The notes under the pieces were generated by a model. That model was not told the DNA's origin and made no database searches. It was given only the letters and a program-made list of their open reading frames with translations. DNA of 64,000 bases from Haloferax marinum. GTDB taxonomy: Archaea > Halobacteriota > Halobacteria > Halobacteriales > Haloferacaceae. Below are positions 1-64,000 of the stretch, piece after piece (the first letter of the stretch is position 1; the number at the start of each line of letters is the position of its first letter). The DNA lies in NCBI RefSeq assembly GCF_009674625.1, contig NZ_WKJQ01000001.1, forward strand, positions 2,046,001-2,110,000. The letters are read 5' to 3'. The position numbers were made by a program, and so were the translations under genes.

Positions 1-353
1 CAGCCGTCTAACTGCGTCTGGTAGAACGCGTCGTAGGTGTGTTTCTCCAGGACGAGGTCGTCGTCGTGCACGTCGAGGTCGTCGTGTAACTCGGCGTCCC
101 ACGTCCCTTCGACGACGTGTTCACCCCACCGCTCGAACTCGTCGTAGTAGTGGGCGTCGTCGAACTGCTCCGGTGGATGTACGTCTTGCGTGTAGACGAC
201 GCGAGCGCCGGCCTCGCGGGCCATCGAGACGAGGTCGGTCACGGTGTCGATAGCCGTCTCGCTCGCCGGCGCGAACAGGCTCCCGTCCGGGTGGCAAAAG
301 CCGTTCTGCATGTCGACGACGACGACGGCCGTTCGTGTCGGGTCGAGTCTCAT
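1..353 (-). CDS. Nicotinamidase / isochorismatase-family hydrolase (C-terminus missing)
   Basis: Only the first 117 codons are in the window; the 3' end runs off the left edge. The start is the ATG at 353-351. The N-terminus carries the family signature VVVVDMQNGF (catalytic Asp about residue 14), then a Rossmann-like segment with RVVYTQDVHPP and the lysine-containing stretch LVLEKHTYDAF (Lys about 104), as in the Asp-Lys-Cys triad of cysteine hydrolases. The Cys would lie beyond the window. Family members convert nicotinamide to nicotinate or cleave isochorismate. Nicotinamidase is favoured because nicotinate phosphoribosyltransferase, the next salvage step, lies about 3 kb away. The substrate is inferred, not shown. 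Confidence 0.85.
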   Translation of the reverse strand, partial: MRLDPTRTAVVVVDMQNGFCHPDGSLFAPASETAIDTVTDLVSMAREAGARVVYTQDVHPPEQFDDAHYYDEFERWGEHVVEGTWDAELHDDLDVHDDDLVLEKHTYDAFYQTQLDG

Positions 354-494
354 AGCCGACTGTTTCGTTGGAACGACCAAAACAGTACACACCGTGCGGA
401 CTCGCCGCTTACGACTCGGCCATCGTCGCGGGCGCTGTCGGTTTCGGTACCTGAATCGGATAAGGTACTTCCCTCCTGAGGCTAACAGTACGGT

Positions 495-1955
495 ATGCGA
501 ACGACTGGCTTACGCGCCATCTTTGTCGCTTTCCTCTTGCTTCTCGCTGGGTGCGCCGCTCCGACGGCGACACCCGGTGCGGCGGGGAGCGACAACGCTC
601 CCCCCGCGACTCCAGCCCCCGACCGAGACGGGTTCGAAGACCCCGACACCGACGTGCTCGGGTGGGAGGACGGCTACTGGTACGACGAACCGATTGCAGT
701 CGACCAATCTGACGGGCTGAACGACTCCGAACTCGAAGCCTACGTCGCCCGTGGGATGGCCCGTGTCGAACACATCCGGGAACTCGAGTTCCAACAGTCG
801 GTCCCCGTCAACGTCATCTCTCGCGAAGACTACCGAAGCAGCAACGCAGACCGGTCTGGCTCTCCCGACTCGGAGTTCAATCGCTGGAACGACCAGGTGT
901 GGGAAGCGCTGTTCATCACCGGCGAATCGACCGGGAGCGGAGAGGCTATCACCGAGACGACAGGCAGCGCTGTCCTCGGATTCTACTCACCGACAGACGA
1001 CGAGATAAAGATCGTCACCGATTCGACTGGTGCGCCGACGATAGACAACGCCACGCTGATTCACGAACTCGTCCACGCGCTGCAGGACCAGAACTTCGAC
1101 CTGACCGACGAGCGCTATCGCGGACAGACGCAGGACGGTGAGCTCGCAGTCAGCGGCGTCGTCGAAGGCGACGCGAAACTCGTCGAACTCATGTACACCG
1201 AACAGTGTGCGTCCGGCGCGTGGGACTGCGTGAGTACACCTGCTGCCAACGGTGGCGGCGGTTCGTCCGGAGACGGTGGCGGACCGAACCTCGGTATCCT
1301 CCTCACCATCTTCCAACCCTACTCCGACGGCCCCGTCTACATGAACGCGCTCTACGAGGACGGTGGCTGGGAGGCGGTCAACGACGCACTTCGCAACCCA
1401 CCGGTGTCGTCCGAACAGACCATCCACGTCACCGACGAGGAACCGGTCCCCATCGCGTTCGAAGACGAAGGGACGAACGGGTGGGCGACGTTCCCCGAAC
1501 AGGGTGTCGAAGGCTCTGACACCGTCGGTGAGGCGTCTATCTACGCCATGTTCTGGTACCAAGCCCGCGTGTCCGGTGCCGAGACGGTAGACCCGCGGTC
1601 TATCGTCGACACGAACGCGCAGTACGACACGTACAACTACGACGCTGCGGCCTCCGATGGCTGGGGGAACGACCGACTGTTCCCGTACCGCAACGAAGCG
1701 GGCAGCGAGACGGAGTATGGCTACGTCTGGGTGACGCAGTGGGACTCCGACGGTGACGCTCAGGAGTTCGAGGACGCGTATCTGAACATCCTCGATGCGA
1801 ACGGTGCGACCCAGCAGGCAGACGGCATCTACGTCATCGAATCGGGTGAGTTCAACGACGCCTTCCGGGTCGTCCGAACCGGTGACCGTGTCGTCGTCGT
1901 CAACGGACCAGAACCCGCCGACATCGACGAGATTCGGCCGAGTCTCGCGTCGTAA
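495..1955 (+). CDS. Hvo_1808-type secreted lipoprotein, putative gluzincin-like metalloprotein
   Basis: The 486-residue protein starts with a hydrophobic signal and a lipobox (LLLLAGCAAP, lipid-attached Cys about residue 20), so it should be anchored on the outer face of the membrane. A Pro/Asp-rich linker precedes a domain opening with LGWEDGYWYDEPI. A zinc-type HELVH motif sits at 190-194, and a conserved VEGDA at about 223-227 supplies a Glu 30 residues after the second His, as in gluzincin peptidases. A Gly/Ser-rich stretch follows CVSTPA. It is paralogous to the next gene, sharing HALQDQ, PYSDGP, GGW and the C-terminal WDS. Family membership is recognised; peptidase activity is inference only. 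Confidence 0.85.
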   Translation: MRTTGLRAIFVAFLLLLAGCAAPTATPGAAGSDNAPPATPAPDRDGFEDPDTDVLGWEDGYWYDEPIAVDQSDGLNDSELEAYVARGMARVEHIRELEFQQSVPVNVISREDYRSSNADRSGSPDSEFNRWNDQVWEALFITGESTGSGEAITETTGSAVLGFYSPTDDEIKIVTDSTGAPTIDNATLIHELVHALQDQNFDLTDERYRGQTQDGELAVSGVVEGDAKLVELMYTEQCASGAWDCVSTPAANGGGGSSGDGGGPNLGILLTIFQPYSDGPVYMNALYEDGGWEAVNDALRNPPVSSEQTIHVTDEEPVPIAFEDEGTNGWATFPEQGVEGSDTVGEASIYAMFWYQARVSGAETVDPRSIVDTNAQYDTYNYDAAASDGWGNDRLFPYRNEAGSETEYGYVWVTQWDSDGDAQEFEDAYLNILDANGATQQADGIYVIESGEFNDAFRVVRTGDRVVVVNGPEPADIDEIRPSLAS

Positions 1956-2008
1956 CCCAACTCCACACTGCCGGGACGCTTTTCTCTCCTCGCGTTCCGT
2001 CTCTGTCT

Positions 2009-3424
2009 ATGAATCGGCCTCGTCTCGTCGCGATTTTCTCCGTGTTCCTCGTCGTCGTCTCGGGGTGTGCCGCACCCGTGGCGAACCCGGATGCGACGAC
2101 CGGTTCCGAGAGCGACTGGTCGTGGCCGGACGACCCGCCGACGGACCGACTCGGGTGGGAAAACGGCTACTGGTACAACGAGTCTATCGACGTGAACCAG
2201 TCCGACGGCCTGAACGCGACCGAACGCGCGGCGTTCGTCAACCGGACGATGGCCCGCGTCGAGGTCATCCGCGAACTCGAGTTCACCGACCCGGTTCCAA
2301 TCGAGGTCATCTCTCGCGCCGAATACCGCAACCAGTCTCGGTTCGACGGCGACGAAGACGACGAGTCGGAGGCGCTCCACGCCGACTGGAACGACCAGGT
2401 GTGGGAGTCCATTCTACTGGTCGGCGAAGACCGCACCATCGACGACGTGTTCGACGAACTCTACGGCGGCGCAGTCCTCGGCTACTACTCTCCTTCGGAG
2501 GACCGAATCGTCCTCATCAGCGACGATGGCGACCCTGCCATCGACCGCCGGACGCTCGCCCACGAACTGCACCACGCGTTGCAAGACCAGCAGTTCGGCC
2601 TCGACGGGTCGCCACCGACACAGGACGAACAACTCGCCGAAAACGGTCTCGTAGAGGGTGACGCCCGCTACGTCGACCGACTCTACGAGGAGCGCTGTGC
2701 AGACGACTGGGAGTGTGTCGCCCGTCCATCGAACACCGGGTCCGTCGGTGGGCCGTTCGACTACTCGGTCTTTTTGGTCATCTATGCACCCTACAGCGAC
2801 GGGCCGACGTTCGTCTCGGCCCTCCGCGAACGCGGCGGGTGGGCGGCCGTCGACGACGCCTACGCGACGCCGCCGGTGTCCACCGAACAGATAATCCACC
2901 CAGAGGCGTACCCCGACGAACGACCCATCGAGGTACGTATCGAAGACCGGTCGTCTGCCGAGTGGGTCCGGTACGACCACGACCCGGTCGGTGACACCGT
3001 CGGAGAGGCGTCTATCTTCGCGATGCTCTGGAAACACGGGGCTATCGACCGAACCGACCTCAACCGGAACACGGGCGCCTACTCGGCGTACAACTACTCG
3101 GCAGGTCCCTCGAAGGGGTGGGGCGGTGACCTCGTCGTCCCGTATCGCCCGGCGTCTGACGCCGACGCCGCGGCGAATCCGAACCAACGCGCCTACGTCT
3201 GGCGAACCGTCTGGGACTCCGAGGCCGACGCCGAGGTGTTCGAGACCAAGTACGTGAAGACGATACTCCAACTCCGCCTCGGTGCGAAACGAGTCGCGCC
3301 GAACACCTACGTCCTCGAAGACGGCCCGTTCGCCGACGCATATCGCGTGAGACGGGACGGGGACACGGTCACTATCGTGAACGCGCCGACTGTCGAGGCG
3401 CTAGACGAAGTCCACCCTGACTGA
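2009..3424 (+). CDS. Hvo_1808-type secreted lipoprotein, second paralogue
   Basis: This 471-residue paralogue lies in tandem 53 bp downstream of the first. It has the same architecture: a short Arg-containing signal, a lipobox (VVVSGCAAP, Cys about 20), an acidic linker, and the LGWENGYWYNE block. HELHH sits at 185-189 and VEGDA near 215-219, preserving the possible HExxH...Glu zinc site. Only the central Gly-rich insert of the first copy is lacking. Two Cys bracket an ADDWECV segment, aligned with SGAWDCV in the first copy, so a disulfide is plausible. Divergence is moderate, which suggests an old duplication. Function is unknown. Confidence 0.85.
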   Translation: MNRPRLVAIFSVFLVVVSGCAAPVANPDATTGSESDWSWPDDPPTDRLGWENGYWYNESIDVNQSDGLNATERAAFVNRTMARVEVIRELEFTDPVPIEVISRAEYRNQSRFDGDEDDESEALHADWNDQVWESILLVGEDRTIDDVFDELYGGAVLGYYSPSEDRIVLISDDGDPAIDRRTLAHELHHALQDQQFGLDGSPPTQDEQLAENGLVEGDARYVDRLYEERCADDWECVARPSNTGSVGGPFDYSVFLVIYAPYSDGPTFVSALRERGGWAAVDDAYATPPVSTEQIIHPEAYPDERPIEVRIEDRSSAEWVRYDHDPVGDTVGEASIFAMLWKHGAIDRTDLNRNTGAYSAYNYSAGPSKGWGGDLVVPYRPASDADAAANPNQRAYVWRTVWDSEADAEVFETKYVKTILQLRLGAKRVAPNTYVLEDGPFADAYRVRRDGDTVTIVNAPTVEALDEVHPD

Positions 3425-3427
3425 GTC

Positions 3428-3450
3428 GTCGAAGAAAATCACTCTTCGAC
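3428..3450 (+). terminator. Hairpin after the lipoprotein pair
   Basis: GTCGAAGA at 3428-3435 pairs with TCTTCGAC at 3443-3450 around a 7-nt loop, just after the stop of the upstream gene. A T-run (TTTTT) follows at about 3473-3477. The 8-bp stem is exact. A transcription-end role is inferred. Confidence 0.4.
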
Positions 3451-3501
3451 CCTCAGAACCGATTATGTACCTTTTTCATCGCGCGGGCGGAATCGTGGAC
3501 A

Positions 3502-4653
3502 ATGACTGAGTTCGACATCGTCGGTTCCGAGGCCATCCGCGAAGGCGTCGCGACCGACGCCTACTTCCAGCGGACCGAGGACACCCTCCGATACGCGGGA
3601 AAGAATCCGCGCGTCGTCGCCGAGGTGACCGCGGACCAGTTCCCCGACGGTGAGTTCGAGGTGTTCGCCGGTGTGAAAGACGCCGCGGCACTCCTCGAAG
3701 GTCACGACGTCGATGTCGATGCGATGCACGAGGGCCAACTCTTCGACGGCGGCCCAGTGATGCGCATCGAGGGTGACTACCTCGAATTCGCACGACTCGA
3801 AACCTCGCTTCTCGGGTTCCTCTCGCACGCCTCCGGCTGTGCGACGGCCGCCCTCGAAGCACGGGTCGCCGCACCCGAGACGCCGGTTTACTCGTTCGGT
3901 GCGCGGCACGTCCACCCGTCTATCGCCGCCATGGTCGAACGAAGCGCACTCGTCGCCGGCGTCGATGGCTTCTCGCACGTCGCCGCGGGCGAGATTCTGG
4001 GCAAGGAAGCGGTCGGGACGATGCCACACGCCCTGCTCATCGCCTTCGGCCGTGGGAATCAGGCCGACGCCTTCCGCGCCTTCGACGAGGCGGTTCCGGA
4101 AGACGTCCCACGAATCGCGCTCTGTGACACGTACGGCGACGAGACCGAGGAAGTCCTCCGCGCAGTCGAGACGCTCGGTGACCGCCTCGACAGCGTCCGC
4201 CTCGACACGACGTCGTCACGCCGGGGGAACTTCCGGCACATCGCCCGCGAAGTTCGCTGGGAACTCGACGCCCGCGGCCACGACGACGTCGGAATCTTCG
4301 TCAGCGGTGGCCTCGGCCCCGCAGAACTGCGGAACCTCCGTGACGTCGTCGATGGCTTCGGCGTCGGTGGCTACATCTCGAACGCGAACCCCGTCGACTT
4401 CGCGCTCGACATCGTCGAAGTGAACGGCGAACCGGCGGCCAAGCGCGGAAAACTCTCGGGCGTCAAAGAAGTCTACCGCACTGCTGACGGCGGCCATCAC
4501 GTCGGCCTGCGGGGGACGCCTGGACCGACCGACGGCGACTCGCTGCTCGAACCGCTCATCCGTGATGGCGAACTCGTCCGCGAGTTCGACCTCGACGCGG
4601 CGACGAGACGGGCGCGTGAGGACGCTGAACGCGTTGGATTTGGCGACGAGTAG
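3502..4653 (+). CDS. pncB: Nicotinate phosphoribosyltransferase
   Basis: This 383-residue cytoplasmic enzyme of NAD salvage converts nicotinate and PRPP to nicotinate mononucleotide. It shows the type II PRTase barrel hallmarks: FGARHVHPSIAAMVERSALVAG near residues 132-155, SRRGNFRHIAREVRW near 237-250 (substrate/phosphate side), and the glycine-rich ISGG-like VSGGLGPAELRNL near 270. The length is that of the archaeal short form. It reads away from a divergent kinase gene 5 bp beyond its stop. With the nicotinamidase-like gene at the window edge it completes nicotinamide to NaMN recycling, although two lipoprotein genes lie between them. Confidence 0.9.
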   Translation: MTEFDIVGSEAIREGVATDAYFQRTEDTLRYAGKNPRVVAEVTADQFPDGEFEVFAGVKDAAALLEGHDVDVDAMHEGQLFDGGPVMRIEGDYLEFARLETSLLGFLSHASGCATAALEARVAAPETPVYSFGARHVHPSIAAMVERSALVAGVDGFSHVAAGEILGKEAVGTMPHALLIAFGRGNQADAFRAFDEAVPEDVPRIALCDTYGDETEEVLRAVETLGDRLDSVRLDTTSSRRGNFRHIAREVRWELDARGHDDVGIFVSGGLGPAELRNLRDVVDGFGVGGYISNANPVDFALDIVEVNGEPAAKRGKLSGVKEVYRTADGGHHVGLRGTPGPTDGDSLLEPLIRDGELVREFDLDAATRRAREDAERVGFGDE

Positions 4654-4658
4654 GTTCC

Positions 4659-5684
4659 TCAGTCGAGTATCTCTGTAATCTCCGCAGCGATGGCGGTTCC
4701 CCGCTCCTGATAGGTTTCGCTTCCTGGTTCGTACCAGAACGGCAGTCCCACGACAGACCGACCCATCGCAATCAGTCGATAGAGGTCGCGGCCGGGCATC
4801 TCTGCCGAGAACGGAAGCGGGTCGTAGAGCGCTTCTGTGACGGCACTCGTGTCGGGGGTGAACCGGGTCAGGAGGTACTCTACGTTCACTGCCGCGAACT
4901 CTGCGGGTGCCAGTTTCGCCCGCTCAAGGTCGATAACGCCCGTTAACCCGTCGAGGTGGTCGGGCGGAGTGCCATCGTGACTCAACAAATTCTGTGGGGA
5001 GAAGTCCGTGATGACGACGGACTGGGCGGGCGTCGCCGGGAGGCGGTCGGCGTTCGCACGAAGATACGCCCTCACGTCTGGAACCACTGATTGAATCCCC
5101 TCGTGTGAAGGTGGGTCCGAGTACAGTTGTGAGGCGTAGTCGAGGAACCACGACCGACAGTTGTCGTACTTTCCCACTGCACATGGTCCCCCTTGGCGCT
5201 GTTCGTGGCTGCGAATGTATCCGTATCCTTCGGCAGCGTGGTCGGGGATCGTCGCGGATGCGCCGATGACTTCCCCGAGCAGTCGAACCGCATCTAGGTC
5301 AGTGACGCGTGCTGTATCGAGGAATCCTTCGGCGAGTTCTTCGCCCGGCAGAAACTCCATGACGATCGCTGGCGGTCTGGTCTCGTCGTTCAGCTTGGCT
5401 CCGTACAGGGTCGGAACCGGAAGGTCGGTGTACGCTTCGAGCAGGCGATACGCTGCGATTCCAGCGCGAAAATGTGCTCGCGTCGAGTACGTCCCAAATT
5501 TGACCACAAATTTCGGTCTCCTCGAGTGGCGAGGGGTGACGAGATACACCTCGTTGAACCCAGTAGAGACTGACTCGATGGTCCACGCGCGTAGCAGTGA
5601 ATCGTCGCGTACGGGAAGCGAATCGAGTTCCCGAAGGACGTGAACGACGTCCGACCGGTCGGTTGTCAACTCCTCATTCTCCAT
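4659..5684 (-). CDS. Aminoglycoside phosphotransferase-like (APH family) kinase
   Basis: The 341-residue soluble protein has a kinase-like fold. An N-lobe has FVVKFGTY (ATP-binding Lys near residue 62). VMEFLPGEEL is the hinge, ITDFSPQNLLS is the catalytic loop (HGDxxxxN equivalent with the His replaced by Thr), and GVIDLERA is the metal-binding Asp motif. The family phosphorylates small molecules such as aminoglycosides, choline or homoserine; nothing here indicates the substrate. It converges tail-to-tail with pncB (5-bp gap). Antibiotic resistance should not be inferred. Confidence 0.75.
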   Translation of the reverse strand: MENEELTTDRSDVVHVLRELDSLPVRDDSLLRAWTIESVSTGFNEVYLVTPRHSRRPKFVVKFGTYSTRAHFRAGIAAYRLLEAYTDLPVPTLYGAKLNDETRPPAIVMEFLPGEELAEGFLDTARVTDLDAVRLLGEVIGASATIPDHAAEGYGYIRSHEQRQGGPCAVGKYDNCRSWFLDYASQLYSDPPSHEGIQSVVPDVRAYLRANADRLPATPAQSVVITDFSPQNLLSHDGTPPDHLDGLTGVIDLERAKLAPAEFAAVNVEYLLTRFTPDTSAVTEALYDPLPFSAEMPGRDLYRLIAMGRSVVGLPFWYEPGSETYQERGTAIAAEITEILD

Positions 5685-6066
5685 GGCGAGCGGACTCCGT
5701 GGGTGTGGATGGTCGATGCGTGCTGGCTGTCTTCGTCGTGTGACTGTGTTGTCCGTTCATCGTGGCGTATCGTGTCGATGTCGCTGTTCGGTCAGCAATC
5801 GGTTCAGAACGAGTCGGTCGGTTTCGACGGCCAGCGTCTGACTGCTATCTTACCAGCACACCAAACGTGAACGGGTCCACCCGACGCTGTGGAGTCGTAC
5901 ACGCATCGGATTGACCACTCGGAACACGATTCCGTCTTGAAAATCAACTGGTAAAAATATTGGGGTGGTGACAGTAGGCCTCACCGACCCCGAGAAAAGC
6001 GCACTTGCGCCGCTGTGTCGTAAGCGATGTACCACTCACTTGGTGAGTTAAAACTGCTCGCTGGAT
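5685..6066. other. Intergenic region, no supported gene
   Basis: These 382 bp separate the start of the APH-like gene from the stop of the AMMECR1 gene. Short ORFs here have no coding signature. An AT-rich TAAAAATATT tract lies near 5950-5960. A perfect inverted repeat ACTCAC/GTGAGT with a 3-nt loop sits at 6034-6048, just past the AMMECR1 stop on the minus strand, and could help end that transcript. Confidence 0.5.
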
Positions 6067-6669
6067 TTACAGCGCTTCGACGCTGCCGCCGTCGTGGCGC
6101 TCGCGGAAGACCTGCCCTTCGAAGAGGGTTATCATCGTGTCTTCGTCTTGCCACGCGAGTGGGGAGAGGCCCGACTTGCGACAGGCGTTCGTGAGGAACT
6201 CTTCTTTCGACCACCCGAGCTCGAGGGGGAGCGTCGGATACATCCAGCCGTGGGTGCCACCGGCGTCGATAGCGATGCCGTGTTTCCCGAGTTCGAGGTC
6301 TGCAACCGGGTCGTTAGTCAATGTGTAACTGTTGACGATGCAGACCGAGATGTTGAGGTTCGGTAGCTCCGGTGCCTCGATTTCCGTTTGGCACGAGTCG
6401 CCCGACGACGCTTTTATAGCGGCGTCGACGATCGCGTGGCCAAGTTGGTCTTTCCCACGATACGCGCCTGCACAGCCCCGGAGTCGTCCACGCCCACGCG
6501 TCGACTTGATACGAACGAACGCCCCAGTTCGTGCGTAAAACGCGTCACGCATACTGCCCGGTTGTTCTCTTTGCCCGTGAAGAACGTACGATTCGACCGA
6601 TTCCCGCGCCAGTTCGACCGCCCGCGCCCCATCCTCGTAGGTGAGGTGTACGGTCTGCGCCTCGGACAT
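6067..6669 (-). CDS. AMMECR1 domain protein (TIGR00296 type)
   Basis: The start is the ATG at 6669-6667 (MSEAQTVHL). An in-frame upstream ATG at 6699 would add ten uncharacteristic residues. The 200-residue soluble protein carries the AMMECR1 signature: GRLRGCAGAYRG near residues 80-90 (family consensus LRGCIG), then ELPNLNISVCIVN, LGKHGIAI and the C-terminal SPLAWQDEDTMITLFEGQVFRE. The family is conserved from archaea to humans and probably acts with radical-SAM and dioxygenase partners (Memo/AMMECR1), but the reaction is unsettled. A 28-bp palindrome lies 44 bp upstream of the start. Confidence 0.85.
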   Translation of the reverse strand: MSEAQTVHLTYEDGARAVELARESVESYVLHGQREQPGSMRDAFYARTGAFVRIKSTRGRGRLRGCAGAYRGKDQLGHAIVDAAIKASSGDSCQTEIEAPELPNLNISVCIVNSYTLTNDPVADLELGKHGIAIDAGGTHGWMYPTLPLELGWSKEEFLTNACRKSGLSPLAWQDEDTMITLFEGQVFRERHDGGSVEAL

Positions 6670-6712
6670 ACTACCAGTCACGGCCTGTACTGACTTCAAC
6701 GCTTCCCTCGCG

Positions 6713-6740
6713 TGTTAATCAGTTGTTTGGTAGATTAACA
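6713..6740. promoter_or_regulatory. 28-bp inverted repeat upstream of the AMMECR1 gene
   Basis: TGTTAATC at 6713-6720 and GATTAACA at 6733-6740 are exact reverse complements separated by 12 nt. The element is in the divergent spacer between the AMMECR1 gene and rnpB, where an operator would sit. Its position and symmetry are visible. Binding by a dimeric regulator is inference. Confidence 0.45.
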
Positions 6741-6818
6741 CTCCCATAATACTGCGGGCAACCATCACCGACCACCCCAATCGAACCGCTTATCCGGGGG
6801 ACGAGACTAGAATAACCC

Positions 6819-7232
6819 GGCAGAGAGAGCCCAGTTCCCGTGCCCACAATCGGGCATGAGGAAAGTCCCCCCACCGTCTGGACAGGTGACCGGGCGCAAG
6901 CCCGGAGTCGGAGACGGCTGGCTCTGGAACAGAAACGACACCCCTCGACCTGACCGATGATGTGCGTGTGGCGACTTCGGTCGTCGCCGGTACGAACGAG
7001 GTAACTCGCCCGTACGCGAACCGACCCGTAAGGGAAGGGAGATAACCCACAGAGGGAAGACGGTCGAGAATGGATGGAACGGTGAATCCTCACCGGTGCA
7101 AGTCCGCGCCGTGAAGGTAGTCCGGACGGCGCGTCGGGTTCGCCCGGCGTGCCCTCGGGGGTCGCCCCGAGAAGGACGCGGACGCTTAGCCGAATGCTGG
7201 GACGAACAGAAGGGGGCTTACTCCTCTCAGCC
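6819..7232 (+). ncRNA. rnpB: RNase P RNA (archaeal type A)
   Basis: This is the catalytic RNA of ribonuclease P, which removes 5' leaders from pre-tRNAs. The conserved core block GAGGAAAGTCC lies at about 6859-6869. The distal block ACAGAAGGGGGCTTAC is at about 7206-7221, and the GGTGAATCCTCACCGGTGC hairpin region is near 7081-7099. The ends were set by P1 pairing: GGCAGAGAG at 6819-6827 with CTCTCAGCC at 7224-7232, giving about 414 nt, close to other haloarchaeal P RNAs. No protein gene overlaps it. The exact 5' and 3' ends could shift by a few bases. Confidence 0.93.
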
Positions 7233-7339
7233 GATTCTGAACGACTGAGCGACTGCGCTGCCCGGTCGTCGGCCCTCGAACCCCGCGAATTCTGTGCTGT
7301 GGACAAACATTCTTGCCGACTCGGCTCCCCCTCTCGTGT

Positions 7340-8491
7340 ATGCGTGGTCTTCGGATTCTCCTCGTCTTCCTCGTCGCACTCGCCGGGTGTACGGCACCAG
7401 TCGTGCCGGACGACTCTCCGACAGTCACGACTGGGGCCGAGACGACGACCGACGCGCCTTCTGCGACGACGCCTGAGACGACGGCTGAGACGACCACCTC
7501 GACTGCGACTACGACTGAGACAGTGACGGTAACCGAGACAGCGGCTGTGACCGAGACAGCGACACCGGAACAGACGACCCGAGAGACGACCACGTATCCG
7601 CCTGCGTCGGGGTACGGCCCGTGGGGGTCAGACCCGGTCATCGTCGACGTGGAGGCTCCGAACGACGGCCGAGACTACGAGACACTCGTCCGTGAGGCGA
7701 CGGTGTTCTGGGAGCAGAACGACGCGCGGTATCTCGGCTACGAAATCGAATACGCGGTGACCTCGGACGCTCGGAACCCCGACATCATCGTCCAGTTCTC
7801 CGACGAGATTCCAGAGTGTAGTGGGCAGGCAGACGCCGTCGGGTGTGCACCGTATATCACAGACAGACGGCAGATAGACCGCCCCGTCACGGTCTACGTC
7901 CGGACCGGATTCGGTGACGACTCGACCGTCGAAATCACCGAACACGAGTTGGGGCACACGCTCGGCCTCGCCCACGGTGACGAACCAGCGTCCCTGATGA
8001 ACTCGTCGGGGATTCTCTACACGCTCCCGCGAACCAATGCCACTGAGAAGGCGTTCCCGTGGGACGACCCCGACTTTACGGTCTACGTGAACGACTCCGG
8101 TGCGAAAGACCCCGAGGCGGCACGCGACCAGATTCGACACGCCTTCGACTACTTCGCCGATGGTGCGCCGGGGATGCCCGACAATCTGACCTACACGTAC
8201 GTCGACGACCCCGAGGCGGCGGAAATTCGGATTTCGTTCACTGAGGAGTCACCGTGTGGCGAAGGTGCTGCTTCGTGTGCCGCCGTCAGCGGGTACGACC
8301 CGGACGGCGACGACGCGGTGGAGACGTACGACCACTTCGAAGTCATACTCGTCGACTTGGACAGCGACGCCGTTGGCTGGCACGTCGGCTACTGGACCGC
8401 TCACTATCTCGGCGCAGAAGACGACGCCGACAAACCCGAACCCTTCCGAGACTCGACGTACTCCGAACGACGAAGCGAGTGGTGGACGTAA
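7340..8491 (+). CDS. Secreted lipoprotein metalloprotease with degenerate internal duplication
   Basis: The start is chosen at the ATG at 7340 (MRGLRILLVFLVALAGCTAP), giving a clean lipoprotein signal (Cys about 18) and 383 residues. A Thr/Glu-rich, probably glycosylated linker (about 25-85) leads to a metzincin-like domain with ECSGQADAVGC, HELGHTLGLAH at 202-212 and a Met-turn LMNSS (Met 220), as in matrixin/M10 peptidases. The second half (about 240-383) repeats the fold: CGEGAASC replaces the Cys pair, and GWHVGYWTAHYLG occupies the zinc-motif position but lacks the catalytic Glu and ligand spacing. Extracytoplasmic proteolysis is likely for the first domain. The substrate is unknown. Confidence 0.8.
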   Translation: MRGLRILLVFLVALAGCTAPVVPDDSPTVTTGAETTTDAPSATTPETTAETTTSTATTTETVTVTETAAVTETATPEQTTRETTTYPPASGYGPWGSDPVIVDVEAPNDGRDYETLVREATVFWEQNDARYLGYEIEYAVTSDARNPDIIVQFSDEIPECSGQADAVGCAPYITDRRQIDRPVTVYVRTGFGDDSTVEITEHELGHTLGLAHGDEPASLMNSSGILYTLPRTNATEKAFPWDDPDFTVYVNDSGAKDPEAARDQIRHAFDYFADGAPGMPDNLTYTYVDDPEAAEIRISFTEESPCGEGAASCAAVSGYDPDGDDAVETYDHFEVILVDLDSDAVGWHVGYWTAHYLGAEDDADKPEPFRDSTYSERRSEWWT

Positions 8492-8503
8492 GGTGTCTCT
8501 CCT

Positions 8504-8857
8504 GTGGCCGAGCGATTCTTTGGGATAGGACGCGTAGCATGTGGTGTGATTCCCACCGACAGGCACGGCAACTCCCATCTCTCGTTCGACGAGGAGGTGT
8601 TTTACGAGGCACTCGCCGAGTTCGGCGGCACTCCCGGAGAGCGCCGCGTCGTCGCCCGACAGGCCCGCGACCTCGCTGACTCGGGGCAAGCAGAGGCAGA
8701 CCGGGGTGCGGCGCTCACAGCAGACGAGATAATCCGAAACCTTCGCGATGCACCAGAGGGCGGCCCTGCAACGCGATGGAACTGGTGGCTCGGAGCGCTC
8801 GAAGCAGCCTACGGAAGCTACCGCGAGTTCCAGGTTCGTCGTATCCCCGAAACCTGA
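8504..8857 (+). CDS. Conserved-looking hypothetical protein
   Basis: The reading frame opens with GTG at 8504 (117 residues), 12 bp after the metalloprotease stop. A shorter start, GTG at 8546 (MIPTDRHGNSHLSFDEE, 103 residues), looks more natural because the first 14 residues are not haloarchaeal in composition. The rest is acidic and coherent, with FYEALAEFGGTPGERRVVARQARDLA and a Trp-rich TRWNWWLGALEAAYGSYREF. There is no signal peptide, membrane segment or recognised domain. Function unknown. Confidence 0.6.
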   Translation: MAERFFGIGRVACGVIPTDRHGNSHLSFDEEVFYEALAEFGGTPGERRVVARQARDLADSGQAEADRGAALTADEIIRNLRDAPEGGPATRWNWWLGALEAAYGSYREFQVRRIPET

Positions 8858-8921
8858 CCCTGCCGACAGTCGCTGTTCTGCCCGCCTCACGAAGGCCGTG
8901 AAGTGGGCTCTTTGTTTTCTC

Positions 8922-9218
8922 TCACTCCCGACTGCCGAGCGTCGCGAGCGCATCGTCGAGGGCGTCGCGTGCCGCTTCGACGTGTTCGTCGGCGTCGGCG
9001 TCTTCGGTCTCGTCGACGTGTTCGAGAAGGTGTTCGACGTGTCCGAGGCGAGTCCGTACCACGTCGTCCGGAGGGAGTGGGCCGGACACGAGGTCGGTAG
9101 CGACGGCCTCCGCTTCGCCGAGCCATCTGCTGGCATCTTCTCGGACAGGGAGTGTCGCCGTCGCAGCGAGGTGTTCGTAGAGAGTCTCGACGAGCGACCG
9201 GAGGTCAGACGTTGCCAT
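8922..9218 (-). CDS. Small haloarchaeal helical protein
   Basis: The start is set at the ATG at 9218-9216 (MATSDLRSLVETLYEHLAATATLPV), giving 98 residues. The longer frame upstream has a composition unlike the rest and would reach the start of the opposite-strand hydrolase gene. The protein is strongly acidic and helical, with ASRWLGEAEAVATDLV and LGHVEHLLEHVDETEDADADEHV, consistent with a helical bundle. It reads divergently from the beta-CASP hydrolase gene 86 bp away. Catalytic motifs are absent and the function is unknown. Confidence 0.7.
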   Translation of the reverse strand: MATSDLRSLVETLYEHLAATATLPVREDASRWLGEAEAVATDLVSGPLPPDDVVRTRLGHVEHLLEHVDETEDADADEHVEAARDALDDALATLGSRE

Positions 9219-9304
9219 GGTCACGGGATGGTTCTGTGGCCGGAAAAACTGCCGTGCCGCCGAGACCGACGGGCAAAAGCCCCTCCAGTCGGTACGAACC
9301 AGCA

Positions 9305-10537
9305 ATGAACCTCCAGTTCCTCGGCGGGGCCGGGGAAGTCGGACGCAGCGCGATACTCGTCAACGACTCGCTGCTCCTCGACTACGGGATGCTGACCGGG
9401 AACCCCCCACAGTTCCCCGTCGGGTCCGTCGACCCCGACGCAGTCGTCGTCTCCCACGGCCACCTCGACCACGTCGGGACAGTCCCCGCTCTCCTCTCCG
9501 GTTCCGAGTGGCCGGCAGTCCACTGGACGCCGCCGACCTACGAACTCGCACTGACGCTCGCACGAGACACACTCAAACTCCACGGTGGGACGTACGACTG
9601 TCCGTTTACGGAGACCCACATCAGGCGGATGACCCAACAGTCCGAACCGCACGACTACGGGGAGACGTTCGAGGCCGCCGGACACGAGGTCACGTTCTAC
9701 AACGCCGGCCACATCCCCGGAAGCGCCCACGTCCTCGTCGACGACGGTGAGACGCGACTGCTCTACACCGCCGACTTCCACACAGACGACCAGCGGTTAG
9801 TTAGCGGGACCACCGGCCGGCCCAACGCGGACGTCGTCATCTGTGAGTCCACCTACTCCGACGTCGAACACGAGGACCGGTCGACCGTCGAAGAACGATT
9901 CGTCGAGTCCGTTCGGACGACTATCTGGCAGGGTGGCACCGTCGTCGTCCCCGCGTTCGCAATCGGCCGAACACAGGAGCTACTGATGGTGCTCGACGCC
10001 CACGACATCGACTGCTACGTGGACGGCATGGGCACACGCGTTCTCGAGATGCTCCGAAACCACCCCGAGTACGTCCGAGACCCGACGGCGCTCAAGCGGG
10101 CGAAGTCGAACGCGAGAATCGTCTCGGGGCGTGACGGCCAACGGCGACGCATCGCCCGGCAAAACACCGTCATCGTCACGACGAGCGGGATGCTCTCGGG
10201 CGGTCCGGCGATGACTTACATCCCCGAGATTCGGCGGGACCCGACGAACAAAATCTGTCTCACCGGCTATCAGGTCGAAGGAACGCCGGGTCGGGAACTC
10301 GTCGAACGTGGCCGGTGCGAACTCAACGGCGGTGTCGTCCCCGTCGCCGCGCGCGCCGAGATGTACGACTTCTCCGCTCACGCAGACAAACACGGCCTCC
10401 GTTCGTTCCTCGCAGCGTATCGAGAGACGCCCGTCTTCGTCAACCACGGCGACCGTTGTGCAGCGTTTGCTGAAGAGCTCCGAGCGGACGGATACGAAGC
10501 GACAGCGCCCGAGGTCGGTGCCGTCGTCGAGGTCTGA
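9305..10537 (+). CDS. Beta-CASP metallo-beta-lactamase-fold RNA-processing nuclease
   Basis: The start ATG at 9305 gives 410 residues and places MNLQFLGGAGEVGRS at the N-terminus as in CPSF-type proteins. Motif 2 HGHLDH is at 51-56. YTADFH follows near 158-163, then the beta-CASP block with PAFAIGRTQELL, TSGMLSGGPAMTYIP and the C-terminal FSAHADKHGL. It matches archaeal CPSF2-like or RNase J-like enzymes that cut or trim RNA using two zinc ions. The N-terminal KH domains of aCPSF1 are absent, so it is the short, KH-less type. It acts in the cytoplasm; endonuclease versus exonuclease activity cannot be decided from the sequence. Confidence 0.85.
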   Translation: MNLQFLGGAGEVGRSAILVNDSLLLDYGMLTGNPPQFPVGSVDPDAVVVSHGHLDHVGTVPALLSGSEWPAVHWTPPTYELALTLARDTLKLHGGTYDCPFTETHIRRMTQQSEPHDYGETFEAAGHEVTFYNAGHIPGSAHVLVDDGETRLLYTADFHTDDQRLVSGTTGRPNADVVICESTYSDVEHEDRSTVEERFVESVRTTIWQGGTVVVPAFAIGRTQELLMVLDAHDIDCYVDGMGTRVLEMLRNHPEYVRDPTALKRAKSNARIVSGRDGQRRRIARQNTVIVTTSGMLSGGPAMTYIPEIRRDPTNKICLTGYQVEGTPGRELVERGRCELNGGVVPVAARAEMYDFSAHADKHGLRSFLAAYRETPVFVNHGDRCAAFAEELRADGYEATAPEVGAVVEV

Positions 10538-10574
10538 GGCGCACTCCTCCGTCCGAAGAATCAGTACTCTTCGC

Positions 10575-10624
10575 TCCGCGTCTTCGTCTGGCGCGTCTAT
10601 TCCGCGTCTTCGTCTGGCACGTCT
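10575..10624 (+). repeat. Two-copy 26-bp direct repeat
   Basis: TCCGCGTCTTCGTCTGGC occurs at 10575-10592 and again at 10601-10618, followed both times by [A/G]CGTCT. The period is 26 bp. It lies just downstream of the beta-CASP gene, outside any supported gene. Confidence 0.7.
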
Positions 10625-10737
10625 CGCATCGACCGACTCGCCGCGACACACGCCGAGACGCGGAGTCGCGTTCGCTGTGGGTGGAAGCGCTTGAGTACGG
10701 CCAAGGGCCCTCCTGATGGCGACTTTGAGTCCATACT

Positions 10738-10753
10738 TTTAGGTGGCCCTAAA
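10738..10753. promoter_or_regulatory. Palindrome resembling a DtxR/SirR metal-regulator box
   Basis: TTTAGG at 10738-10743 and CCTAAA at 10748-10753 form an exact inverted repeat around TGGC. Haloarchaeal DtxR-family iron regulators recognise TTAGGy...CCTAA-type sites, so this may be an operator. The nearest downstream gene start is 310 bp away, which weakens the assignment. Confidence 0.35.
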
Positions 10754-11063
10754 CAAGCATAGGCGTTCCGGTCGGAATCGCTCGACGAGAATGCCTGGAT
10801 GTGGTCTCGTCTGGTCGGTCGAAGACGGCCACACGACCCCTCGACCCGTCACACCTCCTGTTCGGTGACTGTTCGTTACTGCCGATTTTCATTCTCTCAC
10901 TGCCGTCTAGGCTGTGGCTAATGTTGTCACCCATTCTATAACTATGACCACTCACGGCGTCTGTTCTGTCAACCTTCCAAAATCACCTGAAACCACAAAA
11001 AATCAAATAAAACGACAATCGCCGTGACCGCCCGAATCGACCGCCCTACTGCCCGCACACCCG

Positions 11064-12290
11064 ATGGTTCCAATCCGCCTCATCGTCATCGTCTCGCTCC
11101 TCGTTCTTCCAGTGATGGCGAGTGCAACCGTCGCGTTCTCTCCTGCGGCGGTTACCTCGTCTGCGAGCTTCGACAGTGGTGTGCACCTCTCAGATGAGGA
11201 ACTCGCGTCTGAAGTGACAGAGACACCTGTCGGTCCGGAGTCCGGAATCTACGTGACTCCGACGACGGACGCTGTAGATAGGCCGCCGCTGAAGTCAGAA
11301 CCTGTGTGGTCAGACTCCGACGGCGACGGTCTCGACGACCGGCTAGAATCGTCGGTCGGAACTGACGCATTTACCACCGATACCGACGGTGACGGCCTCG
11401 ACGACTGGGACGAAGTGGTCAGATACCCAACCGACCCACTCAACCCCGATACAGACGGCGATGGCTTCTCCGACAGCATCGAGTACCGACTCGGACTCTC
11501 TCCAACCATCTCGGACGTGACCGACTCTCCAGACACAGACGGCGACGGCCTCTCCGACAGTGTCGAACGTCGAATCGGGACCGACCCGACAGTCCAAGAC
11601 ACCGACGGCGACAACCTCGGCGATGGCGTCGAAGTGTACGGGTCACCGCAGCAGTTCCCCGACGCGAACCCTCTCCGGAAAGACCTCTACTTCGAAGTCG
11701 ACGCGTACTACACCGCCACGATAAACTGGACTGCGCTGAACAACACTGCCGCGTTCTTCGCGTCTGCACCCGTCGAAAACCCAGATGGTTCGACCGGGTT
11801 CGCGGTCCACTTCGTCGTCGACGAGACGGATTTGACGGCACTCCGGGTAGCCAACGTGAGCCATCCCGACAGGGTCGTCGCGGACTTCGACCGAGCGGGC
11901 CGTGGCTATCAGTACATCTTCGTCGCTGAGTCCGTCTTCATCGAGGACCGTCAGGTCCGTGCTTCAGCCAACATGGGTCGAATCGCCATCGACGGCCCCG
12001 ACCAGACCGACCGACTCTACGTCCACGAAATCGGTCACTTGCTCGGTGTCCACGGGAGCGACAGTCCTGGCGTCGACTCCCACGCGTTGTCGATAGCGGA
12101 GTATCCGAGCATCATGTCCTACGAGTATCTCAACTCGAATCACCCGATTCAGATGGCTGCGGGGACCGAGTCCGCGGAGTCGAACGACGACTGGGACGAC
12201 ATCAGACGACGGTTCACCCGGTGGGTGGATACGAGCGAACTTGACCCTCCCGGCCACCGAGGGCAGGAAATAGCTGACGACGGTCGCTAA
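11064..12290 (+). CDS. Secreted metalloprotease with calcium-binding thrombospondin type 3-like repeats
   Basis: The 408-residue protein begins with a Sec-type signal (IRLIVIVSLLVLPVMASATVAFS). About residues 80-195 contain five Asp-rich repeats of the form DxDGDGLxD, each followed by an acidic or aromatic segment, as in calcium-binding thrombospondin type 3 modules. The C-terminal half carries HEIGHLLGVHG beginning at His 321 and a Met-turn SIMSYE (Met 351), the layout of metzincin zinc peptidases. No C-terminal membrane anchor is seen, so it is probably released or held by calcium. Substrate unknown. Confidence 0.82.
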   Translation: MVPIRLIVIVSLLVLPVMASATVAFSPAAVTSSASFDSGVHLSDEELASEVTETPVGPESGIYVTPTTDAVDRPPLKSEPVWSDSDGDGLDDRLESSVGTDAFTTDTDGDGLDDWDEVVRYPTDPLNPDTDGDGFSDSIEYRLGLSPTISDVTDSPDTDGDGLSDSVERRIGTDPTVQDTDGDNLGDGVEVYGSPQQFPDANPLRKDLYFEVDAYYTATINWTALNNTAAFFASAPVENPDGSTGFAVHFVVDETDLTALRVANVSHPDRVVADFDRAGRGYQYIFVAESVFIEDRQVRASANMGRIAIDGPDQTDRLYVHEIGHLLGVHGSDSPGVDSHALSIAEYPSIMSYEYLNSNHPIQMAAGTESAESNDDWDDIRRRFTRWVDTSELDPPGHRGQEIADDGR

Positions 12291-12314
12291 TCGTTAGCCG
12301 GTCGTCGTTAGTCG

Positions 12315-12707
12315 CTAGTCGTTCGTCGAATCTCCTTCGAGGCGAGTCCGGCGCCGGTCGAACTCGTCGTCGTCGATGTCGCCTCGGGCGTAGGCCCGCC
12401 GGAGTTCTTCGAGTGCGTCGTCACCGCTTCCACCACTGTTCAGCGCGCGGAAGAGCCAGATACCGCCCCCGACGAGGACGGTGAGGACGAGTAGTTGACC
12501 GAAGAGACCCATCCCCCACATCCACCACGGGCTGGTCCCGCCGGTGCCGCCGTGCATCCACGTGTCGTGCATCCATCCGCCGCCCCACCCCATCGGGCCG
12601 CCACCGAAGACGCCCGACATCCCGAGGAGTGCGGGGAAGACGAACAGTGCCGCGAGCGCGAGCAGTACGATACCGATGAGTCGTGTCGAGTCGCGTATCG
12701 TCGTCAT
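12315..12707 (-). CDS. SHOCT-domain membrane protein
   Basis: The start is the ATG at 12707-12705 (MTTIRDSTRLIG), giving 130 residues. Two membrane segments (about 11-33 and 62-83) flank a Gly/Trp/Met-rich, His-containing loop (GGGPMGWGGGWMHDTWMHGG). The C-terminus is a SHOCT domain (LEELRRAYARGDIDDDEFDRRR), a short helical motif that usually mediates oligomerisation. The Met/His-rich loop could contact metal, but that is speculation. It converges with the secreted metalloprotease gene. Confidence 0.8.
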   Translation of the reverse strand: MTTIRDSTRLIGIVLLALAALFVFPALLGMSGVFGGGPMGWGGGWMHDTWMHGGTGGTSPWWMWGMGLFGQLLVLTVLVGGGIWLFRALNSGGSGDDALEELRRAYARGDIDDDEFDRRRTRLEGDSTND

Positions 12708-12946
12708 AGGTAGAATCACGGACGGCACTCCGCCGTCCACACATCGACATACGCCTGCAAGGTTTACGTCTCTTTTCGTTCAGCCAACCGTGTTATCTCT
12801 CAGTTCCTACTTTCGAATCCAAGGAAACCGAGTTCAAGAATTTTGGAATCGAGTGTCTCATCCCTACCCGTGCTGACCATTCGCGTCGCCGACGACCACG
12901 AGAGTCGTGACTCGACGAGCGGTCCAAGAGGACCGTTGTGCGTCAG

Positions 12947-13234
12947 TCACGACCCGTCACTGCTGTGTCGTAAGCCGTACAGGGAGTAGAGGACAGAGAG
13001 CATCCCGACCGCGACGACACCTGTCTGGATGGTTCCAGCCTGAAAGAGCGACAACCCGACGACTTCGAAGAGGACACCCTCTATGACCGCACCGAAACTG
13101 ATGAACAGAAACCCGATTGCGACGAAGAGCATCGGCTTGCTATCGTACTCGGTGTATCCCTTGTACGCCTGGTAGGCGATGAGGAACCCGAGTGCCATCG
13201 TGACGACTTTCGCGACGACGAGTTCAATGTGCAC
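12947..13234 (-). CDS. Small three-TM membrane protein (DUF7521-like)
   Basis: The 95-residue protein has three predicted membrane helices (about 6-22, 35-58, 66-85) and a short polar tail. It starts 2 bp after the stop of the winged-helix regulator gene and is surely cotranscribed with it. Pairing of an HTH regulator with this kind of short membrane protein recurs in haloarchaea, and the family name is from memory. A role in envelope or redox sensing is possible, but no residue supports it. Confidence 0.7.
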   Translation of the reverse strand: MHIELVVAKVVTMALGFLIAYQAYKGYTEYDSKPMLFVAIGFLFISFGAVIEGVLFEVVGLSLFQAGTIQTGVVAVGMLSVLYSLYGLRHSSDGS

Positions 13235-13236
13235 GC

Positions 13237-13587
13237 TTACTTCCTCCTGATATCGTCCCAGAGACGTGTGAACCGCTCCGCCGCCGACTCGTCGTAGTCC
13301 AACTCGATTCGGAGTTCGCCGTCGGCCACGACCATCTCGAGGTGTGTGAGCTTCGCCTCGTAGACGCTGTGATGACTCCCGTCAGCGACGAGTTCCGTCT
13401 GTTCTTCGAGGAGGCGATGGTCCACCATCTCGTCCAGTCGCCGGTATATCGTCGACTGGGCGACACCGAACTCGTCGCTGAGTTCTCTGACCGACTGCGG
13501 AGTCCGACTCGTGGCGACGAGAATCGACCGAACGTACTCGTCCCCGAGCAGTTCGAGCAGTTCGTCCGGGTCTGAAGCACCTGACAC
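13237..13587 (-). CDS. Winged helix-turn-helix transcriptional regulator
   Basis: A start at GTG 13587-13585 (MSGASDPDELLELL) gives 116 residues. The longer TTG-started frame to 13653 would overlap the promoter, because TTTAAGTA (TATA) lies at about 13618-13625. The domain is an ArsR/TrmB-like winged helix: LLGDEYVRSILVATSRTPQSVRELSDEFGVAQSTIYRRLDEM is helix-turn-helix with a recognition helix VAQSTIYRRL. The tail has HLEMVVADGELRIEL and an amphipathic C-terminal helix for dimerisation. The gene is followed by the three-TM gene and read divergently from the copper-protein gene, a likely target. Confidence 0.8.
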   Translation of the reverse strand: MSGASDPDELLELLGDEYVRSILVATSRTPQSVRELSDEFGVAQSTIYRRLDEMVDHRLLEEQTELVADGSHHSVYEAKLTHLEMVVADGELRIELDYDESAAERFTRLWDDIRRK

Positions 13588-13712
13588 ACGTTTCTCACTC
13601 GGAGGTGCCTCGTATTGGTACTTAAACCCTCGCCGGATTTGCCGACTCGGCAAAACAGCAGTCCTTCATTACCACGTCCAGTTCGAACTACCATCTGTCG
13701 GGTGACCTACCC

Positions 13713-14459
13713 ATGAACGATTCACTAACTCGGCGGAACGTCCTGAAGGCAACTGGAGGTCTCGCTGTGCTTGGTCTCGCAGGGTGTACGGGCAATGCGG
13801 CTCCAGAAGCCGGAAACGAGGTGTCGCACGAAGATTCCCACGACGACGAGACGGCGGCCGAACAGGCCACCGAGAGCGACGGTGGTCACGGACACGCTGG
13901 GGGAACGATTGGTGACCCCGCCGAACACGCGACGGTCACCATGCTGACCGAAGACGACAGCTACCACTTCCACCCTCACGTCGTCCACGTGAAAGAAGGC
14001 GGAACGGTCACGTTCGAACTCGAGAGCGGGACGCACACGGCGACTGCGTACCACCCGGACAACGACGCACCACGCCGCGTCCCAGAGGGAACCGACGCCT
14101 GGGACAGTGGAGTGCTCTCTGAGAGCGGTGCGACGTACGAAGTCACGTTCGACGAAGCCGGTGTCTACGACTACCACTGTGTTCCCCACGAGTCGGTCGG
14201 GATGATCGGGAGCGTCGTCGTCGGCGAACCACCACTCGATGGACCGGGAATGTCGCCTCCGTCGGACGACCTCCTCGAGGGCGTCCACGGTAAGGTGACC
14301 GAACTGAACGAGATGGTCGAACACGGCCTCGACGACGGTGGTCACGACGAGGGCGGTCACGAAGAGGGCGGTCACGAAGAGGGCGGTCACGATGACAGTG
14401 GTCAGGATGGCGGCCACGACGACGGCGGTCACGACGACGGCGACGACCACACCGAGTAG
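13713..14459 (+). CDS. Halocyanin-like blue-copper lipoprotein with His-rich tail
   Basis: The 248-residue precursor has a Tat signal (RRNVLKATGG) followed by a lipobox (LGLAGCTG, Cys about 29), so it is a membrane-anchored extracellular protein. The cupredoxin domain (about 65-175) carries a type 1 copper set: His 108 in SGTHTATAYH, Cys 156, His 159 and Met 164 in CVPHESVGM. Halocyanins carry electrons between membrane complexes. After the domain a helical linker ends in a tail of GGHxxGGHxx repeats (about 208-246, ten His), which could bind extra Cu, Ni or Zn. The tail is encoded by near-identical 15-bp tandem units. Confidence 0.85.
   Translation: MNDSLTRRNVLKATGGLAVLGLAGCTGNAAPEAGNEVSHEDSHDDETAAEQATESDGGHGHAGGTIGDPAEHATVTMLTEDDSYHFHPHVVHVKEGGTVTFELESGTHTATAYHPDNDAPRRVPEGTDAWDSGVLSESGATYEVTFDEAGVYDYHCVPHESVGMIGSVVVGEPPLDGPGMSPPSDDLLEGVHGKVTELNEMVEHGLDDGGHDEGGHEEGGHEEGGHDDSGQDGGHDDGGHDDGDDHTE
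14338..14450 (+). repeat. Coding tandem repeats of the His-rich tail
   Basis: Units based on GGTCACGAAGAGGGC repeat about seven times, most exactly at about 14354-14388, with Asp/Glu codon variation. They encode the Gly-Gly-His-acidic tail of the copper protein. Confidence 0.75.
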
Positions 14460-14573
14460 CTCTGTTCGGTTCAGCGAACCGACCTCATTTTCGTGTCTCG
14501 TTCGACCAGAACCTGGTCGCTGAACTCCATCCCCGTCCGTTCCATACTTGACCCCCGGTTGCGTTTCACCGGT

Positions 14574-16691
14574 ATGACCGGGAGAGTGAACCTTCTCGTC
14601 GTCGACGAGAACGAACGAGTCGGAGAGCGCCTCGCCGCTGCGCTCCCCGACGTCGTCGATGGCGAGGCGACGACAGTACACGTCGAAACTGCCACCAGCA
14701 TCGAGGCTGGCCGGTCCACACTCGAACGCTCACGAGTGGACTGTCTCGTGGTGTCGACCGAATTGGAAGATGGCGATAGAGGTTCACTCACGGCGGTGTT
14801 GCGAACCGACGGCGTGCCAGTCGTCTCGTACGAGCGTACGTCCCCATCAGATATCGACCTCGAAAACCTCGGACGGGCCGTCTCCAACGCCGTCCAGACC
14901 ACGAACAAGTCACTCGACCATCGTGCACTCTTCGAATCGATCGACGTTGGAATCGCCGTGCGCGACCTCGATACACTCGAACTCATCGACATCAACCACC
15001 GCTATCTCGACATCCTCGGTGCCGACCAGGATACCGTCCTCACGACAGCACCCATCGACCTCACTGCGGACGTGCCGGGGTACACGGCGGAACGGGCACA
15101 CACCGAAGTACAAACCGCACTCGAAACCGGCAGCAACGAGTTTCTCTGGCCGATGGAGAACGCCGGTGGCGAACTCATCTGGGTTCACGTGAGCCTCTCG
15201 ACTGCAGAACTCTCCGGACACGAGTACCTCATCTCGACAGTCGAAGACGTGACCGAGGACCGAAGACGAGAACAGGAACTCGAGGCGTTCAAGAGCGCCG
15301 TCGCTGCCGTCGACGCTGGTATCGCACTCACCGAAGACGGTGAGCACGTCTACATCAACGACACGGGTGCGCGCATCTGTGGCTACGCTGATAGCGAGTC
15401 GATGCTCGGCCTCCCGTGGGGTGACCTCCACAGCGAAGCAGAGACTGACCGAATTCGTGACGTGTGCGACGAGGCACTCGAATCGGACGGACGGTGGCAA
15501 GGAGAGGTGACGATTCGACGCCCGGACGGTACCGACGTTCCGGTTCGTCTCACCCTCACGTCGCTGTCCGACGACCGCAACGTCGTGGTCTTTCAGGACC
15601 TCACCGAACAGAAGGAACGTGAGCGCGAACTCGAACGAAGTCGTGATTTCCTCGACCGAACACAGCGCATCTCGAAGGTCGGCGGATGGGAACTCGACCT
15701 GTTAGACGAGACGTTAGAGTGGACCGACCAGACGAAGCGCATCCACGGGGTTCCACAAGAGTACGTCCCGTCACTCGACGACGCGCTCGACTTTTACGCC
15801 CCCGACCAACGCGAGGAGGTTCGCACGCTGGTCGAACGCTGTCGCAACGAGGGGGCCACGTGGGAAGACGACTTCCGTTTCGTGACTGCCGATGGTGCCG
15901 AACGCTGGGTCCGAACCCGCGGTGAACCGGTCATCAGAGACGGTCGCGTCGTCGCCCTCAGGGGGACGATTCAGGACGTCACCGCCCGCCGCTCTCGTGA
16001 GCGAGAGTTAGAACGGATGAACGCCGAGTTAGAAGCGCTCAATCGAATCATCCGCCACGACATCAGAAACGACATGGCGGTCATCGTCGGGTGGGCGGAG
16101 TTACTCGACGACCACGTCGACGACGAGGGTCACGACATCCTCGCGCGCGTCCTCTCGACCGGCCGCCACACCATCGAGATAACCGAAGTCTCTCGCGACC
16201 TCATCGAGACGATGAGCGGCGACACAGTCGGGACGCATCCGGTCTCGCTCGTCGACAGTATCGAACGCGAACTCTCCGTTCGCCACGAGGCGTACCCGAA
16301 CGCGACGTTCGAAATCGACGGCGAGATACCCGACGTCGCGGTTCGCGCCAACCCACTTTTGGCCTCGGTGTTCGGAAACGTCCTCGGAAACGCCATCAAA
16401 CACAACGACTGCGATACCACAGTCACGCTCTCTGCACAGGTCGACGCGAGTGACGACGGTGACGACGTCGTCGTCGTCCGCGTCGCCGACGACGGTGTCG
16501 GTATCCCCGACAGTCGGAAAGAGGTCGTCTTCGGGAAAGGCGAGAAAGGCTTGGAAAGTTCCGGGACGGGACTCGGTCTCTACCTCGTGAACAAACTCGT
16601 CGAATCGTTCGGCGGGTCGGTTCGAATAGAAGACAACGACCCCACTGGAACGGTCGTCGTCATCGAACTTCCGGTCGCGTCGGCAGTGTAA
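14574..16691 (+). CDS. PAS-domain sensor histidine kinase with degenerate receiver-like N-terminus
   Basis: The start is the ATG at 14574 (MTGRVNLLVVDENERV), giving 705 residues without membrane segments. The order is: receiver-like domain (1-115) whose phospho-acceptor position reads VVSTEL instead of an Asp; PAS domains at about 120-235, 240-350 and 355-480 (the last with the typical LERSRDFLDRTQRISKVGGWELDL); HisKA with phospho-His 495 in IIRHDIRNDMAVI; and HATPase with the N-box GNVLGNAIKHN, G1 VADDGVGIP and G2 GTGLGLYLV. It autophosphorylates on His and passes phosphate to an unlinked response regulator; none is adjacent. The stimulus is unknown. Confidence 0.88.
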   Translation: MTGRVNLLVVDENERVGERLAAALPDVVDGEATTVHVETATSIEAGRSTLERSRVDCLVVSTELEDGDRGSLTAVLRTDGVPVVSYERTSPSDIDLENLGRAVSNAVQTTNKSLDHRALFESIDVGIAVRDLDTLELIDINHRYLDILGADQDTVLTTAPIDLTADVPGYTAERAHTEVQTALETGSNEFLWPMENAGGELIWVHVSLSTAELSGHEYLISTVEDVTEDRRREQELEAFKSAVAAVDAGIALTEDGEHVYINDTGARICGYADSESMLGLPWGDLHSEAETDRIRDVCDEALESDGRWQGEVTIRRPDGTDVPVRLTLTSLSDDRNVVVFQDLTEQKERERELERSRDFLDRTQRISKVGGWELDLLDETLEWTDQTKRIHGVPQEYVPSLDDALDFYAPDQREEVRTLVERCRNEGATWEDDFRFVTADGAERWVRTRGEPVIRDGRVVALRGTIQDVTARRSRERELERMNAELEALNRIIRHDIRNDMAVIVGWAELLDDHVDDEGHDILARVLSTGRHTIEITEVSRDLIETMSGDTVGTHPVSLVDSIERELSVRHEAYPNATFEIDGEIPDVAVRANPLLASVFGNVLGNAIKHNDCDTTVTLSAQVDASDDGDDVVVVRVADDGVGIPDSRKEVVFGKGEKGLESSGTGLGLYLVNKLVESFGGSVRIEDNDPTGTVVVIELPVASAV

Positions 16692-16775
16692 GTAGTGTCT
16701 GTCGGCAGTGTCGGCAGTGGAAGCAGTATCAGTCGGCAGTGAAAGCAGTATCTGTCGGCAGTGGAAGCAGTATCG
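16679..16775 (+). repeat. 22-bp tandem repeat overlapping the kinase stop codon
   Basis: Three near-identical 22-bp units (GTCGGCAGTG followed by [G/A]AAGCAGTATC and one variable base) occupy 16710-16731, 16732-16753 and 16754-16775. A truncated unit lies at 16701-16709 and a diverged one at 16679-16700. The diverged unit contains the last codons and TAA of the kinase gene, so the repeat grew out of the coding end. Confidence 0.8.
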
Positions 16776-16807
16776 GGGGGTAGGTCGTCGCCTCTCCGCG
16801 TTTCCGG

Positions 16808-17083
16808 TTAGACGACGTCGGTCGGGTCGTGTGTCTCGGCCATCTCCTGTGCTGCGGCGGCGTAATTCGCTCGTGTCTCCTCGTCGCCGACGCGCCCTAA
16901 CTCGTCTTCGGGAATCTCGATTGCGGCGTAGGTGTCGCGAATATCCGACTCGAAACTCGTCAGCGACCGCTCTTTTCTGTGATATCGGGTTCCGTCGGTC
17001 GTCGCGTAGACCAGGATGATGATGTTCTGTTCGTCGTCGGAGTAGGTTCGCTCGACCAACCACGCCTGTACGGTCTCGGACAT
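16808..17083 (-). CDS. Small haloarchaeal hypothetical protein
   Basis: The 91-residue soluble, acidic protein starts MSETVQAWLVERTYSDDEQNIIILVYATTDG and continues RYHRKERSLTSF. The first 50 residues look like a small mixed beta fold, the rest helical (DTYAAIEIPEDELGRVGDEETRANYAAAAQEMAE). It is read convergently with the kinase gene across the tandem repeats and is probably monocistronic. It is not assigned to a function. Confidence 0.7.
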   Translation of the reverse strand: MSETVQAWLVERTYSDDEQNIIILVYATTDGTRYHRKERSLTSFESDIRDTYAAIEIPEDELGRVGDEETRANYAAAAQEMAETHDPTDVV

Positions 17084-17127
17084 AGTCGACGGTACGAACC
17101 GAACAGATGTAAATCGACTGTCGGAAT

Positions 17128-17616
17128 TTAGCCGTCGATTCCGAGTTCGTCTAAGAGGGTCTCGAGGGTGTAACTCTGGAGTGCGCGGTGGCTATCGCGC
17201 ATCGTCGAGATGACGAACGTCGAGTTCGTCCGGTCGACTTCTGGAATCGCTTCGAAGTCGTTGATGAGGCGTTCGACTCGGTCTGAGTCGGCGAGGTGGG
17301 CGATGACGATGAAGTCTGTCTCACCCATCGTGAAGTACAGTTGTGTGACGCCTTCTATCTCCAGCAGTTCGTTGCCGACCTCTTCGTACGGGCCACTGTA
17401 GTCAGCCAACACTTCGATGACGACGGTGACACCGAGTCCAAACGCCTCCAGGTCGATGTCGTAGAGGTCGTTCTCGATGACGCCGTCGTCTTTCAGGTTG
17501 TTCAACCGATAGTGAATGGTCGATACCGGGATACCGGTCGCTTCGTGTAACTTCTCGGGGCTTCCTGTACCGAGGTCCGCGATGGCCTTCAGCAGGCGCA
17601 CGTCGCGTTCGTCCAT
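17128..17616 (-). CDS. Lrp/AsnC-family transcriptional regulator
   Basis: The start is the ATG at 17616-17614 (MDERDVRLLKAIADLGTGSPEKLHEATG), giving 162 residues and the classic architecture. Residues 1-60 form a winged HTH with GIPVSTIHYRLNNLKDDGVI as recognition helix and wing. An AsnC/RAM ligand-binding domain follows (EVLADYSGPYEEVGNELLEIEGVTQLYFTMGETDFIVIAH). Such regulators sense amino acids and act as dimers to octamers. It is divergent from the DMT exporter gene at 17821, so autoregulation and control of that exporter are likely inferences. Confidence 0.88.
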   Translation of the reverse strand: MDERDVRLLKAIADLGTGSPEKLHEATGIPVSTIHYRLNNLKDDGVIENDLYDIDLEAFGLGVTVVIEVLADYSGPYEEVGNELLEIEGVTQLYFTMGETDFIVIAHLADSDRVERLINDFEAIPEVDRTNSTFVISTMRDSHRALQSYTLETLLDELGIDG

Positions 17617-17820
17617 ATCTACACAGCACGTGGGACGGAACCTAAGTCTGTTTGCTGAGGGCTGTTTTCGCCACGCATTCGACAAACTCAGAATGTCAGG
17701 ATTTATTTGAAATTAAACGCGGCAACTTGAGAAATGCTGAATGATAAATCCAATCAAATACGAATTCTTTGTAGAAGGATTTAACAACGTGCGCCGTTGA
17801 GGGTTGAAGCACATCCGACC

Positions 17821-18759
17821 ATGACGCAACCAACTTGGAGAAACCTCCCGACGACCCCCCTGATGTTCGTCGTCCTTGCGGCGATGTGGGGCACGTCGTT
17901 CGTCGCCATCGAAGTCGGGTTGGAGTTCTTCCCCACGCTGACGTTCGCGGCGGTACGCTACGAGGCCGCAGGCCTCCTGATGCTCGCGTACGCCGTCTAC
18001 TCCACCGACCGGTGGCGGCCCCAGACCAGAGACGAACTGCTCGCGACGGCAATCGGTGCGGTGTTCATCATCGCCGCGTACCACGGCCTCCTCTACCTCG
18101 GCCAGAACTACGTCCCCGGTGCCATCGCGTCGATAATCATCAGTCTCTCACCCATCCTGACCGCCGTCTTCGCGGCGCATATCCTCTCTGCAAACTCACT
18201 CGGAAAGACGGGTGTCTTCGGACTGCTCGCCGGATTCACGGGCGTCGTCCTCGTTGCCGACCCCGGTCCCGGTATCCTCGACTCTGCACAGGGACTCGGT
18301 ATCGTCCTCATCTTCCTCGGCTCGGTCTCGTTCGCGCTCGGGTCCGTTCTCACTCGACCCCTCCGGACAGATTTACCCGTCCAGTCGATGCAGGCGTGGA
18401 CGATGTTCGGCGGCGGTGTCATCCTCCACGTTTGGGGTCTGGCACGCGGCGAATCGATGGCCGCCATCGAGTGGGCACCGCTCGGTATCGCGTCGTTCCT
18501 CTACTTGACGCTCGTCTCGGGAGCGGTCGCATTCATGCTCTACTTCGAACTTCTCGACCGCATGGGACCGACGGAACTCAACCTCATCGGCTACGTCGAA
18601 CCCATCGTCGCGGCACTCATGAGTTGGGTGCTCCTCGGTCACGCCATCGAGACGTCGGCGGTCGTCGGCTTCGGCGCTATCTTCGTCGGATTCGCGGCGA
18701 TGAAAAAGCAAGCACTCGTCGACGTCGCCACCACGGTTCGGCGGCGTATCGCGGTCTGA
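17821..18759 (+). CDS. EamA/DMT-superfamily transporter
   Basis: The start is the ATG at 17821 (MTQPTWRNLPTTPLM), giving 312 residues, with a TATA-like TTTAACAA at about 17779-17786. Ten membrane segments form two EamA repeats. The first includes MWGTSFVAIEVGLEFFPTLTF and YVPGAIASIIISLSPILTA. The second ends with LNLIGYVEPIVAALMSWVLLG, a typical EamA closing motif. Members export amino acids, nucleobases or other metabolites. The divergent Lrp gene suggests an amino-acid-like substrate, which is inference. Confidence 0.87.
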   Translation: MTQPTWRNLPTTPLMFVVLAAMWGTSFVAIEVGLEFFPTLTFAAVRYEAAGLLMLAYAVYSTDRWRPQTRDELLATAIGAVFIIAAYHGLLYLGQNYVPGAIASIIISLSPILTAVFAAHILSANSLGKTGVFGLLAGFTGVVLVADPGPGILDSAQGLGIVLIFLGSVSFALGSVLTRPLRTDLPVQSMQAWTMFGGGVILHVWGLARGESMAAIEWAPLGIASFLYLTLVSGAVAFMLYFELLDRMGPTELNLIGYVEPIVAALMSWVLLGHAIETSAVVGFGAIFVGFAAMKKQALVDVATTVRRRIAV

Positions 18760-18860
18760 GCGCAGTTTTTGTTTCTAGTACCCCGGCTAAAAGCCCGACT
18801 TTCTGAAAACTTTTGAGTACGTCCCGAATCGAGAGGGCGAATCTCACAGAGACGACAGCG

Positions 18861-21800
18861 TCAGTCGTCGTCGTCCGACCGATGCCAGAGCCACCCTGTG
18901 AGGAGCGCAGTCACCCCGGTTAGAGCGCCGCTCGTGAACGAAAACCCAGGGGTGCTGGTCGCCGACTCGGAGTTGGCAGTGGCTGGCTGTGTAGCCGAGT
19001 CCGTCGTGTCGGTTTGGGATGGGTCGGCCGTCGACGACTGCGTGCCGTTCGGCGTGGTCGTCGCTTCCTGTGACGAGCGCTTAGCACGAACGGCTTCCGA
19101 GCCGAGGACCGACAGCTGGTTGCTGACGACCTTTTCGACGTTACGCAACCAGTCCGGTAGGAGGTGATAACTATGCATGCCAAAGAGCGTGACTCGGCCG
19201 TCGCCGTGGCTCGCCGTGACGTACATGTCAGACCCAGCTGCGGACCCCTCCGCGTCGCTTCGCGATTGGAGTGGTCTTTCCTGATGGAACCACGCGTCGG
19301 AGTCCTCGGGGATGCTGGCGAGGACCGTCGATTCGGCGGGACGCTCCGCGATAGGCGTCCCCAGTTGGAACGTAATCTCGGAGACTCCACGTGTGAGCAG
19401 GTGGTCCGGATGCGTGGGTTCGACTTGGCGACGTTCCCCCTCGGGGAAGACGACGGGTCGACCCTGGAACCGGAAGCCGAACGTCTCGGTTAGCACGTCG
19501 ATGCCGTCGTCGACGCCACCGCGGGCGAGTACGAGCAAACTCCCTCCGTCCTCGACGAACGATTCGGCCGCCTCGACCTCCTCCTCGAGGAACAGGAACT
19601 GCGCACGGCGGAAGGCGAGTGCCGGTGGAACGACGAGGATGTCGAGTTCGTCGAGTTCGCTTTCGCTCCAACTGTCGAGCATCCGGAAGTCGTACTGAGA
19701 GAAGGTGTCGCGGAGCGGAGCGAACGGGTCGTCGTCGTCGAACGTCAACTCCTGGGTGTGACTCATGTCGATGCCGACGACGGGAGGGCGGTGAGCCTCG
19801 GACAACTTTTCGCTCGCAGTTTGGGCCGCGTCGAACGCCTTCCCGTACGCGTTCGCTTCGAGGGCAGTCTCCGCGGCGTCGTGGTACACCTCGGCGCTGA
19901 CGAACGCGTCTGCGAACTCACGGACTTCGTCTTTGGTTGTGGCCAGTTCGTTCTTCACAGTCGCAATCTGCTCGCGAGCGTTCGCTTCGGCGTCTGCGTT
20001 CACGAGCGCGTCGGCCGAGGGAACGAGGACGACGAACCCCCAGTCGGTGAGTTCCGGAACTGTGACGCCAACCTTCTGTCTGTCGACCGTCACCGAGAGG
20101 TCTGTGCTGCCCGTTGGACTGTAGTACCGGGCGGCCTCGACCGTGAAGTCGGGTTTCGGAATCGAGAGCGAGACGTCGGTCTTCGTGTCGAACGTGTCTG
20201 TCTCGACCGTATACTCGTAGTTGAGGACGTGGACGACGACCCGGTCGGGGTCTGACTGGACGTGTCTGCTCACGGAGAGCGTCTGGTCGTCGACGTCGGT
20301 CACCGACTGGACATCTGCAGATTCAAGCGTGTCTCGGAGTTCACCGGTGGTCTTCCCACGCTGGTTCTTGACGCTTCCAGGGTCGTCCGAGAGGACGGTC
20401 GCTCTGTCGTGTTCGAAGACTGTCGCGGTGTCGTCTCTGGGTTCGTACATCGCATCCCGTGAGGGTGGCGTCCCACTGGTGACGACGTGGCCACCGTCGT
20501 CGAGGTACGTTTCGAGTGCCGTCAGTTGGGCGTCGGTGACGCTGTCGAGGTTGGGGAGGACGACGGCGTCGTACTCGCGCAGCCGTTCGAGCTGGTCACC
20601 GTCGTCCCAGAGGCGGGGGTGTCCAAAGACGAGTACGTCGTAGGGTATCTGTGCCTCCCTGAGGAGTGTCGTCGTCCCGACGAAAGATTCGAGACGCGGG
20701 CTGTCGCCTTGCTGTCCGACGTCCCATTGTGGTTCGTGATTCCAGAGTACTGTCGGGAGCGACCACACGACGGCGACCCTGGTGTCGGAGTCGATATCGT
20801 CGAGGAAACGTTCGTGCGTCCAGAGGAAGTCGACAAACGACTGCAGGCGCTCCGGCACCGTCCCGTCCGCTCGAATCCAGTTGGTGAGTGTGTGTTCGTC
20901 ACGGTACGCGGCCCCGCTCGTGAGCGGTATCTTCATCCGTGCGCCCATCGCGTACGACTCGGCGATTTGGAACCGCTTGAAGTTCGGATACTGTTCCTCG
21001 GGGTCGAAGCCGTCGAGCTTTGCTCTCTGAGAGGCGAGGGTTCCCTTGGCGGTGGTGGGTTTCGAGAACCGACCGATGGCCCGCGCCAGTTTGTAGTGAT
21101 AGTCGATGGGCGGGTCGACTCGGGGGAAGTGTTCGAGATGGACAAAATCGAGGTAGTCACTGACGTACACGTTCGCAGCCTGGGGGTGACCGAAATATCC
21201 CATGTAGTGGTTCCCGGTGAGCTTGATGTCGCCGGCGTCCATCCGTTCCGGGAACAGTTCGTGGAGCCGTTCTCGACAGGTCGAGAAGAACTCCTTAATC
21301 CCCTGATGTTGGTGGAGGAGGTACTCGCGGAACACCGGGTCCTCGAACGGGTCACTACCGTCGGTCGGTGTCAGTCCTTCGTCGCGGAGGTGGCCCCGGA
21401 TATCGAACGACGCAGGGTCGTCGATACCGAGCTCTTGGCGGTGGTCTGCGGAGAGCGATTCGAGGTGCGTCCTGAACGCGTCCCGCGCCCAGACGGAGAA
21501 ATCGAGCCCGTGGACGCGGAAGGGACCGATGCCGTCTATCCAGAACGACGAGTAGCCTGCCGACAGCTTCTTTCGGGCGACGTACATCAGGATATCGGCG
21601 GCACCCGGTGCGAATACGGACGGAACGCCGTTCGTTTCGAAGGTGTACTCGATGCTGTGTGGCGTCCCATCGAACTGCTCTGCGAGGAGGCCCTTCGGGT
21701 GCTCGACAGGGGTGCCGTCCGGGAACCGCCAGTCGTAGGCGTCGAAGACGGCCTGGTACTTTTCGGCTGCGTCGTCGTTCGGGATGTTGATGGTGACGTT

Positions 21801-22238
21801 GCGGGCGACAGTTCCGGGGAGTCCCGTCTCCAGCGAGAACGCCAACTGTGCGTTCTGGCTCTTGTACGTCCGGATGTCGCCCTCGTCGAACGACATAACC
21901 GAATCCCAGTCGACCGTATCGGGATGGAACCGCTGGATGGTCCGTAGCCGCTCCCGGTGGGAAACCGGCACCCAGCCATTGACAGACGGGACGGTGAAGT
22001 ACTGGTCGCCGTACTGGGTGATGAGGAACGGGTCGTCGGGTGCCGGAGGAATCGGCGCTCTCAGCCCCTCATCCGAGTCGCCGGAGGTCTGGTCTCTCCG
22101 AACACCCGTCGTGCCTAGCGAATCGCGCTCGAATTCGAGCCAAAAGGGTACCCCAACCGTCCCAGCGATGCCGCCCAGCATCGTTCGCCGCGAGAATTCT
22201 GAACAATCGCCACCCGTGCCATCGGTCTCGTCGCTCAT
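18861..22238 (-). CDS. Large Tat-exported surface protein with glycosidase-like and GATase-like domains, PGF-CTERM-like end
   Basis: The 1125-residue precursor starts with a twin-Arg signal (SRRTMLGGIAGTVG). Residues about 60-480 look like a TIM-barrel glycosidase (WIDGIGPFRVHGLDFSVWARDAF, HLEHFPRVDPPIDYHYKLARAIG). About 490-620 resemble a beta-galactosidase trimerisation domain (VVWSLPTVLWNHEPQWDVG, YDAVVLPNLDSVT, YLDDGGHVVTSG). Then come a beta-rich segment, a helical region (about 780-850), a second GATase-like domain (DILVVPPALAF, FVEDGGSLLVLARGG), a Thr/Ser-rich linker, and a terminal TPGFSF, one membrane helix and WHRSDDDD. The end resembles an archaeosortase A signal. Polysaccharide hydrolysis is a guess. 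Confidence 0.75.
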   Translation of the reverse strand: MSDETDGTGGDCSEFSRRTMLGGIAGTVGVPFWLEFERDSLGTTGVRRDQTSGDSDEGLRAPIPPAPDDPFLITQYGDQYFTVPSVNGWVPVSHRERLRTIQRFHPDTVDWDSVMSFDEGDIRTYKSQNAQLAFSLETGLPGTVARNVTINIPNDDAAEKYQAVFDAYDWRFPDGTPVEHPKGLLAEQFDGTPHSIEYTFETNGVPSVFAPGAADILMYVARKKLSAGYSSFWIDGIGPFRVHGLDFSVWARDAFRTHLESLSADHRQELGIDDPASFDIRGHLRDEGLTPTDGSDPFEDPVFREYLLHQHQGIKEFFSTCRERLHELFPERMDAGDIKLTGNHYMGYFGHPQAANVYVSDYLDFVHLEHFPRVDPPIDYHYKLARAIGRFSKPTTAKGTLASQRAKLDGFDPEEQYPNFKRFQIAESYAMGARMKIPLTSGAAYRDEHTLTNWIRADGTVPERLQSFVDFLWTHERFLDDIDSDTRVAVVWSLPTVLWNHEPQWDVGQQGDSPRLESFVGTTTLLREAQIPYDVLVFGHPRLWDDGDQLERLREYDAVVLPNLDSVTDAQLTALETYLDDGGHVVTSGTPPSRDAMYEPRDDTATVFEHDRATVLSDDPGSVKNQRGKTTGELRDTLESADVQSVTDVDDQTLSVSRHVQSDPDRVVVHVLNYEYTVETDTFDTKTDVSLSIPKPDFTVEAARYYSPTGSTDLSVTVDRQKVGVTVPELTDWGFVVLVPSADALVNADAEANAREQIATVKNELATTKDEVREFADAFVSAEVYHDAAETALEANAYGKAFDAAQTASEKLSEAHRPPVVGIDMSHTQELTFDDDDPFAPLRDTFSQYDFRMLDSWSESELDELDILVVPPALAFRRAQFLFLEEEVEAAESFVEDGGSLLVLARGGVDDGIDVLTETFGFRFQGRPVVFPEGERRQVEPTHPDHLLTRGVSEITFQLGTPIAERPAESTVLASIPEDSDAWFHQERPLQSRSDAEGSAAGSDMYVTASHGDGRVTLFGMHSYHLLPDWLRNVEKVVSNQLSVLGSEAVRAKRSSQEATTTPNGTQSSTADPSQTDTTDSATQPATANSESATSTPGFSFTSGALTGVTALLTGWLWHRSDDDD

Positions 22239-22270
22239 CGTAGAATAACACAGTGCTATTGTCGGTTAAC

Positions 22271-22279
22271 TTATATATG
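22271..22279 (-). promoter_or_regulatory. TATA box of the large surface-protein gene
   Basis: The AT stretch TTATATATG, read on the minus strand as CATATATAA, is an excellent archaeal TATA element. It is centred about 37 bp upstream of the ATG at 22238, implying a leader of roughly 10 nt. Confidence 0.6.
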
Positions 22280-22364
22280 GTGGAACGGGCCACGTTTGCT
22301 GAGCTCACCCGCTGTAATCAGCACATCACGACTGCCAAAATCGAAAATTCCAACAGCGCTCTTT

Positions 22365-23285
22365 TTACTCCGTCTCTGCGGGCCGTCTGACCGTCGTCCC
22401 GAAGATTCGAGCCACGCTCTCGCGTTGGACCAGCAGGAAACCGGAGACGATGACGCCGAATCCGAGAATCGTCCCTGCCGAGATAGACTCGCCGAGGAAC
22501 GCCCACCCGGAGAGCGTCGCGACGATCGGCATCGCGTAGGCGACGAGGTTCCCTCGAACTGGCCCTGCCTCGGCGAGGAGCGCGAAGTACACCGGGTACG
22601 CCGCTGCCGTCGCCGGCATGCCGACGTAGAGGATGGCCGCGACGATGGTCGGTGACCACGCCACCTGCGTGGGCGACTCGCCGAGTCCCAGACTCACGGC
22701 GTGGATACCGACGGCGGCGACCACCATCGCCCACGCGGTGAGCGGAATCGTCCCGATAGTCGGGCCGACGCGTTTGAGCAGAACGGTCCCGAACGCGACA
22801 GAGAGTGCCGCGCCGACGACGAGCGCCTGCCCGACGCTCCCCCCACCGAGGGCGCTCTCCGGACCGACGATGACGACGACGCCAGCGAGGCCGAAGAGGA
22901 TTCCCACGGCGTCAACGGCGGAGATGCGCTCGTCGTCGAGGAGGAGCATCGCGAACACGGGGGAGACCACCGGCATGAGACTGTACATGACGGCGGCAGC
23001 ACCGGTCGTCGCGTGTTGCTGACCGAGGAAGAGCAGCACGTTGTTCGCTCCGAGGACGAACGCGGCGCTCGCGAGGACACCGAGAACGTCGGCACGGCTA
23101 CGCGGAAGCCAGTAGCCCCCGCGAACGGCGACGAGCGTCAAGAGGACGATAGCAGCGACGTCGACGCGGAAGGCCGCAAAGAGCACCGGTGGAATGCTTC
23201 CGATGGCGGCTTTGATACCGACGAACGAGGTGCCGAACAGCACCGCCGCCGCGACGAAGAGGACGAGGGTCCGGTGACGACTCAC
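22365..23285 (-). CDS. EamA/DMT-superfamily transporter
   Basis: Start at GTG 23285-23283 (MSRHRTLVLFVAAAVLFGTSFVGIK), giving 306 residues and placing the first helix right at the N-terminus as usual. An ATG at 23402 would add 39 residues of non-membrane sequence with no family match. Ten membrane segments are visible, with two EamA repeats (FLGQQHATTGAAAVMYSLMPVVSPVFAML in the first; GNLVAYAMPIVATLSGWAFLGE in the second). Probably a metabolite exporter. It is the second such gene within 5.5 kb but diverged from the first. Confidence 0.85.
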   Translation of the reverse strand: MSRHRTLVLFVAAAVLFGTSFVGIKAAIGSIPPVLFAAFRVDVAAIVLLTLVAVRGGYWLPRSRADVLGVLASAAFVLGANNVLLFLGQQHATTGAAAVMYSLMPVVSPVFAMLLLDDERISAVDAVGILFGLAGVVVIVGPESALGGGSVGQALVVGAALSVAFGTVLLKRVGPTIGTIPLTAWAMVVAAVGIHAVSLGLGESPTQVAWSPTIVAAILYVGMPATAAAYPVYFALLAEAGPVRGNLVAYAMPIVATLSGWAFLGESISAGTILGFGVIVSGFLLVQRESVARIFGTTVRRPAETE

Positions 23286-23611
23286 GCCACCACCCCCCGC
23301 GCTGTGACCGGCGTTCGATTCGCCGGGTGAGCGCGGGAGGTGGAGAACGGTCGACGGGCAATGCGAAGACTGCGTGAAGGCCTCGTCAATATCACATGCC
23401 ACTATTCTGTGGTCGTGGTCATATGTCTATCGCTCTCGCAATTTGCTGGACGAATCCATATCGATTGTGAACGATTGGCTCGATTTGTGTGAAAAATCAA
23501 GATAAAAACCACCATGGTCTGTGTTGTCACTGGGCGCTAGCGACTAGTGAAACTGCTCGGCAGGAAACTACACTGTAGACCGTCGAATTCGAGAGAAAAG
23601 CGGACTGTGGG

Positions 23612-23893
23612 TCAGTCGTCGGTCGCCGCTTCGACTCGCTCGGCGTGTTTTTCGAGGTCGGCCGCCAGCGTCCGTGCCTCGTCGGGTGAGAGTATCACCC
23701 GGTCTGCGTGGGGTGGGAGCGTGTCGAGTTGTGTCCCGTCGAGTTCGAGTTCGAGTGTGATGGCGTCGGGGTCCTTCCGCGGCGAGGTGACGTCGAGCAC
23801 CGCGAACGCGGATTCGTCGAAGCCGTGGCCTTCTGCGGTCCCTTCGAGTACGTCGAGGGTCGTGTAGGCGTTGACCTTCAGGATGCGGTCCAT
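23612..23893 (-). CDS. Small haloarchaeal protein, DUF6360-like
   Basis: The start is the ATG at 23893-23891 (MDRILKVNAYTTLDVLEGTAEGHGFDE), giving 93 residues. An upstream ATG at 23905 would overlap the reductase gene. The stop of the reductase gene is at 23897-23895, so this ATG follows it by one base and the pair is translationally coupled. The N-terminal beta-strand and LDVTSPRKDPDAITLELELDG look like a small alpha/beta fold; DILSPDEARTLAADLEKHAERV is a helix. No cysteine. The family name is from memory. Function unknown. Confidence 0.75.
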   Translation of the reverse strand: MDRILKVNAYTTLDVLEGTAEGHGFDESAFAVLDVTSPRKDPDAITLELELDGTQLDTLPPHADRVILSPDEARTLAADLEKHAERVEAATDD

Positions 23894-23894
23894 C

Positions 23895-25667
23895 TCAGTC
23901 GTCACTCGTGATGGGCGTCCCGTCGGCGAGACTCGGCGCGGGACTCCCGTCCAGACTGTCGTCTTCGGCGTAGGGATACCACGTGCGCTTCGTGTTGTGC
24001 ATCATCGGGTCGTCGTAACTGGTCTCTTCGGGTTCGACCAGTTCGGCCAGTTCGTCGTCGTCGTGGCGGCGGACGAACTCGCGGAACGTCTCGTCGCCCT
24101 CGCGCTGGTCGTCGAAGTTGGCGAGGAGGTTCGCGATTGCACCCGGTACTTCGTCCACGGGGACGCGCTGGGTGACCCACCGGGCGAACTGCGGTTCTTC
24201 GCCGAGGCCGCCGCCGAGGCCGACGTCCAGTGCTTCGACCGGTTCGCCGTCTTTGCGCGTCTTCATGCCGCGGAGACTCACGTCCGCAATCTGCGGTTGC
24301 GCACACGAGGCCGTACATCCCGAGAGGTGGACGTGGAACTCGTCGACTCCGTCGGGAAGTTCGACGTTCTGCTTCAACCAGCGGGCGAAGCGTACCTGTC
24401 GGTTCTTCGTCTCTACGATGGAGAGCGAACAGAACTCGGTGCCCGTACAGGCGACCGACCCACGCATGAACGGCGAGGGGTCGGGCGAGTAGTGTTCCAG
24501 CAGGTCTGCTGCGAGGAAAGCGTCGAGTTTCTCGTCCGGCACGTCCGGGACGATGACGTTCTGACGCTGGGTTAGTCGGGCCGCACCAGACCCGTACTCC
24601 TCTGCGAGGTCTGCGAGTTCGATGACGTCGTCTGCGCCCATGCGTCCGACGAGGACGTTCAGGCCGACGAAGTTCGACCCGTCCTTCTGGTCGTGGACGC
24701 CGAGTAAGTCGTTGCGACCCTCGCCACCGGCGTTGTAGGTGTACTGGTCGCGTACGTCCTCGCCGGCAGTCTCCAGTTCGAAATCCACGTACTCTTCTTG
24801 GAGGACGCGGCGCAGTTTCTCGGGCCCCCACTCGTCGACGAGGAACTTGATGCGGGCGTTGTAGCGATTCTCGCGGTCACCGTGGTCGCGGAAGAGTGCC
24901 GAGAGCCCCCCAGCGACGGCGGGGGCGTCCTCGGGTGCGACCCACACGTCGATGTCGCGGGCGAAGCGCGGTTCGTTGCGGGCGAGCCCGCCACCGACGC
25001 GGACGTTGAAGCCAACCGTGCGCTCTCCACCTATCTCTTTGTACGCCGGTTCGAGCGCGAGGTCGTTGATGTCGCCCTGTCCCGACCCGTCTGGCGTGCC
25101 CGTCACCGACACCTTCCACTTCCGCGGGAGGTTCGAGTGGTCGTCGTTCCCTTTGAACGTCTCGTTGAGTTCTCGGATGACCGGCCACGCGTCGACGACT
25201 TCGGTGGCGTCGTCGCCGGCCATCGGGTTGCCGACGATGTTCCGCCACGAGTCGCCACACGCCTGCTGTGCCGAGAGGCCGTTGGCTTCGAGTTTCTCGA
25301 AGATGTCGGGGACGTCTTCGAGTTTTATCCAGTGGAGTTGAATCGACTGTCGGGTGGTGAAGTCGGCGTAGGCGTCACCGAAGAGAGGGTTCGTTCCCGG
25401 TCCCGTAGCGTACTCCTTTGCGACCTCACCGACCACACGGAGTTGTCCGGGTTCCAACCGGCCGTTCGGCGTCCCGATGCGCAGCATGAAGTACGACTCC
25501 TGGCCGTTCCGCTGGTGGTAGAGGCCCCACCATTTGAAGCGCTCGAACCACGCGTCTCGCTCGTCTTCGGGGATGGACTCCCACCCTTCTTCTGCGAATC
25601 GGAACAGGTGCTCTCGAATCTCGGTACCGTAGACTTCTGATTTCCACCGTTCGACGTCCGTAGGCAT
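23895..25667 (-). CDS. Ferredoxin-dependent nitrite/sulfite reductase (siroheme, 4Fe-4S)
   Basis: The 590-residue cytoplasmic enzyme of assimilatory N or S metabolism reduces nitrite or sulfite by six electrons. Two ferrodoxin-like and two siroheme-binding repeats are visible. The 4Fe-4S/siroheme cysteines are Cys 407 and 413 in CTGTEFC and Cys 451 and 455 in GCTASC, the family spacing C-x5-C-n-C-x3-C. Siroheme-contacting TTRQSIQLHW sits near 109-118 and LTQRQNVIVPD near 370-380. The substrate cannot be told from the sequence; no nitrate reductase or sulfate-activation genes are in view. Coupled to the DUF6360-like gene. Confidence 0.87.
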   Translation of the reverse strand: MPTDVERWKSEVYGTEIREHLFRFAEEGWESIPEDERDAWFERFKWWGLYHQRNGQESYFMLRIGTPNGRLEPGQLRVVGEVAKEYATGPGTNPLFGDAYADFTTRQSIQLHWIKLEDVPDIFEKLEANGLSAQQACGDSWRNIVGNPMAGDDATEVVDAWPVIRELNETFKGNDDHSNLPRKWKVSVTGTPDGSGQGDINDLALEPAYKEIGGERTVGFNVRVGGGLARNEPRFARDIDVWVAPEDAPAVAGGLSALFRDHGDRENRYNARIKFLVDEWGPEKLRRVLQEEYVDFELETAGEDVRDQYTYNAGGEGRNDLLGVHDQKDGSNFVGLNVLVGRMGADDVIELADLAEEYGSGAARLTQRQNVIVPDVPDEKLDAFLAADLLEHYSPDPSPFMRGSVACTGTEFCSLSIVETKNRQVRFARWLKQNVELPDGVDEFHVHLSGCTASCAQPQIADVSLRGMKTRKDGEPVEALDVGLGGGLGEEPQFARWVTQRVPVDEVPGAIANLLANFDDQREGDETFREFVRRHDDDELAELVEPEETSYDDPMMHNTKRTWYPYAEDDSLDGSPAPSLADGTPITSDD

Positions 25668-25757
25668 TCGTACGACTCACATGTGTGTCCCGACGTAAGG
25701 CCGCGAGCGTACCGTCAACCCTTCCCGGTGCTGGCAAACACAGGCAAAAAACACCTC

Positions 25758-26078
25758 CTAATCGTGGGCAGTCTCTCGAACCGCGAGTACGGACCGTTCG
25801 CGGTCGATATCGGTGAACTCGCCGTCCGAGAGTCGACCGACTGGAATCCATCCGGGAACGCCTGTCTCACCGCAGGCGATACACTGGCCGTACACTTTCG
25901 CGTCGATGGTTCGTCCGTCGACACCGACAGCGAGAACGTTCTCGACGACGAAATCGGGGAGGTCGCAGGCACAGAACGCGGGCGCATCGAGACGCCAGAG
26001 TTCGCTGACGCTCACCTCTCTCGCGTCGTTCACGGAGACCCACGCACCGTCGTCGAGGACGCGCAACGAGACACTCAT
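25758..26078 (-). CDS. Small Cys-containing protein, possible zinc ribbon
   Basis: The 106-residue acidic protein starts MSVSLRVLDDGAWVSVNDAREVSVSELWRLD. Cysteines lie in FCACDLPDF (about 36-38) and CIACGETG (about 67-70), which could bring a metal between the CxC and CxxC pairs. The rest is beta-rich with no membrane segment. Located between the reductase gene and a regulatory region, in its own orientation with the reductase. It may be cotranscribed upstream of it (90-bp gap). Function unknown. Confidence 0.65.
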   Translation of the reverse strand: MSVSLRVLDDGAWVSVNDAREVSVSELWRLDAPAFCACDLPDFVVENVLAVGVDGRTIDAKVYGQCIACGETGVPGWIPVGRLSDGEFTDIDRERSVLAVRETAHD

Positions 26079-26296
26079 AGCTCCCAGTCTGTGTTCTGGG
26101 TACCTATGCTGGACGGCGGACGCAATCCCCGCAGGAGGGCGCGACGGGACATCTCAGCACAAACTGGACTCTGTCCGGCGGTTTTGTCGTTCGAGCGCCG
26201 TCTGAGGTAGGGGCAACCCGTTCCGCTAGCCGGGAGTGGGGGTACACATTACAGGTGCGGATTCCCTTATCTGGATGCCTCCCAACTGTGCCGACG

Positions 26297-26386
26297 ATGA
26301 GTGACCATCGAACCGCCGTCCGACAACACGCCTCCGCCGACGCCGCCCCCGAACTGTTCGACACCGAACTGGAGGAGTCGGCATGA
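26297..26386 (+). CDS. Very short ORF (29 residues) overlapping the next start
   Basis: It encodes MSDHRTAVRQHASADAAPE with a short acidic tail, and its TGA overlaps the ATG of the next frame (ATGA). The overlap argues for translational coupling. The length and lack of a known match make this a tentative call; it may be a leader. Confidence 0.35.
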   Translation: MSDHRTAVRQHASADAAPELFDTELEESA

Positions 26387-26547
26387 CTGGCGAGGCAGAA
26401 CTCGAAACCGAGCGGACTACCGAATCCGAGAGCGAGACGGGAACAGCCGCCGAAGAGAGAGACGTCACGTCTCACCTCGACGACCTCGAAGACGGCGCTG
26501 GCTGTACCGAAATCTGGTCACACCTCTCGGAGTCACGAGAAGAGTGA
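26383..26547 (+). CDS. Small acidic protein
   Basis: The 54-residue frame begins MTGEAELETERTTESESETG, a disordered acidic run, and ends in a distinctive GAGCTEIWSHLSESREE with one Cys. It starts within the stop of the 29-residue ORF. The downstream gene at 26615 has its own TATA box at 26581-26589. Composition is strongly haloarchaeal. Function unknown. Confidence 0.55.
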   Translation: MTGEAELETERTTESESETGTAAEERDVTSHLDDLEDGAGCTEIWSHLSESREE

Positions 26548-26580
26548 GCGCTCGCGCGTGGTCCCCGCCACTCAGGGGGA

Positions 26581-26589
26581 TATTTTTAA
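26581..26589 (+). promoter_or_regulatory. TATA box for the 26615 gene
   Basis: TATTTTTAA lies about 30 bp upstream of the ATG at 26615. This is the normal archaeal spacing for a nearly leaderless transcript. Confidence 0.6.
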
Positions 26590-26614
26590 CCGAGAACGCG
26601 GAACCGACTCGTAG

Positions 26615-27286
26615 ATGACGAACGACGAACACCGACGCTCCCAGCGGGTCCCGGCCGACAGGCGAGAACCTGTCGGTGAACCTGTCGTCCGTGGCGACCC
26701 CGCTGTCACGGGCGAGCGCGCTCGCGAAGCGGTCGGATTCGACCCCACCGACCCCGAGAGTGTCGAAGAGGCCGCTCGAACAGTTCGCTCGTTCTCCGAA
26801 TCCTCGGCGGGCGACGACCACGTCCTCATGCTCCGTGGTGCCGCCGCCTGTGCGGCCCTCGTCCGTGGCGTCGGGTCGTACAAACAGGCAGCAGAGATGG
26901 CCGGTGGCGACGTCACCGTCTCGTTCATCCGCAAGTGGGCCCGCGTCCACGACCTGCCGCAGTCGGTCCGTCGGCACGTCGCCCGCGGGCATATCGCGCC
27001 GACGGCGGCAAAGCACATCGCCCGCGTCTCCGGTGACGCACGACTCTACCTCGCGTGGGCGACGCTCGACGGCGACCTGACCGTCCGGGAAGTTCGTCGC
27101 CTCGCGAGTGAGGTCAACGACGGAACCTCGGCCGTCGACGCTCTCACCGACCACGGCGTCGACGTCGGGTCGCTCTCGGTGTCGCTCCCGCCTAGCGTCT
27201 ACCTCGAACTGCGCCGTCGCGCCTCGTTAGAGGACGCTGAACCGGGCGACGTCATCGCCGACGCACTGACGGATTACTTCGACTGA
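26615..27286 (+). CDS. ParB-like HTH protein (DUF7119-like)
   Basis: The 223-residue soluble protein has a disordered N-terminus (MTNDEHRRSQRVPADRREPV). A helical HTH-type core follows: AALVRGVGSYKQAAEMAGGDVTVSFIRKWARVHDLPQSVRRHVARGHIAPTAAKHIARVSG (about 85-145). It resembles the KorB/ParB helix-turn-helix, where the second helix VTVSFIRKW would read DNA. The tail (SLPPSVYLELRRRASLEDAEPGDVIADALTDYF) looks like a ribbon-helix-helix-type dimer segment. DNA binding is likely. A role in plasmid/chromosome partition is not supported, since no ParA is nearby. Family name from memory. Confidence 0.7.
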   Translation: MTNDEHRRSQRVPADRREPVGEPVVRGDPAVTGERAREAVGFDPTDPESVEEAARTVRSFSESSAGDDHVLMLRGAAACAALVRGVGSYKQAAEMAGGDVTVSFIRKWARVHDLPQSVRRHVARGHIAPTAAKHIARVSGDARLYLAWATLDGDLTVREVRRLASEVNDGTSAVDALTDHGVDVGSLSVSLPPSVYLELRRRASLEDAEPGDVIADALTDYFD

Positions 27287-28518
27287 AGGAACCGCCGTGC
27301 CGTCTCGCGAATCACGCCGCGAGCAGTCTCGACTTCGGCCCACTCTATCGTCTCGTCTGGGAAGTGTGCCTGGTCGATGTTCCCCGGACCGAAGACGACC
27401 GTCGGGATGCCCGCTTCGACGTAGAGTCGTGAGTCCGCGCCGTAGGTCGCACCCACCGGTTCGTCGTCGAGCGACTCGTCTCGGAGTGCGTCTCGAACTG
27501 CCCCGACGACTGGTTCGTCCGGGTCGATTTCGGCGGGTTCGAACTGGATGGAGAACCGCTCGAACGTCGGCGGGTGTTCGGAAAGCCACTCGTCGTCGGC
27601 GACGACTGACGCCAGTCGCTCCTCGAACGCCTGTTCGACGTCGGCGACGGTCTCTCCCGGTGCGACGCCCAGTCGCCACTCTGCGGTGAGCGTCCCCGCC
27701 ACGCTCGACGCCCACGACCCCGCCTCGACGCGGCCGACACAGACTGGCCACGGAATCGGATAGTCGTACAACGGATGTGAGACGTGTTCGCTCCGCTCTG
27801 CTTCGAGTTCGAAGAACGCCTGCCGGATGGTCTCGAACTTGGGCAGCACGTCGACCCCACGCCACCGTGAGGCGGCGTGGGCGGTTCGCCCGGTCACGTG
27901 GAGTCGTTTCATCACCGTTCCCTCGGTGGCGACGACCGGTTTGAGTCGCGTCGGTTCGGCAACCAACGCGGCGTCGCGCTCGAACGGATACGGATTGTCG
28001 AGCGCGGCGGCGGCCGCGCCGATGCCGCCTTCTTCTTCACCGACGACGCTCTCGACGACGACCCGGCCGTCCACGTCGACGTCTCCCGACTCGACTGCCT
28101 CCTTCAGGTCGAGTGCGGCGAAGAGACACGCGGCGAGTCCCGACTTCATGTCGGCCGCACCGCGAGCGCTGACCGTCCCAGCGTCGTCGTCCCATCGAGG
28201 GAGGAACGGCTCGTGGGTCCACAGTTCTGCGTCGGCGGGGACCACGTCCACGTGCCCGTTGAGGACGAGGGTCTTCCCGGCGTCTGGCTCACCGAACTCG
28301 AGGACGCCCGCGACGCTCGGCCGGTTTATCGTGTCGATGTCGTCGGGGTCGTCGGGAAACGACGGATGGTCACTGAGTCGCCGCGGGTTGGCGCTCCACT
28401 CGTACGTCTCGAAGCCGAAGTCGTGCAGACGGTTCTTGAACCACGTCTGTGCGGGTGCTTCGGCCCGTGCGACGCTCTCGAACCTGAGGAATGTATCGAC
28501 GAAGTCGCGCAGTTCCAT
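27274..28518 (-). CDS. M20-family metallopeptidase (ArgE/DapE-type)
   Basis: The start is the ATG at 28518-28516 (MELRDFVDTFLRF), giving 414 residues. The first metal-binding block is LVLNGHVDVVPAD, followed by ARGAADMKSG near residue 120 and VGEEEGGIGA near 150, the three M20 signatures supplying His, Asp and Glu ligands. A dimerisation domain follows, then TYGADSRLYVEAGIPTVVFGPGNID and a C-terminal His/Glu segment. The family removes acyl or aminoacyl groups from amino acids or dipeptides. Substrate (acetylornithine, succinyl-DAP or other) undetermined. It overlaps the 26615 gene tail-to-tail by 13 bp. Confidence 0.87.
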   Translation of the reverse strand: MELRDFVDTFLRFESVARAEAPAQTWFKNRLHDFGFETYEWSANPRRLSDHPSFPDDPDDIDTINRPSVAGVLEFGEPDAGKTLVLNGHVDVVPADAELWTHEPFLPRWDDDAGTVSARGAADMKSGLAACLFAALDLKEAVESGDVDVDGRVVVESVVGEEEGGIGAAAAALDNPYPFERDAALVAEPTRLKPVVATEGTVMKRLHVTGRTAHAASRWRGVDVLPKFETIRQAFFELEAERSEHVSHPLYDYPIPWPVCVGRVEAGSWASSVAGTLTAEWRLGVAPGETVADVEQAFEERLASVVADDEWLSEHPPTFERFSIQFEPAEIDPDEPVVGAVRDALRDESLDDEPVGATYGADSRLYVEAGIPTVVFGPGNIDQAHFPDETIEWAEVETARGVIRETARRFLQSK

Positions 28519-28602
28519 ACATGGTAGACGGCAACGGGGTACATAGAAAATGGGGGAACGAAAATAAACGCTTATCAGTATCCCCACTTAAAGAAAGTTC
28601 GA

Positions 28603-28676
<74 letters not shown>

Positions 28677-28927
28677 TTTCTACACTTCTGAGCGATTGCT
28701 GACCACACGGTTGGTATGCTGAGAGTAATCAGTTGGTGGCTCTCGTTGGTGCTGGCTGGTGGTTCTCTGTAGACATGTTGAAAATCACCAGCCATTGGTA
28801 GTTTGTTGCAGCAGTGCTGAATACAGGGTACGTATCTCGCAAAGATGAATCTGTAGAGGAGTGCCCTTGGAAAGCCAATGTGGTTCAAACAAAGAGACTA
28901 AATTCTTGTGGGTAATCTGAGGGGTTA

Positions 28928-29692
28928 ATGGTTGGTTTTTCTCTCAGCACATTTGTTCCACACGAATTACACTTCGGCTACGAAGTGGGCAAAATAGAAG
29001 ACCGCGATCGTATCTCAGAAGAGTACGGCATTCCATGGGATGCGCCATCCCCTCCGATAGCGGTCCAGTTTGCTTCTGAACAAGATACCTTACAACCAGT
29101 GTATCCAGAACTCTTGCAAACTTTCGTCCCGGGCGATTCAGTAAGACGGATTCGAGAGTCTGACGACTGGTTTTCCACATTCACAGACCTGGTCGATGAA
29201 TCGCTCCAGAATTTGAAAGATGATACCTCCAACGATCCAGTCTCAGAACTACGACAGAAACAAGAATCAATGGAGGAGGACGGGCCATTTCAGGCGTACG
29301 GCCACGACCCAAAACGGTACTCCCCACAAGATTGGATAAAATCGGAGATAGCGACCACTGTTGCCCCAGTATTTCGAGGAACGGTCGAACCTGAGCAAGT
29401 TTTCTCAGAGGAAGTAGAGTACCGCGGCGAATCGATGACACCTCGTGATGGACGAAAAGAGGTTGTCGTCGAAAAACTATGCAACAATCCGAATGGGAGA
29501 TTAGCTCGAGATATAGTGAAATTTGAGGTCGACGATTGCAGCGAGTTTTTCAAAGATGCTTGGACACCATCGCTCGTACTTAGAAGGCTAATGCATAGTG
29601 GTATAGAACCAACATCGATAGAGCATACCGTCGAATTCCCACGTGAGGCTCCTCCGTACGAGGAAACGATTTCTGTACTCATCGGTGTTTGA
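28928..29692 (+). CDS. Orphan hypothetical protein in a low-GC islet beside tRNA-Lys
   Basis: The 254-residue soluble protein begins MVGFSLSTFVPHELHFGYEV, with a helical middle (DSVRRIRESDDWFSTFTDLVDESLQNLKDD) and a C-terminal alpha/beta stretch (RGESMTPRDGRKEVVVEKLCNNPNGRLARDIVKFE, EPTSIEHTVEFPREAPPYEE). No signal peptide, membrane segment or recognised motif. Codon third positions are visibly poorer in G/C than flanking genes (many TCA, GAT, AAA, GTA codons), and the region 28680-29820 is AT-richer. Recent acquisition is likely. Not assigned to a family. Confidence 0.6.
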   Translation: MVGFSLSTFVPHELHFGYEVGKIEDRDRISEEYGIPWDAPSPPIAVQFASEQDTLQPVYPELLQTFVPGDSVRRIRESDDWFSTFTDLVDESLQNLKDDTSNDPVSELRQKQESMEEDGPFQAYGHDPKRYSPQDWIKSEIATTVAPVFRGTVEPEQVFSEEVEYRGESMTPRDGRKEVVVEKLCNNPNGRLARDIVKFEVDDCSEFFKDAWTPSLVLRRLMHSGIEPTSIEHTVEFPREAPPYEETISVLIGV

Positions 29693-29822
29693 TGATTCAA
29701 CCGTCACTGGGAAATTGCATCGGGCGCTCGACCAATAGCCTGTAACGGTTACTCGGGGTTGCCGGATTAACCTGTACGCGCGTGAAGTGCACGATACGAC
29801 GCGTTTACCGCTACCGGCGCTC

Positions 29823-29963
29823 TCACCGCTTCCGTATCTCCGCTTTGACCGGCGGTTCGACCACCGCGAGTTCGTAATACTCACCGTCCTTTCGGAACCC
29901 GAGGACGACCTCTTCGACGCCGGATTCTTCACCCAGCTCGATTTCGAGATGTTCGTTTGACAT
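29823..29963 (-). CDS. Small protein (46 residues)
   Basis: It encodes MSNEHLEIELGEESGVEEVV, then LGFRKDGEYYELAVVEPP and a basic end (AEIRKR). Acidic first half, beta-strand pattern, basic last residues. The composition returns to the normal haloarchaeal pattern, unlike the orphan gene upstream. There is no recognised family. Confidence 0.55.
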   Translation of the reverse strand: MSNEHLEIELGEESGVEEVVLGFRKDGEYYELAVVEPPVKAEIRKR

Positions 29964-30136
29964 TTTCTACTATCGTGTCGTTGGCTATCAGATGGCAAAA
30001 GCGTTATTCGAAGACTGCGTGAGTGTCTGATTCAGTAAAACGACTGCTGAGTAGTCGATTCTCTCGGGGACGTACGAGTACCGCCTGCCACTCCATCGAC
30101 GTCAAAAAAGAGGCCGCAAACGCGTGCCGTCGCCGT

Positions 30137-30448
30137 CTATCCTTGTTTGAACACGACGCCGCCGCCGGTCTTGGGGTACTCCCACGTGACGTTGTCGTGG
30201 GGGCATCCGAACCGACAGGTCCCGCATTCGAGACAGTTCTCGTAGGCGATGTGCGGGACACCGTCGCCGTCTTCTTCGACGGTCCAGACGGCCGCTGGAC
30301 AGACCTTTGCACACTCGTTGGTGGTGCAGTCTGTACAGACGTCGGGATTTGCGACCCCGAGGTGCGACTCGCCTGCGTCACGATATTTGACCGTGTAGAG
30401 ACGGTCCTCGATGCTTACGTCTGGAACCTGTGGTTGTGCCGTACTCAT
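30137..30448 (-). CDS. fixX: FixX ferredoxin-like protein
   Basis: The start is the ATG at 30448-30446 (MSTAQPQVPDVSIEDRLYTVKYRDAG), which overlaps the fixC stop (ATGA). The 103 residues carry two cysteine sets, CTDCTTNECAKVCP (C-x2-C-x4-C-x3-CP) and CLECGTCRFGCP (C-x2-C-x2-C-x3-CP), so up to two 4Fe-4S clusters can be built. FixX accepts electrons from the FixC flavoprotein and passes them toward ferredoxin, in the bifurcating FixABCX complex. It is the last gene of the operon. Confidence 0.9.
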   Translation of the reverse strand: MSTAQPQVPDVSIEDRLYTVKYRDAGESHLGVANPDVCTDCTTNECAKVCPAAVWTVEEDGDGVPHIAYENCLECGTCRFGCPHDNVTWEYPKTGGGVVFKQG

Positions 30449-31812
30449 GATAACATCCTCCGGAAGCGCCACGCGCGTTTCGCAGCACCGAACCACCCAC
30501 CTGCTGCTTCGAGGAGGCGGTCACGTGCCGCGTCGGTGTGTTCGTCTTTCGACGTGCGGTCCATGCTGAAGTACTCCGTCTCGGCGTCGGCGAGTGCCCG
30601 TGGGAGGTCCTCGAAGAGGAACTCGCGGTCGTCTGCGATGGTCTGTTGGAACCAGTCGTAGTGCCGCAGGTTCTCGACGACGAACGAGTTTTCGAGGTCA
30701 CGCGGGTAGTCGGCCAGTGCCGCTTCGTCGCTGCGGTCGTCTGCGAGTGCAGAGACGATGGCCTTCCCGGCGTGGAAGCCACTCTCGACGGCCATGTTGG
30801 TCCCTTCGAGGTGGACACCGTTGTTCAGAACCAACCCGGCGGCGTCGCCGACGACGACGGCCCCGTCGTGGACGAGGTCCGGCATCGCGTCGGCCCCGCC
30901 TTCGGGGATGACGTGTGCAGAGTACTCGATGCGTCGGCCACCACGGATGAGCGGGGCGACCGCAGGGTGCGATTCGAAGGCATCGAGTGTCTCTTCGGGC
31001 GTCTGCCCCTGTGCGGCGTCTTCGACACGGTAGGCGACACCGACACTGACGGTCCGTTTGTTGGTGTAGACGAACCCACCGCCGACCGCTTGGCCGACAG
31101 CACCATCACCGAAGTAGTGGTAGGCCGCACCGGCGTCACCGTCGAGGCGGAACCGGTCGTCGATGGTGTCACGGTCGAGTTTGAACACTTCTTTGACCGA
31201 GACGGCCACGTCTTCGCGGTCCGGACTCTCTTTGAGGTCCGCGCCCTCGCTGACGAGCGAGTTCGCACCCTCTGCGAGGACGACCACCGGGGCGCGAATC
31301 TCGCCGTCCGGCCGGTCGGTCTCGACGCCGACGATTTTCTTTCCGTCGCGGATGAGGCCCGTCACCGTCGTCTCGGTGATGAGCGTCGCACCCGCTTCGA
31401 CGGCTTGCTTGGCGAACCACTCGTCGAACCGCCGTCTGATGACGGTGTACGAGTCGTTGTGTGGCTCGTCGCGCCACGCACCGGGCCGCACCGAGACGGC
31501 CGTCTCGTCACCGTCAGCGGTGAGCATCGAGAAGCGTTTCTCGGCGATGTAGCGCTCGGTCGGTGCGCTGTCGATGTCGACCAACTCGCGGATAGTCGGC
31601 GTGTAGAGGACGCCGCCGAAGACGTTCTTCGTCCCCGGTGCAGGCCCGCGTTCGAGCATCAGCACGTCGAGCCCCTCGCGGGCCATCGTCAGCGCTGCAG
31701 CAGTCCCCGCGAGACCGGCACCGACGATGATAGCGTCGTAGGCGTCGTTGTAGTCTGGCGTCTCGGACACCATCTTCGGCAGTTGCAGGCTTTCTGCTCC
31801 GTTTGCGCTCAT
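30445..31812 (-). CDS. fixC: FixC, ETF:quinone oxidoreductase-like flavoprotein
   Basis: The 455-residue FAD protein opens with a Rossmann motif YDAIIVGAGLAGTAAALTMAREGLDVLMLERG (GxGxxG near 31-36). PAPGTKNVFGGVLYTP (about 58-73) and GDAAGLVLNNGVHLEGTNMAVESGFHAGKAIV (about 322-355, FAD-binding) follow. The C-terminal Cys-rich cluster of the eukaryotic quinone oxidoreductase is missing, as in bacterial FixC, because the cluster is on FixX. It receives electrons from the FixAB flavin pair and passes one to a quinone and one to FixX. It overlaps fixX and fixB by 4 bp on both sides. Confidence 0.9.
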   Translation of the reverse strand: MSANGAESLQLPKMVSETPDYNDAYDAIIVGAGLAGTAAALTMAREGLDVLMLERGPAPGTKNVFGGVLYTPTIRELVDIDSAPTERYIAEKRFSMLTADGDETAVSVRPGAWRDEPHNDSYTVIRRRFDEWFAKQAVEAGATLITETTVTGLIRDGKKIVGVETDRPDGEIRAPVVVLAEGANSLVSEGADLKESPDREDVAVSVKEVFKLDRDTIDDRFRLDGDAGAAYHYFGDGAVGQAVGGGFVYTNKRTVSVGVAYRVEDAAQGQTPEETLDAFESHPAVAPLIRGGRRIEYSAHVIPEGGADAMPDLVHDGAVVVGDAAGLVLNNGVHLEGTNMAVESGFHAGKAIVSALADDRSDEAALADYPRDLENSFVVENLRHYDWFQQTIADDREFLFEDLPRALADAETEYFSMDRTSKDEHTDAARDRLLEAAGGWFGAAKRAWRFRRMLS

Positions 31813-32819
31813 GCTGGTACCTCCTGTTTCTCACGAATCATCGCAGTCAGTTTCGGCAGGACTTCGTGGAGGTCACCGACGATTCCGTAGTCGGCGTGGT
31901 CGAATATCGCCGCGTTCGAGTCGGTGTTGATAGCAACGACGTAGTCGCTGTCGTTCATCCCCTCGAGGTGCTGGACAGCACCCGAGATTCCGGCGGCGAT
32001 GTAGAGGTGCGGGCGGACGGTCTTGCCCGTCTGGCCGACCTGTCGTGCCGGTTCGACCCAGCCTTCGTCGACGGCGGCGCGACTGGCGGCGACTTCGCCA
32101 CCGAGCGCCTCGGCGAGTTCGGCGATGGGCTCGAAGTTCCCCTCACATCCTGCACCACCGGCGACGACGACGTCGGCGTCGGTGATATCGACCACGTCGC
32201 CGACGACGCGTTCGATGACTTCCGAGAGCGTGTCTTTCTCCTCGACGACGACCTCGACTTCTTCGATGGCGTCGGCATCGACGTCCACCTCGCCAGGTTC
32301 GCTGGCGTCGAAGACACCGGCGCGGACGGTCGCCATCTGTGGACGGTGCGACGGACATTTGATGGTCGCCATCGCGTCACCGCCGAAGGTCGGGCGACTC
32401 GCGAGGAGTAACCCTTCGTCGTCGACGTCGAGTTCGGTACAGTCGGCGGTGAGTCCGGCGTGTGCCGGCACGGCGACGCGACCTGCGAAGTCGCGGCCGG
32501 TGTGCGTCCCGCCGATGAGGACAATACTCGGTTTACGCTCTTCGACCAGTGCGCGGAACTGCTCGCCGTAGGGGTCGGCACGGTACGGTTCGAACACTTC
32601 GTCGTCGGCGACCAGTGCGTGGTCGGCACCGCGTGTGAGTGCTTCGTCGGCGAGGTGGGCGACGTCGTGGCCCATCACGAGTGCGGTGAGCGGCTCGTCC
32701 ATCTCGTCGGCGAGTTCGCGGCCTTTCGAGAGCAGTTCCCACGAGACGGGTGCTGCTTCGCCGGCGTGCTGTTCGACGAAGACCCAGACACCTCGATACT
32801 CGTCGATATCGACTGTCAT
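31809..32819 (-). CDS. fixB: FixB, electron transfer flavoprotein alpha subunit
   Basis: The 336-residue protein contains an N-terminal alpha/beta domain with VFVEQHAGEAAPVSWELLSKGRELAD and LIGGTHTGRDFAGRVAV (about 107-123). The C-terminal FAD domain has GWVEPARQVGQTGKTVRPHLYIAAGISGAVQHLEGMNDSDYVVAINTDSNAAIFDHADYGIVGDLHEVLPKL, the standard ETF-alpha signature. It pairs with FixA as the FixAB flavoprotein that takes electrons from NADH. It abuts fixA with no gap and overlaps fixC by 4 bp. Confidence 0.92.
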   Translation of the reverse strand: MTVDIDEYRGVWVFVEQHAGEAAPVSWELLSKGRELADEMDEPLTALVMGHDVAHLADEALTRGADHALVADDEVFEPYRADPYGEQFRALVEERKPSIVLIGGTHTGRDFAGRVAVPAHAGLTADCTELDVDDEGLLLASRPTFGGDAMATIKCPSHRPQMATVRAGVFDASEPGEVDVDADAIEEVEVVVEEKDTLSEVIERVVGDVVDITDADVVVAGGAGCEGNFEPIAELAEALGGEVAASRAAVDEGWVEPARQVGQTGKTVRPHLYIAAGISGAVQHLEGMNDSDYVVAINTDSNAAIFDHADYGIVGDLHEVLPKLTAMIREKQEVPA

Positions 32820-33599
32820 TCAGAGTACCTCCATGATGTGTTCGTACAGTTCGTCGACGTCGTCGACGCGTTCGCGCTCACGCTCGACCGGCGAGGCGGT
32901 GTCCATGCCACCGACTTTGGTCGGTGAGTTCGCGAGTCCGACTCGGTCTTCGATGCCGAGGTCGGAGGCGTTCCACTCGACGGGTTCGAACTCCGTCTCG
33001 GCGAATATCTTCCGGTGTAACCCTGCCGGTCGCGGCCGGTTCGCACCGAACTCCATCGCCACGACGACGGGGAGTTTGGCCGCGACGCGTTCGTAGCCTC
33101 CCTCGACGTCTCGCTTTCCGACGAGGACGCCCTCGTCTGGTCGAGGTTCGAGCTCTTCGACGTAGGTGAGTTGCGACCACTCGTTGTGGGCGGCGATGCC
33201 TGGCGGGACCTGTCCGGTCGAAGAGTCGGTGCTCTCTTCACCACAGATGACGACGTCTGCGTCGAGTTCGTCTGCCGCCCTGGCGAGTGCGAGGCTGGTC
33301 GGCCACGTGTCACTCCCACCGAATGCGCGGTCGGTCAGCAGTACGCCGCCGTCAGCGCCGGCACCGACAGCCGTCTGGAGGACGGCCTTCGCCGGAGGTG
33401 GACCCATCGTTATCGCGGTCACTGTTCCCCCAACCGCTTCGCGGAGTGCGAGTGCGGACTCGACGGCGTTTTGGTCGGGTCTGTTCAGGACCGCAGGGGC
33501 GTCAGACCGGTTCAGCGTCCCTGTGTCGGGGTCGATCGTGACGTCGTCGGCGTCGGGTACTTGTTTGACGCAGACGACGATGTTCCATCCGTCATTCAT
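32820..33599 (-). CDS. fixA: FixA, electron transfer flavoprotein beta subunit
   Basis: The 259-residue first gene of the operon starts MNDGWNIVVCVKQVPDADDVTIDPDTG, then has LNRPDQNAVESALALREAVGGTVTAITMG and ADVVICGEESTDSSTGQVPPGIAAH near residues 115-140, characteristic of ETF-beta (nucleotide-binding and subunit-contact region). In Azotobacter and Rhodopseudomonas FixAB oxidises NADH with electron bifurcation to quinone and ferredoxin. In haloarchaea the role is not fixed; no nif genes are visible. The upstream region holds two palindromes and faces the UspA gene. Confidence 0.9.
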   Translation of the reverse strand: MNDGWNIVVCVKQVPDADDVTIDPDTGTLNRSDAPAVLNRPDQNAVESALALREAVGGTVTAITMGPPPAKAVLQTAVGAGADGGVLLTDRAFGGSDTWPTSLALARAADELDADVVICGEESTDSSTGQVPPGIAAHNEWSQLTYVEELEPRPDEGVLVGKRDVEGGYERVAAKLPVVVAMEFGANRPRPAGLHRKIFAETEFEPVEWNASDLGIEDRVGLANSPTKVGGMDTASPVERERERVDDVDELYEHIMEVL

Positions 33600-33608
33600 G
33601 ATTAGACG

Positions 33609-33663
33609 GCGCCGTCGTATGCGGCGCTCGGGACGAACTACGTACTCCGGATGTACATACCGG
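33609..33663. promoter_or_regulatory. Palindromes in the fixA / uspA divergent region
   Basis: GCGCCG at 33609-33614 pairs with CGGCGC at 33622-33627. A second palindromic core ATGTACAT at 33651-33658 is flanked by CCGG on both sides (33647-33650 and 33660-33663). They sit in the 144-bp spacer between the two divergent starts, so either could be an operator. Seen directly; regulation inferred. Confidence 0.4.
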
Positions 33664-33743
33664 GGCGGTCATTCTCGAAAAATAGGAACGGAATGTGCGC
33701 TATTATTCCCTGGATATCCTACATCCCTTCAGGAGGGTCACCA

Positions 33744-34355
33744 ATGTACACTCATATCCTCGTCCCAGTCGATGGCAGTCCAGAAGCCGAAAATGCGGCG
33801 GGTCACGCGGTGCATCTCGCCAACGCGGTTGGTGCAGAAGTGCACGCACTGTACGTCGCTGGCGACCAGTCTGCCGACGAATCGACAGCGAAAGCAGTCG
33901 CAGATTGCGGACGACGCGCCCTCGAAGAAGTCCGTGAGCACGCGGCGGAACACGACGTCTCAGTGGATACGACCGTCGCCGAGGGCGAACCCGCCCAGAC
34001 GATTGCCGACTTCGCCGAGACGACCGGTGCGGACCTCGTCGTCATGGGGACCCACGGCCGCGACGGCGTCGACAGACTGCTCAACGGGAGCGTCGCCGAA
34101 CGTGTCGGCCGCCAGGTCTCTGTTCCCGTGATGACACTTCGGCTAGGCGAGGGGCGGCAGTCGGTGACATCACCACTCGAAGCCCAACGAATCGCCCGTG
34201 AGAAACTCGAAGTTACGGGACACGAAGACGCAGTCATCGAGTCGCCGTCTCACCAGCGAACGGCGTGGGTCGTCCACGCCTCCGACGACAGAGGCGAGTA
34301 CAATATCCACATCAACAGCGCGTCGGGACGGGCGAAAATCGTCCAACTCGGCTGA
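33744..34355 (+). CDS. UspA-type protein with extra C-terminal PepSY-like domain
   Basis: The start is the ATG at 33744 (MYTHILVPVDGSPEAENA), 7 bp after a strong Shine-Dalgarno AGGAGG. The 203 residues have a universal stress domain (1-140) with the ATP-binding pattern VVMGTHGRDGVDRLLNGSVAERV near 108-131 and SVPVMTL. After it comes an uncommon 60-residue tail (LEAQRIAREKLEVTGHEDAVIESPSHQRTAWVVHASD, ending in EYNIHINSASGRAKIVQL) that looks like a small PepSY-type beta domain. The gene is divergent from fixABCX. The fusion suggests a ligand or inhibitor role, unproven. Confidence 0.78.
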   Translation: MYTHILVPVDGSPEAENAAGHAVHLANAVGAEVHALYVAGDQSADESTAKAVADCGRRALEEVREHAAEHDVSVDTTVAEGEPAQTIADFAETTGADLVVMGTHGRDGVDRLLNGSVAERVGRQVSVPVMTLRLGEGRQSVTSPLEAQRIAREKLEVTGHEDAVIESPSHQRTAWVVHASDDRGEYNIHINSASGRAKIVQLG

Positions 34356-34368
34356 GAGCGCTCGTTTT

Positions 34369-34530
34369 CTACGCTTCGAGGTCCATCAACTCGGCCGCTT
34401 CGTCGAGGAACGACTCGGCAGCGAGTACAGTATCGGTTACTGTGAGCTCGCTCACGCCCGAGGGTAACTGAAGAAGAGATAACGGGACGGTAGTGCAATC
34501 GGCTACTTCATATAGTACATTACTCCCCAT
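34369..34530 (-). CDS. Small ORF (53 residues) ending in a copy of the PepF C-terminus
   Basis: The frame starts ATG 34530-34528 and reads MGSNVLYEVADCTTVPLSLL, then QLPSGVSELTVTDTVLAA, and ends ESFLDEAAELMDLEA. The last block is identical, except for the final Ala, to the C-terminus of pepF, because it lies in the 43-bp direct repeat. A TATA-like TTTTATAATA is at 34581-34590 on this strand's upstream side. It is a candidate chimeric gene made by the same event that placed the islet. A role cannot be named. Confidence 0.5.
   Translation of the reverse strand: MGSNVLYEVADCTTVPLSLLQLPSGVSELTVTDTVLAAESFLDEAAELMDLEA
34375..34417. repeat. 43-bp direct repeat, left copy (pepF 3' end duplicate)
   Basis: This copy starts TTCGAGGTCC and ends ACGACTCG. 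It is identical to 35783-35825, which lies in the 3' coding end of pepF. Spacing between copies is 1408 bp. The pattern resembles the target duplication left by a site-specific integration. Confidence 0.85.
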
Positions 34531-35057
34531 GTGATTTTCCGTGACTGCTCGTCAGCAACTCGGCTAGATGGACAACAGATTTTTATAATAGTTTCCTCGT
34601 CATGCACCGCTCAGCGATTAGAAACGAAGGGGTTGACTGGGAGTCAAGACCCCCACATCTAGGCCAACTCACTGTATGGGAAGTGAGGATATATATTTGT
34701 TGTACTCTCCCCGGAATGAGAAATTCAACCACCGATTTATTTCATAATGAGTCATAGTGCAAAATGGGCCATTGGGGCATTCAAACCCTCGAAAAGGGCA
34801 TTCTATATTTTCACAAATTCCTCAGATTTAAGTACCTACTCTGCGTGGGTTAATACGTAGTCGAGCGGAGCAGGACTCCCCACATCTAGGCCGTGTGGAC
34901 TGTTCCTCGTTCCGTCGGCTCGGGATCCAACCGTGACCACAAGTACTCCACACCCTATCGACAGTGACCACTCTACAACCACCGCCGCACATACCCACAC
35001 ACTCGGCGGCAGTTATACGACGCTGAATGGATTTCGGTGTCTCTGTCAGGAGGACGA
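34531..35057. other. 527-bp noncoding part of the islet
   Basis: No gene is supported. It contains the hairpin, two copies of CCCCACATCTAGGCC (34651-34665 and 34878-34892), several AT-rich stretches (such as ATATATATTT at 34689-34698), and a TATA-like GTTATACGA at about 35011-35019 placed about 46 bp before the ATG of the 35058 gene. Confidence 0.6.
34629..34654 (+). repeat. Long hairpin
   Basis: GGGG TTGACT (34629-34638) faces AGTCAA...CCCC (34642-34654) with GGG as loop and GA bulged, a stem of at least ten pairs. It is followed by CACATCTAGGCC, which is repeated at 34882-34892. It may be an RNA terminator or a DNA structure of the islet. Confidence 0.55.
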
Positions 35058-35300
35058 ATGAGCGTTAGTGCTCCGTCTCCGACAGAACACGGGCGTCTTC
35101 GGTACACCCAGCGGGCGGGCGTGACTGCCCCGCCAATTCACCAAGCGTGGACGGAAGGCGAATCAGTCGAACTCGGAACCCACCGTGATTACGAAACTGC
35201 ACGGCTACACGAAGAGACTGGTGTAATCCTTCTCGAACGCGACCGGTGCATCATCACTGTGCTGTTAGCAGCGTACGAGAACATCGTATCAACTGAGTAA
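35058..35300 (+). CDS. Small protein (80 residues), toxin-like fold possible
   Basis: The start is the ATG at 35058, right after a Shine-Dalgarno AGGAGG (35049-35054), unusual for a haloarchaeal gene that is often leaderless. The protein reads RYTQRAGVTAPPIHQAWTEG, then ARLHEETGVILLERDRCIITVLLAAYE, with alternating strands and one helix, somewhat like RelE/DUF4258-type small folds. It precedes a second small gene by 19 bp. Both lie between the direct repeats. A toxin-antitoxin pair is only one option. Confidence 0.55.
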   Translation: MSVSAPSPTEHGRLRYTQRAGVTAPPIHQAWTEGESVELGTHRDYETARLHEETGVILLERDRCIITVLLAAYENIVSTE

Positions 35301-35319
35301 TACCAAACAAAACCCAACA

Positions 35320-35712
35320 ATGCTACGACAGAACCCACTTACCGATGCCGACATCGATTTCGAACCCCCTGCGACCTACCGAGAGCACCTCGCCATCCTC
35401 GAGGAACTCTACGCAGATCTGCATGGTGCGTCTCACCCACTCATCGCCGCCCGTGAACCGTACTCTCAAACTGACATCTCTCTCGGTGACTTATTCCCCA
35501 CAGCGGTCATTAACACTCACTCAGAGCACGAGGACTGGGAAGGCGTCACAGAGGCAGGACCATACAACTCCAGTACTGTGAATAACAAGTACTCTGTGGC
35601 GTCTATGCCTCAGGAAGCACTTGATGAACTCGTCACCACAGAGACGGAGTTCGAGTCAGCCGCTACGCTGATCGATGCAGCCATCGATTTCCATCTCGCA
35701 GTAGACGAATAG
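35320..35712 (+). CDS. Hypothetical protein partner of the islet
   Basis: This 130-residue acidic protein begins MLRQNPLTDADIDFEPPATY and is mostly helical (REHLAILEELYADLHGASHPLIAAREPYSQTDISLGDLFPTAVI). After a loop (EDWEGVTEAGPYNSSTVNNKYSVAS) it ends with a long helix (PQEALDELVTTETEFESAATLIDAAIDFHLAVDE). It lies 19 bp downstream of the 80-residue gene, so the two are one unit. No motif is recognised. It ends about 70 bp before the right copy of the direct repeat. Confidence 0.55.
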   Translation: MLRQNPLTDADIDFEPPATYREHLAILEELYADLHGASHPLIAAREPYSQTDISLGDLFPTAVINTHSEHEDWEGVTEAGPYNSSTVNNKYSVASMPQEALDELVTTETEFESAATLIDAAIDFHLAVDE

Positions 35713-35779
35713 TGCCAACTGTCGCCGCGAAACGACGCCGCCCACCGAACCGACCCCGGTGAGAGTGCGATTTGACCTT

Positions 35780-37579
35780 CTATTCGAGGTCCATCAACTC
35801 GGCCGCTTCGTCGAGGAACGACTCGTACACCGACATCGCGTCTTCTATCGGTTCGGGTTCGGTCATGTCCACACCCGCCGTCTTCAACACGTCGAGTGGG
35901 TACTCGCTTCCACCGAGCGCGAGGGCGTCGCGGTACTCTGCGGCGGCAGACTCGCCTTCGTCGCGGATGCGTTCGACGATAGCCGCGGCAGCAGAGATTC
36001 CTGTCGCGTACTGATAGACGTAGTAGGAGTAGTAGAAATGGGGTATTCGAGCCCATTCACGAGCGATGTGGTCGTCTGTCTCGGCCGGCGCGTAGTACTC
36101 GGCTTTCAGGTCGCCGTAGAGTTGGTCGAAGCGGTCCGGAGTGAGTGCACCGTCTGCCTCGACGATTTCGTGAATCTGGAGTTCGAAGTCCGCGAACATC
36201 GTCTGGCGGAACAGCGTCGAACGGAACCGTTCGAGATACTCGTCGAGGACGTGCATCCGGAGTTCGTCGTCTTCGACGTTCTCCAGCAGGTACTCGGTGA
36301 GGAGCGTCTCGTTGACCGTCGAGGCGACTTCGGCAGTGAAGATGTCGTACCCCGCGTCGTGCCACGGTTGGGCGTCGTTGGCGAGTTCGGAGTGCATCGA
36401 GTGGCCCAACTCGTGGGCGAGCGTGAACATCGAGGCGGCGTCGTCCTGGTAGTTCATCATGATGAACGGCTGGGTGTCGTAGGTTCCAGACGAGAACGCC
36501 CCCGCGCGCTTGCCGCGGTTCTCGTAGACGTCGACCCAGCGGGTTTCGAGGCCCTCGGCCATCCGCGACTGGTACTCCTCTCCGAGCGGTGCCACTGCTT
36601 CGACGATGTACTCTTTGGCCTGCTCGTACGAAATCTCCGGCCCGTGGCCACCGGTGAGCGAGACGTAGAGGTCCCACATCTGCAACTCGTCGGCACCGAT
36701 AGCCGCTCGCTTCAGTTCGGCGTGCCGGTGGAGGTGCTCGAGGTTGTCACGAACGGTTTCGAGCAGGTTGTCGTACACTTCGACCGGCACGTTCGGACCG
36801 TCGAGTGCGGCCTGTCGGGCGGTGTCGTAGTTGCGGATGCGTGCTTTCTTCACGTCGGCTTTGACGCTGTTTTTCAGCGACGACCCGACGGTGTTTCGCA
36901 CGTCTTTCCACGTGTCGTAGAACTCCTCGTGGACGGCCCGCCGGAACGCTCGGTCGGGGTGTTTCTGGAGTTTGGTGAAGTTCCCCTGCGTAATCTCGAC
37001 GGACGTGCCGTCGGGCTTTTCGACGGTCGGAAACTCCAAGTCGGCGTTCGCGAGCATGGAGTAGATGTCGCTCGGCGAGCCAGTTACGTCAGAGAGGTCG
37101 GCGAGGACTGCTTCCACTTCGGCCGACCGCGTGTGTTCTTTCGTCCGAAGGACGTCGTCGAAGTGGTGTTGGTAGGCTTCGAGCGCCGGTTCTTCGGCGA
37201 CGAACTCCTCGACTCCCTCACGGCCGAGTTCCTGTATCTCGGGGTCGAGATAGCTGACAGCGCTTCGCGCTTTCGACGCCAGTGCTTCTGCGCGTCCGGC
37301 CTGCGCTTGGTACTCTTGGTTTCGCGTATCTTCGCTGCTGCGAAGGTTGGCGTACGAGACGACCATCGAAACCTCGCGGAGCACCGACTCCATCGTCTCG
37401 AGGAGTTCGAGAAGCGTCTCGGGGTCCTCCGTCGAGCGCCCCTCGTACGCTTCGAGTTCGGGGATGCGCTCGGCAACGTCCTCGTAGGCGGCCTCCCACT
37501 CGTCGTCGGAGGTGTAGATGCTGTCGAGGTCCCATTTGTACTCCTCGTCGATGTCGCTCCGCTCGGGAACCGAACTCAT
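35780..37579 (-). CDS. pepF: Oligoendopeptidase F (M3 family)
   Basis: The 599-residue cytoplasmic zinc peptidase degrades medium-length peptides. The zinc motif HELGHSMHSEL starts at His 389. The N-terminal part is the helical PepF domain, and a third ligand is in the usual downstream Glu region (ASTVNETLLTEYLL). C-terminal GGSEYPLDVLKTAGVDM and ESFLDEAAELMDLE are typical. The 3' coding end (35783-35825) is duplicated at 34375-34417, on the far side of the islet. The gene is otherwise intact. Confidence 0.92.
   Translation of the reverse strand: MSSVPERSDIDEEYKWDLDSIYTSDDEWEAAYEDVAERIPELEAYEGRSTEDPETLLELLETMESVLREVSMVVSYANLRSSEDTRNQEYQAQAGRAEALASKARSAVSYLDPEIQELGREGVEEFVAEEPALEAYQHHFDDVLRTKEHTRSAEVEAVLADLSDVTGSPSDIYSMLANADLEFPTVEKPDGTSVEITQGNFTKLQKHPDRAFRRAVHEEFYDTWKDVRNTVGSSLKNSVKADVKKARIRNYDTARQAALDGPNVPVEVYDNLLETVRDNLEHLHRHAELKRAAIGADELQMWDLYVSLTGGHGPEISYEQAKEYIVEAVAPLGEEYQSRMAEGLETRWVDVYENRGKRAGAFSSGTYDTQPFIMMNYQDDAASMFTLAHELGHSMHSELANDAQPWHDAGYDIFTAEVASTVNETLLTEYLLENVEDDELRMHVLDEYLERFRSTLFRQTMFADFELQIHEIVEADGALTPDRFDQLYGDLKAEYYAPAETDDHIAREWARIPHFYYSYYVYQYATGISAAAAIVERIRDEGESAAAEYRDALALGGSEYPLDVLKTAGVDMTEPEPIEDAMSVYESFLDEAAELMDLE
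35783..35825. repeat. 43-bp direct repeat, right copy (in pepF 3' end)
   Basis: This is the second, in-gene copy of the 43-bp repeat described for 34375-34417. It codes for the last 14 residues of PepF. Confidence 0.85.
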
Positions 37580-37661
37580 GTCTCACCTGTCGTACGGGCG
37601 GGTGGTAAGCCTTGTCAATCGACTGCCGGCGAGGAGAAGAGTGGGCGAAGCAGCGTCGAGA

Positions 37662-37817
37662 TTAGTGTCGTGTCGCTCTCGCTTGTCGTACCTGCGCACC
37701 GTCGCGGACCATATCCTCACAGTGAGGACAGACTCGCGGCTCTTCCATGCCCTCTGGTGCAAACACCCTCACATACCCTTCCGTAACGAAAGAACCGCAG
37801 TTCTGACATTGTGGCAT
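37662..37817 (-). CDS. Small zinc-ribbon protein (DUF7563-like)
   Basis: The 51-residue protein starts MPQCQNCGSFVTEGYVRVFA and continues EEPRVCPHCEDMVRD, giving two CxxC pairs (residues 4/7 and 30/33), a compact zinc ribbon, then a basic C-terminal helix (QVRQARATRH). The pattern is common and well conserved in haloarchaea; the family name is from memory. It may bind DNA, RNA or protein. It lies between pepF and the M28 gene. Confidence 0.8.
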   Translation of the reverse strand: MPQCQNCGSFVTEGYVRVFAPEGMEEPRVCPHCEDMVRDGAQVRQARATRH

Positions 37818-37926
37818 GGTACCTCGCCGTACCACGTCGGATTAGTTAGAAGTTATGCACAACTTATATATCCATGTGTCTGACATGGGGCACAAACCAC
37901 TTGGACTCCCACAGTGTGAGTGAGGC

Positions 37927-39264
37927 ATGAACGACCTCTCTCCGGCGGCCCGTGCGGCGTTCGCTCGAACGTGGACAGACGGCAGACCGTGGGAGTTTCT
38001 CACCCAACTGACCGCACTCGGCGACCGGATGGCGGGCGGCGACGGCGACGCTCGTGCGGGCGACATCGTCGCGGACGCCTTCGCAGACGCCGGCGTCGAA
38101 CACGTCGAGTTCGACACCTTCGAGATGGCACACTGGACGCGCGGCGAGACGACGCTCGAACTCACTGCTCCGGACGAGCGGTCGTTCGAGGCTATCGCAC
38201 TCCCCTACTCCCCGGCGGCAGACGTCTCTGGCCCACTCGTCGACGCGGGATACGGGACGCCCGCCGAAATCGACGACCACGACGTCGAAGGCGCCATCGT
38301 CGTCGCCAGTACGACCACACCCGAAGGCGGACGGTTCGTCCATCGGGTCGAGAAGTTCAACTACGCCATCGACTCCGGTGCGAAGGGATTCGTCTTCGTC
38401 AACCACGTCCCTGGGCAACTCCCGCCGACTGGCACACTCCGATACAACGAAGAAGCAGTCGCACCCGCCGCTGGCGTGAGCAAAGAGACGGGTGCGTGGT
38501 TGCGTGAGTACGCGACCCGAGGAGGAGAGGCCCGCCTCACTATCGACGCCAGCACGGAACCCGGTGAGAGTCGAAACGTCGTCGGCCGAATCGGGCCAGA
38601 CACCGACCGAGAACTCGTGTTCTGTGCGCACTACGACGCCCACGACACCGCCGAAGGTGCACTGGACAACGGGTGTGGCATCACCACTGTCGTCACTGCG
38701 GCCCGAATCCTCGCGGCGATGGACCTCGAACTCGGTATCCGCGTCGTCGGTGTCGGTGCCGAAGAAGTCGGCCTAATCGGCGCAGAACACCTCGTCGAGA
38801 CACTGGACCTCGACGGCGTCGCCGCCGTGGTGAACGTCGATGGCGCGGGGCGATTCCGTGACCTCGTGGCGATGACGCATTCGTCCGACGCGATGGCCGA
38901 CGTCGCCGAGACTGTCGCAGACGAGACGAGACACCCGATTCGCGTCGAGTCCGAACCCCACCCGTTCAGTGACCAGTGGCCGTTCGTCCGGGCGGGTGTC
39001 CCCGCGGTGCAACTCCACAGCGACAGCGGGGAACGTGGCCGCGGGTGGGGCCACACGCACGCGGACACACGAGACAAAGTAGACGACCGGAACGTCCGCG
39101 AACACGGGATGTTGGCCGCGCTTCTCGTCCGTGAACTCGCAGCGGCCGCTGCGGTCGACGAGATTCCGCGACTCGACGACGACGAACTCGTCGCCGCATT
39201 TCAGCAGGCAGACTTCGAGACAGGGATGAAGGCGGCGGGAATCTGGCCCACCGAGTGGGAGTAA
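37927..39264 (+). CDS. M28-family aminopeptidase-like metalloenzyme
   Basis: The 445-residue protein, without a signal, starts MNDLSPAARAAFARTWTDGRPWEFLTQL. A PA-like insert (EGAIVVASTTTPEGGRFVHRVEKFNYA) lies around residues 120-150. The metal site begins at CAHYDAHD (His 235, Asp 237), then NGCGITTVVTAARIL, GAEEVGLIGAE (Glu near 279) and a C-terminal Asp/His region near HSDSGERGRGWGHTHADT. This is the dizinc layout of M28 aminopeptidases. Cytoplasmic peptide trimming is probable; the exact peptide is unknown. Its stop is 21 bp from the truA stop on the other strand. Confidence 0.85.
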   Translation: MNDLSPAARAAFARTWTDGRPWEFLTQLTALGDRMAGGDGDARAGDIVADAFADAGVEHVEFDTFEMAHWTRGETTLELTAPDERSFEAIALPYSPAADVSGPLVDAGYGTPAEIDDHDVEGAIVVASTTTPEGGRFVHRVEKFNYAIDSGAKGFVFVNHVPGQLPPTGTLRYNEEAVAPAAGVSKETGAWLREYATRGGEARLTIDASTEPGESRNVVGRIGPDTDRELVFCAHYDAHDTAEGALDNGCGITTVVTAARILAAMDLELGIRVVGVGAEEVGLIGAEHLVETLDLDGVAAVVNVDGAGRFRDLVAMTHSSDAMADVAETVADETRHPIRVESEPHPFSDQWPFVRAGVPAVQLHSDSGERGRGWGHTHADTRDKVDDRNVREHGMLAALLVRELAAAAAVDEIPRLDDDELVAAFQQADFETGMKAAGIWPTEWE

Positions 39265-39285
39265 TCTCTTTCGGCGGCCTTCGTC

Positions 39286-40101
39286 TCACTCCGCACCGTC
39301 GATTCCATCCCGGATTCGCGTTCCGACGCGCCACCCGATTCGGTCTGCCAGCGCTCGCTCTGTGAACACTTCGACGGCGCTTTCGGCCGCGTCTGGGTCG
39401 ACATCGAACTCGACACCCGGATACTCGACGGCCGTGAGGACGAGCGGTGTCGGCCGCGCAGGCGGCACACCGTCCGGTCCCTTCAGGTGTTCTGCGCCGA
39501 GTACGTCGGCTACCTTCGACATCGGGGCCGACCCCGACCCGACGACCTGAAGCAACGAGACCAGTCGGCGGACGAGTTCGCGGGCGAATCCACCCGCTTC
39601 GACACGGACGAGGAGAAAGTCGCCATCCCTGGTCAGGTCGCCGTCGATGGTTCGGACGGTGTTGTAGTCGTCGGGGGTGAGGTTGTGAAAGTCGTGTTCA
39701 CCGCGGAGGGTGTCGAACGCCTCGGCGGCCCGTTCGTCGTCGAACGATTCGACCGGCGCGTAGAGGTCGTAGACGTACTCTCGACGGTTCGGTTGGTGTC
39801 TCGCGTGGAAGTCGTCGGGTACGTCGGCGGCGGCCCACGCTCTGACGGTTCCGGGGAGTTCGGAGTTCAACGCCCGTGGCGTACACCAGTCTGGGCACTC
39901 GAATGCGACGGTCTGTGCGAGTGCGGAGACGCCCGCGTCGGTTCGGCCGGCGGCGGCGTATCCCGTCGGCACCGCGTTCGACTCACAGACTCCGAGAGCA
40001 CGACAGGCATCGAGAATCGCATCTTCGACGGTCGGGACGTCCGGCTGTCGCTGAAAGCCGTAGTACGGGCGGCCGTCGTAGGCGATACGGAACACGCGCA
40101 T
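39286..40101 (-). CDS. truA: tRNA pseudouridine(38-40) synthase
   Basis: The start is the ATG at 40101-40099 (MRVFRIAYDGRPYYGFQRQPDVPTVEDAI), giving 271 residues. The catalytic Asp is at about residue 55 in AAGRTDAGVSALAQ. YDGRPYYGFQRQP at the N-terminus and FHARHQPNRREYVYDL in the middle are TruA hallmarks. The enzyme converts uridines 38-40 of the tRNA anticodon stem-loop to pseudouridine. The protein is slightly shorter than in bacteria but within the archaeal range. It converges with the M28 gene. Confidence 0.92.
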   Translation of the reverse strand: MRVFRIAYDGRPYYGFQRQPDVPTVEDAILDACRALGVCESNAVPTGYAAAGRTDAGVSALAQTVAFECPDWCTPRALNSELPGTVRAWAAADVPDDFHARHQPNRREYVYDLYAPVESFDDERAAEAFDTLRGEHDFHNLTPDDYNTVRTIDGDLTRDGDFLLVRVEAGGFARELVRRLVSLLQVVGSGSAPMSKVADVLGAEHLKGPDGVPPARPTPLVLTAVEYPGVEFDVDPDAAESAVEVFTERALADRIGWRVGTRIRDGIDGAE

Positions 40102-40164
40102 CGAAACGGAGTTCACCGCCGCTGTACTTAATCGGCCCACTCTGACGACGGCGTGTCTGTGTGG

Positions 40165-40614
40165 CTATGCGTCTTCTTCGAACGGTTCTTCCTCACCGCG
40201 AATGGTGAGGATGGGGACGTCCGTCATCCGAAGGACGCGTTCGGTGACGCTTCCGATGAGGTATCGCTCCAGTCCGCGACGGCCGTGGGTTCCCATGACG
40301 ACGAGTTCGATGTCGTGTTCGTCAGCGTATCGGAGGATAGCGCGGTGTGGCGACCCGTGTTCGACGGCCGTCACGACGTCGACGTCTGCTCGTTGGACCA
40401 CTTCGGCAGCCTCCAAGACGATCTTTTCACCTTCTTTTTCGTAGGCACGGACGAGGCCACCGGCGTCGAGTTGGGTCGCGTGGAGGACTCGCTCGTCGAC
40501 GACGTAGACGACGTGAATCGTCGACCCGATGGTCGACGCCAGGTCGATAGCCTGTTCGAGGGCCGATTCACTCGGGGCACTCCCGTCGACGGGGACGAGA
40601 ATCGTGTTGTACAT
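40165..40614 (-). CDS. UspA-type universal stress protein
   Basis: The start is the ATG at 40614-40612 (MYNTILVPVDGSAPSESALEQAIDLAS), giving 149 residues. The ATP-binding signature VVMGTHGRRGLERYLIGSVTERVLRMTDVPILTIR is intact. The C-terminus is a short acidic tail (GEEEPFEEDA). It is a single-domain protein, unlike the fused version at 33744. Probable small dimeric cytoplasmic stress protein. Confidence 0.9.
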   Translation of the reverse strand: MYNTILVPVDGSAPSESALEQAIDLASTIGSTIHVVYVVDERVLHATQLDAGGLVRAYEKEGEKIVLEAAEVVQRADVDVVTAVEHGSPHRAILRYADEHDIELVVMGTHGRRGLERYLIGSVTERVLRMTDVPILTIRGEEEPFEEDA

Positions 40615-40749
40615 CTCGGTTTTCGATATGCTGGGAGGAGAGAAAAGGACGTTCGCCAGAATCACTCTGCGAGAATCGACGCCTCGAGGTTCGTACGCGA
40701 GGAAATTCACTCCTCACGTGTCGGAGACGGACCGAATGCAGGGGCGTCT

Positions 40750-42045
40750 CTACTCGTAATCGACGTAGGTCGGTTCGTCCAAGTCGCCTGGGAAGTCGTC
40801 GACCGGTGCGGTCGTCTGGTCGCCAGACTCCATGTCTTTGATGGTCACTTCGCCGTTCTCTAAGTCACGTTCGCCGACGATGACGACGGTGCCGGCGTTG
40901 ATGGAGTCGGCGTAGGACATCTGTGCGCCGAAACTCCGACCGGAGACGTCGACTTCGACGACGTTACCTGCGGCGCGGAGGTCACGGGCGATTCGTGAGG
41001 CGACGGTTCGGGTGTCGCCCACGGTGAGGATGTAGTACTCCGTCGTGAGTTCTTCTTCGGGCCAGACGCCGGCACGCTGACAGAGCAGTTGGAGTGGGGC
41101 GGCACCGATGCCGACACCGACCGCAGGCGTGGGTTGGCCACCGAACGATTCGATGAGGTCGTCGTATCGGCCGCCGCCGAACGCCGCACGAGAGACCTCG
41201 CCAGTCGAGTCGAAGCACTCGAAGACGACGCCCGTGTAGTAGTCGAGGCCGCGAGCGGTCGTCAGCGAGACGTGACAGAACTCGCCCGCACCGAAGTCCT
41301 CGGCCGCCGCGAGGACGTTCTGGAGGTTCTCGACTGCCGCCTCGACGTTCTCGCCGCCGAACTCTGCGATTTCGTCGAGGTCGCCACGTTCGAGGAGGTC
41401 GGCGAACTCGTCGGCTTGGTCGTACGAGAGACCCGCATCCGAGAGCAGTCCGAGATACTCTTCGCGTTCGACTTTCTCGGATTTGTCGACGGCGCGGACG
41501 GCGTCTCGAACGTCTACGTCGGCGTCGAACGACCGGAGGAGGCCGCCGAGGATGTCGCGGTGGGAGACGCGGAACTCGAAGTCGTCGGCGGTGAGGCCGA
41601 GGTCGGTCAGGGCGTCGGCCGCGAAGGCGAGAATCTCGGCGTCTGCCTCGGGTTCGGACGACCCGAAGATGTCTGCGTTCGTCTGGTAGAACTCGCGGAA
41701 CCGGCCCTGTTGGACCTGTTCGTAGCGCCAGAACGGGCGCGTCGAGACCCACTTGATTGGCTTCGATAGCGCCTGCTGTTTGGCGACGACCATCCGGGCG
41801 ACGGTCGGCGTCAACTCGGGGTTGAGAGTGACGTTGCGGCCGCCTTTGTCTTCGAACGCGTACAGTTCTTCGACGATTTCCTCGCCGGACTTGTCGACGT
41901 ACATCTGCGTCCGTTCGAGGTACGGCGTCCCGATTTCGCGGAACCCGTAGCGAGCGGCGGTCGTCTCGACGGTGTCGAACACCTTGCGTCGAGCCGACAT
42001 CTCCTCGGGGTAGAAGTCACGAAATCCCTTGAGTCGGTCGTACAT
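40750..42045 (-). CDS. hisS: Histidyl-tRNA synthetase
   Basis: The start is the ATG at 42045-42043 (MYDRLKGFRDFYPEEMSARRKVF), giving 431 residues. The upstream in-frame stretch to 42201 is not family-like. Class II motif 2 WRYEQVQQGRFREFYQTNADIFG lies near residues 108-130. The HisRS-specific LDYYTGVVFE is near 270 and GGGRYDDLIESFGG is motif 3-like. The anticodon domain has YAGTVVIVGERDLENG. It charges tRNA-His. A TATA-like stretch lies about 68 bp upstream of the ATG. Confidence 0.94.
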   Translation of the reverse strand: MYDRLKGFRDFYPEEMSARRKVFDTVETTAARYGFREIGTPYLERTQMYVDKSGEEIVEELYAFEDKGGRNVTLNPELTPTVARMVVAKQQALSKPIKWVSTRPFWRYEQVQQGRFREFYQTNADIFGSSEPEADAEILAFAADALTDLGLTADDFEFRVSHRDILGGLLRSFDADVDVRDAVRAVDKSEKVEREEYLGLLSDAGLSYDQADEFADLLERGDLDEIAEFGGENVEAAVENLQNVLAAAEDFGAGEFCHVSLTTARGLDYYTGVVFECFDSTGEVSRAAFGGGRYDDLIESFGGQPTPAVGVGIGAAPLQLLCQRAGVWPEEELTTEYYILTVGDTRTVASRIARDLRAAGNVVEVDVSGRSFGAQMSYADSINAGTVVIVGERDLENGEVTIKDMESGDQTTAPVDDFPGDLDEPTYVDYE

Positions 42046-42237
42046 GCCCAGTCGTTGGCGAAGGCTCCGCTTGAAACCTGTTGTTCGAGAGCGGTGGGGC
42101 GCGCGCTTCGTATTTATGTAGATACTATGCGGCGGTGTACTGCGCCGTTTCCGGACTTCTAGAGCACGACATCGAGGGTGAACGCCGACCGGTACTGTCA
42201 TTTGAATGTATTACAAGTGTGGTGATAGTACACGCAA

Positions 42238-42408
42238 ATGACGTCTTCTTGCTGTGATTCCGAACTACCACGCCATCTCGAATCTATGCTCACGAGTGAC
42301 GCGTACGACTGGACCACCAGACGACCCGCGGAGACCGAAGACTACGAAGGACACACCACCTTCGATTCGAACACTACGCCCCGGTTGAAGGAGCGACAGA
42401 GACGATGA
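42238..42408 (+). CDS. Small first gene of the helicase-methylase operon
   Basis: The 56-residue protein begins MTSSCCDSELPRHLESMLTS and ends in PRLKERQRR. It has a Cys pair near the start, an acidic/aromatic middle (DAYDWTTRRPAETEDYEGHT) and a basic end. Its TGA overlaps the ATG of the helicase (ATGA), so the two are translationally coupled. No family is recognised. As the leading gene of the candidate restriction operon it could be a regulator or an antitoxin-like partner, but this is inference. Confidence 0.55.
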   Translation: MTSSCCDSELPRHLESMLTSDAYDWTTRRPAETEDYEGHTTFDSNTTPRLKERQRR

Positions 42409-45400
42409 AGGACATCGGAAATCGGGTCATCGACAACAACGCTGGACTGTTAGGGGACGACAGAGAAGGAAGCGTCCTCGACGTGTTCGAACACTATCTC
42501 ACGAAGGCAATCGAAGCCGACCGTGAGAACAGTTTCCGAATGGACATCGGGACCGGATTCCTCTTTTTCTCCGGGTTCGAAGCGATATCCGAAACGTTTC
42601 AGGAGCTACTCGAAACAGAGACCGTGAGCCAAATCGACGAACTGGAGTGGGGGACCGAAGCCCCCATCAGAGTCGTGATGGGTCCCGAAACGTCGAACCG
42701 GACGAAGTCGATTCTGCTCGCTCTCGTCACCGACCAAGTCATCGAATACGACGACGAGGCAATCGACGTGCTCCAGACGTTCATCAGAGACGGATTGATC
42801 GACTTTCGAGTCATCACTGAGCGGACCTTCCACCCCAAGCTGTACAGCTTCTACCTCCGTTCTGAGGTCCCAGATGACGTCTGGGCTGGTTCGGCTAACT
42901 TCAGTAGAAGTGGGCTTCAGAACAACATCGAACTCTCGGTGCAGATGCAGACCGGAAACCAAGACCGAGAGCTATTCCGAGAGTGGTTCGACAAACTGTG
43001 GGAACACGGTGAAGAGGACCTCGACGTGTTAGAAGTCCTCGAAACCGTCCAACAGAGTGACTACGTCTACCAGCCACCGTCTGTCTTCTTCGCGAAACTC
43101 GTTCGGTACCTCGACCGGGACTACTTGCTGGACAGTACGACTTCGGTCGATGGCTCTCCGCTTCTTGAGTACCAAAATTTGACGTACAACATCGTGATGG
43201 AGCGACTCCAGCGCTACGGGGGATACATCCTCTCGAACAGTGTTGGAACTGGCAAGACGTACGTTGCCGCACAGACTGCAGCGACCTATCAACGGCGGTC
43301 GCCAAATCAAGAGATCTTGGTTGTCGCGCCGTCGAGTGTGACCGAAGAGTGGAAATCGGTGTTCGAAGAGTTCGGCGTCGACGCGGACGCGGAGTTCCTC
43401 TCGATGGGGATGCTGCAGAAACAGCCACTCGAAGAGGCAACAGATGGTGACCGTATCTTCGATTACCGGGACTACACCGACCGATTTAGCTTGATTATCG
43501 TCGACGAGGCACACAACTTCCGGAACGACAGTAACCGCCGGAACAATCTGGAGGACATCGTTCGACAGAACCACGATGCCGACGTGTTGCTGACGAGCGC
43601 GACACCAATCAACATCAGTCCCGAAGACCTCTTTTCGTTGATCGACCTGTTCTACCGCGGACCGAGAGTCCAGCAGTTCGAGAAAGCGGGCTTGAAATCG
43701 CATTACGAGCGCACCCGACAGAAACTGAAGCAGTTAGACAACTACGACGACCTCAGCAGTGGCCTCATTCAGGACATCAAGCAGATAGAAAACGAGTTGT
43801 CCATCAAGATTACGTGGCGTATCATCCAAACGGAGTTCGAAGACGACCTTCGCCAGTTGGCGGGAGACGACGTCGAGTACGAGGACCCGGAAATCACAGA
43901 AGAAGAGTACGACTACCCCGCTCAGTACCAGAACGAAGTCTTCGACGAAATCGTTCCCTTCCTCGACCAACTCAATTACGAGCCTTCGAAGCTATGGGAT
44001 GGGCAGGGATACCAGGACTTCGACAACCTGATTTTCCGGCACAAGTGGCGGTTGTATAAGCGACTGGAGAGCAGTCTCAAAGCGTTTCACGACAGCATCG
44101 ACAATCTTCACAAGCGGTTTATTCTGTACTACGAGGCCATCGAACGGGACACGGCATTCGAAGAGAACGACGTTGCTGCGCTGTCTACCAGTATCGACCC
44201 GAACGAAGCGGCAAACGCGACGGACCTCGAACGACTCGGCACTGTCGTTTCCACCTACCGCTCTCTCGACCCGGACCTCCAACAGACCGTCCTCCGGAAC
44301 TTACAGGCAGATATCGATCTAATCGAGCAGATGTTAGACCGAATCACGTCTGCGTTTGGCCGCGCGTCAACTATCCCCTACCCCGGAGACCGAAAGGTCA
44401 CGAGACTTCGGTCGATTATCGAAGCGAAACTCTCTGAGGACAAACCGCTGGTCATCTTCTCGCAGTACAGTGACACAGTCGAATACCTGTACCAGAGTCT
44501 CTCTGCAGAGTTCGACGGCGTGCGGCGTATTCACGGAGGGTTATCAACTGACAAAGAGGAATTCGTCTCTACGTTCAACCGTGGCGAGTTCGACGTAATC
44601 ATCACGACAGACATGTTGGCAGAGGGGGTCAACATTCCGCGTGCAGACGTCATCGTGAACTTCGACCTCCCGTACAACCCGGTCACACTCATCCAGCGGA
44701 CTGGGCGGGCGTTACGGATTACGAACCCGAAGAAAGTCGAGGTTCACAACTTCCGTCCTGCGGGGTCTATCGACCGCGAACTCGAACTGTACGAGAAGTT
44801 GGACGCACGACTCGACACCATCCTCGACATCGTCGGGTTAGACTTCATCGTCTGGTTAATGGACGAGAAGAAAATCGAGCAGTTGCACAAAGACGAACGC
44901 GAAGAGTATCTGGAAAGCTTAGAAGAGTACAACGACACGATGGCTTCCTCGGACCCGAGTGAGATTGCCCCGGAGCAATCCCCACCGGAGGAGACACGGA
45001 CGGACCGGGTTTTACGGCGAGCCATCGACACGTACAACTTGTCTCCGGACGACATCTCGGTGGTCTCAGCGTCCATAAATCGGCCCATATACACGACTCT
45101 TGAATCCGCCGGTGGACAGGACCAACCGACCGCTGACATCGACGCCGAAGTTCGTGAAACGCTCTTGTCAGGGTTTGCCATACTCGGTGAGACTGGCGGC
45201 GACCCGTCTGTCTGGACGCCGCTTCACCGGAGTGTGAAAGCAGGACCGAAAGGTGTGGGACTCACAGCGAGCGATACGGACACTATCGAAACGATTCGAA
45301 AAGAACGCCAAGAACAGTATAACCGAGAACGAGTGACTGCTGGTCAGTTAGGTCGTGCCGCGTCGCAACTGATCGACCTCGTATCGGACGTGCTAGGTCT

Positions 45401-45665
45401 GGTTTCGGATTCGGAGATGAAAGAGACACTCAGTGCTGTCCGAGAACGGTTAGAAGCAGACGCGTACACCGTTCCACAGCGCAATACTCTGGAGGACGCG
45501 CTGTCATCAATTCAAAAAGAGGACTACGGGTGGATGTCGAACCCGGACACCGAGATACGGAACTCATCGGAATGGCAAACAGTTATTCAATTATCGCAGA
45601 AAGGCACGAGTACTTCCGGAGAGAGCGAAGTAAAAGCCGTCATCAAATACCACACCAATGACTGA
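42405..45665 (+). CDS. PLD-nuclease/SNF2-type helicase of a candidate restriction system
   Basis: This 1086-residue protein has an N-terminal phospholipase D-like domain (1-200) with HPKLYSF at about 143-149 and GSANFSRSG at 162-170, as in PLD-type nucleases fused to helicases. A superfamily 2 helicase follows: Walker A SVGTGKT (279-285), DEAH at 367-370, motif III LTSATPIN (about 396-403). The C-lobe has VIFSQYSDTVEYLYQSL and QRTGRALRI (motif VI). The C-terminal 300 residues are helical. It overlaps the 56-residue ORF (ATGA) and the methyltransferase (8 bp). Helicase-driven DNA tracking with nucleolytic cutting is the likely role. Codons are less GC-biased than in the flanking genes. Confidence 0.85.
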   Translation: MKDIGNRVIDNNAGLLGDDREGSVLDVFEHYLTKAIEADRENSFRMDIGTGFLFFSGFEAISETFQELLETETVSQIDELEWGTEAPIRVVMGPETSNRTKSILLALVTDQVIEYDDEAIDVLQTFIRDGLIDFRVITERTFHPKLYSFYLRSEVPDDVWAGSANFSRSGLQNNIELSVQMQTGNQDRELFREWFDKLWEHGEEDLDVLEVLETVQQSDYVYQPPSVFFAKLVRYLDRDYLLDSTTSVDGSPLLEYQNLTYNIVMERLQRYGGYILSNSVGTGKTYVAAQTAATYQRRSPNQEILVVAPSSVTEEWKSVFEEFGVDADAEFLSMGMLQKQPLEEATDGDRIFDYRDYTDRFSLIIVDEAHNFRNDSNRRNNLEDIVRQNHDADVLLTSATPINISPEDLFSLIDLFYRGPRVQQFEKAGLKSHYERTRQKLKQLDNYDDLSSGLIQDIKQIENELSIKITWRIIQTEFEDDLRQLAGDDVEYEDPEITEEEYDYPAQYQNEVFDEIVPFLDQLNYEPSKLWDGQGYQDFDNLIFRHKWRLYKRLESSLKAFHDSIDNLHKRFILYYEAIERDTAFEENDVAALSTSIDPNEAANATDLERLGTVVSTYRSLDPDLQQTVLRNLQADIDLIEQMLDRITSAFGRASTIPYPGDRKVTRLRSIIEAKLSEDKPLVIFSQYSDTVEYLYQSLSAEFDGVRRIHGGLSTDKEEFVSTFNRGEFDVIITTDMLAEGVNIPRADVIVNFDLPYNPVTLIQRTGRALRITNPKKVEVHNFRPAGSIDRELELYEKLDARLDTILDIVGLDFIVWLMDEKKIEQLHKDEREEYLESLEEYNDTMASSDPSEIAPEQSPPEETRTDRVLRRAIDTYNLSPDDISVVSASINRPIYTTLESAGGQDQPTADIDAEVRETLLSGFAILGETGGDPSVWTPLHRSVKAGPKGVGLTASDTDTIETIRKERQEQYNRERVTAGQLGRAASQLIDLVSDVLGLVSDSEMKETLSAVRERLEADAYTVPQRNTLEDALSSIQKEDYGWMSNPDTEIRNSSEWQTVIQLSQKGTSTSGESEVKAVIKYHTND

Positions 45666-48600
45666 CGCTGCAGACTACCCGACTACGCTAGACGCCACCC
45701 CCACGCACAGAACTGACGGTGGCTACGGATACGAGTACCTCGTCGACGCCGCGTACTTCGAAGAGCCAACGTCGGATACGGTCACGTACGACCCCGGCCA
45801 CGACGTCACGTATCAGTTCAGTATCGAGGGGTCGGTGCGGATTGCATACTTCGAGTTCCCGATGTCGGCCGTCCCTCGGGACACGCCGAAGAAGATTACC
45901 CAGGAGTTGAAACGACGGACTCGACTGCAGTACTTCTGGTTCTTCGACCCGGAGACCAATCGAGTGCAGGTGTTCCGTGCGTCTCGGGGGAACTTCCAGT
46001 TCATCTACAACCCCGACCACCACACGTCGACGACGGCAGAGAGCAAGCGCGATAAGTTACGCCAGGTCCCGGACGATATCAACGCACTCTTCGATTACAA
46101 GGACGTCGTCGACCGTTTCTACCGAGAGCTGTGGGACCATCGCTCCGACCTCGCGAGTTCTCTCAGGACCAAGAGTGGTCACACGCTGAGCAAGAGAGAA
46201 GAACTCCTCTCTGCACAGCGTATCATCGACCGTCTGGTCTTCCTCTACTTCCTCGTCGAACGCGGCGTCGTCGTTCCGGTGAACGACTCGAAAGAGATGG
46301 TTCCTGGGAAGACAGACCGTGTGTTCGACACGCTCGTGGGCGAACACGACGACTTCTGGGCGCTCCTTCGGACCATCTTCTTCGACCGATTGAACTCCAA
46401 AACCACTGACGACATCAAATTCACCGGGTCGTACTGGCTCCACGTCCCGTATCTCAACGGTGGACTGTTCCAACCCGAGGACCTCGAAACCACGGCGGGC
46501 GAACTCGTCTCGGAAGACGAAGAGCTAGTCGTCGAGGACTTCGATTGGGAGGCCCTCGTCAGCGAACTCAACGAGTACAACTGGCTTCTGGATGGACTCG
46601 AGGGGACGGACGAAGACGAAGCCGACACCGTTGGAAACCTGACCCCTGCCGTCCTCGGCTACATCTACGAGAAGTTCGTCATCTCGGTGAGTAAAGTCGG
46701 TGACGACGTTCGTCTGAGTGACCTGGACGCGTCGGAACGAAACGACCTGTTGTCGGAAGGAAACAGCGAAGTCGGCGCGTACTACACGGGCGAGGACATA
46801 ACCGACTTCAAGGCCCGTCGGGCGTTGTGGGAAGGGTTGCTGGAGAAGTTCGACGAAGACCTCGGTAGTGGAGCGGTACCCAACGAACTGAACGTCACCG
46901 ACCTGTACAGACCGGGCAACGAGCAGTCTGGGCGAATCGAGTCGGACCAAAAAGACGGGTTCGACGTCCTCTACGAGGAGTACAAGACGTCCGAGGAGGT
47001 TCTGGAGTACGTCGATTCGAAGTTGACGGAACTGAAGGTGTGCGACCCCGCCGTCGGGAGCGGTTCGTTCGCGCTCGCGGTGGCGAACACGCTGTTCGAG
47101 TGGCGCTCGATGTGCCGACCCGACACCGACGAGTACGTCCTCAGACGCCAGATAATCGCACAGAACATCTTCGGTGTCGACATCCTGGAGGGAGCGACAG
47201 AGATCTGCAAGTTGCGTCTGTGGCTGTGGCTGATTAGTGCGACACCGGTAGACACGACCGAAGGCGCACCCGTCGACGAGCGAGACGAGATTCCGCCGCT
47301 CCCCGACATCACGTTCAACATCCGAACAGGGAACAGTCTCCTCGGGTTCACCGACACGGCTGCTGTGACCGGGAAAGAGCAGTACACGCTCGATTCTCTG
47401 ACGATGAAGGACCGACTCAGAACGTATGGGCGAGACGTCGGTGACTACAGGGAATCTGCCGACCCCGAAAAACAGACGAAGCGCGAACTCGAACGCCGGC
47501 ACGACGAACTGAAATCGGAGCTCGACGAGTGGTACGCAGGTGCACAGAGCGACTCGAACAACAACCGCCTCACTATCGCCGACCACGTCGACGACGTCGG
47601 GTCGGCGTGGGACAGTCTGAACGCCGCGCCGCAGTCTTCGACGACGCTCAGTGTCAAAATCCCGGATGGGATTCCCGACTCTATCGACGAGTATCTGGTG
47701 CAGAACGGCTTCACCACGTACAAATACAAAGCTCGGTTGGATAGTCCGACACTCGAGAAAGACGACGTCGAGAAGATTTTCGACCACCTCCGACAGCACT
47801 TTTCGGACCCCGAGGATTGGAGCGTCCTCGTCGAACGAGAGTACGCTGGGCAGGACTTCCGCGACGACAAACTGGACGCGTGTCACTGGCCGCTCGAATT
47901 CCCGCAAGTGTTCGTGGATAACGGCGGGTTCGACGTCGTCATCAGCAACCCACCGTACGGTGCGTCTCTCAGTCCTGAAGAAGAGCCACTGCTGAAGACC
48001 GAGACCAACTACGAGTGTCAGGGGACGAACGACTCGTGTGAGTGGTTCTACGAACGGGCGTTGGACCTCGTCCACGACCGGGGTGTCATCTCCTACATCG
48101 TCAGCAAGAGTATCGCCTTCTACAGTTCGTGGTCCGACATCCGCGGACGACTGCTCGAGGAGACCGAGTTCAAACACATCTTCGACGTCGGCCTTGGATT
48201 CGTCGGCGTGAATCTGGAGACCATCGCCATGGTCAACACGCTCGGCGGTGACGGCCGGCGAAGCACTCCGACGGTGCACCGAAGCAAAGACCTCCGAAGT
48301 ACGACTGCGAACCAACCGGTCCACCTGGGATGGGTCGACCAAGCGTTCATGATGGATTCGAAGACCATCATCTTCCGACCCGTGACTGACGACCAGAGCG
48401 ACGTCTTGGAGCGCCTGCTCTCACACGGACGGCGTCTCGGTGACGTGATGTCCACCGACGACACGACGAGGCAGTTGTACATCCCGGACAGTACGAAGAA
48501 GAACCTCGACGACGGCGACGACCACTACATCAACAAGAACCCGTGGGTCCAGGAGTTCTACTTGGAGGACATCTGGCACAAAGACCTCGGCGACTACCGC

Positions 48601-49278
48601 GACTCAGTCGACGAATACGCCGTTCCGCGCGTCATGCTGAAAGTCCTCCGAGGGACCCGACTCCGTGCGTGGGTCGACCCAGAGGGCGAAGTGGTCGGGA
48701 CGGAAAAGCTCGTCAACGTTCCACTCGAAGAGAGCAGTCCGGAAGAGATTGCGTTCGTGTACGCTGCACTGAACCACCCATGTGCGTCTTTCTACCTCCA
48801 GAAAGCGATTTTCTCGGAGACGACAGAGACCGCACGGGTGATGGACGGTCAGTACTCGAAGCCGATTCCGATTCCCGACGTCTCAGAAGCTGTCGAAACG
48901 GCTGTTGCACACCTCGCGTGGACGCTCACGATGGCGAGACAACTGGACCACGACTCGAACCGCGACCTCACGGACGACGTCGACACCATCCACTCCGGCC
49001 TCGACGCGATTCTCGGTGCACTGTACGTGGGTACGTCGTCCGAAACGGTCGACCGCTGGTGTGACACGGTGGAGACGACCGACCCTGATACCGAACGCGT
49101 CCACGAACTGTTTGGAGCGTTCTACACCGAGCGGTTCGCCACTCGGAACGGGCGTCCAGACCAGTACTGGAACGAGATTCAGTCGCTCGTCGAAGAGACT
49201 GTCGAGACGGTCTCACAGTGGGACACCGACGAGATTACGACATCGCGCGAGATGGACGTCGTCGAAGCGGTTCTCTGA
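45658..49278 (+). CDS. Eco57I/PglX-like N6-adenine DNA methyltransferase
   Basis: The 1206-residue protein starts 8 bp inside the helicase gene. After an N-terminal domain of unknown type (1-230) comes a helical region. The methyltransferase core has the SAM motif CDPAVGSGSFALAVA (Asp at about 462) and the catalytic NPPYG at about 764-768, the pattern of N6-adenine enzymes in the Eco57I family. A specificity-like region follows (LGDVMSTDDTTRQLYIP, SKPIPIPD). The size and order resemble type IIG enzymes and PglX. The partner helicase makes a restriction complex likely. Whether it also cuts is open: no nuclease motif was identified in the N-terminus. Confidence 0.87.
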   Translation: MTDAADYPTTLDATPTHRTDGGYGYEYLVDAAYFEEPTSDTVTYDPGHDVTYQFSIEGSVRIAYFEFPMSAVPRDTPKKITQELKRRTRLQYFWFFDPETNRVQVFRASRGNFQFIYNPDHHTSTTAESKRDKLRQVPDDINALFDYKDVVDRFYRELWDHRSDLASSLRTKSGHTLSKREELLSAQRIIDRLVFLYFLVERGVVVPVNDSKEMVPGKTDRVFDTLVGEHDDFWALLRTIFFDRLNSKTTDDIKFTGSYWLHVPYLNGGLFQPEDLETTAGELVSEDEELVVEDFDWEALVSELNEYNWLLDGLEGTDEDEADTVGNLTPAVLGYIYEKFVISVSKVGDDVRLSDLDASERNDLLSEGNSEVGAYYTGEDITDFKARRALWEGLLEKFDEDLGSGAVPNELNVTDLYRPGNEQSGRIESDQKDGFDVLYEEYKTSEEVLEYVDSKLTELKVCDPAVGSGSFALAVANTLFEWRSMCRPDTDEYVLRRQIIAQNIFGVDILEGATEICKLRLWLWLISATPVDTTEGAPVDERDEIPPLPDITFNIRTGNSLLGFTDTAAVTGKEQYTLDSLTMKDRLRTYGRDVGDYRESADPEKQTKRELERRHDELKSELDEWYAGAQSDSNNNRLTIADHVDDVGSAWDSLNAAPQSSTTLSVKIPDGIPDSIDEYLVQNGFTTYKYKARLDSPTLEKDDVEKIFDHLRQHFSDPEDWSVLVEREYAGQDFRDDKLDACHWPLEFPQVFVDNGGFDVVISNPPYGASLSPEEEPLLKTETNYECQGTNDSCEWFYERALDLVHDRGVISYIVSKSIAFYSSWSDIRGRLLEETEFKHIFDVGLGFVGVNLETIAMVNTLGGDGRRSTPTVHRSKDLRSTTANQPVHLGWVDQAFMMDSKTIIFRPVTDDQSDVLERLLSHGRRLGDVMSTDDTTRQLYIPDSTKKNLDDGDDHYINKNPWVQEFYLEDIWHKDLGDYRDSVDEYAVPRVMLKVLRGTRLRAWVDPEGEVVGTEKLVNVPLEESSPEEIAFVYAALNHPCASFYLQKAIFSETTETARVMDGQYSKPIPIPDVSEAVETAVAHLAWTLTMARQLDHDSNRDLTDDVDTIHSGLDAILGALYVGTSSETVDRWCDTVETTDPDTERVHELFGAFYTERFATRNGRPDQYWNEIQSLVEETVETVSQWDTDEITTSREMDVVEAVL

Positions 49279-49295
49279 TTCGAGTCGGTGACTGG

Positions 49296-50201
49296 TTACC
49301 CGACGACCGAAACGAGCGTCCCCACGTCACCGATTGCGATGAGTGTGACGCCGGCGACGGCGAGAAACGCCGCGACGAGGCGGGTCCCGAACTGCGATTC
49401 ACGGAGAATGACACCACCGAGAACGACGGCCACGACGGCCTGCGTGTTGATGATCGGCGACCCGATACTGGCCGGAATCAGCGAGAACGCCACCGAGGTG
49501 ACGTGTTCGCTCCCGGCGACGACGAGGCCCATGACGGCGAACCTCGGTAGGTGGCCCCGAACCGATTGCCAGTCGCGGACGGCGAGTGGGAGCAAGACGA
49601 GCGCCCCACCGACGAAGAGAATCGGAACCCACAGCGACGTCGGGATGGACAACTCTTGGAGGGAGACCCGTTTTCCGACGTCGCTGACGGCGTAACAGAT
49701 GGCGCTGGCGAGGGCAAACTGCGCCGGCCGAGAGTTCGCTGCCCGGCGAAGCGGGTCGAAGAGCTTTCCACCCTGGTAGTTGGTAACGTACACTGCCAAC
49801 GTCGCGACGGCAACACCGACGAGTTGGAGCGCAGTCAGGTGCTGTGAGAGCAGAACGATTTCGATGGGCAAGACGAATACGGGGACGAGTTTGTTTATCG
49901 GCGCGACGTACGACACGTCACCGCCGTCGAGGGCTTCGACGAAGAGGACGAACCCGAGGCCGATGAAGACGATGGTGATGAGGACGACACCGACGCCGAC
50001 GAGTCCGAGTTCGGAGAACGTTGGTATCGGCGCGGCGTCGAGCCTCGTCGCAGTGACGGGTGCGTACCACGTGACTGCGAACATGTTGATGACGACTGCG
50101 AGTTGCGCCGCGGAGTATCCCTGGAAGTAGCGTTTGAGGCCGAAGATGTAGACACCCCACCCGAGGGCAGCGAGAATGGCGAAGAGGATACCGGGGTCCA
50201 T
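49296..50201 (-). CDS. EamA/DMT-type transporter
   Basis: The start is the ATG at 50201-50199 (MDPGILFAILAALGWGVYIFGLKRYF), giving 301 residues. Ten hydrophobic segments in two EamA repeats, each opening with an aromatic/Gly pattern. The second half contains FALASAICYAVSDVGKRVSLQEL and IINTQAVVAVVLGGVILRES. The short N-terminus places the first helix at residue 4. It resembles drug/metabolite exporters; substrate unknown. Its stop is 17 bp from the stop of the methyltransferase gene, so it is convergent and outside that operon. Confidence 0.85.
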   Translation of the reverse strand: MDPGILFAILAALGWGVYIFGLKRYFQGYSAAQLAVVINMFAVTWYAPVTATRLDAAPIPTFSELGLVGVGVVLITIVFIGLGFVLFVEALDGGDVSYVAPINKLVPVFVLPIEIVLLSQHLTALQLVGVAVATLAVYVTNYQGGKLFDPLRRAANSRPAQFALASAICYAVSDVGKRVSLQELSIPTSLWVPILFVGGALVLLPLAVRDWQSVRGHLPRFAVMGLVVAGSEHVTSVAFSLIPASIGSPIINTQAVVAVVLGGVILRESQFGTRLVAAFLAVAGVTLIAIGDVGTLVSVVG

Positions 50202-50302
50202 AGTTCGTCTGGCACCTTCGGAGAAGAAAAGCGACGTGATGCACGCCCGCCGACTGGCGAGGTGCGAGTCGAACAACCGACGCTGTCGCCGTCGCGACCT
50301 GC

Positions 50303-50893
50303 TTACCGGCGACCGTGGACGTAACTTTGGATGTGGTCGGGGAAGACTTCCTCGACGGCTTCGGCACCGTACTCGTCGGCGATGAGTCGTCTGAGTTCTC
50401 CCTCGTAGTCTGCCTTGGGTATCTCTTCGGACGGCCCCGTCTCGACGTCGAGGTGGGACTCGACGAGACGGTCGACCGCACCGCGGCCAAAGCCCGAAAG
50501 CGGTGAGAGGTAATCGACGCCGTGGCGGTCTTCGAGACTCTGTGCCTGTGCCCGTGAGATGGACGGGACACGGTCGTCACGGCGTGTGCCGTCGGCGACG
50601 GCGTCGAAATCCAGTCCACAGACGGCTTCCAGGGCGTGTTCGTGGACCGTCTGGATGCCGTTTCGTGGGTAGCCGTCTTCGACCATCCGCGTGGCCGCCT
50701 CGTCGGCGACTTCGCGGTCGAGCTCGAGCGTCTCGAACTCGTATCCCAGTTCGAGTGCCGCGTCTCTGGCGTGTTGCCAGTCGTCGGTGACGTCGAAGTG
50801 CGCCGTCACGAGCGTGACGTCGTAGAACGTATCGAGAAGCAGTGCGGCGAGCGAGGAGTCCTTGCCGCCGCTGTAGAGGAGCGCGAGTTCCAC
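50303..50893 (-). CDS. PP-loop ATP pyrophosphatase (asparagine synthase/diphthine ligase-like)
   Basis: The 196-residue protein starts MELALLYSGGKDSSLAALLLD, with the PP-loop SGGKDS at 8-13 that binds ATP and releases pyrophosphate. Downstream it has NGIQTVHEHALEAVCGLDFDAVADGTRRDDRVPSISRAQAQSLEDRHGVDYLSPL, as in alpha-type N-adenylating ligases. It may activate a carbonyl or phosphate group on RNA or a peptide. The specific substrate cannot be told. It begins 3 bp from the stop of the PDCD5-like gene, so a cotranscribed unit with that gene and the S19e gene is likely. Confidence 0.8.
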   Translation of the reverse strand: MELALLYSGGKDSSLAALLLDTFYDVTLVTAHFDVTDDWQHARDAALELGYEFETLELDREVADEAATRMVEDGYPRNGIQTVHEHALEAVCGLDFDAVADGTRRDDRVPSISRAQAQSLEDRHGVDYLSPLSGFGRGAVDRLVESHLDVETGPSEEIPKADYEGELRRLIADEYGAEAVEEVFPDHIQSYVHGRR

Positions 50894-50896
50894 GTG

Positions 50897-51259
50897 TTAC
50901 CGGCGTCGAATGTTGAAGCTCTTGGACTCCGGCTGGAGTTCTTTCAGGAGCGCTTTCATCTTGTCGTCGTCGATGCGGCCCTGAATACGGCCGCTCTGGG
51001 CGAGGGCGACGATTTGCCGTTCGACCTGTTCTGCGAAGTCCGGTTTGGACATCTGGACCGCGTTGAGTCGCTGGCGTGCTTCGTCGGTCAGGAACTGTTT
51101 GAGGAGGGCCTGTTTCTGCTGTTCGGCACGCTGCTGGGCTGCTTCCTCGGCTTGTTGCTGCTCTGCAGAGCCTTGCTGTCCAGCCTGCTGTTCTTGGAGC
51201 TCTTGCATCTTCTTCCGTCGAAGCTCCTCCAGTCGCTCATCGTCTGGGCTGCCACTCAT
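50897..51259 (-). CDS. PDCD5-related DNA-binding protein
   Basis: The 120-residue protein is a short helical bundle with [21 protein letters not shown], then a Gln/Glu-rich helix ([32 protein letters not shown]). The conserved core is [53 protein letters not shown]. This is the archaeal PDCD5/TFAR19 family (MTH1615 type), a small nucleic-acid-binding protein. It lies directly downstream of S19e. Confidence 0.9.
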
Positions 51260-51363
51260 ACACTAGCGCACGGTCTGATGTCTGAAAACCATTACGGACC
51301 GGTCTACAGACCGCTCTCTCCGGGTTTGCGGCCAAAGAAGAACTCTCGGTGTGTCGGTGTCGT

Positions 51364-51819
51364 CTACGCGTAGCGTTCGAGTTCCGGGCGGTCGAGTTCG
51401 GCGAGAACGTCGGACGCGGCGTTGTCGAGGAAGCTGCTCCCCTCGGCGGTGATGCGGCGACCTTCGCCCTTGGCGGTCTCGATGAGGCCTTCGTCTTCGA
51501 GCTGCTGGAGGAGCTTACGGATGACCTTCTTGCTGCCGGTGTCGCTGTGTGCGCCTGCGACACTGTATCGGTTCGAGCCACGCTTGAGGCCACCGTACTC
51601 GGTGGAGAGGCGGTCGACACCGATCGGACCGTTCATGGCGACTTTGCGGAGCAGGCTCGCACCACGGATGAACCAGAAGTTGTCCTGCTGTGGGGGCAGT
51701 TCACGGGTCTGACCGGTCTTTGCGAAGGCCATCCAGTCAGGTTGCTCGATACGGTCCTCGAGTCGTCCGGCTACCTCGTCGATGAGGGCGTCCGCCGGGA
51801 CGTCATAGATGGTTACCAT
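51364..51819 (-). CDS. rps19e: 30S ribosomal protein S19e
   Basis: The 151-residue protein of the small subunit starts MVTIYDVPADALIDEVAGRLEDRIEQPDWMAFAKTGQTRELPPQQDNFWFIRGASLLRKVAMNGPIGVDRLSTEYGGLKRGSNR, the family's key stretch, and ends with RRITAEGSSFLDNAASDVLAELDRPELERY. It is specific to archaea and eukaryotes and helps late maturation of the subunit. It leads the S19e, PDCD5-like, PP-loop unit. Confidence 0.95.
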   Translation of the reverse strand: MVTIYDVPADALIDEVAGRLEDRIEQPDWMAFAKTGQTRELPPQQDNFWFIRGASLLRKVAMNGPIGVDRLSTEYGGLKRGSNRYSVAGAHSDTGSKKVIRKLLQQLEDEGLIETAKGEGRRITAEGSSFLDNAASDVLAELDRPELERYA

Positions 51820-51919
51820 GGGTATGGGTTCTTAATCGCGGCGTTTAAAGGCATCGTATTCGCCTGATACGGGCAGTTGAAGCCTCCTGCGCACCGGTCG
51901 GCATGTGTTGGTCCCGCAT

Positions 51920-51976
51920 CCCACGATGTCGGCTCGCCACCCCCGTGATGTCGGTTCCTCACCCCACGATGTGGCC
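51920..51976. repeat. Degenerate 21-22 bp repeats
   Basis: CCACGATGTCGGCTCGCCAC (51921-51940), CCCCGTGATGTCGGTTCCTCAC (51941-51962) and a shorter CCCACGATGTGGCC (51963-51976) share the [A/G]TGATGT or CGATGT core with a 21-22 bp period. They end next to the stop of the YbhN-like gene. They are probably neutral. Confidence 0.55.
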
Positions 51977-51977
51977 G

Positions 51978-53006
51978 TTATGCTCGCCACTCGCGAGCAC
52001 TCTCGAGGCCCAACACGAGGCCGCCGACGAGTGTCGGAACCCAGTAGATGAAGCCACGGAAGAGGACGACACCGGCAGTCGCCACGTCGAACGAGACGGC
52101 ACCACTGGCGGCCGCGACGAGGATAGCGAGTGTCCACTCGATGCCGCCTGCCCCGCCGGGAAGCGGCGTGACGCCGGCGATTGCACCGATTGGAACGACG
52201 AACAGCGCGATCGAGAAGGCGATGGGTGCGCCGATGGCGTGGAACGCGACCCAGAGGCCGACCATCTGGAACAGCCACCCGAGGCCAGACAGTCCCAGGG
52301 CGACTGCCAACCCGCGTGGATTCCGGCCGACGCGTTCGATAGCTCGGAAGAACCCGTTGATTCTGCGTTCGACACCGTCTGTCGACGGGACGCGCACGCG
52401 TGGAACGTATCGTGCGACTCGCTGAATGATCGGCGTCAGTGCGTCGATGAGTTTCCGTTCGAGTTCGTACCGTCGCTGCCAGACGATGTAGACGGCGGTG
52501 GGGACGCCGATGGCGAGTCCGACGACGGCGACCAGAGCGATTTCGAGGTTTCGGCCGAGCGTGACTTCGGTCGCGTAGTAGCCCGCACCGATGAGGGCGA
52601 TCGTGATAGACGGGACGAAGTTTATCGTGTCCACGCTGGCGATAGCCGCGAGTCCCGTCTCGTACTCGGTGTCGGCACTCCGCGAGATGAGGAGTGCGGT
52701 GACGGGTTCGCCACCGGCCTGTCCGAACGGGGTGATGTTGTTCGAAAACATCGCTCCGGTGAAGACGAGGAACGACCGCAGAACGCTGATGTCGACGCCG
52801 AGAACCCCGAGTACTGTCTTCAGGGAGGTCCCCCACGTCACCAACCAGAGTATCGTGATGACGAACAACCCCGCCACGAAGGCCGGACTCACCATCGTCA
52901 ACCGATTGATGAGTTCGTCGACGCCCGCGAAGTAAAACAGGACGGCGAAGACGACGAACGCTGCGGCGAACCCCAGTATCGTCGCTCGAATATTCTCGCG
53001 GGCCAT
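51978..53006 (-). CDS. Lysylphosphatidylglycerol synthase-type (YbhN/UPF0104) membrane protein
   Basis: The 342-residue integral membrane protein has about eight hydrophobic helices, with typical family stretches LYFAGVDELINRLTMVSPAFVAGLFVITILWL near the start, VFTGAMFSNNITPFGQAGGEPVTALLISR (about 80-108), and FVVPIGAIAGVTPLPGGAGGIEWTLAILVAA (about 260-290). The central loop has WQRRYELERKLIDALTPI. It is the flippase-like domain without the soluble MprF enzymatic part. It probably moves or shields a lipid at the membrane. It is divergent from thiL. Confidence 0.87.
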   Translation of the reverse strand: MARENIRATILGFAAAFVVFAVLFYFAGVDELINRLTMVSPAFVAGLFVITILWLVTWGTSLKTVLGVLGVDISVLRSFLVFTGAMFSNNITPFGQAGGEPVTALLISRSADTEYETGLAAIASVDTINFVPSITIALIGAGYYATEVTLGRNLEIALVAVVGLAIGVPTAVYIVWQRRYELERKLIDALTPIIQRVARYVPRVRVPSTDGVERRINGFFRAIERVGRNPRGLAVALGLSGLGWLFQMVGLWVAFHAIGAPIAFSIALFVVPIGAIAGVTPLPGGAGGIEWTLAILVAAASGAVSFDVATAGVVLFRGFIYWVPTLVGGLVLGLESAREWRA

Positions 53007-53136
53007 CTGCCCGAAGTGGGTCCACGAAAGGCATTAACCCACCGGATTACACGGACGAACTCGGGTGTGTCTGCCGACTGTTCCGAGAGCTACCTGGATA
53101 GATGGACATTTCTGCCGGGGGAGACACGGTCGGTGT

Positions 53137-54018
53137 ATGGACGAGCGCACCGCCCTTCGACTGCTCGCCGCGGACCTCCCCGGTGCCGGTGACGACGCTG
53201 CAATCGTCGACGACCTCGTCGTCACGACCGACATGCTTCACGAGGCCACCGACTTCCCTGCTGGGACGACTCGCTACACTGCTGGGTGGCGAGCAGTCGG
53301 CGCATCGCTGTCGGACGTGGCCGCGATGGGGGCGACGGCGACGTGTGCAGTCGCTGTCTACGCCGCTCCAGAACTCGACGAGGCGGAACTCGGAGACTTC
53401 GTACAGGGCGCACGCGACGTGTGTGAGGCCGTCTCCGCAGAGTACGTCGGCGGTGACCTCGATACACACCACGAGTTTACGGCAGTGAGTACGGCTATCG
53501 GCCGCACTGACGACCCGGTGCTTCGGTCCGGTGCAACTCCGGGTGACCTTCTCTGTGTGACGGGCGAACTCGGCCGCTCGGCCGCCGCAGTGCGCCTGTT
53601 CGACGCTGGCGAGGTAGAACGTGCCAACGACCTGTTTCGGTTTACCCCGCGCGTCGACGCCGGTGTCGAACTCCGCGACACCGCGACGGCGATGATGGAC
53701 TCCAGCGACGGACTCGCCCGGTCGGTCCACCAACTCGCAGAAGCGAGCGATTGTGGGTTCGAACTCGACTGGGACGCGCTGCCGGTTCACGACGCTGTCG
53801 AGACGGTCGCCACCGACGACACCGACCACCGCGACCTCGCCGCGTACTTCGGCGAGGATTTCGAACTCGTGTTCACGATTTCAGAAGACGAACTCGACGC
53901 TGCCCGTGCCGAAATCGACGTGCCACTCACTGTCGTCGGACGGGCGACTACTGGGTCAGAAGTCGTCGCAGACGGTGAGGCGGTTCCGGACCGTGGATAC
54001 ACCCACGGCGGTGACTGA
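53137..54018 (+). CDS. thiL: Thiamine-monophosphate kinase
   Basis: The start is the ATG at 53137 (MDERTALRLLAADLPGAGDDAAIVDDLVVTTDMLHEATDF), giving 293 residues. ThiL catalyses the last step of thiamine diphosphate synthesis from thiamine phosphate with ATP. Signatures are GDDAAIV near residue 18-24, TTDMLHEATDF (metal/phosphate), GWRAVGASLSDVAAMGATATC (about 49-68), and DSSDGLARSVHQLAE (about 189-203). The fold is AIR synthase-like. Length matches archaeal members. The other thiamine genes are not in this window. Confidence 0.92.
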   Translation: MDERTALRLLAADLPGAGDDAAIVDDLVVTTDMLHEATDFPAGTTRYTAGWRAVGASLSDVAAMGATATCAVAVYAAPELDEAELGDFVQGARDVCEAVSAEYVGGDLDTHHEFTAVSTAIGRTDDPVLRSGATPGDLLCVTGELGRSAAAVRLFDAGEVERANDLFRFTPRVDAGVELRDTATAMMDSSDGLARSVHQLAEASDCGFELDWDALPVHDAVETVATDDTDHRDLAAYFGEDFELVFTISEDELDAARAEIDVPLTVVGRATTGSEVVADGEAVPDRGYTHGGD

Positions 54019-54060
54019 GCTTCGAAAACTGGTTTTGGGACACCACCCCACTGCGTCTCC

Positions 54061-55200
54061 TCACGCCGGAATCACTTGAATCGGCACGAGGAGGAAACAC
54101 GCCGCCCCGAGTGCGAACGTGAACAGGCCGACAGCGATGCGGCCCGGTCCGAGCGGTGTCTCGTCGACTGGGTCTGCAGGGCCGTTGTAGGCGATGAACG
54201 TCGAGAGGAGGCCCCAGAAGAACCAGAGGCCGACGGATTCGTTGATGCTGAGGCCACGGACGTAGTAGAGGTAGCCCGCGATACCGAACAGGAACAGCGG
54301 GACGGCCGCAGCGAGAGATTCCTGTCGTTCTCCGAGCATCGCACGGACCATGTGACCGCCGTCGAGTTGGCCGACCGGGAGCAGGTTGAGGACGGTGAAG
54401 AACATCCCGACCCACCCGCCGATGACGACGGGGTGGACGACGGTCCGGGGGTCAGGGTACTCGGTCGGTTGGCCGAGTGCCGCGGCGATGGCGTCGAGCA
54501 GCGGCGGGTTGTTGAAGACGATGACGTCACTGGAACTCGAGAACGCCCACGCCGGGACGGTCAGCGGTTCGAGTGAGAGGCCGATGACGGTGACGACGAT
54601 GGTGGCCGCGAGTCCGGCGAGCGGGCCTGCGACACCGATGTCGAACAGCGCCTTTCGATTCGGCATCTGCCCCCGCATGCGGATAATCGCCCCGAGCGTC
54701 CCGAACGGGAAGATGAACGGGATGAGATACGGGAGTGAGACGTTGACACCGTGGTACTTCCCCATGAGATAGTGGCCGAGTTCGTGGACAGAGAGGACAC
54801 CGAGGACAGCGGCGGTGAAGGGCCACGCTTGGAGCGCTAACAGTGGATTTGCGGTCAAGTCGGAGAACGGTACGTAGTACCACCCCACCGCTCCGACGAA
54901 CAACGTCGAAACGATGGTCGCGACGAAGAGCGCGAGGTTCTTCCACGGGAACCCGTCGATACCGGTCGAGATGGGTTCGGCGACGACGATGTCGGTACCA
55001 CCGAACCCCGTCGTCTGTGCTTGCACTTCGTACCCTGCCTGACGGAACGCAGGCCACACCTCCCGAACGAGCATCTGTTCGGGGACGAGCGACTCACCGT
55101 AGTAGACGAGTCGTCTCCCGTCGGTCCGTGTTTCCTGTACGTCGAAGACCGTACGAAGTACCTCGACCGGCGGTCCGTCCGCCGATTCGGCCTGTTCCAT
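54061..55200 (-). CDS. M50-family site-2-type membrane protease
   Basis: An ATG at 55200-55198 is chosen (379 residues); an adjacent GTG would add two residues. An N-terminal cytosolic domain (1-80, EVLRTVFDVQETRTDGRRLVYYGESLVPEQMLVREV) precedes membrane helices. Zinc motif HELGH at 139-143 lies in a helix, and the third ligand is Asp in LLPVGQLDGGHMV. It contains the YHGVNVSLPYLIPFIFPFGTLGAIIRMRG segment. Such proteases cut regulators inside the membrane. No PDZ is present, unlike the protease at 60950. Confidence 0.9.
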   Translation of the reverse strand: MEQAESADGPPVEVLRTVFDVQETRTDGRRLVYYGESLVPEQMLVREVWPAFRQAGYEVQAQTTGFGGTDIVVAEPISTGIDGFPWKNLALFVATIVSTLFVGAVGWYYVPFSDLTANPLLALQAWPFTAAVLGVLSVHELGHYLMGKYHGVNVSLPYLIPFIFPFGTLGAIIRMRGQMPNRKALFDIGVAGPLAGLAATIVVTVIGLSLEPLTVPAWAFSSSSDVIVFNNPPLLDAIAAALGQPTEYPDPRTVVHPVVIGGWVGMFFTVLNLLPVGQLDGGHMVRAMLGERQESLAAAVPLFLFGIAGYLYYVRGLSINESVGLWFFWGLLSTFIAYNGPADPVDETPLGPGRIAVGLFTFALGAACFLLVPIQVIPA

Positions 55201-55512
55201 TGCCACTCGGTAGGCGTGCGACGTGCATAAATCCCGTGACGAGACGTTTCGCTCACGCTGTATCAGTCACGAGTGACGGGTGAGTTCCCTAAAATCGGGG
55301 ACTAGCAGAGAGAAGAGTTGGGGGTCGACCCAACAGGTAGTGGTGTTTAGGGCGGGTGTGTGTCGATGATGTTCGGCGGGCAGTGGTCGTGGCAGGCGGG
55401 TGGTGGTGGTGAACGGGTGGTGGTGAACGGGTGGTGGTGGACGGGTGGTGTTCTGTGAGTCGAGATGGGGTCTCTCGGGGTGATTCGGGCGGGTTTTCGG
55501 CTCGTTCGTCGT
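55201..55512. other. 312-bp intergenic region with G-rich repeats
   Basis: No gene is supported. It lies between the M50 start and the stop of the DUF7123-like gene. 55397-55449 consists of units beginning CGGGTGGTGGTG(GTG)GA[A/C] repeated four times, and the flanks are G-rich. It could fold into a two-tetrad quadruplex, which was not tested. Confidence 0.55.
55397..55449 (+). repeat. G-rich tandem repeat
   Basis: Units CGGGTGGTGGTG with short GA/GAA spacers recur four times in 53 bp. The complementary strand is the C-rich one in the minus-strand 3' region of the DUF7123-like gene. Confidence 0.7.
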
Positions 55513-55761
55513 TCAGGCAGCAGATTCGACACGCCACGTGGTCGCACTCGTGTACGACCACTTCTCGATGGTCAGCTCCGTCGCGGAATCGCGGAGCTTG
55601 ACCATCAGCGCGCCGATCTCTTTGGGAGAGAGACCGACGTCGTCGGCGATGAACTTGCTCTTGAAGTACATCTCGCCATCTTTGGCACGTTCGAGCAGAT
55701 ACTGCTTGAGACGGTCTTCCTTCGAGCTGCCATCGGTGGAGGGGGATGCTGTAACGCTCAT
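55513..55761 (-). CDS. Small winged-helix-like protein (DUF7123-like)
   Basis: The start is the ATG at 55761-55759 (MSVTASPSTDGSSKEDRLKQYLLERAKDG), giving 82 residues. A winged-helix pattern is visible: EMYFKSKFIADDVGLSPKEIGALMVKLRD (helix-turn-helix) and ELTIEKWSYTSATTWRVES (wing). It may bind DNA or a complex. A TATA box lies at about 55798-55805 (GTTATAAA on the plus strand). Family name is from memory. Confidence 0.8.
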   Translation of the reverse strand: MSVTASPSTDGSSKEDRLKQYLLERAKDGEMYFKSKFIADDVGLSPKEIGALMVKLRDSATELTIEKWSYTSATTWRVESAA

Positions 55762-56067
55762 CTGGTACACCTCACTCCTTCATACCTCCCATAAGGTGTT
55801 ATAAAGGAAGGAACGTTGAGATTAGTTCGACCGCTTTCAGCTTGAATCCACGAAAAGAGTCCATTTTACAACTCTTCTAGAAACGCTTAGATATTTTATA
55901 ACGCCATTTAGGAGATTTATTCGCAACATAATATACTAAATGAATGTGTCTCAAATATGCCTCGAATGTGGTTAGAAAAACACCATTTCACGGCAAAATC
56001 GACCCCAATCAGCACCGAATGTGGGGTCGCCGGAGTCGGACGAGTCGACCGGGACCAAGTCGGTGAC
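55762..56067. other. 306-bp AT-rich intergenic region
   Basis: It lies between the DUF7123-like start and the MobB-MoaE stop, both on the minus strand. The AT-rich section 55855-55960 has several TTTATAA/ATATT stretches. The DUF7123-like promoter lies at its left edge. No small ORF with coding signature was found. Confidence 0.55.
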
Positions 56068-56853
56068 TCAGCGGTCGTGTACCCAGAACTCCTCTTCGAC
56101 GGTCGTCTCCTTCTTGAATATCGGAACTTCGTCCTTCAGTCGGTTGATGCCGTCTTCGACGGTTTCGAACGCCTCGGTCCGGTGTCCTGCGAGGACGACG
56201 ACGAACACGATGTCCTCACCGTCTTCGATGCGGCCGACGCGGTGGTGCATGACGACCCGGTAGACGCCGTCTCGCGCTTCGAGTTCCTCCGATATCGTCG
56301 CCATCTTGGCCTCTGCGACACCGTCGTACTTCTCGAATTCGAGTGTGACCGTTCGTGCGTCGCCTTCGGCGTCTTTCGCGCGGACTCGCCCGGTGAATGT
56401 CGCAATCGCACCCGCGTAGTCTGCCTGTGGGTCGTCTTTTATCTGCTCGACGAGCGACTCGAGTGTGACGTGCGGTTCGAAGGATTCGACCTCGGCCGCG
56501 AGCTCGTCGACGTCGATGTCGTCGACGTCCTCCGCTTCGGTGACGACGTTCGTGGCGTCTGTGCCGCCGAGTGATACCGTCGGGACGCGCGCCTCGGGGA
56601 ATCCGGTGAGGAGCGCGAAGTCGTACTGCGCAGCGAGTTCGTCGAGAAGCGAGTCGAGCGTCCGGTCGTCTCCGCCACCCATCCAATCTCCGTCGGGTGT
56701 GAGCCCGTACGAACCGCTGACTCCGTCGGTCGTCTCTGACTGCCTCGCGGTGCCCGGAAGCGATTCGACGGTGGCGACACGGCCGTCCAGTTTGGGAGCG
56801 AGTCGCTCACAGAGGACGGTTGCCCCCGGACCGACCACGCCAAGTACGTACAT
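56068..56853 (-). CDS. MobB-MoaE fusion: molybdopterin synthase large subunit
   Basis: The start is the ATG at 56853-56851 (MYVLGVVGPGATVLCERLAPKLDG), giving 261 residues. The N-terminal half (1-115) is MobB-like, with a shortened P-loop VVGPGATVL in place of GxxGxGKT, VATVESLPGT, and FALLTGFPEARVPTVSLGG. The C-terminal half (130-261) is MoaE, with YAGAIATFTGRVRAKDAEGDARTVTLEFEKYDGVAEAKM and the catalytic Lys pair in FKKETTVEEEFWV. It joins sulfur to cyclic pyranopterin to make molybdopterin. Haloarchaea commonly have this fusion. MoaD and other Mo genes are not in view. Confidence 0.88.
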   Translation of the reverse strand: MYVLGVVGPGATVLCERLAPKLDGRVATVESLPGTARQSETTDGVSGSYGLTPDGDWMGGGDDRTLDSLLDELAAQYDFALLTGFPEARVPTVSLGGTDATNVVTEAEDVDDIDVDELAAEVESFEPHVTLESLVEQIKDDPQADYAGAIATFTGRVRAKDAEGDARTVTLEFEKYDGVAEAKMATISEELEARDGVYRVVMHHRVGRIEDGEDIVFVVVLAGHRTEAFETVEDGINRLKDEVPIFKKETTVEEEFWVHDR

Positions 56854-56930
56854 ACAGAGGCTCACGGCCCGCGTCGCTTTAAGATTGCTCCGGTTCTCAG
56901 GAGATTTCTCGGGTTACGCCGTTGGTCCGA

Positions 56931-57230
56931 TTAGGCCGGACCGTCGCCGGTCGGCCGAGTCCGATAGAGATACAGCGAGATGCCTGCACCGAGAAAGCCC
57001 AGCGACGTGGCGACCCACGGTGCGAGCGCGCCGACGAGCGTGTCGGCCGTCGCGGGGAGTGTATCGTACTGCCAGAGCGCCCACCCGATGGAGAAACACG
57101 CCACGACGACCCAGTAGAGGCCGGTTCGACTGTCGAACTCGCCTCGGTAGTACCGGACGAAGAGCGCCCCGAGGGCGAGTCCCCACCCGACGACGATGAA
57201 GGTGATCGTCTCTACGGTGACCAGTCGCAT
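56931..57230 (-). CDS. Small three-TM membrane protein
   Basis: The 99-residue protein has three hydrophobic helices (about 5-24, 40-58, 72-90) and a conserved-looking VVGWGLALGALFVRYYRGEFDSRTGLYWVVVACFSIGWALWQYDTLP. No catalytic motif. It lies divergent from pyrH, with 93 bp between the starts. Function unknown. Confidence 0.7.
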   Translation of the reverse strand: MRLVTVETITFIVVGWGLALGALFVRYYRGEFDSRTGLYWVVVACFSIGWALWQYDTLPATADTLVGALAPWVATSLGFLGAGISLYLYRTRPTGDGPA

Positions 57231-57323
57231 ACCCGTAGTCGCCGCGAGACTGGTTTAAACCCCCCGACACGGGTGTCTCGCACTTGATAACCCTTAAGAC
57301 GCGCTCACGGATACCCGTGTGCA

Positions 57324-58037
57324 ATGAGAGTCGTCATCTCCATCGGCGGAAGCGTACTCGCGCCGGACCTCGACCCAGAACGTGTGGAAGGCCACGCGTC
57401 GGTCGTCGAAGCACTCGCGCGAGAGGGGTGTGAAATCGGTGCCGTCGTCGGCGGCGGCGGTGTCGCCCGCGATTACATCGGTGCGGCCCGCGACCTCGGT
57501 GCGAACGAAGTCCAACTCGACCAAATCGGTATCGACGTGACCCGAATCAACGCCCGTCTGTTGATCGCGGCGCTCGGTCCGCAGGTCGACCCGAAGGTCG
57601 CCCACGACTACGAAGACGCCGGCGACGCCATCCGTCGCGGCGACATCTCCGTGATGGGCGGCGTCATGCCGGGGCAGACGACCGACGCCGTCGCGGCGGC
57701 GTTCGCCGAATACGTCGACGCCGACCTGCTCGTCTACGCGACGAGTGTCGACGGCGTCTTCAGCGCCGACCCCAAGAGCGACCCCGACGCGACCAAGTTC
57801 GAAGAGATGGCCGCGGGTGAACTCGTCGACGTCATCGCCGACATCGAGATGAGCGCAGGCTCGTCTGCGCCGGTCGACCTGTTAGCCGCGAAACTCATCG
57901 AACGCGCGAAGATGCGGACCATCGTCCTCGACGGAACCGACCCCAAACGCATCGAACCCGCGGTTCTCCGCGGCGAACACTCGGGGACCGACATCATCCC
58001 GGAAGGCGGCGACGAACCGACCTACTGGGCCCAGTGA
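57324..58037 (+). CDS. pyrH: Uridylate kinase
   Basis: The 237-residue cytoplasmic enzyme of pyrimidine synthesis makes UDP from UMP. It shows the amino-acid-kinase fold: MRVVISIGGSVLAPDLDPERVEGHASVVEAL (Gly loop), GAVVGGGGVARDYIGAARDLGANEVQLDQIGIDVTRINARLL (about 38-79), MGGVMPGQTTDAVAAAFAEYVDADLLVYATSVDGVFSADPKSDPDATKFEEM (about 112-160), and the archaeal short form. It is followed after one base by lysS, so the two are probably one operon. Confidence 0.94.
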   Translation: MRVVISIGGSVLAPDLDPERVEGHASVVEALAREGCEIGAVVGGGGVARDYIGAARDLGANEVQLDQIGIDVTRINARLLIAALGPQVDPKVAHDYEDAGDAIRRGDISVMGGVMPGQTTDAVAAAFAEYVDADLLVYATSVDGVFSADPKSDPDATKFEEMAAGELVDVIADIEMSAGSSAPVDLLAAKLIERAKMRTIVLDGTDPKRIEPAVLRGEHSGTDIIPEGGDEPTYWAQ

Positions 58038-58038
58038 G

Positions 58039-59718
58039 ATGACGACGGACGAAGACACCTCCGACGCGGCCGCCGACGACTCGCCCGACGCCTTCGACGA
58101 CGCGGGCGGTTCGAGCGACGACCACCGCGATTTCTGGGCTGACGACGTTGCAGACGAAATCGAAGCACGAGACCCCGACGAGCCAATCGTCATCAAGGGC
58201 GGCGTCTCGCCGTCTGGCGTCGCCCACCTCGGCAACTTCAACGAGATTATCCGCGGCTACTTCGTCGCCGAAGTGCTCCGCGAACGCGGTCACGAGGTTC
58301 GCCAGGTCTTCACGAGTGACGACAAGGACCCGCTCCGCAAACTCCCCCGCAAACTCGCCGACGAAGACGGAAACATCGTCGGTCTCGGCGAAGTCGATGC
58401 CGGCGCACTCGGGCGCAATCTCGGCAAGCCTTACACGTCGATTCCGGACCCGTTCGGTGAAGAGGAGTCCTATGCGGCCCACTTCGCCGCCCTGCTGAAA
58501 GCCGACGCCGACCGTCTCGACATCCCAGTCGAGATGCTCTCGAACACGGAGATGTACGAGAACGGCGAGTTCGACCCTGTCGTCGAGCACGTCCTCGAGA
58601 ACATCGACACCGCACGTGAGGTGCTCGCGAAGTACCAGTCGAAAGTCGACGCGGACTACGTCCCGTTCAACCCCGTCTGTGAAGAGTGCGGGAAGATTAC
58701 GGAGACCGTCACGTCGGTCGATACCGAGGCTGGAACCGTCGACTACGTCTGTACCGACATGACCGTCGGCGACAACACCATCGACGGCTGTGGCCACGAG
58801 GGAACGGCGACGTTCCGCGAGGGCAAACTGCCGTGGCGCTTCGAGTGGCCCGGCCAGTGGCAGGTCCTCGGCGTCGACTTCGAACCGTTCGGCAAGGACC
58901 ACGCCGAAGGGTCGTGGCCCTCCGGCAAGGATATCGCGGAGAACGTTCTCGAGTTCGAACCACCGATTCCGATGGTCTACGAGTGGTTCACGCTCAACGG
59001 CGAAGCGCTCTCGTCGTCGGCCGGGAACATCGTCACCGTCTCGGAGATGCTCGAACTGCTCGAACCCGAGGTGCTCCGGTACTTCTTCGCGCTCAACCCG
59101 CGGAAGGCCCGTGACCTCGACCTCTCGCGTCTCGACCAACTCGTCGACGACTTCGACCGCTTCGAACGCGCCTACTTCGGCGACGTCGACGACGAGAACC
59201 TCACGCGGTTCGCCAAGCGCGCCTACCCGTTCGTCGTCGACGAGGTGCGCGAAGACCGCGTCCGACTTCCGTACACGTTCGCTGCCGTCCTCGGGATGAC
59301 CGACGACGAGGACCTCCGCAAGCAGATGGCCACGAACGAAGGCTTCTTCGACGACGACACGCCCGACGACGTGGTCGAAGAGGCACTCGCTCGTGTCGAA
59401 CGCGCCCGTCACTGGGCCGAGAAGATGGACAACGCGTACAACTACCGCCTCCAGGTCGACCTCCCCGAGTTCGACTTCGACCCAGCAGTCGAGACGGCAC
59501 TCGACGAACTGGCCGACTTCGTCGAGGAGAACCACGACGGCGAGGCGATTCAGGGCGAAATCTACGAGACTGCCCGTCGCAACGACATCGAGATGGGCGA
59601 CTTCTTCGCCGCCGGCTATCGCCTCTTCTTCGACGCGACACAGGGTCCGCGTCTCGGTGAGTTCCTCGGGGAACTCGAACAGGACTTCGTCGTCACGCGC
59701 CTCCGTCGCGAGGCCTGA
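58039..59718 (+). CDS. lysS: Lysyl-tRNA synthetase, class I
   Basis: The 559-residue enzyme charges tRNA-Lys. It is the archaeal/class I form with HIGH-like SGVAHLGNFNEIIRGYFVAEVLRERGHEVRQVF near the start. A zinc-binding cluster lies in the middle (CEECGKITETVTSVDTEAGTVDYVCTD and GCGH), and SSSAGNIVTVSEMLELLEPE takes the place of KMSKS. The acidic N-terminal extension (1-40) is haloarchaeal. It starts one base after pyrH, so coupling is likely. The cognate tRNA gene lies at 28603. Confidence 0.94.
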   Translation: MTTDEDTSDAAADDSPDAFDDAGGSSDDHRDFWADDVADEIEARDPDEPIVIKGGVSPSGVAHLGNFNEIIRGYFVAEVLRERGHEVRQVFTSDDKDPLRKLPRKLADEDGNIVGLGEVDAGALGRNLGKPYTSIPDPFGEEESYAAHFAALLKADADRLDIPVEMLSNTEMYENGEFDPVVEHVLENIDTAREVLAKYQSKVDADYVPFNPVCEECGKITETVTSVDTEAGTVDYVCTDMTVGDNTIDGCGHEGTATFREGKLPWRFEWPGQWQVLGVDFEPFGKDHAEGSWPSGKDIAENVLEFEPPIPMVYEWFTLNGEALSSSAGNIVTVSEMLELLEPEVLRYFFALNPRKARDLDLSRLDQLVDDFDRFERAYFGDVDDENLTRFAKRAYPFVVDEVREDRVRLPYTFAAVLGMTDDEDLRKQMATNEGFFDDDTPDDVVEEALARVERARHWAEKMDNAYNYRLQVDLPEFDFDPAVETALDELADFVEENHDGEAIQGEIYETARRNDIEMGDFFAAGYRLFFDATQGPRLGEFLGELEQDFVVTRLRREA

Positions 59719-59754
59719 CGTCGCTGTCACGTCCGACGCGACCACCCACGCCAG

Positions 59755-60309
59755 TCAGTTTTCTTCTATCGCGTCGATGACGACCGCTCCCACGACGAGG
59801 AGTCGAGGGTCGATGTCGTCGCGTTCGAGGTCGATGGAGTAGGTGTCGCGCAGTGAGAACTGCTCGTCGATGGCACCGACAGAGTCGCCGGTGGCGTTCT
59901 CGACGCGGTACGAAAACGGGATGAGCGTCGTGATGAACCGGCGGGCGACGGCCATCGGTACGTTGTCCTCGACGATTCGGCCGACCACAGACCCGTTCGA
60001 GTCGAGCAGTTGGTAGGTGTGTTTCGCGAAGGAGAACGCCCCGCGTTTGACTGCGCCCACGCGGTCACCAGTCTGGCTATCGACGATATCGTACGCCGCC
60101 GACACGTCGAGGACGCTGTCTGCTTTCACGCGAAAACGTTCTTCGCCCGTCTCGTAGTCGTCGAGTCGGAAGTCCTCTTTCAGTTTGAACTTCTTCTTCT
60201 TCGCAGAGAGAATCGGTGTCTCGTCGCCTGGGCCCTCGGCTTCGTAGACGACGTACTTGGTGCCGATAGAGACCTTCTGGCGGACTTCGTAGGTGGAACT
60301 CTCGAACAT
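59755..60309 (-). CDS. LURP-one-related (Tubby-like/scramblase-fold) protein
   Basis: The 184-residue protein has the Tubby-like beta barrel pattern: MFESSTYEVRQKVSIGTKYVVYEAEG, then PILSAKKKKFKLKEDFRLDDYETGEERFRVKADSVLDVSAAYDIVDSQTGDRVGAVKRGAFSFAKHTYQLLD and GDSVGAIDEQFSLRDTYSIDLERDD. The final hydrophobic segment RLLVVGAVVIDAIEEN could insert in a membrane. Such proteins bind lipid or act as scramblase-type cores. The exact role is open. It faces the gene at 60438 head to head across a 128-bp promoter region. Confidence 0.82.
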   Translation of the reverse strand: MFESSTYEVRQKVSIGTKYVVYEAEGPGDETPILSAKKKKFKLKEDFRLDDYETGEERFRVKADSVLDVSAAYDIVDSQTGDRVGAVKRGAFSFAKHTYQLLDSNGSVVGRIVEDNVPMAVARRFITTLIPFSYRVENATGDSVGAIDEQFSLRDTYSIDLERDDIDPRLLVVGAVVIDAIEEN

Positions 60310-60437
60310 GGGTTCGGATGGTTCCGTCTTGGGTTAAAGACCTTCTGGGGGACGACTTATGTTCTCGTCGGGTGTACTCTCGGTACGGTTCGCTCTCCCC
60401 GAGCGACCCGTTTGCGGCCCCGCCGCAGTGACCTCAT

Positions 60438-60863
60438 ATGTCTCTCATCGACTTCATCAAGGCTGTCGAGGAATCGCAAGAAGAGTTCGACGTCGAATTA
60501 GAAGAGTTCGACGCCGACTCCGAACAGGCAGCGACTGCTGACGACTCGTCCGGTGGTCGGTCACTCGGACGCCTCTTCCTCGTGGTCGTCCTCCTCGCTG
60601 GTGCGGCGTACGTCGTCTACCGACTCCGTTCGTCGGCTGGCAACGAGTCGTTCACCGATATCGAACTCGGTGCCGAGAGCGCCGACGCAGGCGTGAATGA
60701 GGCGGCCGACGACGCGACCGTCTCCGTCGAACACGACCCTGACGACGAGACGACAGGCGACGAAGCGGCACCTGAGGAGACGGAGTCGGAGTCGGACACC
60801 GAAGACGACGCCGTCGAAGTCGAAATCGAGTCGCCGGACGACGACTCCGACGACGACGCGTAA
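60438..60863 (+). CDS. Acidic single-pass membrane protein
   Basis: This 141-residue protein starts MSLIDFIKAVEESQEEFDVELEEFDADSEQA (cytosolic helix), has one membrane segment (LGRLFLVVVLLAGAAYVVYRLRSS, about 46-68), and ends in a long disordered acidic tail rich in Asp/Glu/Thr (DDETTGDEAAPEETESES). It precedes the PDZ-protease gene by 86 bp in the same orientation. Whether it is a substrate of the protease is unknown. Confidence 0.72.
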   Translation: MSLIDFIKAVEESQEEFDVELEEFDADSEQAATADDSSGGRSLGRLFLVVVLLAGAAYVVYRLRSSAGNESFTDIELGAESADAGVNEAADDATVSVEHDPDDETTGDEAAPEETESESDTEDDAVEVEIESPDDDSDDDA

Positions 60864-60949
60864 GGATTCGACCCGACTGGAATGCCGTACCCCGAAGTGG
60901 AGTACCGTAACCCGAACGCCTTTTGGCGCGCGACGCTTCCATTCGGGCG

Positions 60950-62743
60950 ATGAACACGCTGCTGTGGATCCTCGCTGGATTCATCGCTTACTCTCTCCTC
61001 GCGGCGCTGTTGCGTGCCCGCGGGATTCTCCCCGAGTACGTCCGCGTACAGGGCCCTCTCACGACAGTTCACACGCGTCGCGGGCGAGAACTACTCGATA
61101 GACTCGCCGAACCCAAGCGGTTCTGGCGGGCGTGGAGTAACATCGGTCTCGGAATCGCCCTCGTAATCATGGTGGGGACGTTCGTTCTCCTGTTGTTCCA
61201 GGCCATCCTCATCGTCCAGAACCCGCCTGCACCGTCGCAGGTCAACCAACCGCAGAACTTCCTCGTCATTCCCGGCGTCAACGACTTCCTCCCGCTTTCG
61301 GTCGCTCCGGAGATTCTCTTCGGCCTCCTCGTCGGTCTCGTCGTCCACGAAGGTGGTCACGGCGTCCTCAGCCGTGTCGAAGGAATCGACGTGGAGTCGA
61401 TGGGCCTCGTCCTGCTGACGGTTCTCCCTGTCGGTGCGTTCGTCGAACCGTCCGAAGAGAGCCAACGCCGTGCCGACCGCGGCGGGAAATCCCGGATGTT
61501 CGCCGCCGGCGTCACCAACAACTTCGCCGTGACCGTCGTCGCGTTCGCGTTGCTGTTTGGTCCCGTCATCGGGTCCATCTCTGTCGCCCCCGGCATCGCC
61601 GTCGCCGGTGCGTACGCCGGGTCGCCCGCCGACGCCGCCGGTATCGGCGGTGGCGACCGAGTGACGGCTATCGACGGGACGTCGGTCAACACGACACAGG
61701 AACTCGACGCGGCGTTGCTCGCTGCCGACGACCGAACGGTGACAGTAGAGGTCGATGGCGAGCGAACCACGTCGCTGACGCGCGAACTCATCGTCGCCGG
61801 GTCGGTCGCTGGCAACCCGGCGAACCTCACTGTCGAATCCGGCGGTGACCCGATTCGCGTGACTGCGGTCAACGGGACGCCCGTCTACACGCGCGCCGGA
61901 TTCGAAGCCGCCGTCGGTGACTCTCGATTCGCCAGTCTCGACACGTCTGCCGGTGAGCGAACGATTCCGGTCGGCGCGTACATCACGAACATCGCCGAAG
62001 ACCAACCGTTGCACAACGCGACGGAGTCGACCGCACCGCTCATCGTCACGAACTTCGACGGCAAGCGCATCACGTCGTCGACCGACCTCCAACTCGCACT
62101 CGACGAGACCGACCCCGGACAGACCGTCCCGGTCGAAGTGTACAAAGACGGGGAGTTCCGCACCGTCTCGGTGACGCTCGGTGAGAACCCACAGGACGGA
62201 AACGGCTTCCTCGGCGTCAACATCTTCGACGGAACGAGTGGACTACTCTTGACGGACTTCGGGACGCGTGAGTACCCCGCTGGGACGTACCTCTCGCTCC
62301 TCGGCGGTGACGGCGGCGACGGAACTGGTGGCGTCGCCAACGCCTTCGGCGGGTCACCCCTCCAACTCGTCTACGTCTCGCTGCTGTTACCGCTCGCGTC
62401 TGTCGTCCTCGGCATTCCCAACTTCCCCGGATTCACTGGCGAGGTCATCAACTTCTACCAGGTGGGTGGCCCCTTCGGATTCCTCGGCGGCGGTGTCTTC
62501 ATCTTCGCCAACCTGCTGTTCTGGACGGCGTGGATAAACCTCCAACTGGGACTGTTCAACTGCATCCCTGGCTACCCACTCGACGGGGGTCGAATCCTTC
62601 GGACCGGCACAGAAGCCATCGTCTCGCGACTCCCAGTGGACGACCGACACACCGTCGTCCGAACGATTACGACGTCCATCGGATTGACCATGCTGGCGTC
62701 GCTCGTACTCATGATATTCGGTCCGACGCTCCTCGGCGGATAA
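60950..62743 (+). CDS. M50 site-2 protease with PDZ domains
   Basis: The start is the ATG at 60950 (MNTLLWILAGFIAYSLL), giving 597 residues. The zinc motif HEGGH is at 133-137, inside a helix (LLVGLVVHEGGHGVLSRVEGI). The Asp ligand lies in PLDGGRIL at about 543-550. Two PDZ-like domains (about 205-315 with AYAGSPADAAGIGGGDRVTAIDGT, and 320-425 with NFDGKRITSSTDLQLALDETDPGQTVPVEVYKDG) lie between. They regulate substrate entry. It probably cuts membrane regulators. The full-length C-terminus has two or three further helices. Confidence 0.9.
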   Translation: MNTLLWILAGFIAYSLLAALLRARGILPEYVRVQGPLTTVHTRRGRELLDRLAEPKRFWRAWSNIGLGIALVIMVGTFVLLLFQAILIVQNPPAPSQVNQPQNFLVIPGVNDFLPLSVAPEILFGLLVGLVVHEGGHGVLSRVEGIDVESMGLVLLTVLPVGAFVEPSEESQRRADRGGKSRMFAAGVTNNFAVTVVAFALLFGPVIGSISVAPGIAVAGAYAGSPADAAGIGGGDRVTAIDGTSVNTTQELDAALLAADDRTVTVEVDGERTTSLTRELIVAGSVAGNPANLTVESGGDPIRVTAVNGTPVYTRAGFEAAVGDSRFASLDTSAGERTIPVGAYITNIAEDQPLHNATESTAPLIVTNFDGKRITSSTDLQLALDETDPGQTVPVEVYKDGEFRTVSVTLGENPQDGNGFLGVNIFDGTSGLLLTDFGTREYPAGTYLSLLGGDGGDGTGGVANAFGGSPLQLVYVSLLLPLASVVLGIPNFPGFTGEVINFYQVGGPFGFLGGGVFIFANLLFWTAWINLQLGLFNCIPGYPLDGGRILRTGTEAIVSRLPVDDRHTVVRTITTSIGLTMLASLVLMIFGPTLLGG

Positions 62744-62840
62744 GGCCGGCAATTCGGCAGAGTGGGGGGCCGAAAACGGCTGTTCGTACCCACTGGAACG
62801 ACTCGCAACTTCAATACCGGATGAATCCTAAGGCCCCTGT

Positions 62841-64000
62841 ATGGTAGAGGCCCCACAGACCGACGAGGGCTGGTTCGCGCTGCACGACTTCCGAACCATC
62901 GATTGGGACGCGTGGCGGAACGCACCCGAACACGAACGGAAGCGAGCAATCGACGAAGGCGTCGCCTATCTCGACGCGCACGAAGCGGTCGAAGACGACG
63001 AAGAAGGTACTTCGGCAGTCTTCTCCGTCCTCGGCCACAAGGCCGACTTCGTCGTCGTCCACTTCAGACCGACGCTCGACTCCCTCTCTCGCGCCGAACG
63101 GAAATTCGAACAGACCGCGTTCGCCGCGTACACGGAGCAACCAACCTCCTACGTCTCCGTCACCGAAGTGTCGGGGTACGTCTCCGACGACTACTTCGAG
63201 GGCAACGAAGAGGACGTCGACACCGGACTCCTCCGGTACATCGAGGGCAAACTCAAACCCGACATTCCGGACGACACCTACATGTCCTTCTATCCGATGT
63301 CGAAACGCCGCGGCGAAGAACACAACTGGTACGACCTGTCGTTCGACGAGCGCCGCGAACTCATGTCCACCCACGGCGACACGGGCCGCAAGTACGCCGG
63401 CAAAATCAAGCAGGTCATCGCTTCGTCGGTCGGATTCGACGACTGGGAGTGGGGTGTCACCCTCTTCGGCGACGACCCGACGGACATCAAGGACATCGTC
63501 TACGAGATGCGGTTCGACGAAGTGTCGAGTCTCTACGGCGAGTTCGACCAGTTCTACGTCGGCCGTCGGTTCCCGCCGTCTGACCTCGGTGCGTTCCTCG
63601 CGGGCGACGCCGTCCCGACCAGCGAGTTCGGCGACGAATCACACCACCACGCCCACGCGCATGGAGAGGGTGGACACCACGGCGACGGAAGCCACCACGG
63701 TGAAGGCGAACATCACGGCCACGGTGACGACGACTCTGACGACGACTCTGACGAGGACATCCGCGACGAACTCGAAGACCTGAACATCTACGGGGGCAAG
63801 CCGCACGGCGAAGACGTCTACGCCACGGTGCTGTACTCCGAGGCCGACCCAGACGAACTGTTCGACGAAGTCGAAGGGCTTCGCGAGAACTTCGACCACT
63901 ACCCGACGCACGTCAAGACGGCCGTCTACGAGGCCAGCGACCGCGACCGGACTGCTGTCGTCTCCATCTGGGAGAAGCCCTCGTCGGCCGAGACGGCCGC
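62841..64000 (+). CDS. pitA: PitA-type chlorite-dismutase-fold heme protein with His-rich linker (3' end missing)
   Basis: The frame is open to the window edge. It starts MVEAPQTDEGWFALHDFRTIDWDAW and contains the Cld/HemQ domain, with FVVVHFRPTLDSLSRAERKFEQTAFAAYTEQPTSYVSVTEVSGY (about 71-114), MSKRRGEEHNWYDLSFDERREL (about 154-175) and MSTHGDTGRKYAGKIKQVI around His 178, the presumed heme ligand. A Gly/His-rich linker (about 266-295, HHHAHAHGEGGHHGDGSHHGE) leads to a second domain (NIYGGKPHGEDVYATVLYSEADPDELFDEVEGLRENFDHYPTHVKTAVYEASDRD) that matches an antibiotic-biosynthesis-monooxygenase fold. This is the domain order of Haloferax PitA. Confidence 0.88.
   Translation, partial: MVEAPQTDEGWFALHDFRTIDWDAWRNAPEHERKRAIDEGVAYLDAHEAVEDDEEGTSAVFSVLGHKADFVVVHFRPTLDSLSRAERKFEQTAFAAYTEQPTSYVSVTEVSGYVSDDYFEGNEEDVDTGLLRYIEGKLKPDIPDDTYMSFYPMSKRRGEEHNWYDLSFDERRELMSTHGDTGRKYAGKIKQVIASSVGFDDWEWGVTLFGDDPTDIKDIVYEMRFDEVSSLYGEFDQFYVGRRFPPSDLGAFLAGDAVPTSEFGDESHHHAHAHGEGGHHGDGSHHGEGEHHGHGDDDSDDDSDEDIRDELEDLNIYGGKPHGEDVYATVLYSEADPDELFDEVEGLRENFDHYPTHVKTAVYEASDRDRTAVVSIWEKPSSAETA

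What the first reader, a model, noticed from the sequence alone, without database searches (positions are those of the whole stretch)
42238..49278. Three-gene overlapping operon: small protein, PLD-helicase and Eco57I-like methylase, a minimal restriction system
The operon is tightly coupled: the 56-aa stop overlaps the helicase ATG (ATGA), and the methylase starts inside the helicase gene (8-bp overlap). The helicase joins a PLD-type nuclease-like domain (HPK 143-145, SAN 163-165) to SF2 motifs. The methylase has DPAVGSGSF and NPPYG. Named BREX and DISARM loci need PglZ, BrxC or DrmA/B, none of which flanks it, so it is a compact alternative. DNA cutting and defence are inferred.
Basis: partly seen in the sequence, partly recalled or inferred. 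Interest (0 to 1): 0.78.

Follow-up and report, generated by a model that had tools for sequence, protein, structure and literature searches.

The report
Two-gene helicase–methylase restriction system
A salt-loving archaeon carries a compact DNA-defence cassette in which one protein (a nuclease fused to a DNA motor) probably destroys unmarked foreign DNA and its partner (a methylase) marks the cell's own DNA and chooses the target; the same pair recurs widely, the target-choosing end of the methylase is swapped while the cutting protein stays the same, and the cutting protein is the part that gets lost.

Summary
They form a ~7.2-kb insert between hisS and an EamA gene that are adjacent in the 14 other genomes of the genus. 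Three results point to restriction–modification: (1) HELs 92–98% identical are paired with MTs whose C-terminal region has been exchanged (25–45% identity), so target choice lies in MT; (2) in the close family HEL is deleted in 4–5 loci with MT intact, never the reverse; (3) a published m6A assignment (GCAAT, Natrinema versiforme) maps, by my locus-tag inference, to a paired MT. Catalytic residues are invariant. Best reading: an ATP-dependent two-subunit R–M system, Type III-like in logic, with a PLD–Snf2 restriction subunit and a PglX-like modification/recognition subunit. The 'third gene' is weak and not a core part. PADLOC already lists the helicase family (HKD+Snf2). No cleavage or defence has been shown.

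The parts
42104..49290 (.). Inserted cassette between hisS (40750-42201, -) and an EamA transporter gene (49296-50276, -); ends approximate
   Evidence: The two flanking genes are 57-136 bp apart in all 14 other genomes of the genus and about 7.25 kb apart here; GC 0.565 against 0.618/0.627 in the flanks
42238..42408 (+). 56-aa ORF, possible remnant of a small VapB/RHH-like regulator
   Evidence: ATGA overlap with HEL; positional homologues in L100, L102, L103, L105 and, ending one codon earlier, L104; L103 copy weakly hits DUF7557 (7e-4) and VAPB_antitox (0.012), both below cut-off; no coding signal in the window copy
42405..45665 (+). HEL: PLD-type nuclease fused to a Snf2/RapA-like SF2 ATPase (predicted restriction subunit)
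   Evidence: Pfam; PADLOC best hit HKD+Snf2 1.6e-39; family profile matches SauUSI 7clg across PLD and RecA1, 3.6e-18; Ka/Ks 0.03-0.09 between loci
42831..42899 (+). PLD catalytic signature: H143-x-K145 ... G162-S163-x-N165
   Evidence: Invariant in 51/52 HELs and in alignments A1 and A4
43161..44774 (+). SF2 ATPase core: GTGKT 281-285, DEAH 367-370, SATP 398-401, QRTGRALR 764-771
   Evidence: Invariant columns; ResIII, SNF2-rel_dom and Helicase_C above Pfam cut-offs
45658..49278 (+). MT: gamma-order N6-adenine DNA methyltransferase, PglX-like (modification and recognition subunit)
   Evidence: Eco57I 1.7e-25; nearest folds PglX/BrxX and MmeI; profile hits CamA, M.BseCI, PglX/BrxX
47044..47070 (+). 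MTase motif I DPAVGSGSF (463-471)
   Evidence: D463, A465, G467, G469, F471 invariant
47947..47961 (+). MTase motif IV NPPYG (764-768)
   Evidence: N764, P765, P766 invariant
48295..49275 (+). C-terminal target-recognition region of MT (about 880-1206)
   Evidence: Region exchanged between otherwise near-identical operons

Best explanation
This is a two-gene, ATP-dependent restriction–modification system carried as a lone mobile cassette. MT (PglX-like) recognises an asymmetric 5-7-bp site through its C-terminal domain and methylates adenine there. HEL binds MT, or MT on DNA, through MT's conserved N-terminal two thirds. When the site is unmethylated, its Snf2-type motor is switched on and moves on DNA, and pairs of PLD domains, which need to dimerise to form an active site, cut the DNA, as in SauUSI and Type III/ISP enzymes. 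Shown here: gene pairing, conserved catalytic residues, co-evolution of HEL with MT's N-terminal part, exchange of MT's C-terminal part without change in HEL, one-sided loss of HEL, insertion into a clean site. Inferred: physical complex, motif, methylation by this MT, translocation, cleavage, defence.
For: Pairing in 49/51 HEL loci, gene order varying, also on a plasmid of the methanogen Methanothermococcus okinawensis and on IMG/VR contigs. Recognition-region swaps: L100 and L102 share 95.2% DNA over 5,964 bp (HEL 98% aa, MT N-part 92%), then MT C-part 32%; independent cases, as HEL/MT-N/MT-C identity: L119/L127 94/85/45, L157/L160 92/85/29, L129/L159 92/83/45; all ten pairs with HEL about 90% or more show it. 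HEL vs MT-N distance matrices r=0.98, largest of 999 label shuffles 0.22. HEL decayed or deleted with MT intact in L105, L095, L096, L107 and probably L097; no intact HEL with broken MT in this subfamily. PLD and SF2 residues invariant; SauUSI match; SauUSI is an ATP-driven translocating PLD nuclease (PMC7913695). For the homologous pair on pNVE500 of Natrinema versiforme, methylation of GCAAT (71.4%) was assigned to FEJ81_20490 (PMC6696651), which by the tag offset seen for the other plasmid MTase (19855 to RS19870) is the paired MT RS20505.
Against: No methylation, cleavage or phage data for this locus, nor cleavage data for any HEL of the family that I could find. The GCAAT assignment is called putative by its authors (made by sequence comparison), and my locus-tag mapping is itself inferred. 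AlphaFold models are weak (mean pLDDT 57). One HEL (L135) has no MT within reach. Five one-sided losses are few (p about 0.02 on a length-only null), and a useful orphan MT would also be retained.
Confidence: 0.72

Rival explanations
1. HEL is a Type IV (modification-dependent) nuclease of the SauUSI kind, and MT is a neighbour that marks or exempts DNA; the two do not share a target.
For: Same PLD+SF2 domain order; SauUSI is the only solved relative matched across both domains.
Against: Near-constant pairing with an MT, r=0.98 co-evolution with MT's N-part, HEL lost rather than MT. A nuclease with its own target should not co-vary with a methylase core.
Confidence: 0.1
2. A BREX- or DISARM-like non-cleaving defence: methylation marks self, and the helicase/PLD protein blocks replication or entry without cutting.
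For: MT is closest to PglX; HEL is related to DrmD and BrxH helicases.
Against: No PglZ, BrxC, DrmA or DrmB recurs nearby; the PLD residues expected for cleavage are invariant.
Confidence: 0.1
3. MT is a self-contained Type IIG restriction enzyme and HEL is an accessory.
For: PADLOC best model for MT is Type IIG REase-MTase; an E83-L-K85 triplet occurs in the N-terminal part of the close relatives.
Against: No N-terminal column before residue 264 is invariant in the 22-member alignment; ELK lies in a predicted (low-confidence) helix and is lost in L107 and L109-L111; closest folds include the nuclease-free PglX.
Confidence: 0.04
4. The operon is a decaying or inactive remnant in this genome.
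For: The small ORF is degenerate and the p203 neighbour gene found in relatives is missing.
Against: Both large ORFs are full length, keep every catalytic residue, and HEL shows Ka/Ks 0.03-0.06 against relatives.
Confidence: 0.04

Closest known systems
PADLOC C3a139 'HKD+Snf2'
   Same: Best profile for HEL in the window and in four other HEL subfamilies tested
   Different: Only a helicase profile; which system model uses it, and whether anything was tested, I could not establish
Hma / DUF499-centred BREX-related Type-2 systems (PMC12839542)
   Same: HKD nuclease fused to Snf2 helicase plus N6-MTase, argued by its authors to work like R-M
   Different: DUF499 ATPase, the defining part, is absent from this genome; HmaA profile scores well below HKD+Snf2
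SauUSI (Type IV)
   Same: PLD nuclease followed by SF2 ATPase
   Different: SauUSI carries its own recognition domain, targets methylated DNA and has no MTase partner
Type III Mod/Res and Type ISP enzymes
   Same: Target choice in the methylase part, ATP-driven motor-nuclease that has none; two genes as in Type III
   Different: MT is gamma-order (motif I before NPPY) rather than Type III-like, nuclease is PLD rather than PD-(D/E)XK, and the activities are not fused as in ISP (from sequence and general knowledge)
BREX PglX/BrxX
   Same: Closest solved fold to MT, similar size
   Different: No PglZ or BrxC nearby
CglI / NgoAVII
   Same: PLD nuclease, helicase-like ATPase and MTase in one R-M system (PMC4267653)
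   Different: There PLD is fused to a B3 recognition domain and is separate from the helicase
DISARM DrmD-DrmMI
   Same: Helicase and MTase are distant homologues
   Different: No DrmA/DrmB; PLD is fused to the helicase instead of a separate DrmC

Membership tests
BREX | PglZ and BrxC beside the MTase | tested here: not met
   Flanks are hisS and EamA; not recurrent among 132 neighbours of relatives
DISARM | DrmA, DrmB, DrmC | tested here: not met
   None in the insert; not recurrent among neighbours
Hma / DUF499 BREX-related | DUF499 ATPase | tested here: not met
   No PF04465 match anywhere in the genome; a control genome rings
PADLOC HKD+Snf2 | HKD nuclease fused to Snf2 helicase | tested here: met
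   Best PADLOC hit, 1.6e-39; motifs invariant
Restriction-modification (general) | MTase plus candidate restriction subunit genetically linked | tested here: met
   49/51 loci
Restriction-modification (general) | Restriction subunit lost before the MTase, not the reverse | tested here: met
   4-5 losses of HEL with intact MT, 0 reverse in the close family; few events
Restriction-modification (general) | Cleavage of unmodified DNA | not testable with these tools
   Needs biochemistry or transformation assays
Type III R-M | Specificity only in the modification subunit | tested here: met
   MT C-terminal swaps with HEL unchanged; inferred from exchange, not measured
Type III R-M | Beta-type Mod and PD-(D/E)XK Res nuclease | tested here: not met
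   Motif I precedes NPPY in MT; HEL nuclease signature is PLD
Type IIG | Nuclease active site in the same chain as the MTase | tested here: inconclusive
   No conserved PD-(D/E)XK residues found in MT's N-terminal part; structure model weak there
Type IV SauUSI | Own recognition domain for modified bases, no MTase | tested here: not met
   MTase partner nearly always present; the function of the HEL C-terminal region is unknown

The most novel reading that the evidence does not exclude
The family is a separate, widespread class of ATP-dependent R–M system in archaea and bacteria, in which a PglX-like methylase supplies recognition for a PLD–Snf2 restriction subunit, so that swapping one domain re-targets both marking and cutting; some loci (MT-HEL-MT) would let one HEL serve two specificities.
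Probability: 0.5. Interest if true: 0.7.

Novelty: new variant of a known kind. Interest (0 to 1): 0.55.

Why it matters
If right, this would link some orphan methylases of Halobacteria to R–M systems that lost their cutter, give a simple two-protein system in which a PglX-like methylase directs a motor-nuclease (helpful for understanding how BREX and DISARM arose), and offer a system with exchangeable recognition that can be tested in a genetically tractable archaeon.

Tried and rejected
Motif transfer from the archaeal survey's HG5 (PglX-like, CTGGAG in Haloterrigena; PMC10609329): my orphan-MT genus g94 could not be named, and H. salifodinae BOL5-1 lists no CTGGAG, so kept only as a lead. 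Invertible methylase switch in loci with two opposed MTs: the inverted repeats are only 73-82% alike, i.e. homologous coding sequence. Type IIG reading through E83-L-K85: not conserved. PDB search with the PLD part of the window protein alone: no hit even at E=1; only the family profile reaches SauUSI. p203 as a core component: absent from the window genome and found in only 6 of 392 genomes, one of them weakly. Literature searches for the pair under several names found the DUF499 systems but no description of this two-gene form; the library is incomplete.

Full report
Observation. The three ORFs, both overlaps and all named motifs are in the sequence at the stated coordinates. The window is from a haloarchaeal genome of 3.48 Mb. 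HEL (1086 aa) has an N-terminal PLD-type region and a complete SF2/Snf2 core; MT (1206 aa) has Eco57I/N6-MTase motifs in the order motif I then NPPY. No NCBIfam equivalog reaches its cut-off for either. PADLOC's best models are HKD+Snf2 for HEL and Type IIG, DrmMI and PglX models for MT.

Genomic setting. In all 14 other genomes of the genus, hisS and the EamA gene are neighbours 57-136 bp apart; here about 7.25 kb separates them, filled by this operon alone. A conserved block of about 40 nt upstream of hisS is intact and the insert begins after it. Insert GC is 0.565 against about 0.62. There is no integrase or transposase in the insert. Elsewhere relatives sit on plasmids (Natronococcus occultus plasmid 2, Haladaptatus halobius, Natrinema versiforme pNVE500, Methanothermococcus okinawensis pMETOK01 of 14.9 kb), several near integrases.

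A family of paired genes. Close relatives (81-86% HEL, 70-83% MT) have the same order, and L102-L104 the same 8-bp overlap. More distant HELs fall into several subfamilies with different orders: MT before HEL (L118, L119, L157 types), convergent or separated by other genes (L120 type), or MT-HEL-MT (L115, L136, L139). An MT lies within 6 kb of HEL in 49 of 51 loci; one exception is a truncated contig (L117), the other is L135. The window clade, with Haladaptatus and Methanothermococcus, has support 1.0. IMG/VR contigs show HEL followed at once by an MT in many cases; whether these contigs are truly viral was not checked. Gene calls on fetched loci come from a simple codon-usage script of mine, so small genes may be missed.

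Not BREX, DISARM or Hma. Scanning 132 neighbours of about 50 loci, no PglZ, BrxC, DrmA, DrmB or DUF499 family is matched by two or more members; the lists were cut at 25 families, so a single occurrence cannot be excluded. DUF499 is absent from the whole source genome.

Catalysis. H143, K145, G162, S163, N165, N174 and E176 are invariant in 51 of 52 HELs; the exception (L151) is a DrmD-like helicase without the PLD region. Walker A, DEAH and the motifs of the second RecA domain are likewise conserved. The HEL profile matches SauUSI (7clg) across PLD and RecA1, and the fold search agrees, though on a weak model. The MT model's closest solved folds are PglX/BrxX and MmeI, again on a weak model. 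MT's N-terminal region has no conserved nuclease residues.

Where the specificity lies. Halorientalis persicus (L100) and Haloarchaeobius sp. FL176 (L102/L099) share 95.2% DNA identity over 5,964 bp covering HEL and most of MT; from about MT residue 830-880 the protein identity falls to about 32%. The same pattern appears independently in other subfamilies, and in all ten pairs with HEL about 90% or more identical the MT C-part is far below the N-part. HEL distances follow MT N-part distances (r=0.98, best of 999 shuffles 0.22). The plain inference is that MT's C-terminal region is the target-recognition domain, that HEL has no specificity of its own, and that HEL contacts MT's N-terminal part.

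Which part is costly. In the close family HEL is reduced to fragments in L105 (residues 1-145 and 998-1086), L095 (937-1086), L096 (1063-1085) and probably L097 (frame-broken remnant near a contig end), and is absent in L107, while MT is full length in all. The reverse was not seen. A further MT group at about 46-50% identity in Halopiger and in genus g94 has no HEL; its recognition region (901-1080) is 53-73% identical to the window's while most of the rest is 22-60%. Loss of the cutter with retention of the methylase is what R-M decay predicts.

Published methylation data. In N. versiforme BOL5-4, methylation of GCAAT (71.4% of sites) was assigned to FEJ81_20490 (PMC6696651). The record I could read carries RefSeq tags only; the other plasmid MTase of that table, 19855, corresponds to RS19870 (DUF1156 MTase of a DUF499 system), giving an offset of 15, so 20490 corresponds to RS20505, the MT paired with HEL RS20500. 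This is an inference on a putative assignment, for a distant relative of the window MT.

Small ORF. In L100, L102, L103 and L105 a 38-50-aa ORF ends in the same ATGA, and in L104 one codon earlier; L103's copy weakly resembles DUF7557/VapB antitoxins. The window copy has lost most of that pattern and has no coding signal. It may be a relic of an RHH-type regulator. A second accessory gene, p203, lies convergently downstream in L102-L105 and L107 but not here.

Verdict. A two-gene ATP-dependent R-M system is the best reading. The mechanism in detail (translocation, two-site cutting) is borrowed from SauUSI and Type III/ISP enzymes and is untested. Novelty is moderate: the parts and the helicase family are on record; the recurrent two-gene form and its domain-swapping behaviour were not found described in the literature searched.

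Noticed in passing
L151 (G000:C1:2275000-2294000), 7977-14572: The same genome has a DrmD-like helicase (PADLOC 1.2e-124) followed by a DrmMI-like MTase (1.5e-94) with no DrmA/B-sized genes beside them: a second helicase-MTase pair, without PLD.
   Followed up: partly
L161 (G000:C1:2602000-2621000), 8541-12056: An orphan 1171-aa MT of the L120 type (47% identity) without a HEL beside it in the source genome.
   Followed up: no
L103:14989-15600 (p203) and equivalents in L102, L104, L105, L107: A 203-aa protein without any Pfam or PADLOC match, convergent with close-family MTs even where HEL is lost; absent from the window genome and from L100, whose MT C-terminus is swapped.
   Followed up: partly
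L115, L136, L139: One HEL flanked by two different MTs, suggesting two specificities served by one restriction subunit.
   Followed up: partly
L134, L138, L140, L144, L145, L147 and others: A recurring 342-344-aa gene between or beside HEL and MT in the L120 type; PADLOC candidate PDC-S11 matches 10-11 of the scanned neighbours and may be this gene.
   Followed up: no
window:42046-42087: About 40 nt directly upstream of hisS are nearly identical in all 15 genomes of the genus (GTTGGCGAAGG..CGCTTGAAACCTGTTGTTC): a conserved promoter or leader element.
   Followed up: no
L286 and L285 (NZ_CP040331.1:240000-289000 and 345000-394000): Natrinema versiforme pNVE500 carries a DUF499/DUF1156/helicase (Hma-type) system as well as a HEL-MT pair, so the two kinds coexist.
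   Followed up: partly
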